Below are positions 1 through 32,865 of a stretch of DNA of 32,865 nt, piece after piece. The position numbers and the translations under genes are program-made. The notes beneath the pieces are model-generated. The model had not been told where the DNA came from. It did not search any database and was given only the letters and a program-made list of their open reading frames with translations. Each line of letters begins with the position of its first letter. Position 1 is the first letter of the stretch. The stretch is from a virus, in IMG/VR virus record IMGVR_UViG_3300031963_000575, positions 1 through 32,865 of that record; one strand, 5' to 3'.

Positions 1-2
1 CT

Positions 3-560
3 ACAAACGGAACTGCTGGAAGTATAGGAGCATACACTGAAATATTTGTAACAGAAGCGACACCAAGTTCTTTGTATTATCAATGCACAGTGCATTCCTT
101 GATGGGTCATGTATTAGAAGTTAGTGGATCTTCATTAATCATTCCAAATGAATTGAGATTTGTAAATGTTGCCGAAAAACTTACAAGAGCAGATGGAAAC
201 ACTGTAAGTTTAGTTTATAATTCAAATGGCGCTAATATTGGATTTGCAACCAATCCAACTGGCAATATTACATTAGCAGTCACAGGTATTCCTACAACTT
301 CTGATTTTGATAATCACGTTATTACGTTTAGTGTTTTTGTAAATCAAACTGGAGTTGCAAGAAGTTGTACTGCAATAACACTGAACGGTGTATCAAAAAC
401 AATTAAATGGTTTGGTGGATCTCTATTAGAATCTATTTCTGGTGTAACGACAACAAGTGGTTACGACATTTATAGTTTTACCGGCATTAACACTATTGGA
501 TCTGCCAGCAGCACTGCAAACTATGATATTCTTGGTGTTGTCAATGGAGGTTATCGTTAA
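3..560 (+). CDS. Tail-fibre-like virion protein, 5'-truncated, with cupredoxin-like motif
   Basis: The frame is already open at the window edge, so the real start lies upstream; 185 codons are visible. Visible residues 24-35 read LYYQCTVHSLMG, giving C28-x2-H31-x2-M34, the copper-ligand spacing of amicyanin-type cupredoxins; the fourth (upstream His) ligand would be outside the window. The last ~135 residues (from ELRFVNVAEK to the terminal NGGYR) form a beta-rich domain repeated at the C-termini of the genes at 8523, 19764 and 25014, closest to the one at 25014. It is a virion/fibre protein by analogy with marine T4-like phage proteins; copper binding is inference. The codons for the final Gly-Gly create GGAGG, which can serve as ribosome binding site for the next gene 2 nt downstream. 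Confidence 0.75.
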   Translation, partial: TNGTAGSIGAYTEIFVTEATPSSLYYQCTVHSLMGHVLEVSGSSLIIPNELRFVNVAEKLTRADGNTVSLVYNSNGANIGFATNPTGNITLAVTGIPTTSDFDNHVITFSVFVNQTGVARSCTAITLNGVSKTIKWFGGSLLESISGVTTTSGYDIYSFTGINTIGSASSTANYDILGVVNGGYR

Positions 561-562
561 TT

Positions 563-1327
563 ATGTCTCCAATATTTTCAAGAGTTGGATTCAATAGAGG
601 AATTGGAAAACCTGTAAAGAGAACACAACGTAGACTGTTAAAGAAATATTTTCAATTTACTTCACCAGGAACTCTTGACTTGGCATCTATTCCACAGGTG
701 CAAAGTGTCGATTATTTTAGTATTACTGCTGGTAGTGGAGGTAGTGCAGGACAACCTGGAATATCATACTCATCAAATGGTGGACAAGGTGGTGCTGGTG
801 GATCGAGTGGATTTGTTAGCGTTTTATTGAATCAAACAGGATCTAGTCCAGTTCCTATATCCGTGGGATCAAATTATCCAACACCAATTTCTGGACCTAA
901 TCCTGGACCAAGTGGAACTCTATTAACAATTCCACAACCAGTCAGAGATGTTTTTAGTGATTACACAATTACTGCATATCCAAAAGGTACTGATGGATCT
1001 CCACCAGGAGATGGATTTGCTGGAAAGGGTGGTATTGGTGGAGCAGGTGGAGTTTATTTTTCATCAAATGGATCTTTACCCGCACAAAATTTACCATCAA
1101 TCCCAACTACATCTGGAACAACTGGTGGAACAGGATATACAGTTACAAGTGCTGGTGGAAATGCATTTCGTTATGGTGGAACAGGTGGTGCTGGTGGTAC
1201 TGGATATGGCGCTGGTGGTGGCGGCGGTGGCGGTGGTGCAGAATATGATGGTAATACTTCTGGTGGTGCTCCTGGTGGTCCAGGATCACCTGGGTTAATT
1301 GTGGTAAAGGTTACTTATTTGGAATAA
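563..1327 (+). CDS. Glycine-rich putative adhesin, partner of the preceding fibre gene
   Basis: 254 aa. Starts MSPIFSRVGFNRGIGK, a short basic N-terminal peptide also seen, with variation, at the start of the glycine-rich proteins at 9219, 20551, 24003 and 25916. The rest is a glycine-rich domain (GGQGGAGGSSG, GGIGGAGG, a run of eight glycines near residue 220) ending in a hydrophobic beta strand (SPGLIVVKVTYLE) like the GSGIVIVRY ends of its paralogues. Glycine-rich domains of this kind in T-even gp38 adhesins pack polyglycine II helices and present receptor-binding loops; that role is inferred here. The start codon lies 2 nt after the upstream stop, so translation is probably coupled. Confidence 0.8.
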   Translation: MSPIFSRVGFNRGIGKPVKRTQRRLLKKYFQFTSPGTLDLASIPQVQSVDYFSITAGSGGSAGQPGISYSSNGGQGGAGGSSGFVSVLLNQTGSSPVPISVGSNYPTPISGPNPGPSGTLLTIPQPVRDVFSDYTITAYPKGTDGSPPGDGFAGKGGIGGAGGVYFSSNGSLPAQNLPSIPTTSGTTGGTGYTVTSAGGNAFRYGGTGGAGGTGYGAGGGGGGGGAEYDGNTSGGAPGGPGSPGLIVVKVTYLE

Positions 1328-1351
1328 TACTGTTCGCCTGAAATTTGTGAG

Positions 1352-1359
1352 GATAAATA
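1352..1359 (+). promoter_or_regulatory. Late promoter motif GATAAATA
   Basis: GATAAATA in the 70-nt gap upstream of the gene at 1398; matches the T4 late -10 element TATAAATA at 7 of 8 positions. Confidence 0.6.
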
Positions 1360-1397
1360 TTATAGATAAAGACTAACTACAAGAGAAATCTTATAAG

Positions 1398-2030
1398 ATG
1401 GCAAATAATAGGGAGTTATCGCAACTAGGTTCATTTATAAGTGTAGATGATTCCAGCAGAAATATTGGAATTGCTACAACTGCGACTCCCTATGTTGGTA
1501 TTGGAACAACCAATCCCCAATATAAACTTGACGTTTATGGTGACATAAACTTCACACGTGACCTTTATAAAAATGGTCAGTTATTTGTTGCTGGTGTTGG
1601 TGTAGGATCTGATCAAGTAAATCCACAGTCTGGAATTGTTACCAATAGAATTGGTGTTGGATTTACTGATATTAATTTTGTAGGAACTGGAATCAGTATT
1701 ACTGGTTATGGATCTACAATTGTTGTTGACTTTACTGCAATTGCCGCTGCTTCTGCTTCTGGTGGTGGATCTTTAAGTATATCAACAGTATTTACTCCAC
1801 GAATTCAGGATATTGCTTTTGTTGGTGGAGCAAGCACTTCAATTATTGGAGTTTCTACTCAAACTGATAGATTTGTATATGATACTCAAACTGGTTCTGT
1901 GGGGATCGGAAGTGCTGCACCAGCGTATAAACTGGATGTGAATGGAGATATAAATAGTTCAACAGCGATCAGAGTTGGTGGAAACAACATTCTCGATGAA
2001 GCAGTTAGACTCTCAATTGCATTCGGATGA
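1398..2030 (+). CDS. Tail-fibre-like protein with GIGT-x-P-x-KLDV repeats
   Basis: 210 aa. Contains two copies of a motif common in phage fibres: VGIGTTNPQYKLDVYGDI near residue 32 and VGIGSAAPAYKLDVNGDI near residue 167. Between them are beta-strand-like segments (GTGISITGYGSTIVVDFTA). The order of short hydrophobic strands and Gly/Asn turns fits a trimeric beta-structured shaft. It ends with NILDEAVRLSIAFG rather than one of the recurring C-terminal domains, and the next gene is a small virion-type protein, not a glycine-rich one. Start ATG follows GATAAATA by about 40 nt. Confidence 0.7.
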   Translation: MANNRELSQLGSFISVDDSSRNIGIATTATPYVGIGTTNPQYKLDVYGDINFTRDLYKNGQLFVAGVGVGSDQVNPQSGIVTNRIGVGFTDINFVGTGISITGYGSTIVVDFTAIAAASASGGGSLSISTVFTPRIQDIAFVGGASTSIIGVSTQTDRFVYDTQTGSVGIGSAAPAYKLDVNGDINSSTAIRVGGNNILDEAVRLSIAFG

Positions 2031-2035
2031 TATAA

Positions 2036-2362
2036 ATGGCTAATACTTTTAAACTCAAAACGAAGGCAAACGTAGGAGTCACTACGGTTTCGGTTTATAC
2101 TGTTCCTGCGGCGACTACCACGACAGTAATCGGAATCACGCTTGCTAATGTATCTGGGTCTGGCATTAATGTTGGCGTAGGAGTCAGCAGAGTCAGTCAA
2201 GAAAGTATTAAACTTCTTAAAAATGTTCCGATTCCACAAGGATCTTCTTTGGAGTTTATGCAAGGAAATAAAGTAGTATTAGAAGCTACGGATACCTTAA
2301 CGGTTATTAGCGATACAAATAATAGTCTTGATGTTGCTCTGACTATTTTGGAGATGACCTGA
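2036..2362 (+). CDS. Small conserved virion protein, beta-sandwich-like
   Basis: 108 aa. Starts MANTFKLKTKANVG, then alternating hydrophobic strands (TVSVYTVPAATTTTVIGITLANVSG), a segment VPIPQGSSLEFMQGNKVVLE and a tail SLDVALTILEMT. This strand order is shared with the genes at 11884 and 14484: a cytokine-like string of strands with a -VP/-V-L- segment, then -vvle- and a final strand. Such proteins are recurrent virion components of marine T4-like phages; the precise location in the particle is unknown. Starts 5 nt after the preceding stop; the next gene follows after 1 nt. Confidence 0.65.
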   Translation: MANTFKLKTKANVGVTTVSVYTVPAATTTTVIGITLANVSGSGINVGVGVSRVSQESIKLLKNVPIPQGSSLEFMQGNKVVLEATDTLTVISDTNNSLDVALTILEMT

Positions 2363-2363
2363 T

Positions 2364-2723
2364 ATGGCACTCACTAAAATTACACAAGGTGTAATTAAAC
2401 CAGGTGAAGATTATCAAGTCAATAATATTAATTCCACAGGTATTATAACCGCCACATCTTTCAGTGGCGATGGATCTAGTTTAACTGGTGTAAGTGGATT
2501 TGCTGATGCTGTTGGACAAGACTGTGGATTAAATCAGGTTTTTGCAACACCAATAACTCTCACTCTTGGTGGGGCAAGTTGTGGTATAAAGACTATAACT
2601 GCAACTGATGCACAAGGAAATGTTGCTTTTGTGAGAGCAAAAAATATCACAATTTCCGCAGGTTCTACAATACATATTTCTGCTGGAACCACAGTTAAAA
2701 CTAATGTTCTTGGTCTATTCTAG
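2364..2723 (+). CDS. Short fibre-like protein with TG-IITATSFSGDGSSLTGV motif
   Basis: 119 aa. The N-terminal third contains STGIITATSFSGDGSSLTGV, a motif repeated in many fibre genes of this window (11401, 13838, 22429). The rest (ITLTLGGASCGIKTITATDA, AKNITISAGSTIHISAGTTV) looks like short beta-helix rungs or capping strands, resembling the C-terminal ends of the genes at 2732, 3172 and 11114. It starts 1 nt after the upstream stop codon. Virion location is unknown. Confidence 0.65.
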   Translation: MALTKITQGVIKPGEDYQVNNINSTGIITATSFSGDGSSLTGVSGFADAVGQDCGLNQVFATPITLTLGGASCGIKTITATDAQGNVAFVRAKNITISAGSTIHISAGTTVKTNVLGLF

Positions 2724-2731
2724 GAGGCATT

Positions 2732-3175
2732 ATGGCATTAGAAAGACTTACAAAGGTTGATGGAAAAGGTCTTGATAGTCCATTAAATTTTGATGGGCAG
2801 ATAGATGGCACTCAAGCAACTTTTTCTGGTGTTGTAACTGCAACTGGTGGTATTCAGGCGATTGGTATTTACTCTGGTGGTACTGCAATTCATAGTGGCA
2901 TTATAACTGCGCTAAACTTTATTGGAACCGGAAATACAATTACTGTTCACAATAACAGAGTTGATATTAGTATTTCTGGTGGTGGTGGTGGAGCGTCAGT
3001 TGTTTATGATTCCACAGTATTTGCTTATAAGAATGTGATAGACTCTAACATTGATCTTGAACTACCAAACAAGACTGCCTTGATTTATGCTGATCCAGAT
3101 GTAACTGTTGATATTGAATCAGGTTCAACATTAAGTGTTGGAAGTGGAGTATTCTTCAGTATTGTGGATGTATGA
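2732..3175 (+). CDS. Fibre-like protein with beta-rung C-terminus
   Basis: 147 aa. AGGAGG at 2722-2727, overlapping the upstream TAG stop, lies 4 nt before the ATG and fixes the start. The N-terminal region has GVVTATGGIQAIGIYSGGTAIHSGIITA-type fibre repeats, followed by VHNNRVDISISGGGGGASVVY. The last ~55 residues (NVIDSNIDLELPNKTAL ... VTVDIESGSTLSVGSGV) are clearly related to almost the whole of the next gene, so the two arose by duplication or by splitting off a C-terminal cap. It overlaps the next gene by 4 nt (ATGA). Confidence 0.65.
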   Translation: MALERLTKVDGKGLDSPLNFDGQIDGTQATFSGVVTATGGIQAIGIYSGGTAIHSGIITALNFIGTGNTITVHNNRVDISISGGGGGASVVYDSTVFAYKNVIDSNIDLELPNKTALIYADPDVTVDIESGSTLSVGSGVFFSIVDV

Positions 3176-3372
3176 CAATTCCAGTTCAGTTAGGTTTTGT
3201 TGATAATACTTTTCGAAATACACAAAAAAATGTGGTAGAATCTAATATTGATATTGAATTTCCATATAAAACTTCCTTTATACTTCACGATGAAGATGCG
3301 ACAGTTGATATTGAAACGGGATCTATATTAAGTATTGGTGATGGGTGCATCCTTATCATAGAAGAAAACTAA
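3172..3372 (+). CDS. Small paralogue of the preceding protein's C-terminal domain
   Basis: 66 aa, starting in an ATGA overlap with the upstream stop, so translationally coupled. The sequence aligns along its length with the C-terminus of the upstream protein: NVVESNIDIEFPYKTSFIL versus NVIDSNIDLELPNKTALIY, and ATVDIETGSILSIGDGC versus VTVDIESGSTLSVGSGV. It is therefore a stand-alone copy of a beta-rung capping domain. It could be a separate virion subunit or associate with the same fibre. Confidence 0.6.
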   Translation: MTIPVQLGFVDNTFRNTQKNVVESNIDIEFPYKTSFILHDEDATVDIETGSILSIGDGCILIIEEN

Positions 3373-3373
3373 T

Positions 3374-3380
3374 CTAAATA
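3374..3380 (+). promoter_or_regulatory. Late promoter motif CTAAATA
   Basis: CTAAATA, followed by ACTAAAAAG, 19 nt before the ATG at 3400. The same leader style recurs at 8494, 11373 and 14458. Confidence 0.6.
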
Positions 3381-3399
3381 ACTAAAAAGAAAGTTCAAG

Positions 3400-4356
3400 A
3401 TGTCAACATTAAGAGTAGACAATATTAAATCAAGAACTGGATCGGTTGTAACGGTTCCAGAAACTAATACTCTTGCGGTGACGGGTATTGTTTCTGTTAC
3501 AAGTACCGGTGGCATTACGAATGCTGGTAACCTGACTAACTCTGGTAATATTACTAATAGTGGAAACTTTACTAACACTGGTAACCTAACAGTAACTGGA
3601 AATCTTAATGCGACTGCTGGTGTTATTACTGCTTCTAATCTTAATGTAACTAGCACATTAACTCTTAATGATCTAACTGTTGGCGGAAATCTGTCTGTTA
3701 ATGGAACCACAACAACAATTGATACTGTTAATTTAGTAGTAGAAGATAAGAACATTGGTATTGGAACTACGTCAACTCCATCTAATACAACCGCAGATGG
3801 TGCTGGACTGACAATCTTTGGTGGTTCTGATGGAGATAAGACTTTTACTTGGAATAGCAACTCTGATGCATTTGCGTTCAGTAATGCCGTTGATATTAAG
3901 GGTGCAGTAGAAACTGTAAGTACTGCATCAACCGTTGCTATTGCTGGGACTACAAATATTATATTAGAATGTGATGCCCAGAACGGAACTGTATTTACTC
4001 ATAACCTTGCAAATGGGCAGGTTGGTATTGTTTCATTAAGAGACTTTCCTGCAACAAAAAACTCTTTAACAACCTTCACGATTATCTTCACACAAAACGC
4101 AACTGGAACTGGTAATACTACTGGTTCTACTGGTATTGGAACTAATATTAGACTTACTCCTTATAATGTTGCTGGATTCTCAACTTCGGCAAGAGTTGCT
4201 ACTGCATCAACAATAACAATTTCATCGACTGCAAATGATATTGATATTGTAAGTTTTGCAATTCATTATAATGGAAGTGGCACTGGAACAATTGGAAACT
4301 ATAATGTTCTTGCCACGAACAATGGTAGTTTTAGATATGGTGGTTTAAGACCTTAA
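3400..4356 (+). CDS. Fibre protein, C-terminal subtype 2, with hexapeptide repeats
   Basis: 318 aa. N-terminus MSTLRVDNIKSRTGS matches the M-S-x-L-R-x-D-x-I start of several fibre genes here (8523, 11401, 19764, 23093, 25014). Residues ~40-69 are five hexapeptide units of the form TN(S/T)GN(I/F/L). The middle (TTTTIDTVNLVVEDKNIGIG, then TTADGAGLTIFGG and KTFTWNSN) is shared with 23093 and, more distantly, 25014. The C-terminal domain (IILECDAQN ... DIVSFAIHYNG ... NNGSFRYGGLRP) is the subtype also present at 23093 and differs from the ETRF...NGGYR subtype. The next gene starts 13 nt downstream behind AAGGAGGG, which overlaps this gene's stop. Confidence 0.75.
   Translation: MSTLRVDNIKSRTGSVVTVPETNTLAVTGIVSVTSTGGITNAGNLTNSGNITNSGNFTNTGNLTVTGNLNATAGVITASNLNVTSTLTLNDLTVGGNLSVNGTTTTIDTVNLVVEDKNIGIGTTSTPSNTTADGAGLTIFGGSDGDKTFTWNSNSDAFAFSNAVDIKGAVETVSTASTVAIAGTTNIILECDAQNGTVFTHNLANGQVGIVSLRDFPATKNSLTTFTIIFTQNATGTGNTTGSTGIGTNIRLTPYNVAGFSTSARVATASTITISSTANDIDIVSFAIHYNGSGTGTIGNYNVLATNNGSFRYGGLRP
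3517..3606 (+). repeat. Five in-frame 18-nt repeat units inside a fibre gene
   Basis: Exactly five imperfect 18-nt units encode TNAGNL, TNSGNI, TNSGNF, TNTGNL and TVTGNL. The repeat is in frame, so gain or loss of units would change shaft length without breaking the gene. Confidence 0.8.
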
Positions 4357-4369
4357 GGAGGGTTGAATA

Positions 4370-5347
4370 ATGTTTGAACATCATAAAAAAGAATCACCTG
4401 TCTTTACAGGTATCACAAGGGGTGTAGGTGGTTTTGGGTTTGGTAAGGCTAGTGCTGCTGCTGCATCACCTGTCGCCGGAGCACTTTCCCTTTCAGATTT
4501 TCCAAATGCATATCAAACTTTGATTAGTTCTAGTGCTAGTGCTGGGTATACTATGATTTATGTTGATTCTGAATTTGGAAATGATGCTAATTCTGGAAAT
4601 TCTATTACTGCACCGAAAAGAACTTTTTATAGTCTTTTTAATGTAGATGGCACTAGTGGACTTGCTGCTAATTCATGTATTGTAATCAAAGGATTTCATT
4701 ATATTGATTGGAATACTAGTACTAGTCAACTTGGTGTCATTGATAATGGTACTAGTTATTTTAGAGTTATTGCTGCACCAGGACAAACTCTCTTAAGAGC
4801 TAGAAATTCTGGTGCTGGTCGTGATCACCACATCAGTGCTGGTGATTCTACTACTAGATCTGATATTTATGGTGCTATATTAGAAAAAGTTAGAGATACT
4901 GCAAGAACTACTAATTATATGACTGCATTTCACGCTCCAAATAGTAGGGGTCGATTTTATAATTGTGTTTTTAGAAGTGTTAATGCCAGTTCTAAAATCG
5001 CTCAAAATCCAATACAAAATGTAGGAGCTAGAGATCAAACTAATGATTTATTTACTATGCATTATGATAATAGTGATGCAATAGTTTCTGATTCTTATTA
5101 TTGTGTTCACTTGGGAACTTGGAATGGTAGTAATTATACTGGTGGTAGTAATTGTAATAATTATAACTGCACAGGAAATGATGCTTCCACTACTACATCG
5201 GGAGCAAATTCTACCAATACTTATGGTCAAACTATTAATAGTAATTTTTCTGTTGGGGTTGCTGATCGTGGAGTATATAATGGAACATATGCTTGGAATT
5301 CATCGAAATTTAATACTAGATTTTCTTATGCAAATCCGTATGAGTAA
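4370..5347 (+). CDS. Right-handed beta-helix protein, putative receptor-binding partner
   Basis: 325 aa. Start fixed by AAGGAGGG at 4355-4362. Residues ~1-27 (MFEHHKKESPVFTGITRGVG then GFGFGKAS) resemble the N-terminal peptide of the glycine-rich partner genes, especially MAPIFTGRAFGFGR at 24003. After a linker, residues ~63-75 read IYVDSEFGNDANSG, the opening of DUF1565/pectate-lyase-like beta-helix proteins, followed by rung-like strands (CIVIKGFHYIDW, YFRVIAAPGQTLLRA, GRFYNCVFRSVNA) and an Asn/Ser/Thr-rich end. It sits where a glycine-rich adhesin normally sits. It may bind or degrade a surface glycan; no catalytic residues could be assigned. Confidence 0.7.
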   Translation: MFEHHKKESPVFTGITRGVGGFGFGKASAAAASPVAGALSLSDFPNAYQTLISSSASAGYTMIYVDSEFGNDANSGNSITAPKRTFYSLFNVDGTSGLAANSCIVIKGFHYIDWNTSTSQLGVIDNGTSYFRVIAAPGQTLLRARNSGAGRDHHISAGDSTTRSDIYGAILEKVRDTARTTNYMTAFHAPNSRGRFYNCVFRSVNASSKIAQNPIQNVGARDQTNDLFTMHYDNSDAIVSDSYYCVHLGTWNGSNYTGGSNCNNYNCTGNDASTTTSGANSTNTYGQTINSNFSVGVADRGVYNGTYAWNSSKFNTRFSYANPYE

Positions 5348-5364
5348 AAAGTATAATCTGTAAT

Positions 5365-5393
5365 TTGACATTCTAACCAATCTCATATATAAT
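5365..5393 (+). promoter_or_regulatory. Consensus sigma70 promoter TTGACA-N17-TATAAT
   Basis: TTGACA at 5365-5370 and TATAAT at 5388-5393 with a 17-nt spacer match the bacterial housekeeping consensus exactly. It lies 23 nt before the ATG of the oxygenase gene at 5417. No late motif is present, so the two oxygenase genes are likely expressed early by host RNA polymerase. Confidence 0.85.
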
Positions 5394-5416
5394 AAACCTG
5401 AATACATTATTCACAT

Positions 5417-6037
5417 ATGGCATTTCAATCAATTTGGTATTTCAGTGATCTACCAGAAGACGTAGTAGATATTATCGAACGAGATCTCACAGAAAAGTTC
5501 GAAGAGCAAATGGCGGACTCCCGACTGCACGGAGACGCACTCAATAAAGATAAACGAAACTCACAAAATGCTTGGATCCCTACCACACATTGGGTTGGTG
5601 GATTCGTATGGCATTACATTCAAAGAGCAAACCGTGAGAACTTCCTCTATGACTTGCACTGTATTGATGGAGAATCAATGCAGTTTACAAAGTATGAAGA
5701 GGGACAGTTTTATGGTTGGCATAATGACGCAGGACTTGCAACTCAATACAAACCCGTAAGTGTTGGTAATCGTCAAGAAGGTCTTGCACAAGACTTCCTG
5801 AATGAGAATGTTGAACTTGTACGGAAACTTTCTTTCGTGGTTCAGTTGAGCGACCCCGATGATTATGAAGGTGGAAACCTGCAACTTCTTGATGAAGCAG
5901 GTAATAGTTATATTGCACCTCGTAAGCGTGGCACTGTAATCCTGTTTGATTCTCGCACACAGCACAGAGTTCTTAAAGTTACGAAAGGAACCCGTAAATC
6001 CCTTGTTGGATGGACGGTTGGCAAACGCTGGAAGTGA
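5417..6037 (+). CDS. 2-oxoglutarate/Fe(II)-dependent dioxygenase, PKHD-hydroxylase-like
   Basis: 206 aa. The double-stranded beta-helix metal site is visible: H102-x-D104 in FYGWHNDAG, distal H183 in TQHRV, and R193 in GTRKSLVGW, which normally binds the 2-oxoglutarate carboxylate. EGGNLQL before the distal His and the GTRKSL ending resemble PKHD-type (PiuC-like) hydroxylases. Enzymes of this fold hydroxylate protein side chains or small molecules; the substrate is unknown. It is the first gene behind a consensus sigma70 promoter and lies 8 nt upstream of a second oxygenase. The location between late fibre blocks but with an early-type promoter is unusual. Confidence 0.85.
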   Translation: MAFQSIWYFSDLPEDVVDIIERDLTEKFEEQMADSRLHGDALNKDKRNSQNAWIPTTHWVGGFVWHYIQRANRENFLYDLHCIDGESMQFTKYEEGQFYGWHNDAGLATQYKPVSVGNRQEGLAQDFLNENVELVRKLSFVVQLSDPDDYEGGNLQLLDEAGNSYIAPRKRGTVILFDSRTQHRVLKVTKGTRKSLVGWTVGKRWK

Positions 6038-6045
6038 GGTAGAAA

Positions 6046-6774
6046 ATGGCAGAACAAATGACAGAACTGCAACTGATGATGCAGGAAAGGATGAATACAG
6101 GTACTGCCTGGACTCACAACGAATCCTTTGAAAAGAATGGATATCTAGTTATTAAAGACTTGTGGAATCCTGAGGAACTCTATCATCCAGTTCCACAAGA
6201 GCGTGGACAACTGAACTGGTGGGGTAAAAAGATGGATCAGTTCACCCATCATGAAGTTGAGATGCAAGTTGAAGGTTCTCTTGCTCGTTATTGGCATCCA
6301 CAATATCGCCAAATCCATTGTGGTATTCGTATGAAACTGGAAGAAGTATTGGGACGTAAACTTTATAATACCTATTATTATGATCGTTATTATTTCCCAG
6401 GACAAGAACTTACCCGTCACGCAGATCGTGATGCTTGTGAGATTTCTGTAACGGTTCATATCAGCACTAATCTAACTGGTGAAGATGCTGACTGGCCGAT
6501 CTGGATTAAAACACCAGATACTTATGCAGATAAAAAGAAGACACAGGTATTAGTTCCTGGTGAGAATCGTTCAGTGATTCTGAAACCTGGTGATGGAATG
6601 GTTTATAAAGGTTGTTCCAGACCTCATTGGCGTGATCCAATGCCAGGACTTAATAGAAAAGGTAAAAAACTATTTGGTAAAAATCAAGAACAGTTGTACT
6701 ACCATCAAATATTTTTTCACTACGTGTTACAAGATGGGCAGAGGGCACATTGCGCCTGGGACCGTGCCCGGTGA
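6046..6774 (+). CDS. Putative 2-oxoglutarate/Fe(II) oxygenase
   Basis: 242 aa. Residues 113-127 (DRYYFPGQELTRHAD) supply H125-x-D127, followed by the strand CEISVTVHIS, then LKPGDGMVYKGCSRPHW with distal H194. This pattern (Y-x-PG-x-x-L-x-x-H-x-D ... KPGD ... Y-x-G-x-x-x-x-H) is typical of phage and bacterial 2OG-Fe(II) oxygenases that act on unknown substrates. The C-terminus YYHQIFFHYVLQDG fits the final strands of the fold. It is probably co-transcribed with the preceding oxygenase from the promoter at 5365. It is followed by the structured leader of the HNH endonuclease gene. Confidence 0.75.
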   Translation: MAEQMTELQLMMQERMNTGTAWTHNESFEKNGYLVIKDLWNPEELYHPVPQERGQLNWWGKKMDQFTHHEVEMQVEGSLARYWHPQYRQIHCGIRMKLEEVLGRKLYNTYYYDRYYFPGQELTRHADRDACEISVTVHISTNLTGEDADWPIWIKTPDTYADKKKTQVLVPGENRSVILKPGDGMVYKGCSRPHWRDPMPGLNRKGKKLFGKNQEQLYYHQIFFHYVLQDGQRAHCAWDRAR

Positions 6775-6819
6775 CCTAAATATAAGTGCCTGGGTTGGTG
6801 ACACATTTCAGGTAGAATG

Positions 6820-6839
6820 GGGCGCTCTGGTGCCCTTTT
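6820..6839 (+). terminator. Intrinsic terminator downstream of the oxygenase pair
   Basis: GGGCGC-TCTG-GTGCCC, a 6-bp stem including one G-U pair, followed by TTTT. Confidence 0.65.
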
Positions 6840-6843
6840 CTTG

Positions 6844-6851
6844 CATAAATA
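6844..6851 (+). promoter_or_regulatory. Late promoter motif CATAAATA
   Basis: CATAAATA 33 nt upstream of the endonuclease ATG and 4 nt before the 3' arm of the inverted repeat. Confidence 0.65.
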
Positions 6852-6876
6852 GTACGTCACCAACCAAAGAGCAGTT

Positions 6877-7668
6877 ATGAACTACCTAAGGACTTACTGT
6901 AACCTTATACGAAACGCAGAGAAAAGAGGTTACAACAAAAGAAATGTGAAAATGTATGTGGAAGGACATCACGTTTTTCCAAGATCTCTTTATGGGCAGA
7001 CAACAGAAGGGAACAAAAGGATTGTATATTTGACTGCCAGAGAACATTATATTGCTCACTCTCTATTAGAAAAAGCATTTATCAAAAGGTATGGAGAAAA
7101 GCATCCAAAAACAATAAAGATGACTCACGCTTTTTGGAAAATGAATCATCATAAAAGTGGTGATAAAGAATATTATTGCAACTCACGTCTTTATGAAGGA
7201 TTAAAAATAAGAGTTGGTAATGCTGTTGGTGATAGGTGTCGTGGTGTGAAATCCAAAAAAGAACACGTTGATAAGATGCGAAAAACAAAGTTTGTTTATG
7301 AATATTTGATTACAGATCCAAATGGTAAAGAATATATTACTCAAAGTTTGAAAAGTTTTTGTTTAGAACATAACTTACACAACCCTACTATGTGTTATGT
7401 TTGTATGGGAAAGAGAAATCATTATAAAGGTTGGACTGCTAAAATAACAAATACGATTAGACCAAACTTGATTATGAGCGATGAGCAAAGGGAGTTATGC
7501 CGAAAAGCAAGATTGAAAACTTATTATTTCTTATCGCCAGATAATAATATTGTAAAAGTTGATGATATTGATGAACATTGTAAAGATTTTGGATTGAGTA
7601 AAAGACAGATGCAAAGATTATCAAGATTTGAAGTAGATCATCATCGTGGTTGGAGATTGCCAGTATGA
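6877..7668 (+). CDS. Free-standing HNH homing endonuclease
   Basis: 263 aa. Residues 29-67 carry the HNH core: EGHHVFPRSLYG (H31, H32), NKRIVYLTAREHYIAH (N46, H57, H61), in the form typical of phage homing endonucleases. The C-terminal half has two related DNA-binding-like repeats, SLKSFCLEHNL...HYKGW (~157-186) and DIDEHCKDFGL...HHRGW (~230-259), resembling NUMOD-type helix-turn-helix modules. Such enzymes cut phage DNA lacking the gene and promote its spread. It separates two oxygenase genes from a third oxygenase-like gene, and its stop overlaps the ATG of that gene, which suggests clean insertion between genes. Its leader is discussed separately. Confidence 0.85.
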   Translation: MNYLRTYCNLIRNAEKRGYNKRNVKMYVEGHHVFPRSLYGQTTEGNKRIVYLTAREHYIAHSLLEKAFIKRYGEKHPKTIKMTHAFWKMNHHKSGDKEYYCNSRLYEGLKIRVGNAVGDRCRGVKSKKEHVDKMRKTKFVYEYLITDPNGKEYITQSLKSFCLEHNLHNPTMCYVCMGKRNHYKGWTAKITNTIRPNLIMSDEQRELCRKARLKTYYFLSPDNNIVKVDDIDEHCKDFGLSKRQMQRLSRFEVDHHRGWRLPV

Positions 7669-8219
7669 AAGCACCACTCTTTGAATATCCATCATACCAA
7701 TACCAAATAGACGACTGGGACTTTAAGCGCCGTGGACTTCTCAACAGAATCAACTCTCAAAAGTTTGTAAGAACCACTCTTCAAACTTTTGAGACTGATC
7801 GCCAAACAAATAAAAAGTCATACCTACATTACTTCCAAGACCTCATCAGACCTCAACTGTTTGAGTTCTGTCAGGAAGCACAAGTAACTTGTAGTATGAC
7901 TGATTGTTGGGCAGTGAGATATAAACAAGGAGATCATCAGACAGTTCACAACCATAAAAGTTGGGGATTCTCTGGTGTTCTTTATGTGGAGTATGATTCG
8001 AAACATCATACTCCTACTTGCTTTGTAGCACCTTGGCAAGATCCGAGAACTGATACAACAACTCTTGCACATCCACAAGATGTAAAAGAAGGAACACTGT
8101 TTATTGTTCCTTCTTATACTTTACACTTCGTTCATCCCAATCAATCGAGAAAACAAAGAACAATCATTGCGTTTGATTTACTTCCTAAACTTCCAGACCA
8201 TCAAGCAATAAATAGTTGA
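7665..8219 (+). CDS. Putative 2OG-Fe(II) oxygenase-fold protein with H-x-H site
   Basis: 184 aa from the ATG in the ATGA overlap with the endonuclease stop; an upstream TTG is possible but less likely. The pattern HNHKSWGFSGVLYVEY (H95, H97), EGTLFIVPSYTLHFVHP (H154) and RTIIAFDL (R165) matches the oxygenase subfamily with H-x-H-x(n)-SG-YV ... G-lifps-x-x-H ... R. The canonical H-x-D/E is not present: the third motif position is H97, so the metal site is atypical or the protein has another function. Related in pattern to the gene at 27373. Confidence 0.7.
   Translation: MKAPLFEYPSYQYQIDDWDFKRRGLLNRINSQKFVRTTLQTFETDRQTNKKSYLHYFQDLIRPQLFEFCQEAQVTCSMTDCWAVRYKQGDHQTVHNHKSWGFSGVLYVEYDSKHHTPTCFVAPWQDPRTDTTTLAHPQDVKEGTLFIVPSYTLHFVHPNQSRKQRTIIAFDLLPKLPDHQAINS
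8208..8214 (+). promoter_or_regulatory. Late promoter motif ATAAATA
   Basis: ATAAATA at the end of the oxygenase-like gene, 20 nt upstream of the ATG at 8235. Confidence 0.5.
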
Positions 8220-8234
8220 AAATCATTTGTAAAG

Positions 8235-8489
8235 ATGGCATACTTTATAAAGAAAGTTCAAAGTATTCAAGGAAATCAACAGGTCATTTATTATCAAGGT
8301 GATAAGCGTTGGTCAACTAACTTTGATGATCGTAAACTTTATTCACTAAAAAGTGAGGCAACCACTGAACTCTACGAGTTTGGTGGTTCTGTTGTAAAGA
8401 ACGAAGGATATAATCCAAATCCAATTGATGCCGATGGTGATGGAATGGTTCAGGAAGGAACAGAATTTGAAAGATCAGTTGGCACTTGA
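8235..8489 (+). CDS. Small conserved-type phage protein with DxDxDG motif
   Basis: 84 aa, function unknown. Beta-rich N-terminal half (KKVQSIQGNQQVIYYQGDKRW). Residues 61-76 read PNPIDADGDGMVQEGT, a D65-x-D67-x-D69-G70 calcium-loop-like pattern with V72 in the hydrophobic position but no acid at loop position 12. This motif recurs in marine T4-like phage proteins. Preceded by ATAAATA and followed by its own late motif at 8494, so probably late and possibly virion-associated; calcium binding is inference. Confidence 0.65.
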   Translation: MAYFIKKVQSIQGNQQVIYYQGDKRWSTNFDDRKLYSLKSEATTELYEFGGSVVKNEGYNPNPIDADGDGMVQEGTEFERSVGT

Positions 8490-8493
8490 ATAG

Positions 8494-8501
8494 CATAAAT
8501 A
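8494..8501 (+). promoter_or_regulatory. Late promoter motif CATAAATA
   Basis: CATAAATA followed by ACTGAAAAG, 21 nt before the ATG at 8523. Confidence 0.7.
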
Positions 8502-8522
8502 ACTGAAAAGTAGCGTAAAGAG

Positions 8523-9215
8523 ATGTCGCAATTAAGTGTTGATTCCATAACTGGTAGAGTATCAGGAACAGCACCGTCTTTGCCAAACGGTGCTGTTGTT
8601 ACTGGTGTTGTAACTGCCACAACTTTTAGTGGTAATGTTACTGGAAACCTCACTGGCAATGTCACAGGTAACTTAACAGGAACTGCATCAGCAGCAACAC
8701 TGGCAACCAATGCACAAGGACTAACTGGTTCTCCAAGTATTTCTGTTTCTGGTGTTAATAACACTGGTATTTCAACACTAACTGATACAAGACTTTCATC
8801 TATTGCGGATAAAACCACTCTGGTCAGTGGTAATACTGTAAGTCTTGTCTACAATACTGGTGGTGGTAATGTTGCGATCTGCACAAACCCAACAGGACCT
8901 ATCACACTCAATGTAACTGGTATTCCAACTGATAGTTCTTTTGATAATCGTGCAATCTCATTTGCGGTCATTGTTCAGCAAGGTGCAACTGCTTATGGTT
9001 GCACAAACGTAACTCTGAATGGTGTTGCTTTTGGTGCAAATGCAACTGCTGGATTGCAGACTCATATTGCATATGTTTCGGGAACGGTAGCAACGGCAAG
9101 CACCACTGGTTATGATGTCTTTAACTTTACTGGTATTAATACTGTTGGTTCTGCGGCATCAACACTTAACTACAAGTTACTCTCAAACGTAAGCGGCGGA
9201 TATAGAAGGTACTGA
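8523..9215 (+). CDS. Fibre protein, C-terminal subtype 1, with GN(V/L)T repeats
   Basis: 230 aa. N-terminus MSQLSVDSITGRVSGTAPSL followed by NGAVVTGVVTATTFSG, then the four-residue repeat GNVTGNLTGNVTGNLTG (residues ~37-53), QGLTGSPSISVSG and a C-terminal domain from TRLSSIADKTTLVSGNTVSL to VSGGYRRY. That domain is the subtype also seen at 3 (truncated gene), 19764 and 25014. It is a compact fibre: anchor, short repetitive shaft, tip. A glycine-rich partner starts 3 nt after its stop. Confidence 0.75.
   Translation: MSQLSVDSITGRVSGTAPSLPNGAVVTGVVTATTFSGNVTGNLTGNVTGNLTGTASAATLATNAQGLTGSPSISVSGVNNTGISTLTDTRLSSIADKTTLVSGNTVSLVYNTGGGNVAICTNPTGPITLNVTGIPTDSSFDNRAISFAVIVQQGATAYGCTNVTLNGVAFGANATAGLQTHIAYVSGTVATASTTGYDVFNFTGINTVGSAASTLNYKLLSNVSGGYRRY
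8631..8681 (+). repeat. 12-nt tandem repeat encoding G-N-(V/L)-T units
   Basis: Four degenerate 12-nt units plus a terminal Gly codon. The same unit is expanded at 25131-25244 in a paralogous gene. Confidence 0.75.
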
Positions 9216-9218
9216 TTT

Positions 9219-11096
9219 ATGGCTCCTATCGTTACTTCTCTGGCATCGATTGTAAAACAGTTTGGTATTGGTGCTGTTATTTCTGCTGGTTCTGCTGGCG
9301 GACCTATCACTGCAACAGGTGGTGTGATTAGTGATTACGAAGTTTCTGGAACATTTTATAGAGCACATATCTTCACTTCATCTGGAGCTCTCACAGTTAC
9401 TTCTGGATCAGGCACTGTTGAATACCTTGTTGTTGCTGGAGGTGGTGGTGGAGGTGGAACAGATGCTGATGATACTGGTGGTGGTGGAGCCGGTGGATTT
9501 AAAACATCTACAAGTTCACTATCACTTGGATCTTATCCAATAGTTATTGGTGCTGGTGGGGCTGGAGGAGTTGCAGTCCAAGGATCTAATGGTGGAGATA
9601 CTTCTCTATTTTCCTTTACAGCAGCTGGCGGCGGCGGTGGTGGTGCTGGCCCTCCGTCCGCTCCTATCCGACCTGGAATTTCCGGAGGATCTGGTGGTGG
9701 AGGAGGAGTATCTGGAAGTGCAGGAAGTGGAAATGTGTATTCACCAACCTCTCCACTGTTTCCTTCACCCGCTCCCGGACAAGGAAATAATGGTGGTGGT
9801 GGATCTGGTCAAGGATCTATTGGCGGCGGCGGTGGTGGTGCAGGAGAAACAGGAAATACAGATGGTCAAGGATATGGTGGAGATGGTTCTTCAAATGTTT
9901 ATGCGTATGGACCCACAAATCCAATAATGTATGCTGGAGGTGGTGGAGGTGGAAGATTTGGTGGTGCTGGGGCCCCAGGAGGTGATGGAGGCGGAGGTGC
10001 TGGTGGACCGACTGCAAATAGTAATGGTATTTCTGGAACTTATTCTACCGGAGGTGGTGGAGGTGGAGCTAGTAGAAATCCTGGTGGAGGCACTTGGATA
10101 GGTGGTTCTGGTGGTTCGGGAATCGTAATCGTCCGTTATGCTCTTCCTACATCTTCTGGAACCGCAAAAGCAACTGGTGGTGCTATCAGTTATTATAATG
10201 GTAAGACCATTCATACCTTTACGAGTTCTGGAACTTTCCAAACCACAACAGCAATCCCAACAGCAGAAGTATTCATCGTAGCAGGTGGTGGTTCTGGTGG
10301 TCCGGACACTAACCCAACTAACTTTGCATCAGGTGGCGGTGGTGGTGCAGGTGGTGTTGTTTATCATCCTGGATTAGGATTTCCATCACCAGCAACTTAT
10401 ACGATTACTGTTGGTGCCGGTGGTGTTGCTCCAAGAGGATCTAGTCCAACCAACAGAGGAACTGACGGTGCTGATACCACAGTAACGCATCCTTCTGGAC
10501 CATATGTTGCATATCGTGGTGGTGCTGGTGGAGCAGGTTGGCCTGGTACAGGATCTAATACTGGCGGTTCTTCTGGTGGTGCGGGAGATGGCGGAACAGC
10601 AGCGACAGCAGCACAACCGGCAACAAATCCAGGAGCAATAGAGTATGGAAACGCTGGTGGTTCTGGTGGTAGTGGTTCTCCTGGATATCCAGCAGGTGGA
10701 GGAGGTGGAGCCGGCGGTGTCGGTGGTGCAGGACCTTCTCCTTCATCTCCAATAGCGGGAGGTTTTGGTGGTATAGGACTGCAAGCACCACCATCATTTA
10801 GAAATCCTGCATCAACAGTAGGAGCTCCTGGTCCAGGTGGAGGTGGTTATTGGTTTGCTGGTGGTGGTGGTGGTGGTGTCTGGATTGGACCAAACGCGGG
10901 AGGTATTGGTGGTGGACCTGGTGGTCCTTTTGCCGGAGCAGGAAATGGTGGTATGGGACCTAATGGACAAGATGGTGCAAATGCATTAGAGAACACAGGT
11001 TCTGGCGGCGGTGGAGCAACTGGTGCTCCTGGACCAGCTCTACGGTCTGGTGGCAAAGGTGGTTCCGGTATCGTTCTTATTGCATACCCAACATAA
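9219..11096 (+). CDS. Glycine-rich putative adhesin with two tandem glycine-rich domains
   Basis: 625 aa. The N-terminal peptide MAPIVTSLASIVKQFGIG resembles the starts of the other partner genes. Domain 1 (~28-308) runs from ITATGGVISDYEVSG through VEYLVVAGGGGGG and ends GGSGIVIVRYAL. Domain 2 (~312-625) runs from AKATGGAISYYNGKTIHTF through VFIVAGGGSGG and ends GGKGGSGIVLIAYPT. Each domain has a beta-rich start, a conserved VVAGGGGG strand, long Gly stretches with short variable inserts, and a final hydrophobic strand. The two-domain layout is shared with the gene at 14907. Function by analogy is receptor binding at a fibre tip through loops held by polyglycine helices. It follows its fibre partner by 3 nt. 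Confidence 0.8.
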   Translation: MAPIVTSLASIVKQFGIGAVISAGSAGGPITATGGVISDYEVSGTFYRAHIFTSSGALTVTSGSGTVEYLVVAGGGGGGGTDADDTGGGGAGGFKTSTSSLSLGSYPIVIGAGGAGGVAVQGSNGGDTSLFSFTAAGGGGGGAGPPSAPIRPGISGGSGGGGGVSGSAGSGNVYSPTSPLFPSPAPGQGNNGGGGSGQGSIGGGGGGAGETGNTDGQGYGGDGSSNVYAYGPTNPIMYAGGGGGGRFGGAGAPGGDGGGGAGGPTANSNGISGTYSTGGGGGGASRNPGGGTWIGGSGGSGIVIVRYALPTSSGTAKATGGAISYYNGKTIHTFTSSGTFQTTTAIPTAEVFIVAGGGSGGPDTNPTNFASGGGGGAGGVVYHPGLGFPSPATYTITVGAGGVAPRGSSPTNRGTDGADTTVTHPSGPYVAYRGGAGGAGWPGTGSNTGGSSGGAGDGGTAATAAQPATNPGAIEYGNAGGSGGSGSPGYPAGGGGGAGGVGGAGPSPSSPIAGGFGGIGLQAPPSFRNPASTVGAPGPGGGGYWFAGGGGGGVWIGPNAGGIGGGPGGPFAGAGNGGMGPNGQDGANALENTGSGGGGATGAPGPALRSGGKGGSGIVLIAYPT

Positions 11097-11099
11097 ATA
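11092..11099 (+). promoter_or_regulatory. Late promoter motif CATAAATA containing upstream stop codon
   Basis: The TAA within CA-TAA-ATA is the stop codon of the glycine-rich gene. Leader continues TCTAAAAACTCCCA, then ATG at 11114; nearly identical leaders occur at 13389 and 22407. Confidence 0.75.
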
Positions 11100-11113
11100 T
11101 CTAAAAACTCCCA

Positions 11114-11377
11114 ATGACAAGAGCAAGAGATACATCAAGAGTTCAAATCGGTATCAATACTGCTGTCAGTGGTGCTGATGAGTTTACTTATGTACCTAAA
11201 ACTGCACTCATTGTAAGTGAAAACATAGACTTCAATACATCAAACTCTGGTGCAGAAGACTCTATTATTACTCTTGAAAGAACACATATGAATGTTAGTT
11301 CTGGTGTTAGTGTTACAATAGGCAGTGGTAAGCATTTGATTATTAATCCTTCTAATTTACCACACACAGTTTCATAA
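11114..11377 (+). CDS. Small beta-rich virion-like protein
   Basis: 87 aa, function unknown. N-terminus MTRARDTSRVQIGINTAVSG; the remainder (FTYVPKTALIVSENIDFNTS, RTHMNVSSGVSVTIGSGKHL then IINPSNLPHTVS) resembles the beta-rung capping domains at 2732 and 3172, with the common SG-x-x-x-x-IGSG-x-x-L-x-I ending. Bracketed by late promoter motifs on both sides, so expressed late as its own unit. Confidence 0.6.
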   Translation: MTRARDTSRVQIGINTAVSGADEFTYVPKTALIVSENIDFNTSNSGAEDSIITLERTHMNVSSGVSVTIGSGKHLIINPSNLPHTVS

Positions 11378-11380
11378 ATA
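11373..11380 (+). promoter_or_regulatory. Late promoter motif CATAAATA containing upstream stop codon
   Basis: Stop TAA of the 11114 gene lies inside the motif; 20 nt to the ATG at 11401. Confidence 0.75.
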
Positions 11381-11400
11381 ACTAGAAAGTATAAGACAAG

Positions 11401-11865
11401 ATGTCAGAACTTAGAGTTGATAATATTGTAAGTGCAGACGGAACTGCGGCACCTGTCTATAGTCAGGGTCTGAATATTCCATCTGGAAAAACTCTGACAA
11501 ATAATGGTAACTTTGTTGTTGGTGGAGCAACTTCCATTGCTGGTGTTACAACCTTTTCTTCTGGCGCGAACATAACTGGTAACATTACGGTTACTGGTGG
11601 ATTAAGTGTAACTGGTTCTGCTAACTTTAATACTACTGGTATTATTACCACCGGACAATTAAATGTTACTAATTCTTTTAGTTTTCAAAGTGTAAATGCT
11701 AGTGGTGTTTCTACGATTGCTAATGTAAAAATAACTCCAGTTGGAACAGGTGCAACAGTTGGTTCTTCTGGAATTGTTACTTATTATGGTGATGGTTCAA
11801 ATCTAACAGGAATTGTCGCTTTTGATGCTGGCAAAGTTTATACTTATAATCACCTTTTCTCATAA
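11401..11865 (+). CDS. Short fibre-like protein
   Basis: 154 aa. Starts MSELRVDNIVSADGTAAPVY, the family start. The middle has TG-type repeats (GANITGNITVTGGLSVTGSA), and the end has GIVTYYGDGSNLTGIVAFDA, the GDGSNLTG motif that in other fibres precedes further domains. It lacks either recurrent C-terminal domain and ends shortly after the motif with GKVYTYNHLFS, so it may be a truncated fibre or a distinct short one. Own late promoter at 11373. Confidence 0.65.
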   Translation: MSELRVDNIVSADGTAAPVYSQGLNIPSGKTLTNNGNFVVGGATSIAGVTTFSSGANITGNITVTGGLSVTGSANFNTTGIITTGQLNVTNSFSFQSVNASGVSTIANVKITPVGTGATVGSSGIVTYYGDGSNLTGIVAFDAGKVYTYNHLFS

Positions 11866-11868
11866 ATA
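11861..11868 (+). promoter_or_regulatory. Late promoter motif CATAAATA containing upstream stop codon
   Basis: Stop TAA of the 11401 gene lies inside the motif; 15 nt to the ATG at 11884. Confidence 0.75.
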
Positions 11869-11883
11869 ATCAAAAAAGATAAG

Positions 11884-12258
11884 ATGGCAAATCCAAATCT
11901 TCTTGGTATAGGGACAGTAATTGGTCTTTCTACAAATGTCGGTATTGCAACAACAGCTCACACTGTTTTTTTATCTAATGCGGCATCAAGTGGTAAGCTC
12001 TTAAAAATAAACAATCTTACTGCAATAAATGTCAATGGATCAACAGCAGTTAATGTGACAATTAAATATCATAATCAAGCTGCCGGAGCAGGAACATCTA
12101 CTTCGTTAGCATATCTTATTCCTGTTCCAGCAGCAGCATCTCTTATTGTTGTTGGTAAGGAAAATCCAGTTTATCTTGAAGAAAATAGGTCTCTTGGTGT
12201 AACCGCTGGTAGTGCAAATGGTATTGATATTTACTGCTCTTATGATGAAATTCTATAA
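11884..12258 (+). CDS. Small conserved virion protein, beta-sandwich-like
   Basis: 124 aa. MANPNLLGIGTVIGLSTNVG, then HTVFLSNAASSGKLLKINNL, AVNVTIKYHNQ, AYLIPVPAAASLIVVGKENP, VYLEENRSLGVTAGSANGID and IYCSYDEIL. The order of strands, the IPVPA-type turn and the late x-L-E-x-x-x-x-L segment match the genes at 2036 and 14484. It is followed after 28 nt by a glycine-rich gene, as is 14484, which suggests a second kind of partner pair. Precise position in the virion is unknown. Confidence 0.65.
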   Translation: MANPNLLGIGTVIGLSTNVGIATTAHTVFLSNAASSGKLLKINNLTAINVNGSTAVNVTIKYHNQAAGAGTSTSLAYLIPVPAAASLIVVGKENPVYLEENRSLGVTAGSANGIDIYCSYDEIL

Positions 12259-12286
12259 TAATTTTTAAAGTTTTTGGGAAAGTTAA

Positions 12287-13393
12287 ATGTCTAAAAGAAT
12301 TGCGAGTTACATTGGTCCAGCACCTCAATCTGATTCTCCCGGAAACAAAGGTATTTGGGATTTAATTCAGCAAGAGTATATTCAACAAGATGGAAACTGG
12401 CCAATTATTTTAAGTCCTGTAACTGCAACTGGTGGAACTATTATACCATCTGTTTCTTCTGGAAATGGATATGTTTATCATGTTTTTATTGGCAATGGTC
12501 CTCACGTATTTACAAAAACAAATCCAGGATCTGGATATATAGAATTACTGATGGTTGCTGGTGGTGGAGGTGCTGGTGCTCCTCTTGGTGCAGGCGGAGG
12601 TGCAGGAGGAATTGTTCATCATACACAATATCTTGTTGCTAGTGGTTCTCCATATCCAGTATCTGTCGGAGGTGGTGGATCTGGAACAACTACAACAACC
12701 CCTGCTACTGGACCTAGTGGTGGTCGTGGATCTGATACCACATTTGGTGTAAATTCAACTCCAGGTTACTTACTTGCAAAGGGTGGTGGAGGAGGGGGAA
12801 ATTTTGATGCTTCTCCAGTACCAGGATTTACTATTGATGGTGGTAGTGGTGGTGGATTGAATAGTTATTCACCATATGTTAATGGACTTTCTGTAGCACT
12901 GCAACCGACACAAAATACCGCATATATCGGAAAGACTGGTTTTAACCAATATGGAAATATTGGTGGAAATGCTCAACCAGGCGATCCATTTTCTAACAGT
13001 GGAGGTGGAGCTGGTGGTGTAGGGTCTGGTGGAGTATCATCTGCTGCTGGTGGAGCTGGACAACCATTTCCAGGTTTTCCTGCACCTATTATTGCTCCTG
13101 CTATACCTTCTCCAGAAAGAACGGCATGGACATCCGCAGTGGGACCAACTGGTCTTTTTGGTGGAGGAGGAGGTGCTGGCGGTAGATCCACCGGTGGATC
13201 TGGGGGACCTGGTGGAGGAGGACCTGGTGGACCCGGAACTGGCGGTGGTGCTGTATCAGCACAAGGTGGAAATGGGAACAACGGTGTAGTTTATACCGGA
13301 GGTGGCGGAGGTGGAGGTCAATATACTACATTTACTGCTCCAACAGCTAACGGAGGATCTGGAATAGTTATTGTTCGATACTTGGCATCATAA
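12287..13393 (+). CDS. Glycine-rich virion protein, single domain
   Basis: 368 aa. The N-terminus (MSKRIASYIGPAPQSDSPGN, GIWDLIQQEYIQQDGNWP) differs from the M-x-PI-start peptides and probably attaches to a different partner. From residue ~44 there is one glycine-rich domain: VTATGGTIIPS, GYIELLMVAGGGGAGA, many GGG blocks, a Pro-rich loop FPAPIIAPAIPSPE, and the final strand GGSGIVIVRYLAS. The same Pro-rich loop is recognisable at 20551 (FPGPIIGPAIPAPE) and in part at 14907. Likely an adhesin or tip component by analogy. Confidence 0.75.
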   Translation: MSKRIASYIGPAPQSDSPGNKGIWDLIQQEYIQQDGNWPIILSPVTATGGTIIPSVSSGNGYVYHVFIGNGPHVFTKTNPGSGYIELLMVAGGGGAGAPLGAGGGAGGIVHHTQYLVASGSPYPVSVGGGGSGTTTTTPATGPSGGRGSDTTFGVNSTPGYLLAKGGGGGGNFDASPVPGFTIDGGSGGGLNSYSPYVNGLSVALQPTQNTAYIGKTGFNQYGNIGGNAQPGDPFSNSGGGAGGVGSGGVSSAAGGAGQPFPGFPAPIIAPAIPSPERTAWTSAVGPTGLFGGGGGAGGRSTGGSGGPGGGGPGGPGTGGGAVSAQGGNGNNGVVYTGGGGGGGQYTTFTAPTANGGSGIVIVRYLAS

Positions 13394-13396
13394 ATA
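13389..13396 (+). promoter_or_regulatory. Late promoter motif CATAAATA containing upstream stop codon
   Basis: Stop TAA of the glycine-rich gene is inside the motif; leader TCTAAAAACCCTCA, then ATG at 13411. Confidence 0.75.
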
Positions 13397-13410
13397 TCTA
13401 AAAACCCTCA

Positions 13411-13812
13411 ATGGCATATATCGGAAGACCCCAAGCAACGGGCCCCTATCTCAAACTTGATGATATCTCTGATGAGTTTGATGGAAGTAAGGTAACATTT
13501 AATCTCACGCTTGGTGGTTCTCCATTTTTTACATCAAACGCTTATACTCTACTTCTTTCACTTGATGGTGTTATTCAAGAACCTATCAAGTCTTTTGTTG
13601 TTCAAGAAAATCAAATCACGTTTGCTTCGCCACCTGATGCAACATCAAATTTTTATTGTATAGTTCTTGGAACTACATTAAATACGACTGCACTTACAAG
13701 TTTAACGATTGGAACTAGAACTAGTGCAGCAACACTTGCATTAAATGGAGAGCAACTTGGAGTCCTTCGAAGAGACGGAACAAAGGGATTCATCTCTTTC
13801 AATGTAGCATAA
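13411..13812 (+). CDS. Fibre N-terminal-like virion protein
   Basis: 133 aa. Starts MAYIGRPQATGPYLKLDDIS, then DEFDGSKVTFNLTLGG, LLLSLDGVIQEPIKSFVVQE, QITFASPPDATSNFYCIVLG. The YIG-x-x-x-x-TG ... LDDIS start and the S-x-D/N-GV-I-Q-x-P strand are shared with the 511-aa protein at 18198. In marine T4-like phages this fold forms the N-terminal part of long fibres; here it stands almost alone, followed by ALNGEQLGVLRRDGTKGFIS. It may be a short fibre or an attachment subunit. Confidence 0.65.
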   Translation: MAYIGRPQATGPYLKLDDISDEFDGSKVTFNLTLGGSPFFTSNAYTLLLSLDGVIQEPIKSFVVQENQITFASPPDATSNFYCIVLGTTLNTTALTSLTIGTRTSAATLALNGEQLGVLRRDGTKGFISFNVA

Positions 13813-13815
13813 ATA
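13808..13815 (+). promoter_or_regulatory. Late promoter motif CATAAATA containing upstream stop codon
   Basis: Stop TAA of the 13411 gene is inside the motif; 22 nt to the ATG at 13838. Confidence 0.75.
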
Positions 13816-13837
13816 ATCCAAAGACTATTCAGATATA

Positions 13838-14461
13838 ATGGCGAATAGATATCCGCTGATTTATAATCCAAGTGCTGGACAACTTCAAGAACTCCAAGTA
13901 GGAGACAATCTTGATCTTGGGGGTTCTGGGATTAGTAGTGTAGGAAATATAAACTCTTCCGGAATTATTACCGCCACTACATTTAGCGGTGGATTCAGTG
14001 GTACATTCAGTGGAAATGCAACTGGTTTAACTGGATCACCTAGTATCACAGTTACTGGTCTTTCTGTTTCTGGTATCTCAACATTTGCTCAAGATATTAA
14101 TCTTGGTGATAATGTTAAAGCAAACTTTGGTGATAGTGATGATTTAAGAATCTATCATGATGGAACCAATAGTTATGTGGAGGATACTGGAGCAGGAGAT
14201 CTATATCTTTCTGGTTCCACTAACGTCATTATTCAACACCATTCAACTGGTGAAACAATGGCGAAGTTTGTTGGCAATGGTTCCGCCGAACTTTATCATG
14301 ATAACAGTAAGAAGTTTGAAACTTTGGGAGTTGGTGCGACAGTTACTGGAACTATGTACGCAACAAGTTTTGTTGGATCTGGCGCTAATCTGACAAACCT
14401 TCCAGTGTCTGGTGGTGGAGGTGGAGATTTTAATGAACTTGACGCCGCACTGTTTAACTAA
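13838..14461 (+). CDS. Tail-fibre-like protein with LGDN-x-K-x-x-FGDSDDL repeat
   Basis: 207 aa. MANRYPLIYNPSAGQLQELQ, then SGIITATTFSGGFSGTFSGN, LTGSPSITVTGLSVSGISTF, and the marine-phage fibre repeat INLGDNVKANFGDSDDLRIY, HDGTNSYVEDTGAGDLYLSG, followed by SAELYHDNSKKFETLGVGAT and SFVGSGANLTNLPVSGGGGG. The modules are common to many cyanophage fibre proteins. It ends shortly after the Gly run. Late expressed from its own motif; no glycine-rich partner follows directly. Confidence 0.75.
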   Translation: MANRYPLIYNPSAGQLQELQVGDNLDLGGSGISSVGNINSSGIITATTFSGGFSGTFSGNATGLTGSPSITVTGLSVSGISTFAQDINLGDNVKANFGDSDDLRIYHDGTNSYVEDTGAGDLYLSGSTNVIIQHHSTGETMAKFVGNGSAELYHDNSKKFETLGVGATVTGTMYATSFVGSGANLTNLPVSGGGGGDFNELDAALFN

Positions 14462-14464
14462 ATA
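14458..14464 (+). promoter_or_regulatory. Late promoter motif CTAAATA containing upstream stop codon
   Basis: Stop TAA of the 13838 gene is inside the motif; 19 nt to the ATG at 14484. Confidence 0.7.
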
Positions 14465-14483
14465 ACTTAAAAAGTATATACCG

Positions 14484-14891
14484 ATGGCACTCAAAAGAAC
14501 TAAATTATTAGGTATTCAGGCAGTTACTGGCATTAATACAGTAGGTATTTTAACTGTAGGAACCACTGCAACTGCTGGTGGTGTTGGTATTGCATCAACC
14601 ACCTATCTTCGTGGTGTGGTAATGCACAACACTGGACTTTCAACTGCTACTTCATCACTCTACGTTTACCCAAGTAGCGTTACGGTTTCTGGTGTTGGGC
14701 AGACGGCATATAGATTGGCAAGAGTAGATCTAAATGCAAACGAAACTTTCTTCTTTGAAATGAACTATCCACTGGTTCTTACAAACCAAGAAAAGATTGT
14801 TGTAGAAGTTACACAACCAGCGAACGTGGTTGGAGGAGCAGGTATTGGTAGTGCTATCAACTATCAAATTCTCGGTGATACAGACATCTGA
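14484..14891 (+). CDS. Small conserved virion protein, beta-sandwich-like
   Basis: 135 aa. MALKRTKLLGIQAVTGINTV, then TYLRGVVMHNTGLSTATSSL, YVYPSSVTVSGVGQTAYRLA, NETFFFEMNYPLVLTNQEKI, VVEVTQPANVVGGAGIGSAI and NYQILGDTDI. Strand pattern parallels 2036 and 11884 (long strands, an L-x-x-x-x-K-I-x-V segment and a final strand). A glycine-rich gene follows after 15 nt, as it does for 11884. Confidence 0.65.
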   Translation: MALKRTKLLGIQAVTGINTVGILTVGTTATAGGVGIASTTYLRGVVMHNTGLSTATSSLYVYPSSVTVSGVGQTAYRLARVDLNANETFFFEMNYPLVLTNQEKIVVEVTQPANVVGGAGIGSAINYQILGDTDI

Positions 14892-14906
14892 TAAGAGGTA
14901 AGTATA

Positions 14907-16898
14907 ATGGGTGCAAGAAGTTCTAAGAATACAACGCAAAATAATAGAAGCGACGGGCACTTATTAGAGTACTTCCGTAAATCTTTTATTCGTGGTGGTG
15001 GTGCAAATGCTGGACCAAATATTCCTCCTCCACCACCACTTATCGCTGCAACTGGTGGAGATATTAATGGATTAGAACCAGGAAATAATTATGCATATCA
15101 CACATTCACCTCAACTGTTGGACCTAGCACTTTTATCATAGAATCCATATCACCACAACATCCAGGTTTTATTGATGTTTTAGTTGTTGCAGGTGGTGGA
15201 GGTGGGGGAAAAACTGCAGTTCCTGTAGGAAATGGTAGCGGTGGCGGCGGTGCTGGTGGTGTTGTTAGGCACGCAACATATAATGTATCATCCGGACCAT
15301 ATCCACTTACAATTCCGGTTTCTGTTGGAGGTGGAGGTGCTGGTGGAATTAGTTCTCCTAATATTGGTCAGAATGGTTCGGATAGTACTTTTGGTGGATT
15401 AACTGCAAAAGGTGGTGGTGGTGGTGGATATTTTGGAATTGCTGGAAGTCCTGGTGGTTCTGGTGGAGGCGGTGGTGGATATGGAGGTAATTATTCAAAT
15501 GTTTTAGCTACTGGAACTCAACCATCACAAACACATCCAACAGCACCATCAGGATGGATAAATTATGGAAGTCCCGGTGGAGCTCCAATTGGACCAAATC
15601 CGGGAGATGGATCTGGCGGCGGTGGTGCCGCAGAGGCTGGTGGATCGCATAATGACAGTGCTAATGCAGCGCCAGTATCTCAAGGATTTGGTGGAAATGG
15701 AATTCAATTTTCAGAATTTAATGGACCACTGATTGGTGTACCTGCTCTAGCACCCCATAGTGGATATTATGGTGGTGGCGGAGGTGGAGAAAATTATCCA
15801 GGAAATGCACCATTTGGTGGCGGTGCTGGTGGTGGTGGGGAAAGTCCCCAACCATACAATGGAGATCAATATACTGGAGCAGGAGGAGCTTCTGGTGCTG
15901 ATGGTATAGTAGCTGGAAATGGTGGATCTGGTATTGTAGTAGTAAGATATCTAAAATCAATCTCATCTATAAAAGCAACAGGAGGTATTGTAAGTTTTTA
16001 TAATAATAAAACAATTCATACTTTCTTGGCAACAGGAACTTTTACAAATGTATCAGGTTCTCCTTTAAATATTGAATACATGATTGTTGCTGGTGGAGGT
16101 GGAGGAGGAGTTGGTAATACTGGCATAGGCGCAGGTGGTGGTGGTGGAGCTGGTGGAATAGTTTATAATCCAGCATTTACTGTTTCTACAGGATCTCCAA
16201 ATGCGTTATCTATTACTGTAGGTGCTGGAGGTGGAGCGGAATCTACTGGATCTGATACAACTTTATCTTATCCTGGACCAACAACAGTAACAGCAAAAGG
16301 TGGTGGTAAAGGTGGTGGTAGTGCTGGAAATGCGTCAACTGGTGGTTCTGGTGGAGGATCTCACTACACTGCTGTTCCTGGACCAGCATCTCAACCATCA
16401 CAAAACCCAGGAATTCCTGGAATAATACAATATGGAAATAATGGCGGAAATTCTGGACCTTATGAAGGTGCTGGTGGAGGTGGTGCGGGAGCAGTTGGTT
16501 CTAATGGAACTTCTCCAAATATAAGTAGTGGTGCTGGTGGATATGGAATACAGGCACCACCTTCTTTTAGAGATCCAGGTTCTGCTTATGGCGATCCAGG
16601 AGGATATGGTGGAGCGGCCGCACCAACACCAGGTGGATTCTGGTTTGGTGGCGGAGGCGGCGGCAGTGGATATCCGACGAGCGTAGTAGGATCTGCTGGT
16701 GGTAGCGGAGGTGGTGGGGCTGGTCAAACAACACCAGGAGTTGTTAGATCTTATGGAAGAAGTGGTCAAGATGGAAAACTTCACACAGGAGGAGGTGGAG
16801 GAGGTGGAAATGGATGGAGAGCTTCTACAGACACACCAGTATCTGGAAATGGTGGTAAAGGTGGTTCTGGTATCGTTCTCATCGCATATCCTTCATAA
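14907..16898 (+). CDS. Glycine-rich putative adhesin with two tandem glycine-rich domains
   Basis: 663 aa, the longest protein here. The N-terminus (MGARSSKNTTQNNRSDGHLL, EYFRKSFIRGGG) is unlike the other glycine-rich genes and may mark a different attachment. Domain 1 (~44-350): LIAATGGDINGLEPGNNYAY, FIDVLVVAGGGGGG, end GGSGIVVVRYLKS. Domain 2 (~356-663): IKATGGIVSFYNNKTIHTFL, EYMIVAGGGGGGV, end GGKGGSGIVLIAYPS. Domain 2 is clearly related to domain 2 of the gene at 9219 (IQAPPSFRDP versus LQAPPSFRNP; FWFGGGGGG versus YWFAGGGGG). RBS AAGAGG overlaps the upstream end. Confidence 0.8.
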   Translation: MGARSSKNTTQNNRSDGHLLEYFRKSFIRGGGANAGPNIPPPPPLIAATGGDINGLEPGNNYAYHTFTSTVGPSTFIIESISPQHPGFIDVLVVAGGGGGGKTAVPVGNGSGGGGAGGVVRHATYNVSSGPYPLTIPVSVGGGGAGGISSPNIGQNGSDSTFGGLTAKGGGGGGYFGIAGSPGGSGGGGGGYGGNYSNVLATGTQPSQTHPTAPSGWINYGSPGGAPIGPNPGDGSGGGGAAEAGGSHNDSANAAPVSQGFGGNGIQFSEFNGPLIGVPALAPHSGYYGGGGGGENYPGNAPFGGGAGGGGESPQPYNGDQYTGAGGASGADGIVAGNGGSGIVVVRYLKSISSIKATGGIVSFYNNKTIHTFLATGTFTNVSGSPLNIEYMIVAGGGGGGVGNTGIGAGGGGGAGGIVYNPAFTVSTGSPNALSITVGAGGGAESTGSDTTLSYPGPTTVTAKGGGKGGGSAGNASTGGSGGGSHYTAVPGPASQPSQNPGIPGIIQYGNNGGNSGPYEGAGGGGAGAVGSNGTSPNISSGAGGYGIQAPPSFRDPGSAYGDPGGYGGAAAPTPGGFWFGGGGGGSGYPTSVVGSAGGSGGGGAGQTTPGVVRSYGRSGQDGKLHTGGGGGGGNGWRASTDTPVSGNGGKGGSGIVLIAYPS

Positions 16899-16915
16899 AA
16901 TGCTTAACAACTCCA

Positions 16916-16968
16916 ATAAATATTCATATCTGACTTTTCAGGATACTAAACTTATAGTATAATAAATA
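16916..16968 (+). promoter_or_regulatory. Promoter region: two ATAAATA motifs and a TATAATAAATA composite
   Basis: ATAAATA at 16916-16922 and at 16962-16968. The second overlaps TATAAT (16958-16963), giving TATAATAAATA, which could serve both as a sigma70 -10 and as a late promoter. A poor -35 (TTTTCA, 16935-16940) lies 17 nt upstream. The same composite occurs at 24975. Confidence 0.55.
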
Positions 16969-17002
16969 CTTTCACAGTCATAATCATTCATATAAGAAAA
17001 CG

Positions 17003-17413
17003 ATGGCACATTTTGCACAACTAGATGAAAACAACGTTGTTACTCAAGTCATTGTTGTGAGTAACGAAGATACTTCTGATTCTAATGGAGTAGAAGTAGA
17101 AGAAATCGGAGTTGCATTTTGTAAGAAACTCCTAGGTGCTGATACCAACTGGAAGCAAACCTCATACAATAACAATATGAGAGTTCGCTATGCAGGTATT
17201 GGTTACTCTTACAATGAAACTCTTGATGCTTTCATTCCACCACAACCATTTGCTTCGTGGATTCTGAATGAAGAAACTGCTGATTGGGAATCACCAGTAG
17301 GACCTGCTCCTGCACTCACCGAGGCGGAGATTGAAGCACGTTCATTTTATCGTTGGGATGAAGAAGCAGGTGCTTGGGATCTCTTTACTCCCGAACCACC
17401 AGCAGGTGAATGA
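17003..17413 (+). CDS. Conserved cyanophage-type protein of unknown function
   Basis: 136 aa. MAHFAQLDENNVVTQVIVVS, then IGVAFCKKLLGADTNWKQTS, RVRYAGIGYSYNETLDAFIP, PQPFASWILNEETADWESPV and a Trp-rich end FYRWDEEAGAWDLFTPEPP. This layout (M-AHFA-x-LDENN-x-V-x-Q-V-V at the start, F-C-x-x-L-x-x-x-x-x-WKQTS, YAGIGY, IPPQP-x-x-SW-x-LN) is a familiar one in T4-like cyanophages, generally annotated as hypothetical or virion-associated. It ends at a strong terminator, so it is the last gene of the second structural block. Confidence 0.75.
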   Translation: MAHFAQLDENNVVTQVIVVSNEDTSDSNGVEVEEIGVAFCKKLLGADTNWKQTSYNNNMRVRYAGIGYSYNETLDAFIPPQPFASWILNEETADWESPVGPAPALTEAEIEARSFYRWDEEAGAWDLFTPEPPAGE

Positions 17414-17419
17414 TAAACT

Positions 17420-17443
17420 GAGGGGTTCTACCCCTCTTTTTTT
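17420..17443 (+). terminator. Strong intrinsic terminator
   Basis: GAGGGG-TTCTA-CCCCTC followed by seven T, 7 nt after the stop codon of the 17003 gene. Confidence 0.9.
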
Positions 17444-17485
17444 ATGATAAATATTAATACCTGATGGACCGCAATCTTATCAGGA

Positions 17486-17509
17486 GGAGGGTGTAAGTCC
17501 CTCCTTTTT
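17486..17509 (+). terminator. Intrinsic terminator within the endonuclease leader
   Basis: GGAGGG-TGTAAGT-CCCTCC followed by TTTTT, just upstream of TATAAATA. Confidence 0.8.
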
Positions 17510-17511
17510 AA

Positions 17512-17519
17512 TATAAATA
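17512..17519 (+). promoter_or_regulatory. Perfect T4-type late promoter TATAAATA
   Basis: Exact match to TATAAATA, 33 nt before the endonuclease ATG. Confidence 0.8.
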
Positions 17520-17544
17520 CATATGCGGTCCTAATGGTAAAGAA

Positions 17545-18171
17545 ATGTCTAATAAGAAGTATCATTATACCTATTATTCTTATGAAGAGTGGGGTAGGGG
17601 GTATATTGGGTGTAGAAGTTGCAATTGCTTACCGGAACAAGATATAAACTATTTTGGATCATTTCACGATAAAACATTTAATCCCACTCAAAAAGTAATT
17701 ATCGAAACGTTTAAAACAAGAAAGGATGCAATTCGTGCAGAAATAAAGTTGCATAATTTTTATGATATTGCTCTTAACTCACATTTTGCTAATAGGGCAA
17801 AACAAACTTCGACTAAATTTACGAGAGAGGGTGCAGTTACATCTCAAGAAACAAAAGAAAAAATGAGTAAAGTTAAAAAAGGTAAATTTTTTCTAAATGA
17901 AAGTGCAAGAGAGAAGATTAGAAGAGCAAGAGCACTTCAAGTTTTTACAGAAGAAAGTTCAATAAAAAGAAAACAAACACTTAAAAAACTGGATTTAGTT
18001 TGGATGTATGACCCAAAAACAAAAAAGAATCATAGAATAATGAGAATAAAAGTTCAAGAAAAACTATCTGAAGGACTTGTATTGGGACGTATTTGCAATA
18101 TTACAGAGGAAACAAGAAAAAAATTAAGTGATGCTGCCAATAAAAGATGGTCTAAACAAACCAATAAATAA
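17545..18171 (+). CDS. Free-standing GIY-YIG homing endonuclease
   Basis: 208 aa. N-terminal GIY-YIG-like core: HYTYYSYEEWGRGYIGCRSC with R24, then KTRKDAIRAEIKLHNFYDIA with the likely metal-binding E66. Lys-rich C-terminal half with NUMOD3-like motifs: SQETKEKMSKVKKGKF (~100-115), SAREKIRRARALQ and TEETRKKLSDAANKRW. The enzyme family nicks or cuts DNA lacking the gene. It sits between a terminated structural block and a long fibre gene and shares its leader architecture with the unrelated HNH enzyme at 6877. AT-rich and lysine-rich compared with the surrounding fibre genes. Confidence 0.85.
   Translation: MSNKKYHYTYYSYEEWGRGYIGCRSCNCLPEQDINYFGSFHDKTFNPTQKVIIETFKTRKDAIRAEIKLHNFYDIALNSHFANRAKQTSTKFTREGAVTSQETKEKMSKVKKGKFFLNESAREKIRRARALQVFTEESSIKRKQTLKKLDLVWMYDPKTKKNHRIMRIKVQEKLSEGLVLGRICNITEETRKKLSDAANKRWSKQTNK
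18164..18170 (+). promoter_or_regulatory. Late promoter motif ATAAATA overlapping endonuclease stop
   Basis: ATAAATA ends within the stop codon of the endonuclease, 27 nt before the ATG at 18198. Confidence 0.6.
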
Positions 18172-18197
18172 TAACAAGGAAAGCACCTCAAAATTAG

Positions 18198-19733
18198 ATG
18201 TCCCCATACATCGGAAATTACCACGTCACTGGTGATACTGCAAGTAACTTTAAAATACTCGATGATATCTCATCATATACCGCAACGATTGATGGATCAT
18301 CTTCTAGCATTGTATCGGTTGGAAATAATACGATAAAAATTCTAGAACACCGTTTTGTAACTGGGCAAAGAGTTACATATACCAATGGTGGTGGCACTAG
18401 TATTGGTGGATTAACAAGTGGAAACGCTTATTATATTATTAAGTATGATCGAGACAACATTAGTCTGGCAGACTCTGCATCAAATGCCACGAATAATATT
18501 GTAAGAAATCTAACATTAGTCGGTACTGGTTCTGCACATACACTGAATGTTGCTTTTGATGGAGTCAATACATCATTCCGTCCTACAAGAGACAATGGAA
18601 CTCATTGTAGAATCACTGATGCCGCACAACTTCAAATCTCCATTAATGGTGTTATTCAGCAACCAAATAAATTATTATCTTTAAGTTCTGGATTTGCAAT
18701 TGATGCTGGTGGTAATATTAAGTTTGCGACTGCACCGACATCATCAGAAATCTTTTGGGGATATGTGATTGCCGAATCACTGGCAACCTTTGATATTAGT
18801 GATAATAAACTTGATAATTTCTCTGGTGATGGAGTCACAACTGACTTTACACTTTCACAGTCAGTTCCCAATAGTGCAAGTGTTGTAGTCACAATTGATG
18901 GTGTTGTTCAGCACGCATCAGATAATAATGGAACTCGTGCTTATTCTGTTTATGATACCGTACTTGCATTTACTGGTGCTCCACCAGCAGGAACTCAAAT
19001 TCAAGTTCGTCACATTGGATTTTCAAGTCCAGTCAATAGTGATGTAACTTCTTTCTATGGAAGAGTTGGACCAGTTACAATTATTGAGAGTGATCCAGTT
19101 GTTGCAATTCAATCTGGTGGCCTTGGGATTGGTACGGTAAGAACCATTAACTTTGTTGGATCTGGAAATAGTATTCGTCAGGTTGGAAATACTGTTGAAG
19201 TTACTATCTCTGGTTCTGGTGGAGGTGCATCTGGTGTCATTTACAAAGAAACCTTTAATGTTAGTTCATCAAGAACAGTATTCAGTTTAACTAATTCTTA
19301 TAATACTGGATATGTTGATGTATATCTGAACGGTGTTCGTTTATCTGCAACGGACTTTACTGAAACTAATAGCACAACAATTACTCTTGCAGAACCTGCG
19401 ATTGCTGGTGATATTGTAGATGTTGTCATCAATAGTTCTGTCGTTCAGAATACAATTCTGGATTCAACAATTGATAACTTGATAATCAATACTTCATTAA
19501 CTGGACAGATTGGAGGTGGTGAAGAGACTCTTGCTACTGGTAGTGGATCATTCTTGGGTGAAGTCATCAGTATGCCAACAGTGATAAGTGTAGGTGCTAC
19601 TTCAACTGTTGCCCCAAAGGTAGGACATAACGTTACTTTTGTGAAATATCAAGAAGTTAAAATTGAATCTCCATATGACTTAATTCTTGATAGTGATGAT
19701 TTTATAATTGATGTATATGAATTGAACATATAA
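18198..19733 (+). CDS. Long tail-fibre-like protein with repeated beta domains
   Basis: 511 aa. The start MSPYIGNYHVTGDTASNFKI then LDDISSYTATIDGS is related to the 133-aa protein at 13411. Three copies of a beta domain of the form F-x(n)-T-x-F-x-L ... V-x-V-x-x-NGV-x-Q/L: LQISINGVIQQPNKLLSL (~150), ASVVVTIDGVVQHASDN (~230), TGYVDVYLNGVRLSATDFTE (~372). Between them is FVGSGNSIRQVGNTVEVTIS and near the end GSGSFLGEVISMPTVISVGA. This architecture matches long fibre or whisker-like proteins of marine T4-like phages. Starts after an ATAAATA that overlaps the endonuclease stop. Confidence 0.75.
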   Translation: MSPYIGNYHVTGDTASNFKILDDISSYTATIDGSSSSIVSVGNNTIKILEHRFVTGQRVTYTNGGGTSIGGLTSGNAYYIIKYDRDNISLADSASNATNNIVRNLTLVGTGSAHTLNVAFDGVNTSFRPTRDNGTHCRITDAAQLQISINGVIQQPNKLLSLSSGFAIDAGGNIKFATAPTSSEIFWGYVIAESLATFDISDNKLDNFSGDGVTTDFTLSQSVPNSASVVVTIDGVVQHASDNNGTRAYSVYDTVLAFTGAPPAGTQIQVRHIGFSSPVNSDVTSFYGRVGPVTIIESDPVVAIQSGGLGIGTVRTINFVGSGNSIRQVGNTVEVTISGSGGGASGVIYKETFNVSSSRTVFSLTNSYNTGYVDVYLNGVRLSATDFTETNSTTITLAEPAIAGDIVDVVINSSVVQNTILDSTIDNLIINTSLTGQIGGGEETLATGSGSFLGEVISMPTVISVGATSTVAPKVGHNVTFVKYQEVKIESPYDLILDSDDFIIDVYELNI

Positions 19734-19736
19734 ATA
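19729..19736 (+). promoter_or_regulatory. Perfect late promoter TATAAATA containing upstream stop codon
   Basis: Stop TAA of the 18198 gene lies inside the motif. The leader to the ATG at 19764 (TATAAATACA...TTGGT...GGATAA...TTAATGTC) is repeated at 23057 and 24979. Confidence 0.8.
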
Positions 19737-19763
19737 CAGTTAAATTGGTACTAGGATAATTTA

Positions 19764-20549
19764 ATGTCTAGGCTTAGATCGGATCAACTAGTAAATAAAA
19801 ATGCAACTGGCGCACCTGAACTAACCTATGGTGCAACAGTTCCTTCCACTGGTACGATCTCTGGTGCTGGTAGTATTAACCTCACTGGCATTGTAACCGC
19901 CACGACTTTTAGTGGAAATCTAACTGGTAGTGCTACTGGACTATCAGGAACTCCCAATATTACTGTTGGAAATGTAACTGGAACCACTGCAACTTTCAGT
20001 GGTAATGTTTCGGTAGGTGGAACTTTAACTTATGAAGACGTAACTAATATTGACTCGGTTGGGTTAGTCACAGCAAGGACTGGTGTTAGAGTTACTGCTG
20101 GTGGTATTGTGGTTAATTCCGGAGTCACTACCCTAACAACTCTAATTCCTGATGAGACAAGATTTAAATCAGTTGCAGAGGAGATTAAAGTAGGAACTGC
20201 AACATCAGTAACAATTGATTTTAGTGCGGGAGAAGGAAACATTGGAATTGTAAGATCACCATCTGGTCCAATTTCCTTGCATGTAAATAATATTCCCACA
20301 ACTAATTTTAGTAATAAAGTAATTAGTTTAACGGTAATTATAAATCAGGGTTCAACTGGATATGCTTGCTCCAGTATTTTCTTCAACGGAACTCAAAGAA
20401 CAATTCGTTGGGCATCTGGAACTGTATCCGCAGGTAATACTTCTTGTATTGATTATTATAACTTTGTTGGTATAGATACTGTCGGTGATGGTGCTATAAC
20501 AAGTTATACTGTCACGGGAAGCGCAAACGGAAATTATAGATTCTATTGA
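19764..20549 (+). CDS. Fibre protein, C-terminal subtype 1
   Basis: 261 aa. MSRLRSDQLVNKNATGAPEL, then LTGIVTATTFSGNLTGSATG, LSGTPNITVGNVTGTTATFS, LTYEDVTNIDSVGLVTARTG. The C-terminal domain (DETRFKSVAEEIKVGTATSV ... TINTVGDG-type strand ... SANGNYRFY) is the subtype of 3, 8523 and 25014. The SVGLVTARTGVRVTAGGI segment is a common cyanophage fibre module. A glycine-rich partner starts 1 nt after the stop. Confidence 0.75.
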   Translation: MSRLRSDQLVNKNATGAPELTYGATVPSTGTISGAGSINLTGIVTATTFSGNLTGSATGLSGTPNITVGNVTGTTATFSGNVSVGGTLTYEDVTNIDSVGLVTARTGVRVTAGGIVVNSGVTTLTTLIPDETRFKSVAEEIKVGTATSVTIDFSAGEGNIGIVRSPSGPISLHVNNIPTTNFSNKVISLTVIINQGSTGYACSSIFFNGTQRTIRWASGTVSAGNTSCIDYYNFVGIDTVGDGAITSYTVTGSANGNYRFY

Positions 20550-20550
20550 T

Positions 20551-21567
20551 ATGGCACCTTTACTTTCTAGAATTGCTGACAAACTCGGAATGAGTTTTAG
20601 TTCTTCTGCTGTTTCTAGTGGTGGTTCGGCAACTGGAGGTACAATATTAACTCCAGGAAATGGGTATACTTATCATGTTTTTACTTATCCAAATTCTACT
20701 AGTTTTTCATTACCATCTCCTAAGGTTGTCAATATTTTAGTTGTTGCTGGTGGTGGAGGAGGTGGTAACTATTATGGTGCTGGCGGTGGAGCTGGCGGTG
20801 TTGTTTATGGTGCATCCAAAACTTTAGCTGCTGGAATATATCCAGTTCAAGTTGGCGCACCAGGCACAAAGGGTTATGGTCCTGTCGCAGTTGCTCCACA
20901 AGTTCCTCAGGGAAGTCCTGGTGGAAATAGTTACTTTGGAACTCCCGGAGTTCCAATATTTGGTCAACCAAACTATGTACTGGCAAAAGGTGGTGGTGGA
21001 GCTGGATCCAATTATTACGATGCTGGACCCGGTCATAATTTTGGACAACCAGGAGGATCTGGTGGTGGATCATCTGGAGGAGATCCAGCGCCTGCATCTG
21101 GTCAGGCAACACAACCAGGAACTAATCCAGCATTAACTGACTATGGAAATCCTGGTGGATTTTCTGTTCCAACTGGTGGGTATGGCACTTCTGGCGGTGG
21201 AGGCGCAGGTGCAGCTGGTGTTTCTACTCCTGGAAATGATCCTGGTGGTGGTGATGGTGGTATTGGAGTTGCATTTGGAGATTTTCCTGGACCTATCATT
21301 GGACCGGCAATACCTGCTCCTGAACAACCTGCTTTTATTCCTGCCGTAGGCGCATCAGGTTACTATGGTGGTGGTGGAGGAGGAGGTGTATATAGTAGCA
21401 CAGGTACAAATAGAACAGGGGCTGGTGGATTAGGTGGTGGTGGTTCAGCTAGTGGAAATCCAGGAGTTTATGGAACTGGTGGTGGTGGCGCTGGAAGACA
21501 TCCAAATGGTCCTGCAGGTGGTGGAAATGGTGGAGCAGGAATAGTCATCGTCAGATATCCTTCATAA
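20551..21567 (+). CDS. Glycine-rich putative adhesin
   Basis: 338 aa. N-terminal peptide MAPLLSRIADKLGMSFSSSA resembles 563, 9219 and 25916. One glycine-rich domain: SATGGTILTPGNGYTYHVFT, VVNILVVAGGGGGGN, GAGGGAGGVVYGASKTL, a Pro-rich loop FPGPIIGPAIPAPEQPAFIP, YYGGGGGGGVY and the final strand GGAGIVIVRYPS. Predicted receptor-binding tip, partner of the fibre gene that ends 1 nt upstream. It is the last gene before the sulfotransferase. Confidence 0.8.
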   Translation: MAPLLSRIADKLGMSFSSSAVSSGGSATGGTILTPGNGYTYHVFTYPNSTSFSLPSPKVVNILVVAGGGGGGNYYGAGGGAGGVVYGASKTLAAGIYPVQVGAPGTKGYGPVAVAPQVPQGSPGGNSYFGTPGVPIFGQPNYVLAKGGGGAGSNYYDAGPGHNFGQPGGSGGGSSGGDPAPASGQATQPGTNPALTDYGNPGGFSVPTGGYGTSGGGGAGAAGVSTPGNDPGGGDGGIGVAFGDFPGPIIGPAIPAPEQPAFIPAVGASGYYGGGGGGGVYSSTGTNRTGAGGLGGGGSASGNPGVYGTGGGGAGRHPNGPAGGGNGGAGIVIVRYPS

Positions 21568-21570
21568 GTG

Positions 21571-21579
21571 TGATATAAT
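21571..21579 (+). promoter_or_regulatory. Extended -10 promoter TGATATAAT
   Basis: TG-A-TATAAT, a sigma70 extended -10 element, 20 nt before the sulfotransferase ATG. No clear -35 and no late motif in the 32-nt gap. Confidence 0.6.
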
Positions 21580-21599
21580 ATTATAAAATTCTATTTTCA

Positions 21600-22397
21600 A
21601 TGAGTTGTAAAAAGTATTATTTTCTTTCGGGTATGCCGAGAGCAGGAAACACTATTTTGTCATGTATTTTAAATCAAAATAAAAAAATAGGTGTATCTGG
21701 AAATAGTTTAGTATCAGAAATTCTTTTTAAACTTGATAGTTGGAAAGATACTGATGTAGCGTATAAAAATTTTCCAGATGAAAAATCTTATGATTCTGTG
21801 ATGGAAAGTATAATATCTTCATATTATTCTAAATGGAATGTTGATTATGTTATTGATAGATCTGCTTGGGGAACTCCTGCTAATTTTTCTTTACTTCAAA
21901 AATATTGCCCAAATGAAATAAAAATAGTTTGTCTTGTTAGAAATACTCTTGATATTTTTAAATCTTGGGTAGACTGGTCTGATAAAAATCCAAATAACTT
22001 TATTAATAGAAATACTAATAATGGAACTGTGGAACAAAAATTTGAATTTATTTTTAATCCTCATGGGCAGTTGGTTCAGCAGATATTATCCATCAATACA
22101 CTTAACAAAATAGATCCACAAAATAATATTCATATACTGATTGGCTATGATGATTTTGTGAACAATCCTCAAAAAGAAGTGGAAAGAATATATGATTTTT
22201 TAAATATCCCGCATTACAGTCATAACTATAAAAAAATAAAACAGTTAAATATTAATGGAGTTGAATACTCTGATAATTTTCTTGGTAATAATCTTCACAA
22301 AATTGACACAAAGGGTATTCGAAAAAGGAAATATAAAGTAAATGTTTCAGATCAAATATATCATAGATGTTTAGAATTTGATTTGTTGATTAGGTAG
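21600..22397 (+). CDS. PAPS-dependent sulfotransferase-like protein
   Basis: 265 aa. Residues 8-21 (FLSGMPRAGNTILS) match the 5'-phosphosulfate-binding loop of sulfotransferases (x-x-G-x-P-R-S/A-G-T/N-T), and IKIVCLVRNTLDIFKSWVDW has R114 and S122 in the R-x7-S spacing of the 3'-phosphate-binding motif. Length fits the family. The enzyme would transfer sulfate from PAPS to a hydroxyl on a protein or glycan; the acceptor is unknown. The gene is AT-rich, poor in Gly and rich in Asn/Lys/Ile, unlike its fibre-gene neighbours, and lies in the middle of the fibre cluster, suggesting recent acquisition. It has an extended -10 rather than a late promoter. Confidence 0.8.
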   Translation: MSCKKYYFLSGMPRAGNTILSCILNQNKKIGVSGNSLVSEILFKLDSWKDTDVAYKNFPDEKSYDSVMESIISSYYSKWNVDYVIDRSAWGTPANFSLLQKYCPNEIKIVCLVRNTLDIFKSWVDWSDKNPNNFINRNTNNGTVEQKFEFIFNPHGQLVQQILSINTLNKIDPQNNIHILIGYDDFVNNPQKEVERIYDFLNIPHYSHNYKKIKQLNINGVEYSDNFLGNNLHKIDTKGIRKRKYKVNVSDQIYHRCLEFDLLIR

Positions 22398-22406
22398 TAA
22401 TAACAA

Positions 22407-22414
22407 TATAAATA
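22407..22414 (+). promoter_or_regulatory. Perfect late promoter TATAAATA
   Basis: TATAAATA, leader CCTAAAAACTTCCA, then ATG at 22429. Same 14-nt leader style as 11092 and 13389. Confidence 0.8.
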
Positions 22415-22428
22415 CCTAAAAACTTCCA

Positions 22429-23061
22429 ATGTCATTCACAAAAGTACTTGGACCTGGTATTGGTGATGGTAATCAACTGATTGTTGGTATCATTACTGCT
22501 ACCGCATTTTATGGTGATGGATCAAATCTTGATGGTATAACATCTGCTGGTTTAGGAACTGCTATAAGTCAAGATCAGGCAAGTCCTCTGAGTAAAATTT
22601 ATTATACAAACGAAGTTTTAAGCATCGGGCAAACATCAACTGTCACTGTTCCAGATTCTTCAAATGTTGCATATACTCAATATGTTGATCTTGCAGTTGA
22701 AGAAGGTGCGGACTTCATAGTTTCTGATGGTGATGAATTTATTCCAGATGTTCTTGGTATTAGTACTAGCGGTATTAGTCTTCTTTCAGGAACTGGTGGA
22801 AGAGTTCGTGCAGATAACTTTACAAACAAGGTAGGAACTGGTGCTCCAAACTTTCCGAATGGATTGACAATTGGTGATGGAACTTTTGACACTGGATTTA
22901 TTGAAATACAAAATGTTCTTGACGTAACCGAAGATAAGACACTTGCAGGTTCAACATCTTCAACAGTTACGGTTGCAAGAAAATCTGTTGTTGTTGCGGA
23001 TACAAAGAGTCTGATACTTGGACCTAATTGTGAATTGGTTATCAACGCCTTTCAGATATAA
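22429..23061 (+). CDS. Fibre-like virion protein
   Basis: 210 aa. MSFTKVLGPGIGDGNQLIVG, then IITATAFYGDGSNLDGITSA, YYTNEVLSIGQTSTVTVPDS and the N-terminal-type module RADNFTNKVGTGAPNFPNGL in the middle (residues ~125-145), followed by a capping region VTVARKSVVVADTKSLILGP and CELVINAFQI. The presence of a typical fibre N-terminal module (RADxxTNxxGTGAPNFPNG) internally suggests fusion of two modules. It ends without a recurrent tip domain and has its own late promoter. Confidence 0.65.
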   Translation: MSFTKVLGPGIGDGNQLIVGIITATAFYGDGSNLDGITSAGLGTAISQDQASPLSKIYYTNEVLSIGQTSTVTVPDSSNVAYTQYVDLAVEEGADFIVSDGDEFIPDVLGISTSGISLLSGTGGRVRADNFTNKVGTGAPNFPNGLTIGDGTFDTGFIEIQNVLDVTEDKTLAGSTSSTVTVARKSVVVADTKSLILGPNCELVINAFQI

Positions 23062-23064
23062 ATA
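23057..23064 (+). promoter_or_regulatory. Perfect late promoter TATAAATA containing upstream stop codon
   Basis: Stop TAA of the 22429 gene is inside the motif. Leader related to those at 19729 and 24979. Confidence 0.8.
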
Positions 23065-23092
23065 CAAGTAAAATTGGTCTCGGAATAAGTTA

Positions 23093-23998
23093 ATGTCTAT
23101 ACTTAGAGCTGATAGTATTCGTAATAGGGAGGGTAGCGGCGCACCTAATTTCCCTAATGGTGCTACCGTTACTGGTGTTATTACTGCTACTAGTTTTGAT
23201 GGAAATTTAACTGGCAATGTAACAGGAACTGTATCAGTTGCAACCAATGCACAGGGTTTAACTGGAACTCCGAATATCACTGTTGGAAACGCAACGATAA
23301 CTGGTGACTTAACAGTTCAAGGAACCACTACTACTATTGATACCGTAAATCTGGTAGTAGAAGATAAGAACATTGGTATCGGAACTACAACCTCTGCATC
23401 AAATACAACGGCAGATGGTGGTGGACTAACAATTTTTGGTGGAGCAGGAGGAGATAAGACTTTAACTTGGGAAAGAGGTAGTAGTTCTTTTGTTTATTCT
23501 GATCCTAATAAGTTCAAGGGTGTTCTAGAAACTGTTGCTGCTGCGACGACTTATAATAGTGGAAACAATCTTGTTCTTGAATTAGATGTAAGAAACGCAA
23601 CGACATATACTTACACTATTCCAACTGGTGCAAATATTGGTATTGTTTCTTTCAAGAATATGCCTGCCTTCACTGGCAATGCAAATGGAACAACCATTAC
23701 TTGCATCTTTACGCAGATGTCATCAACACCAGTAGGAACTGGAAATACAACAGCAACAACTGGTATTGGAATTAACTGCACTGTGATTGGTTATGAAAAT
23801 GGAGCAACAGTTGCTGGTATCTCAACCAGAGCATTAGTTGGTTCTGGAACAACTGTAACTCTATCTTCAACTCCAAATGATAGAGATTTTGTTTCGTTCT
23901 TTGTGCATTATACTGGAGGTACGAATACAACTGCAACAAGTTACCAGGTTTATGCAACAAAGAACGGGGGATTTAGACAAGGTAACGTAGGAGTCTGA
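23093..23998 (+). CDS. Fibre protein, C-terminal subtype 2
   Basis: 301 aa. MSILRADSIRNREGSGAPNF, then VTGVITATSFDGNLTGNVTG, LTGTPNITVGNATITGDLTV, and the module TTTTIDTVNLVVEDKNIGIG with TTADGGGLTIFGG, nearly identical to that in 3400. The C-terminal domain (NNLVLELDVRN ... IGIVSFKNMPAF ... FTQMSSTPVGTGNTT ... DFVSFFVHYTG ... ATKNGGFRQGNVGV) is the same subtype as 3400 and differs from the ETRF...NGGYR type. The partner gene starts 4 nt after the stop. Confidence 0.75.
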   Translation: MSILRADSIRNREGSGAPNFPNGATVTGVITATSFDGNLTGNVTGTVSVATNAQGLTGTPNITVGNATITGDLTVQGTTTTIDTVNLVVEDKNIGIGTTTSASNTTADGGGLTIFGGAGGDKTLTWERGSSSFVYSDPNKFKGVLETVAAATTYNSGNNLVLELDVRNATTYTYTIPTGANIGIVSFKNMPAFTGNANGTTITCIFTQMSSTPVGTGNTTATTGIGINCTVIGYENGATVAGISTRALVGSGTTVTLSSTPNDRDFVSFFVHYTGGTNTTATSYQVYATKNGGFRQGNVGV

Positions 23999-24002
23999 TA
24001 GT

Positions 24003-24911
24003 ATGGCACCGATTTTTACTGGAAGAGCATTTGGGTTTGGTAGAGTTGATGCACCCTCTGGTGGTGGTATTTTTTCCGCCTCTGGTGGTGATATTACTAC
24101 ATTCGGTAGTTGGAAAATACATAGCTTTGTTGTAGGTCAACCAGCACCATATTATAATTTCCAAGTATCTAATACCGTTAGTGCAGAGTGGATTATTGTT
24201 GGTGGCGGTGGTGCTGGTGGTGGTGGTATGGGAGGCGGCGGCGGTGCCGGTGGTTATAGATCTTCAGTTCAGGGTGAAAATTCTGGTGGTGGAGCGTCTG
24301 CTGAACCAACAACAACATTTACCGCTGGTGTTACATACACCATTACTGTTGGAACTGGGGGAATAAAAGCGACAGATAAATCCACACGAGGCGGCAATGG
24401 GAATTCCTCTTCTATTTCGGGACCTAATATTACAACTATCACTTCACCAGGTGGAGGTGGTGGAGGTGCTTATCCAGGTGTTTCAGGATTTAATGGTGGA
24501 TCTGGTGGGGGTGCTGGTGGAGACGCCGGATCTAATTATGGTTCCGGAACTTCAAATCAAGGATATCGTGGTGGATCTGCTAGTGGTAGAGCTGCTGGTG
24601 GAGGAGGTGGTGCCGGTACGGCCGGTTTTGATGCATCAGGTCCAACTACTTGTGGACGTGGTGGAAATGGCGTTACATCAAGTATTACTGGAACATCAAT
24701 AACAAGAGCTGGTGGTGGTGGAGGCGCAGGAGATAATTCGGATGCTGCTCTGGGTGGATCTGGGGGTGGTGGTAATGGATTTGGTGATCCTGGAGATGCA
24801 AGTCCAGGAACTCCAAACACTGGAGGTGGTGGAGGAGGACATTCTTGGAACCCTCCTGGTGTCGGTGGCGCAGGAGGTCCGGGTATTGTAATTATTAGAT
24901 ATACTATATAA
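24003..24911 (+). CDS. Glycine-rich putative adhesin
   Basis: 302 aa. N-terminal peptide MAPIFTGRAFGFGRVDAPSG, very similar to the start of the beta-helix protein at 4370 (SPVFTGITRGVGGFGFGKAS), whose fibre partner is also subtype 2. The glycine-rich domain contains SAEWIIVGGGGAGGGGMGGG, GGGGGAYPGVSGFNGG, GGGAGTAGFDASGPTTCGRG and the final strand GGPGIVIIRYTI. Predicted tip adhesin of the fibre encoded just upstream. Confidence 0.8.
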   Translation: MAPIFTGRAFGFGRVDAPSGGGIFSASGGDITTFGSWKIHSFVVGQPAPYYNFQVSNTVSAEWIIVGGGGAGGGGMGGGGGAGGYRSSVQGENSGGGASAEPTTTFTAGVTYTITVGTGGIKATDKSTRGGNGNSSSISGPNITTITSPGGGGGGAYPGVSGFNGGSGGGAGGDAGSNYGSGTSNQGYRGGSASGRAAGGGGGAGTAGFDASGPTTCGRGGNGVTSSITGTSITRAGGGGGAGDNSDAALGGSGGGGNGFGDPGDASPGTPNTGGGGGGHSWNPPGVGGAGGPGIVIIRYTI

Positions 24912-24974
24912 AATCTAATATAACATTCTAAACAAGAGTGTTTATGATATAAACTCATACAACTAACTTCATTG

Positions 24975-24985
24975 TATAATAAATA
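24975..24985 (+). promoter_or_regulatory. Composite TATAATAAATA promoter
   Basis: TATAAT (24975-24980) overlaps ATAAATA (24979-24985), as at 16958. Leader to the ATG at 25014 matches those at 19729 and 23057. A small hairpin GTTTAT-GAT-ATAAAC lies upstream (24940-24954). Confidence 0.65.
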
Positions 24986-25013
24986 CAGATAATACTGGTA
25001 GAAGGATAGTTTA

Positions 25014-25919
25014 ATGTCCAGGATTAGAGCTGATAAACTTGTTGATAGATTAGGAACTGGTGGACCTAGATTTCCAAATGGTATTGCCGATGGGTTTAGT
25101 GTCACTGGTGTTGTAACTGCTACTAGTTTCACTGGCGATGTAACTGGTAATGTAACTGGAACTCTCGCAGGCAATGTATCTGGTAATGTCACAGGTAATG
25201 TAACTGGAAACCTCACAGGTAATGTAACTGGCAACGCTACCGGACTTTCTGGATCTCCAAATATTACAGTAGGAAATATCACAGGATCGGCAGCAACATT
25301 TACAAATTTGACTGTAAATGGTACTCAAACTATAATCAATACAACCAATTTAGAAATCACAGATCCATTAGTTGGCATTGGTTCTGGAAATACAACTGAT
25401 GCACAAGCAGATGGTGATGGTATTCAGATTTATGGTACAACAAATAAAACACTAACTTATAATAATACTAAAAAAGGATTTGAAACTAATGTTGCTTGGG
25501 CAACTACTGAAACTAGATTTATCAGTGTTGCAGAAAAGCATATAATTACAAATGGAAATACAGTTACTTTAACTTACAACGGAGCATCATCAAACATTGG
25601 ATTAACAACTAATCCAACAGGAGATATTACACTCGCAGTTGTTGGCATTCCAACTTCAAGTGATTTTGATAGTCATACAATCACTTTCAATGTATTTGTA
25701 AATCAGACAGGCACGGCAAGATCTTGTACTGCTGTTACTCTTAATGGATTTAATGCTACCATTCGTTGGGCTGGTGGTTCATTAGCAAATGCAATCTCTG
25801 GTGTAACAACTACAAGTGGAATGGATATTTATAGTTTCACTGGTATTAATACTGTTGGTTCTGCAAGTACAACAGCAAATTATTACTTGATGGGTGTAGT
25901 TAATGGAGGTTACAGATGA
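25014..25919 (+). CDS. Fibre protein, C-terminal subtype 1, with expanded GN(V/L)T repeats
   Basis: 301 aa. MSRIRADKLVDRLGTGGPRF, VTGVVTATSFTG, then a 38-residue run of four-residue T-G-N-x units (residues ~40-77), LSGSPNITVGNITGSAATFT, the NTTNLEITDPLVGIGSGNTT module related to 3400 and 23093, and a C-terminal domain from TETRFISVAEKHIITNGNTV to VVNGGYR. The tip domain is closest to the truncated first gene of the window. Overlaps its glycine-rich partner by 4 nt (ATGA). Confidence 0.8.
   Translation: MSRIRADKLVDRLGTGGPRFPNGIADGFSVTGVVTATSFTGDVTGNVTGTLAGNVSGNVTGNVTGNLTGNVTGNATGLSGSPNITVGNITGSAATFTNLTVNGTQTIINTTNLEITDPLVGIGSGNTTDAQADGDGIQIYGTTNKTLTYNNTKKGFETNVAWATTETRFISVAEKHIITNGNTVTLTYNGASSNIGLTTNPTGDITLAVVGIPTSSDFDSHTITFNVFVNQTGTARSCTAVTLNGFNATIRWAGGSLANAISGVTTTSGMDIYSFTGINTVGSASTTANYYLMGVVNGGYR
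25131..25244 (+). repeat. Expanded 12-nt repeat encoding T-G-N-(V/L/A) units
   Basis: About nine and a half degenerate 12-nt units in frame. The homologous repeat at 8631 has about four, so the array length differs between paralogues. Confidence 0.8.
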
Positions 25920-27331
25920 GTCCTATTTTATCAAGAACTGGTGGTGGGGGTGGATTTTCTTTCGGATTTGGAAGAAAGAGGTATGTAGCACCTGTTGGTG
26001 GTGCTGTCGGTGGTGGACCTTTTTCTGCAACTGGTGGAACAAAAACAACGGTAGGAAGTTATACATATCATGATTTTGCCAGTTCTGGTCCAAATCCTTT
26101 TGTAACCACTGGAGGTCCAAAAGCAGCATATATATTACTGATTGGAGGTGGTGGTGGCGGTTCTTATAATCCTCCTGGTGATGGTGGACAAGCTGGTGGC
26201 GGTGCGGGTGGTGTAATAATTGCACCTTTAACTTTAACCTCAGGATCATATGATGTTGTTGTGGGAGGAGGAGGTGCTGGAGGTTCAGGATCATTATCTA
26301 ATTCACCTGGTTCAAATGGTAGCAATTCAACTTTTGGACCTGATTGGGTTGCTCAGGGGGGAGGTAGAGGATTAAATTACACACCAAGTCCACTTACAAC
26401 TCAAGGTGGTTCTCCTGGTGGAACATATGGCAATTCAATATCTCCATTAAATCAAGTTAACAATCCAGCATTACCCACTAATTCTAATATCTTCGGATTG
26501 GGAAATCAAGGTGGACCCTCCTCTTCAGGGGGTCCCGGGTTCGGAGGTGGTGGAGGAGGAGGTGCTGGTGGGGCAGGAATCCAAGGACAACCAGATCAAC
26601 CTGGTGTTGGTGGCGCAGGTCTTCCTACAACACCTATTTCTTGGTTAAACGCAACTCCATTTTTCTCTCCAACTTCTCAATTTTTTGCTGGCGGCGGCGG
26701 AGGTGCATCTAGGGTAGGAAGTTCTAGTGGTGGATCTGGTGGCGGTGGCGTAGGAAATCATGGCGGCACCGGTGGTAACGGAGTTGCAAACACCGGATCT
26801 GGTGGCGGTGGTGGTGGCGGTTCCGGAGGTAGTGGGGGATCTGGGAGAGTTATTGTTGCTTATCTAACTGGAACAGATTCACCACTATCATGCACCACTG
26901 CAACTGGACCTATTCCTGGTAGTAGTATAACGTATTCAATAAATGGTGGTCCATTTACTGCTTGGGGTGGGAGTGCAACTAATCTAGCTGGTGGATATTA
27001 TGAAATATCATCTGGTTGGACAACTATTGCTTGGAGATTTGCTTTGGCAACACCCATGTGTGCCCAGGCATTGAAAGTTTCTTGGATTACTGGTAATGGT
27101 CCAGCAACAGCACCAAAACCTGGTTATTTCTATATCAACGATGTATCTGGGACTCAATTCCCCTACATTTACACTCCAGATTATCAAGGAAAGACAAATC
27201 TTGGAGAGATAAAAACCATATCTTCGTTTACAATGGTTATCAGCGGATCAAATGGAGGAAACACTGGTTTAATAGGAGATAGTAGTGGTGCTCAATATGG
27301 ATTTACAATCAATGGTTACCAACTAAGATAA
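25916..27331 (+). CDS. Glycine-rich putative adhesin with extra C-terminal domain
   Basis: 471 aa. Starts in an ATGA overlap with the fibre gene. N-terminal peptide MSPILSRTGGGGGFSFGFGR combines the S-P-I-L-S-R and G-F-G-F-G-R features of the two partner classes. The glycine-rich domain (~37-318) contains AAYILLIGGGGGGSYNPPGD and ends SGGSGRVIVAYLTG, the usual end of such proteins. Uniquely it continues for ~150 residues (SPLSCTTATGPIPGSSITYS, INGGPFTAWGGSA, YYEISSGWTTIAWRFALATP, GYFYINDVSGTQFPYIYTPD, GAQYGFTINGYQLR), a beta-rich, aromatic domain that I do not recognise; it could be a carbohydrate- or receptor-binding module. Confidence 0.8.
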   Translation: MSPILSRTGGGGGFSFGFGRKRYVAPVGGAVGGGPFSATGGTKTTVGSYTYHDFASSGPNPFVTTGGPKAAYILLIGGGGGGSYNPPGDGGQAGGGAGGVIIAPLTLTSGSYDVVVGGGGAGGSGSLSNSPGSNGSNSTFGPDWVAQGGGRGLNYTPSPLTTQGGSPGGTYGNSISPLNQVNNPALPTNSNIFGLGNQGGPSSSGGPGFGGGGGGGAGGAGIQGQPDQPGVGGAGLPTTPISWLNATPFFSPTSQFFAGGGGGASRVGSSSGGSGGGGVGNHGGTGGNGVANTGSGGGGGGGSGGSGGSGRVIVAYLTGTDSPLSCTTATGPIPGSSITYSINGGPFTAWGGSATNLAGGYYEISSGWTTIAWRFALATPMCAQALKVSWITGNGPATAPKPGYFYINDVSGTQFPYIYTPDYQGKTNLGEIKTISSFTMVISGSNGGNTGLIGDSSGAQYGFTINGYQLR

Positions 27332-27334
27332 ATC

Positions 27335-27363
27335 TTGCATATCTAATAAATTGATGCTATGAT
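27335..27363 (+). promoter_or_regulatory. Sigma70-like promoter with extended -10
   Basis: TTGCAT (27335-27340), 17-nt spacer, TATGAT (27358-27363) preceded by TG (27355-27356). It lies 9 nt before the ATG at 27373; no late motif is present. Confidence 0.6.
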
Positions 27364-27372
27364 TTTTATTTT

Positions 27373-27936
27373 ATGAGTAACTTTGATACATTGTTTCCTA
27401 CAATCATTTATAAAAAAGATAATCCAAAACTTATCAGCGAAAGCATAAAAATCATAGCAAAAAGAATATGTTTTGAACAGGGAGACTATGCATTTCAATC
27501 GAAGTGCATTTCTACTATAAAAAATAATAGTAACATTTTAGAATTACCTGATTTTTATAGAGTAAAAAAATCAGTAGAAGAATCAATAAAGGAATATTGT
27601 AAATATATGAAATTTGATATGAATCAATCATATCAAATTAAAAGTAGTTGGTTAAATTATTATCAACCAGGTATGTATCAAGAAACTCACATTCATCACA
27701 ATTCTTTATTATCTGGGGTTGTTTATATAATTGGTAGTGGACTGGCAGATTTTTACGTAAAGTCACCAATTGTAGATCATCAACCAATACTACCAAATTT
27801 CCAAGATAATAATTCTTTCGAAAATTATAATTATGAAACTTTAGATGGAAGAATATTGATTTTTATGAGTTCAACTTTTCATGCAACTCGACCTACTGAT
27901 AGAGAAAAAATTAGTTTATCTTTTAATATCATATGA
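27373..27936 (+). CDS. 2OG-Fe(II) oxygenase-fold protein (subfamily with H-x-H)
   Basis: 187 aa. N-terminal LFPTIIYKKD is typical of this oxygenase subfamily. The metal region reads YQETHIHHNSLLSGVVYIIG (H106, H108, H109), then DGRILIFMSSTFHATRPTDR (distal H170, R177) and ISLSFNII. As in the gene at 7665 there is no H-x-D/E, so the metal site is unusual or the protein inactive as an oxygenase. AT-rich like the sulfotransferase. It begins the early/middle block behind a sigma70-like promoter directly after the last glycine-rich gene. Confidence 0.7.
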   Translation: MSNFDTLFPTIIYKKDNPKLISESIKIIAKRICFEQGDYAFQSKCISTIKNNSNILELPDFYRVKKSVEESIKEYCKYMKFDMNQSYQIKSSWLNYYQPGMYQETHIHHNSLLSGVVYIIGSGLADFYVKSPIVDHQPILPNFQDNNSFENYNYETLDGRILIFMSSTFHATRPTDREKISLSFNII

Positions 27937-27992
27937 ATATGATAGTATAATATTTTAAATTCGGATAAAATTAAATATATTTCGCAAAATTT

Positions 27993-28019
27993 TTGCATTC
28001 CCATAAACTTCTATATAAT
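27993..28019 (+). promoter_or_regulatory. Sigma70-like promoter for the glutaredoxin gene
   Basis: TTGCAT (27993-27998), 15-nt spacer, TATAAT (28014-28019). A perfect palindrome GCAAAA-T-TTTTGC (27984-27996) overlaps the -35 region; GCAAAATTTTTG recurs at 29681. Confidence 0.5.
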
Positions 28020-28037
28020 AAAAACAAAACGACACAT

Positions 28038-28274
28038 ATGAATTTCACAGTTTATTCGAAACCAGGTTGTCCATACTGCGATAAGGTCAAACAAGTATTG
28101 GACTTGACAGAACAGAAGTATGTGATGTATACTTTAAACCAAGACTTTACCAGAGAAGAATTTTACGCAGAGTTTGGTGAAGGATCTACATTTCCACAAG
28201 TAATTTGTAATGATAAAAAGTTAGGAGGATGCGTTGACACAATCAAATTCCTCAAAGAGAACCAAATCGTCTGA
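28038..28274 (+). CDS. Glutaredoxin
   Basis: 78 aa from the ATG; an in-frame TTG 45 nt upstream lies in the promoter and is rejected. C11-P-Y-C14 redox motif in YSKPGCPYCDK, cis-proline P53 in TFPQV, and the glutathione-binding GGCVD (63-67) are all present, so it is a complete dithiol glutaredoxin. Its role is thiol-disulfide exchange, probably reducing phage or host ribonucleotide reductase; that pairing is inferred, since no reductase is in the window. Small glutaredoxins are common in T4-like cyanophages. Confidence 0.9.
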   Translation: MNFTVYSKPGCPYCDKVKQVLDLTEQKYVMYTLNQDFTREEFYAEFGEGSTFPQVICNDKKLGGCVDTIKFLKENQIV

Positions 28275-28485
28275 TGAGACCCTAAATAAAAAGGAAGACC
28301 ACTTTAATCGTGGTGTTGAACTCATACTTAATGGAGGCAAAAAGAAGCAAACACACCCATTCCATATCATTTTTGAAAAGATGGTTTGCTTCTTCAATCG
28401 GGAAGTAACTATCTATTTTGAATTTTCCTTTCATTCAAGGAAGAAAAAAGTAGTTTCCCGGAGAAAAAGAAATGTTAGCAGTTAG
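28234..28485 (+). CDS. Possible small protein starting at TTG
   Basis: 83 codons if TTG at 28234 is used; AGGAGG (28223-28228) lies 5 nt upstream, although those bases also encode the conserved Gly-Gly of glutaredoxin. The translation (KKEDHFNRGVELILNGGKKK, THPFHIIFEKMVCFFNREVT, IYFEFSFHSRKKKVV) looks protein-like, with alternating hydrophobic residues in a strand before a basic end. No ATG is available upstream of residue 49. It overlaps glutaredoxin by 41 nt and the next gene by 14 nt. I do not recognise a function. Confidence 0.45.
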   Translation: MTQSNSSKRTKSSDETLNKKEDHFNRGVELILNGGKKKQTHPFHIIFEKMVCFFNREVTIYFEFSFHSRKKKVVSRRKRNVSS

Positions 28486-28702
28486 TCTAGTATTCGGTTC
28501 ATTCCTAACCGTTTTATTTCTTATAGTGGGACTTATAGGTGGTTGGGTAGCAAGAGAATATATGATGAACTATCGGGAAATTCCAAGACCTCATCCGGAA
28601 ATGTTTGACTCCCAAGGAAATCTTATACCTGACGAAGTAATTGCATTTAATTTTGAGAACTATTATGACGACAACGAAGAAGACGACGGCAGCGACGACT
28701 AA
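28472..28702 (+). CDS. Small membrane protein with acidic tail
   Basis: 76 aa. Residues ~2-27 (AVSLVFGSFLTVLFLIVGLI) form one transmembrane helix; the rest is soluble with IPRPHPEMFDSQGNLIPDEV and ends in an acidic run (DDNEEDDGSDD). The N-in or N-out orientation is not certain; the arginine after the helix suggests the C-terminus is cytoplasmic. Function unknown; similar small membrane proteins are frequent in cyanophage early regions. Overlaps the next gene by 38 nt. Confidence 0.7.
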   Translation: MLAVSLVFGSFLTVLFLIVGLIGGWVAREYMMNYREIPRPHPEMFDSQGNLIPDEVIAFNFENYYDDNEEDDGSDD

Positions 28703-29297
28703 GACTAAAACGACTGCCACCAAAAAACCAGCGGCACCAAAAGCAACGGTAATTGCAGAATCCATTCCAGAACTTCCTGCAAATCCTTTTATCTTTGAGA
28801 TTTTCAATGCCGCTTCAAAACAAAGAAGCAACGCAAAGAAGGTGGAGGTACTTCAAAAGTATGCTCATCCTGCACTAAAAGCATTGTTCATTTGGAACTT
28901 TGACGAAACTATTACATCAGCACTTCCTCCTGGTGATGTCCCTTATGCTGCTGTCGATGAGATGGACTCTTTCAAAGGAACTTTGAGTGAGAAGATTGCA
29001 GATGCAGTCGGTAAGATGGAAGAACTTGGTTCTAATTCACTTGGGTCACAAGATCAGGGACGTTCTTCTATTCGTAAAGAATATTCAAAGTTTTATAATT
29101 TCATCAAAGGTGGAAATGATGGACTGAGTTCTCTTCGTAGAGAAACAATGTTCATTAATCTACTTCAAGGTCTTCATCCACTTGAAGCAGAAATCATCTG
29201 CCTTGTAAAGGATAAGAATCTGGAAACAAAATATAAAATCACCAAAGAAGTTGTTTCGGAAGCATATCCCGATATTATTTGGGGAGGTCGTTCCTGA
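28665..29297 (+). CDS. Conserved T4-like phage protein (DUF6433-like)
   Basis: 210 aa from the ATG at 28665; upstream in-frame codons overlap the membrane protein further. The first ~25 residues are Thr/Lys-rich and low in complexity, followed by LPANPFIFEIFNAASKQRSN, EVLQKYAHPALKALFIWNFD, SALPPGDVPYAA and RETMFINLLQGLHPLEAEII then CLVKDKNLETKYKIT. The LP-x-G-x-x-PY segment, the FI-x-LL-x-x-x-x-x-x-EA region and the KDK-x-L-x-x-x-Y-x-I-T end match a conserved family of unknown function in T4-like phages. No enzymatic motif seen. Confidence 0.7.
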   Translation: MTTTKKTTAATTKTKTTATKKPAAPKATVIAESIPELPANPFIFEIFNAASKQRSNAKKVEVLQKYAHPALKALFIWNFDETITSALPPGDVPYAAVDEMDSFKGTLSEKIADAVGKMEELGSNSLGSQDQGRSSIRKEYSKFYNFIKGGNDGLSSLRRETMFINLLQGLHPLEAEIICLVKDKNLETKYKITKEVVSEAYPDIIWGGRS

Positions 29298-29299
29298 AT

Positions 29300-29653
29300 A
29301 TGAGTCAACATAATGATGTAATTGAGAGAGAAAAAACCACAAAAAAGCATATGGATCATTGGACACCAGCAGAGAAGGAAACTTGTAAGTCACGATACGG
29401 TTGTGATATTCTGATCGAGAATGGTTCATATGCTGATGTGTGTACAAAAGATGCACCGAATGATGCATACATTATCAAGTATCTTGTAGATGATAAGATC
29501 TGTTTTGATTTAACCAGAGGTGGGCGTATCAAACTATTTGATATGTACTGGGATAAGTTTCGTAGTAACTTGAAGAGTATTGACTTCGGACATGGTAGAG
29601 TCAATCCAAAACTCTGGGGATATCAAGCACCCCAAAAGAAAAAGCGGAAGTGA
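29300..29653 (+). CDS. Hypothetical conserved-type phage protein
   Basis: 117 aa from the ATG at 29300, 2 nt after the upstream stop; an upstream TTG (29279) is less likely because it overlaps the previous gene. Contains HWTPAEKETCKSRYGCDILI, DAYIIKYLVDDKICFDLTRG and KLFDMYWDKFRSNLKSIDFG, and a basic C-terminus QKKKRK. Two cysteines (C29, C35) and C48 could be structural, but no zinc-ribbon spacing is evident. Function unknown; probably co-transcribed with the gene before it. Confidence 0.65.
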   Translation: MSQHNDVIEREKTTKKHMDHWTPAEKETCKSRYGCDILIENGSYADVCTKDAPNDAYIIKYLVDDKICFDLTRGGRIKLFDMYWDKFRSNLKSIDFGHGRVNPKLWGYQAPQKKKRK

Positions 29654-29677
29654 TTTCCCAGATCGGGGGAAAATTTT
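29654..29677 (+). terminator. Possible intrinsic terminator
   Basis: TTTCCC-AGATCGG-GGGAAA followed by ATTTT directly after the stop of the 29300 gene. It overlaps the 12-bp palindrome GGAAAATTTTCC (29668-29679). Confidence 0.4.
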
Positions 29678-29734
29678 CCGGCAAAATTTTTGATTCTTAA
29701 AGTTTTCTAAAACTGTATAAAAAATTACAAAATA

Positions 29735-29772
29735 TTGTTGATAAATACGATCAACAAGGGTATAATACCCTT
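29735..29772 (+). promoter_or_regulatory. Palindromic sigma70 promoter with embedded late motif
   Basis: TTGATA (29738-29743), 17-nt spacer, TATAAT (29761-29766). The -35 lies within the inverted repeat TTGTTGAT / ATCAACAA (29735-29742, 29750-29757), which also spans GATAAATA (29740-29747). The -10 lies within AAGGGTA-TAA-TACCCTT (29756-29772). Transcription from this -10 would start at about 29773, the first base of the riboswitch-like RNA. Confidence 0.75.
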
Positions 29773-29773
29773 A

Positions 29774-29834
29774 CGTTCATTCGCTATTTTCGAATAGCGA
29801 ACGGAAGTAAGCCGACTCGGAACGAAGCCGTTCA
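29774..29834 (+). ncRNA. Glutamine riboswitch-like RNA (glnA / downstream-peptide class)
   Basis: CGUUCA (29774-29779), then a 9-bp hairpin with a UUCG loop (29780-29801), then CGGAAGUAAG (29802-29811). This order and the CGGAAGUAAG core match the conserved aptamer of glutamine riboswitches known from cyanobacteria and cyanophages. CGUUC can pair with GAACG at 29820-29824 as a pseudoknot, as in the downstream-peptide (glutamine-II) form. An alternative stem GAACGG (29799-29804) / CCGUUC (29828-29833) would compete with the hairpin. It lies directly upstream of a 51-codon ORF. Confidence 0.7.
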
Positions 29835-29837
29835 TCT

Positions 29838-29993
29838 ATGGAAGCACTTTTCTTAACTTGCTTACAGGCACAGTTTTTGATTGGTAAAGTTAATATCAAC
29901 CAAACACTGACTTCTCAACAAAAGAATGATATTGTTTGGGAGATTAAACAAGTTACAAGAAAAGGTTGCTTCGTAGACGCAAAAGCCGACTGA
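29838..29993 (+). CDS. Small protein downstream of glutamine-riboswitch-like RNA
   Basis: 51 aa, MEALFLTCLQAQFLIGKVNI at the start, then NQTLTSQQKNDIVWEIKQVT and RKGCFVDAKAD. ATG lies 4 nt after the riboswitch-like element; the strong GAAGC context and the RNA position suggest ligand-controlled translation. The layout (hydrophobic N-terminus, then a helical middle, then a K-G/D-x-FVDAKAD end) is that of the small proteins typically found after downstream-peptide RNAs. The last codons and stop overlap a second signature, CUGAAGGAACG (29990-30000). Confidence 0.7.
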   Translation: MEALFLTCLQAQFLIGKVNINQTLTSQQKNDIVWEIKQVTRKGCFVDAKAD

Positions 29994-30031
29994 AGGAACG
30001 CTCTTTAACCTAAAAACTAAGGAGAAAACCA

Positions 30032-30169
30032 ATGTCGAAAGTAGTTTATCGCGGTGTTGAATACGATACCGAAAAGCGTATTGCATATCAACAGCAGATG
30101 ATGCAGCAACCCCAACAATACAACGAAACCTATCGTGGTATTAAGTTTGTAAAGGAGGGGCACAAATGA
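30032..30169 (+). CDS. Small YRG-motif protein (DUF4278-like)
   Basis: 45 aa. MSKVVYRGVEYDTEKRIAYQ then PQQYNETYRGIKFVKEGHK. Two YRG motifs (6-8 and 34-36) around a Gln-rich middle match the short cyanobacterial and cyanophage proteins classed as DUF4278. Function unknown. AAGGAG at 30019-30024 precedes the ATG at 30032. It overlaps the next gene by 4 nt. Confidence 0.75.
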   Translation: MSKVVYRGVEYDTEKRIAYQQQMMQQPQQYNETYRGIKFVKEGHK

Positions 30170-30264
30170 AAAAACTCAATTTCCTTCAACTCATTAAAGA
30201 GCAAAAGCAAAAAGAGCAACGTCGTAAACAAGCATCTCTTGCTACGCTGGTAGCGGCAAAATAA
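30166..30264 (+). CDS. Very small basic helical protein
   Basis: 32 aa, MKKLNFLQLIKEQKQKEQRR, KQASLATLVAAK. Strong RBS AAGGAGGGG (30151-30159) and an ATGA overlap with the YRG gene support its being translated. Predicted as a single charged helix with a short hydrophobic end. Function unknown. It is followed at once by a strong terminator, so it ends an operon. Confidence 0.65.
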   Translation: MKKLNFLQLIKEQKQKEQRRKQASLATLVAAK

Positions 30265-30267
30265 TTC

Positions 30268-30296
30268 AAAGGAGGGATTGATTCCCTCCTTTTTTT
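30268..30296 (+). terminator. Strong intrinsic terminator
   Basis: AAAGGAGGGA-TTGAT-TCCCTCCTTT followed by further T residues, 4 nt after the stop of the 30166 gene. Confidence 0.9.
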
Positions 30297-30327
30297 ATGG
30301 TAAAATGAATCGAGAGAATATTTTCTT

Positions 30328-30501
30328 ATGGACAAAGACAAACTCAAACTCATCGTCCGTAATCTGGAACTCTTAGTTGACTCTTTGAAAGCAGAAGTGT
30401 ATTCTGATACTCAAAGTTACTTGAACTATGAGGAAGTAAAGAAAGGATTACGGCACGACTACGACGAAATTTTTGAGGATGATGATGGATACCCCGATTA
30501 G
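30328..30501 (+). CDS. Small conserved-type phage protein
   Basis: 57 aa: MDKDKLKLIVRNLELLVDSL, KAEVYSDTQSYLNYEEVKKG, LRHDYDEIFEDDDGYPD. Acidic C-terminus and an amphipathic N-terminal helix with heptad-like leucines. It overlaps the next gene by 20 nt. No function is recognisable; the gene pair before thyX is typical of cyanophage early regions. The AT-rich 30-nt gap after the terminator holds a weak TAAAAT (30301-30306) only. Confidence 0.65.
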   Translation: MDKDKLKLIVRNLELLVDSLKAEVYSDTQSYLNYEEVKKGLRHDYDEIFEDDDGYPD

Positions 30502-30661
30502 TAGGGCAAAAAAACTTGTTAAACTTCTGGAACGATTAGTTAAACAAGAGCATCTTTATACTGCTGAAAAAATTATAGAGATGAAAGGACAACTGCGAGA
30601 TGTGAAGAAAGAACTCGCACAATTAGAAGGAAAACTTTCAAAAGGATTTGGTAAGAAATGA
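30482..30661 (+). CDS. Small coiled-coil-like protein
   Basis: 59 aa from the ATG at 30482; 30479 and 30485 are equally possible in-frame ATGs, with GAGG (30475-30478) as RBS. MMDTPISRAKKLVKLLERLV then QEHLYTAEKIIEMKGQLRDV, KKELAQLEGKLSKGFGKK shows heptad-like spacing of Leu and charged residues, suggesting a coiled coil. The stop overlaps the thyX start (ATGA), so translation is coupled. Confidence 0.65.
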   Translation: MMDTPISRAKKLVKLLERLVKQEHLYTAEKIIEMKGQLRDVKKELAQLEGKLSKGFGKK

Positions 30662-31410
30662 AACCTATTAAAGCAAACGATCTTCTTGAACTTGATAAGA
30701 GACTTCAAGTTGTAAAACTCCAATGCTATCCAATTCCAGAGCAAGTTATTTGGCAAGCAGGAAAGGGTGATTATTCGGAGATTCCTATTCATGAAGTTAA
30801 AGTTCCATCACCGATAGAATGTGGTGAATGGATTGTTGAACAACTTTTAGCAAATGAACGAGGTCATTGGGGTCCAATTGAACATCCTGGTATTACCTTT
30901 TCAGTTTCTGGATTTGTTCATAATGTAATTGTTCAGGCAAGAACTCATCGTATTGGAACTTCTTGGGATGTTCAATCTCAACGATATACTGGAAAAAGAG
31001 TTGTGAAAGTTGCTAATCGTGAACTTGATGTTGAAGAAGTCTTTTATGTGCGCCCTGAGGGGTTCTATACCAACCGTAAAGGTAAAAAGTATGAATGGAC
31101 CCAAGAGCATCGTCGACGCAAGTTAGAGCGCATTCTGAGTGAGTGTGGGGAGTATGCCAAGTATTATATGGAAGGTATGTGTGAAGAGCATATTCGTGAT
31201 TATCTCCCTCAGGCAATTCGTCAGAACTTTGTAGTTTCTTTCAATCTGCGTTCTGTTCTTCACTTTATGGATCTTCGTTCTAAACTTGATGCTCAGATTG
31301 AAATTCAAGCACTTTGTGATGCTATGGTTCCGGAACTTCAAAAATGGGCACCTAATGTTTGGAAATATTATGAAGAAAAGAGACTACACCGTGCTCGTTT
31401 GAGTCCTTAA
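30658..31410 (+). CDS. thyX: Flavin-dependent thymidylate synthase
   Basis: 250 aa. The ThyX signature is recognisable in the phage form: QARTHRIGTSWDVQSQRYTG with R95-T-H97-R98 and S107-x-R109-Y110, one residue longer between HR and S than in the canonical RHRx7S. The C-terminal NLRSVLHFMDLRSKLDAQIE carries the expected N-L-R-S, L-R and D-A-Q-x-E-I residues for FAD and dUMP binding. It converts dUMP to dTMP using methylenetetrahydrofolate and FADH2, supplying thymidylate for phage DNA synthesis. Coupled to the upstream coiled-coil gene by an ATGA overlap. Confidence 0.92.
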   Translation: MKPIKANDLLELDKRLQVVKLQCYPIPEQVIWQAGKGDYSEIPIHEVKVPSPIECGEWIVEQLLANERGHWGPIEHPGITFSVSGFVHNVIVQARTHRIGTSWDVQSQRYTGKRVVKVANRELDVEEVFYVRPEGFYTNRKGKKYEWTQEHRRRKLERILSECGEYAKYYMEGMCEEHIRDYLPQAIRQNFVVSFNLRSVLHFMDLRSKLDAQIEIQALCDAMVPELQKWAPNVWKYYEEKRLHRARLSP

Positions 31411-31420
31411 TTTAATGACT

Positions 31421-31427
31421 CTAAATA
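31421..31427 (+). promoter_or_regulatory. Late-type motif CTAAATA
   Basis: CTAAATA in the 38-nt gap between thyX and the gene at 31449. Confidence 0.5.
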
Positions 31428-31448
31428 AATTATCTTGAATTTATAACA

Positions 31449-31697
31449 ATGGCCACATACCCCGTAGTGAATACAAAAACTGGTGAACAGAAAGAAGTGG
31501 AAATGAGTGTCCACGACTGGGATCAGTGGAAGAATGATAATCCAGACTGGACTCGTGACTGGTCTGATCCATCTACTTGCCCTTCTCCTGGTGAGGTGGG
31601 TGAGTGGAAGGATAAACTTGTCGCAAAAAATCCTGGATGGAATGACATTCTTCATAAAGCATCAAAAGCACCTGGTTCACGAGTAAAGAAAATCTAG
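31449..31697 (+). CDS. Small conserved-type phage protein
   Basis: 82 aa. MATYPVVNTKTGEQKEVEMS, VHDWDQWKNDNPDWTRDWSD, PSTCPSPGEVGEWKDKLVAK, NPGWNDILHKASKAPGSRVK. Trp-rich. The first segment V-x-N-x-x-TGE-x-K-E-V-E-M and the DPSTCPxxGEVGEW-x-DKL core are familiar from T4-like cyanophages; the N-terminus recalls the FmdB-type zinc-ribbon proteins but without the cysteine pairs (only C44). Function unknown. It lies 1 nt before phoH and is probably co-expressed with it. Confidence 0.7.
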   Translation: MATYPVVNTKTGEQKEVEMSVHDWDQWKNDNPDWTRDWSDPSTCPSPGEVGEWKDKLVAKNPGWNDILHKASKAPGSRVKKI

Positions 31698-31698
31698 T

Positions 31699-32457
31699 AT
31701 GGCAAGAAGAAAAAGAGGCAACAGTGACCAACCTATTGGAGTTGGTCTGACTGCGAAACAAATGAAGCGCAGAAAACCGTTAAGTTCTGAGTATCTAATT
31801 GATATTGAACCTCTTACAGACAATCAAAAACGTTTGTTTGATTCATATGTCAATGGCAAACACATTGTTGCCTATGGTTGTGCTGGTACTGGTAAAACCT
31901 TTATTACACTCTATAATGCTCTCCAAGACGTTCTGGATGAGCAATCTCCTTACGAAAGAATCTATCTTGTCCGTTCATTAGTTGCAACAAGAGAGATTGG
32001 TTTTCTTCCTGGATCTCATGAAGATAAGGCAGATATTTACCAGATTCCTTATAAGAATATGGTGAAGTATATGTTCCAGATGCCTTCTGATGCAGACTTT
32101 GAAATGCTTTATGGTAACTTGAAGTCACAAGAAACTATTAAGTTCTGGTCCACTTCTTTCCTTCGTGGAACGACTCTTGATAACTCTATTATCATTGTAG
32201 ATGAATTCCAAAACCTAAACTTCCACGAACTTGATTCGATCATCACTCGTGTTGGTGAAAACACTAAAATTTGTTTCTGTGGTGATGCATCACAATCCGA
32301 CTTGCAGAAAACAAATGAGCGCAATGGTATTGTAGACTTTATGACCGTGTTGCGTAAAATGCCATCCTTTGATATAATTGAGTTTGGTGTAGATGATATT
32401 GTTCGTTCTGGACTTGTCAAAGAATACATTCTTGCAAAAATGGAAGCAGGTTTTTAA
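31699..32457 (+). CDS. phoH: PhoH-like P-loop ATPase
   Basis: 252 aa. Basic N-terminus, then LTDNQKRLFDSYVNGKHIVA, Walker A GCAGTGKT (60-67), LVRSLVATREIGFLPGSHED, Walker B IIIVDEFQN (164-172), and ICFCGDASQSDLQ, all in the order of PhoH/superfamily-1-like ATPases. PhoH is widespread in marine phages; its biochemical role in phage infection is not settled and the name does not imply phosphate regulation here. No Pho-box-like repeat was seen upstream. The next gene starts at the last base of the stop (TAATG). Confidence 0.9.
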   Translation: MARRKRGNSDQPIGVGLTAKQMKRRKPLSSEYLIDIEPLTDNQKRLFDSYVNGKHIVAYGCAGTGKTFITLYNALQDVLDEQSPYERIYLVRSLVATREIGFLPGSHEDKADIYQIPYKNMVKYMFQMPSDADFEMLYGNLKSQETIKFWSTSFLRGTTLDNSIIIVDEFQNLNFHELDSIITRVGENTKICFCGDASQSDLQKTNERNGIVDFMTVLRKMPSFDIIEFGVDDIVRSGLVKEYILAKMEAGF

Positions 32458-32865
32458 TGTTTGATCACGTTGAATTGAATCTCCCGAAACTTGAACGGGA
32501 AACTATAGATGGTGTTCGTTATTATTCTGTACCTGATGAAGAAGAACTTCTAAGACTGGTCTCCATTACTTCGGTGACCAGTCATTTTAATAAGGAGATC
32601 TTTGTTAACTGGCGTAAGAAAGTTGGTAACGAAGAAGCAGATCGTATTACAAAAGCGGCAACAAGTCGTGGAACTGATATGCACACGCTTGTTGAGCATC
32701 ACCTCAAAAATGAAACCCTACCAAAAGTTCAACCTCTATCAGATTTTCTCTTTAAAATCTCCAAAACAGAACTCAATCGCATAAATAATATTTACGCCCT
32801 AGAAGGGTCCCTATATAGTAAGCAATTAGGTATTGCTGGGACAGTTGATTGTATCGCTGAATATG
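32457..32865 (+). CDS. PD-(D/E)XK-type nuclease, 3'-truncated
   Basis: 136 codons visible; the gene continues beyond the window. MFDHVELNLPKLERETIDGV then RYYSVPDEEELLRLVSITSV, a helix-rich middle with RGTDMHTLVEHHL (71-83), then YALEGSLYSKQLGIAGTVDC with D131 in GTVDCIAE, the expected first acidic ligand of a PD-(D/E)XK RecB-like nuclease. The [DE]-x-K strand lies beyond the edge. Such cyanophage exonucleases next to phoH probably act in recombination or host-DNA breakdown. It starts in a TAATG overlap. Confidence 0.8.
   Translation, partial: MFDHVELNLPKLERETIDGVRYYSVPDEEELLRLVSITSVTSHFNKEIFVNWRKKVGNEEADRITKAATSRGTDMHTLVEHHLKNETLPKVQPLSDFLFKISKTELNRINNIYALEGSLYSKQLGIAGTVDCIAEY

Follow-up and report, generated by a model that had tools for sequence, protein, structure and literature searches.

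The question raised by this locus is why two unrelated homing endonuclease genes should be preceded by the same structured leader. The window, i.e., the whole stretch of 32,865 nucleotides of viral DNA analyzed here, carries two copies of this leader on the plus strand, and all their elements were found at the positions given in the initial annotation. In the leader of the HNH-type gene (cassette 1), a predicted late promoter (promoter 1, CTAAATA, 6776–6782, one mismatch to ATAAATA, -13 to -6 in T4 numbering) precedes a hairpin, P1 (6789–6812; CCTG at 6789–6792 and CAGG at 6809–6812), the loop of which contains the arm P2a GGTTGGTGAC (6793–6802). These elements are followed by a terminator-like hairpin with its T-run (6820–6839; stem 6820–6825/6830–6835), a second predicted late promoter (promoter 2, ATAAATA, 6845–6851) and the arm P2b GTCACCAACC (6856–6865), which would form the 5' end of the endonuclease mRNA. 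The T4 late-promoter geometry places the predicted start (+1) of a small RNA at G6788, and this putative antisense RNA, consisting of the hairpin and then the terminator, would be about 55 nt long (6788–6842). The promoter-1 motif and its 6-nt gap to the hairpin are conserved among the relatives of this leader, whereas most relatives differ from it at the sixth nucleotide past promoter 2, which is a pyrimidine (T) here.

The leader of the GIY-YIG-type gene (cassette 2) includes a predicted promoter 1 (ATAAATA, 17447–17453; predicted +1 at A17459), the hairpin P1 (17460–17484; CCTGAT at 17460–17465 and ATCAGG at 17479–17484), the loop arm P2a GGACCGCA (17466–17473), a terminator hairpin with a T-run (17485–17509; stem 17485–17491/17499–17505), a predicted promoter 2 (ATAAATA, 17513–17519) and the arm P2b TGCGGTCC (17524–17531; predicted mRNA +1 at G17525). 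The antisense RNA predicted in this case would be about 51 nt long (17459–17509). In both leaders, the second 8-mer motif begins 33 nt and the 3' arm 21 nt upstream of the ATG. The HNH-type gene (6877–7668, 263 aa), the stop codon of which overlaps the start of the next gene (ATGA), encodes a protein with no Pfam match, which was assigned from PHROG 655 and PHROG 2081. The 208-aa product of the other gene (17545–18171) matches PHROG 314 (homing endonuclease) and carries a NUMOD3-like motif scoring 0.4 bit below the Pfam cut-off; an N-terminal motif read by eye suggests that it is of the GIY-YIG type. The naming of the two enzymes in the initial annotation is thus backed by profile matches as regards HNH and homing endonuclease, and by this visual reading as regards GIY-YIG.

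In a single window, chance is enough to account for the two arms by themselves, since a bare stem-plus-arm descriptor matches a shuffled strand at about 4.8 places. It does not account for the layout as a whole: at scores of at least 28, 155 matches were obtained in the window and the first 134 loci, as against 0 when each of these was shuffled once, and a descriptor ignoring the hairpin gave 191 places (145 distinct), as against 1 when the same 1.26 Mb was shuffled three times. The leader is therefore real, and its family is much larger than the two copies in the window. About 210 distinct elements, including these two, were identified, mostly in cyanophage contigs, with 78 different 9-nt arms and a common layout: late promoter 1, hairpin with arm 1 in its loop, terminator, late promoter 2, arm 2 and ATG. 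The cultured Synechococcus phage S-SRM01 carries four copies (near positions 17954, 48434, 55961 and 192422 of its record), and was the only clear match when three leaders were compared with phage records by Blast. The assignable genes downstream are nearly all mobile nucleases (GIY-YIG, several HNH types, endonuclease VII-like, and TnpB), so that the claim of one structured leader common to unrelated homing endonucleases holds well beyond the window. Many related endonucleases have no leader; their existence, which had been put forward as a possible refutation, shows only that the element is not universal.

Identical elements were collapsed before the counts called distinct were made, and the counts of places or matches include overlapping loci of one record. 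Fourteen genome_contigs loci were left out from the 210-element count onward, and L008, which duplicates part of the window, from the pairing-edge profile onward. At least three of the 210 elements have no ORF (L097 at 5055, L279 at 3382, and L295 at 11639) and are probably chance matches kept in the counts. The 13-leader alignment comprises 13 of 15 leaders with one layout, the two omitted having the 3' strand of the hairpin in another column; a 19-leader alignment was set aside, as it mixed two registers. No Rfam family matched the leaders in the window at gathering score, and none matched those of the 18 relative loci searched (of about 130); the E-value search, run on leader 2, gave unrelated sub-threshold matches. 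Among the matches listed, no precedent for a two-promoter antisense leader was described in the titles and abstract openings of the open-licence PMC literature.

Since the hairpin-ignoring descriptor, which also underlies the 210-element count, demands 8 of 9 pairs, its own pairing percentages are not independent evidence. Independent evidence was obtained from four overlapping scans of viral contigs in which complementary arms were not required. With the basic pattern, 95 of the 106 distinct matches pair at 8–9 of the 9 positions and one at 7; four of the others are unrelated sequence, and six leader-like matches without a complementary arm (L037, L040, L064, L115, L125, and L127) look truncated or decayed. 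The first of these, an orphan hairpin-terminator unit, has no partner arm elsewhere in its own 59,655-base record. Homologous leaders with unpaired arms, which the initial annotation had regarded as a refutation of its reading, are therefore marginal. Complementary arms were present in 52/53 distinct matches when promoter 1 was not required, and in 12/12 when the hairpin was not required, P1 being either CCTG/CAGG or a compensated version (CCTA/TAGG, TCTG/CAGA, or CCTT/AAGG). Without the promoter-2 and arm-2 requirement, 46/48 distinct matches carry both. In cellular genomes, taken as a negative control, none of the 15 pattern matches pairs at 8 or more positions. The arms covary, as had been proposed from two leaders.

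This pairing is one between RNAs, since the imperfect pairs are mostly G-U (28 cells, in 17 distinct contexts) and rarely A-C (3 cells, in 2 distinct contexts; p = 0.0007). Of the 13 elements with GCTT-type small RNAs, 12 carry the sequence AAGC in their mRNA leader, as do 2 of the 175 CCTG-type ones. In 100 elements sampled from 204, cofolding gave -14.1 kcal/mol for cognate and -2.8 kcal/mol for non-cognate partners, the cognate value being lower in 100/100 cases; these energies do not distinguish between pairing in cis and in trans.

All 52 paired elements found without the promoter-1 requirement have a late promoter motif before the hairpin: an exact ATAAATA 6 nt before it in 36 cases, a motif with one mismatch in 15, and one shifted by 1 nt. 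In a set obtained without any purine requirement, the sixth nucleotide past the motif is a purine in 119/123 cases for promoter 1 and 117/123 for promoter 2. In the numbering used for T4 late promoters (PMC2988020), a TATAAATA-like box occupies -13 to -6 and the start is +1; a motif of this type is present at the predicted promoters. The edge of the arm pairing is sharp: 97% of the elements pair at the sixth nucleotide past promoter 2, which corresponds to the T4 +1 position, 79% one nucleotide earlier, and 26% two nucleotides earlier. With this geometry, both predicted transcription starts lie at edges of the arm pairing. The late promoter motif reported directly before the endonuclease genes was thus recovered as promoter 2, which is so placed that the predicted late transcripts would omit the 5' arm. 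The +1 base of the predicted small RNA is associated with the mRNA base following AGAG (A-T 75, A-C 0, G-C 49, G-T 19, A-A 4, and G-A 9; Fisher p = 6e-23, falling to 1e-6 when each arm core is counted once, both values being uncorrected for the tree). This covariation at the 5' end partly tracks the leader lineages.

In most elements, the arm pairing can be extended through the 5' strand of the hairpin toward the first transcribed base. Among the 175 CCTG elements, the pairing extends to the +1 base across a single bulge in 92 and requires 1–3 more nucleotides in 64, whereas AGAG is missing in 19. In the 92 in-register elements, a +1 pair is present in 80 cases versus 73 expected when the bases were dealt anew (maximum 78 in 2000 deals), and a Watson-Crick pair in 68 versus 50 expected (maximum 60); the duplex extends to 3–6 nt upstream of the ATG. 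The core P2b corresponds to mRNA +1 to about +9 to +13, upstream of the ribosome-binding region, which is reached only by the weaker extension. As the pairing can run through the hairpin's own 5' strand, the hairpin and the long duplex are mutually exclusive and do not amount to a stable pseudoknot of the kind initially suggested. Together, the hairpin and the terminator have the appearance of an entire gene for a short RNA, although 10 of the 204 elements have no run of at least 3 T and 27 have a run of 3 only. The mean unpaired probability of the mRNA leader is 0.53 free and 0.59 with +1 to +11 bound (100 elements). There is little inhibitory structure in this leader for a small RNA to open.

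The leader very probably plays a role in the control of endonuclease expression. We consider it likely that each leader is a mobile regulatory cassette accompanying a selfish nuclease gene, in which an antisense RNA from promoter 1 pairs with the 5' end of the nuclease mRNA from promoter 2 and lowers its expression. Promoter 1 would give a short RNA of about 50–60 nt closed by the intrinsic terminator and folded into a hairpin, with the antisense sequence in its 5' strand and loop, and promoter 2, directly past the terminator, a nuclease mRNA whose leader would be as short as about 16–24 nt. The small RNA would pair through its 5' part with the 5' end of the mRNA over a core of about 9–13 nt, with a weaker extension running in many elements to the first base of the small RNA and stopping a few nucleotides short of the start codon. 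Full pairing would open the hairpin and cover the ribosome-binding region, and the nuclease would be held at a low, gene-dose-dependent level. We thus infer from the sequences a small RNA that is produced and terminated, acts in trans and represses the nuclease. The regulatory logic is more likely to be one of dose than of early versus late expression, because both promoters are of the late type.

The initial annotation had proposed a structure acting in cis and silencing early transcripts, as in T4. Read-through transcripts would pair the upstream with the downstream arm and be translated less, whereas transcripts from promoter 2, lacking the upstream arm, would be translated, as in the case of T4 I-TevI and SegB and of Aeh1 mobE. 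Pairing within one molecule would yield an identical arm covariation, and the internal late promoter motif between the arms is in line with these T4-type precedents; this explanation is nevertheless rather unlikely. It accounts neither for the hairpin's own late promoter, present in 52/52 elements, nor for the terminator-like hairpin between the arms, nor for the association with the predicted first base of the small RNA, which is less strong for the bases preceding it. In addition, the core P2b lies upstream of the ribosome-binding site instead of containing it, so that this site is not sequestered in a hairpin arm of the read-through RNA as in the T4-type cases. The antisense RNA is favored over a static pseudoknot silencing early read-through because an RNA of about 55 nt fits both predicted starts at the pairing edges. 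The inclusion of the very first predicted mRNA nucleotide in the pairing might mean that the small RNA shields the mRNA from 5'-end-dependent decay and raises expression; with a duplex running so close to the ATG in the 92 in-register elements, and a leader with so little structure to open, this is improbable.

Two further explanations seem hardly tenable. Phase switches may have a promoter flanked by short inverted repeats, and repeats of this kind can be made perfect by template switching; the arms might accordingly be a DNA-level inverted repeat, forming an invertible promoter or kept alike by quasi-palindrome template switching. The excess of G-U over A-C mismatches is favored only by an RNA of the leader strand, the arm edges coincide with the predicted transcription starts, and 78 arm versions imply that there is no fixed recombination site. 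The order of the strands (P1a-P2a-P1b-hairpin-P2b) resembles a nested pseudoknot, and might point to a catalytic one such as a self-cleaving ribozyme with an HDV-like topology, but the leaders as printed have no P3 stem, the loop segment is only about 5 nt long, the arms extend into P1, and no Rfam family was matched at gathering score by the leaders in the window or in the 18 relative loci searched. The HDV-like candidate was rejected for want of this stem, the catalytic core being judged by eye to be missing.

To judge from an empty site for the HNH cassette in phage Bellamy, this cassette moved as one unit, promoter 1 included; a clean empty site for the GIY-YIG cassette was looked for and not obtained. 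Some nucleases 94–97% identical differ by whole arms. Elements residing in one record have arms that differ from each other to no greater extent than randomly drawn ones (77 distinct same-record pairs in 58 records, 1 identical versus 1.9 expected; mean similarity P = 0.12, and P = 0.07 in an earlier set of 27 pairs), and these pairs therefore do not demonstrate selection against cross-talk in trans. It is doubtful whether the antisense RNAs define incompatibility or immunity groups, in which a resident element would silence any newcomer or sister sharing its arm and new arms would be favored. Such groups, if they exist, would account for the 78 arm types, for the whole-arm differences between near-identical nucleases and for the use of one leader module across GIY-YIG, HNH, endonuclease VII-like and TnpB nucleases.

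Among known systems, the C4 RNA lies on the same strand as its target, upstream of it, and is processed out of the target's own transcript, whereas the present leaders have a terminator separating one late promoter motif from the other, and they would target mobile nucleases with dozens of arm specificities. In type I toxin-antitoxin systems, a small RNA encoded beside the gene of a harmful protein is antisense to its mRNA leader; the small RNA predicted here likewise adjoins a potentially harmful gene and is antisense to its mRNA leader, but the target is a phage homing nuclease (by homology), with no sign of addiction. Tandem repeat units like those of type III systems were not evident by eye in the printed leaders. 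The C4 RNA of phages P1 and P7 (77 nt) is described as pairing, through complementary and probably looped segments, around the ribosome-binding site of the ant mRNA and blocking its translation (PMC12197685). The leaders resemble it in kind, having a looped upstream segment on the same strand that can pair with the beginning of the downstream mRNA; the C4 covariance model of Rfam gave no match at gathering score in the window or in the leaders of the 18 relative loci. I-TevI, I-TevII, I-TevIII, SegB and Aeh1 mobE are reported to combine a late promoter with a hairpin sequestering the ribosome-binding site (PMC2988022); there, as proposed for the leaders, the translation of a homing endonuclease depends on RNA pairing close to a late promoter. 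As described, these are single cis structures in RNA initiated upstream, whereas the leaders form a complete promoter-to-terminator unit ahead of another promoter and have the mRNA 5' end as their predicted pairing partner. CfrI of cyanophage S-PM2, also a cyanophage antisense RNA tied to a homing endonuclease gene, is described as an opposite-strand RNA of about 225 nt connecting psbA and one endonuclease gene (PMC2984593), whereas the RNAs predicted here are short and on the same strand; a pattern search of S-PM2 found no two-promoter leader cassette.

According to a passage in a 2010 review on T4, no small trans-acting regulatory RNA from this phage had been functionally characterized, and related genomes might suggest candidates (PMC3014915). 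The small RNA predicted for these leaders is such a candidate trans-acting phage regulator; its covariation is strong, some 200 distinct copies were identified, and one phage carrying it, S-SRM01, is in culture. The leaders form a natural repertoire of diverse short antisense specificities and may provide a simple answer to the question of how unrelated selfish nucleases could restrain themselves inside a phage: it seems that a class of mobile genes would carry a built-in brake.

Both leaders claimed in the window by the initial annotation (6776-6876 and 17446-17544) were borne out, the elements being located where it had placed them: a late motif, the hairpin P1 (CCTG/CAGG) carrying an arm in its loop, a terminator-like hairpin, a second late motif and a second arm preceding the ATG. 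The protein encoded downstream of the first leader (6877-7668) is, as proposed, an HNH-type phage homing endonuclease, which matched PHROG 655 and PHROG 2081 and had no match in the Pfam search. The second protein (17545-18171) also proved to be a homing endonuclease (PHROG 314), but its GIY-YIG assignment is based on the N-terminus read by eye; it contains a NUMOD3-like motif slightly below Pfam's cut-off. Arm complementarity is by itself unconvincing in one window, where about 4.8 places per strand are expected by chance for a descriptor made up of stem and arm alone. The region around the glycine-rich repetitive proteins holds three 2OG-Fe(II) oxygenase-like proteins and one sulfotransferase (5417-6037, 7665-8219, 27373-27936, and 21600-22397; Pfam).

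The same layout was found in three loci carrying relatives of the GIY-YIG protein; the arms are those of the window in L005 and others in L006 and L007. In 2.9 million viral contigs, a first pattern scan that required the two late motifs and CCTG/CAGG, with no condition on arm complementarity, gave at least 120 stretches, and those listed contained 126 places, i.e., 106 distinct matches. Among these listed matches, 95/106 pair at 8 or 9 of 9 positions, one at 7, and ten at fewer, including four unrelated sequences and six leader-like ones without a complementary arm. Homologous leaders with non-complementary arms had been named at the outset as a sign against the proposal: the 95 matches speak in its favor and the six against it, which slightly lowers our confidence in the antisense reading. 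The six (L037, L040, L064, L115, L125, and L127) are apparently truncated or decayed; L064, L115, L040, L125 (- strand), and L127, which have lost the downstream arm or its complementarity, may be useful for studying loss. In cellular genomes, pattern matches occurred in 14 stretches, and 0/15 pair at 8 or more positions.

A descriptor ignoring the hairpin identified 191 places (145 distinct) in 1.26 Mb of loci, versus a single one in three shuffled copies. Additional scans brought the total to 334 places in 295 loci, with 78 distinct 9-nt arms and 210 distinct elements, at least three of which look like chance hits and were kept in the count. Since this descriptor requires 8/9 pairs, its pairing rates are not independent evidence, and leave-one-out scans, which overlap one another and never required complementary arms, were therefore used. 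When promoter 1 was not required, 52/53 distinct matches paired at 8 or 9 of 9, and a late motif preceded the hairpin in all 52 (at a spacing of 6 nt, exact in 36 and with one mismatch in 15; displaced by 1 nt in the remaining one). When the hairpin was not required, 12/12 distinct matches paired, and their hairpin stems read CCTG/CAGG or carried compensatory changes. Promoter 2 and arm 2, when not required, were both present in 46/48 distinct matches, one exception lying at a contig end and the other being an orphan promoter-hairpin-terminator unit (L037:7542; record G007:32136), for which no partner arm was found, either past the following late motif or in the remainder of its 59.7 kb record.

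In 117 distinct elements, arm pairing reached 97-100% at positions 6 through 13 past promoter 2, and mean pairing over the 6th-14th nt was 98%, versus 57% for re-dealt arms (maximum 60%, 200 deals). When 13 leaders of equal length (12 of them distinct) were aligned, 7/13 pairs changed on both sides and the covariation score was 0.509, compared with 0.157 after shuffling and no more than 0.072 after sliding; the 100% of paired cells is partly by construction, these leaders having been chosen by the descriptor. The imperfect core pairs comprised 28 G-U, 3 A-C, and 18 others (17, 2, and 12 in distinct contexts; G-U versus A-C, p=0.0007), and this excess is not built in, since the descriptor scores G-U and A-C alike. 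G-U is better tolerated than A-C in RNA of this strand. That the arms might be an inverted repeat acting at the DNA level instead of through RNA is most improbable, since this excess is not what it predicts; judging from these substitution patterns, the pairing is between RNAs.

The edges of the pairing were compared with the predicted transcription starts. Since the T4 late box, 8 bp long, extends from -13 to -6 (PMC2988020), the predicted +1 is the 6th nt past ATAAATA. A purine, mostly after T, occupies this position in 119/123 (promoter 1) and 117/123 (promoter 2) elements of a set found without requiring it. Pairing begins at the 6th nt past the promoter 2 motif (97%); at the adjacent upstream nt it is 79%, almost entirely of one A-T type, and at the one before that 26%. 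The small RNA +1 base and the mRNA base after AGAG (absent from 19 elements) combine as A-T 75, A-C 0, G-C 49, G-T 19, A-A 4, and G-A 9, giving a Cramer V of 0.76, versus 0.05-0.35 for the four bases before +1, and AAGC occurs in the mRNA leader in 12/13 leaders starting GCTT versus 2/175 starting RCCTG; these edge associations ignore kinship (no tree), one vote per arm core giving p=1e-6. Among the 175 CCTG elements, 92 are in exact register with one bulge, 64 need 1-3 further nt, and the remaining 19 have no AGAG. Of the 92 in register, 80 form the +1 pair, against an expectation of 73 and at most 78 over 2000 deals; their duplex stops 3-6 nt short of the ATG. The hairpin and the long duplex are mutually exclusive where the 5' strand of P1 takes part.

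Together, promoter 1, the hairpin, and the terminator have the appearance of a self-contained short-RNA unit, whose median length up to promoter 2 is 57 nt. The inner region has an MFE of -15.2 kcal/mol versus -5.7 with shuffled letters (lower in 144/145), and the T-runs of some terminators are short. The predicted mRNA leader measures 16-24 nt, and cofolding gave -14.1 kcal/mol for cognate versus -2.8 for non-cognate pairs (lower in 100/100 sampled from 204). The small RNA from promoter 1 would pair antisense with the nuclease mRNA and thereby block ribosome loading; this is the best reading and a reasonably probable one, in which we infer that the RNA is produced, that it acts in trans, and that it represses.

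The first 110 downstream proteins matched PHROG 314 (homing endonuclease; 80), PHROG 655 (41), and TnpB-type transposase families (2). Single-linkage clustering of 197 downstream ORFs (40 aa or longer) by N-terminal similarity put 179 into a single cluster, in which not every member was checked individually, and 18 into 14 other groups. In PHROGs scans of 16 of these 18, at least one per group, all matched endonuclease or TnpB-transposase families except a 43-aa contig-end fragment (L188); the match of L258 is weak and ranked below unknown-function families, and those of L070 and L213 have E near 1e-4. The annotated start of one endonuclease gene of the cultured Synechococcus phage S-SRM01 (MW015081 192466; L130:2947) falls within the leader, its true start probably being the ATG about 20 nt past the predicted mRNA start.

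The genes on either side of the window's HNH cassette have homologues in the Synechococcus phage Bellamy that overlap each other at ATGA. Since promoter 1 of this cassette starts directly past the upstream stop and the endonuclease stop overlaps the downstream start, the whole stretch from promoter 1 through the stop codon seems to have been transferred in a single piece. The search gave no clean empty site for the GIY-YIG cassette. The arm core is shared in 33 of 37 endonuclease pairs at least 90% identical; in the other four (94-97% identical, one HNH family), at least 5 of its 9 positions differ. Since near-identical endonucleases can thus carry differing arms, and the arm of a TnpB gene (L054) is within one base of those of several GIY-YIG leaders, leader and gene can be exchanged as modules. 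The antisense leader of homing endonucleases precedes 398-aa TnpB-type OrfB_IS605 proteins at L054:3958-5151 and L062:8052-9245, so that an RNA-guided-type nuclease gene has acquired the module. Four endonuclease frames stop after 14-37 residues through a stop or frameshift (L053, -, 2500; L059, -, 6610; L170, -, 4718; L190, +, 1056); their leader arms are still complementary, and they are apparently recently broken copies.

Since Photo_RC (psbA/psbD) was above cut-off in 9/12 large records, the leaders occur mainly in cyanophages. Four cassettes, no two with the same arm, are present in S-SRM01. A relaxed pattern found none in T4, Aeh1, P-SSM2, Syn9, Sf-CH5, S-PM2, RN05-S, ACG-2014f, S-SM2, or Bellamy, an absence that is not absolute, since one of the four in S-SRM01 escaped this pattern; the stretches upstream of endonuclease relatives in S-PM2, Sf-CH5, RN05-S, and ACG-2014f have no such leader. 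The leader loci also gave Rfam gathering hits to abiF RNA (L125:3723-3759), PhotoRC-II RNA (L117:5802-5893), and wcaG RNA (L130:1908-2005), and many tRNA genes are clustered at L045:95-2967.

T4-type endonucleases are controlled by cis structures within read-through RNA (PMC2988022), and CfrI of S-PM2 is located on the opposite strand (PMC2984593). The system whose logic comes nearest to that of the cassette is the C4 RNA of P1/P7 (PMC12197685). No Rfam family covers the tested leaders (the window and 18 relative loci), and none of the papers listed by the literature searches describes the arrangement. The cassette would therefore constitute a new form of antisense RNA control.
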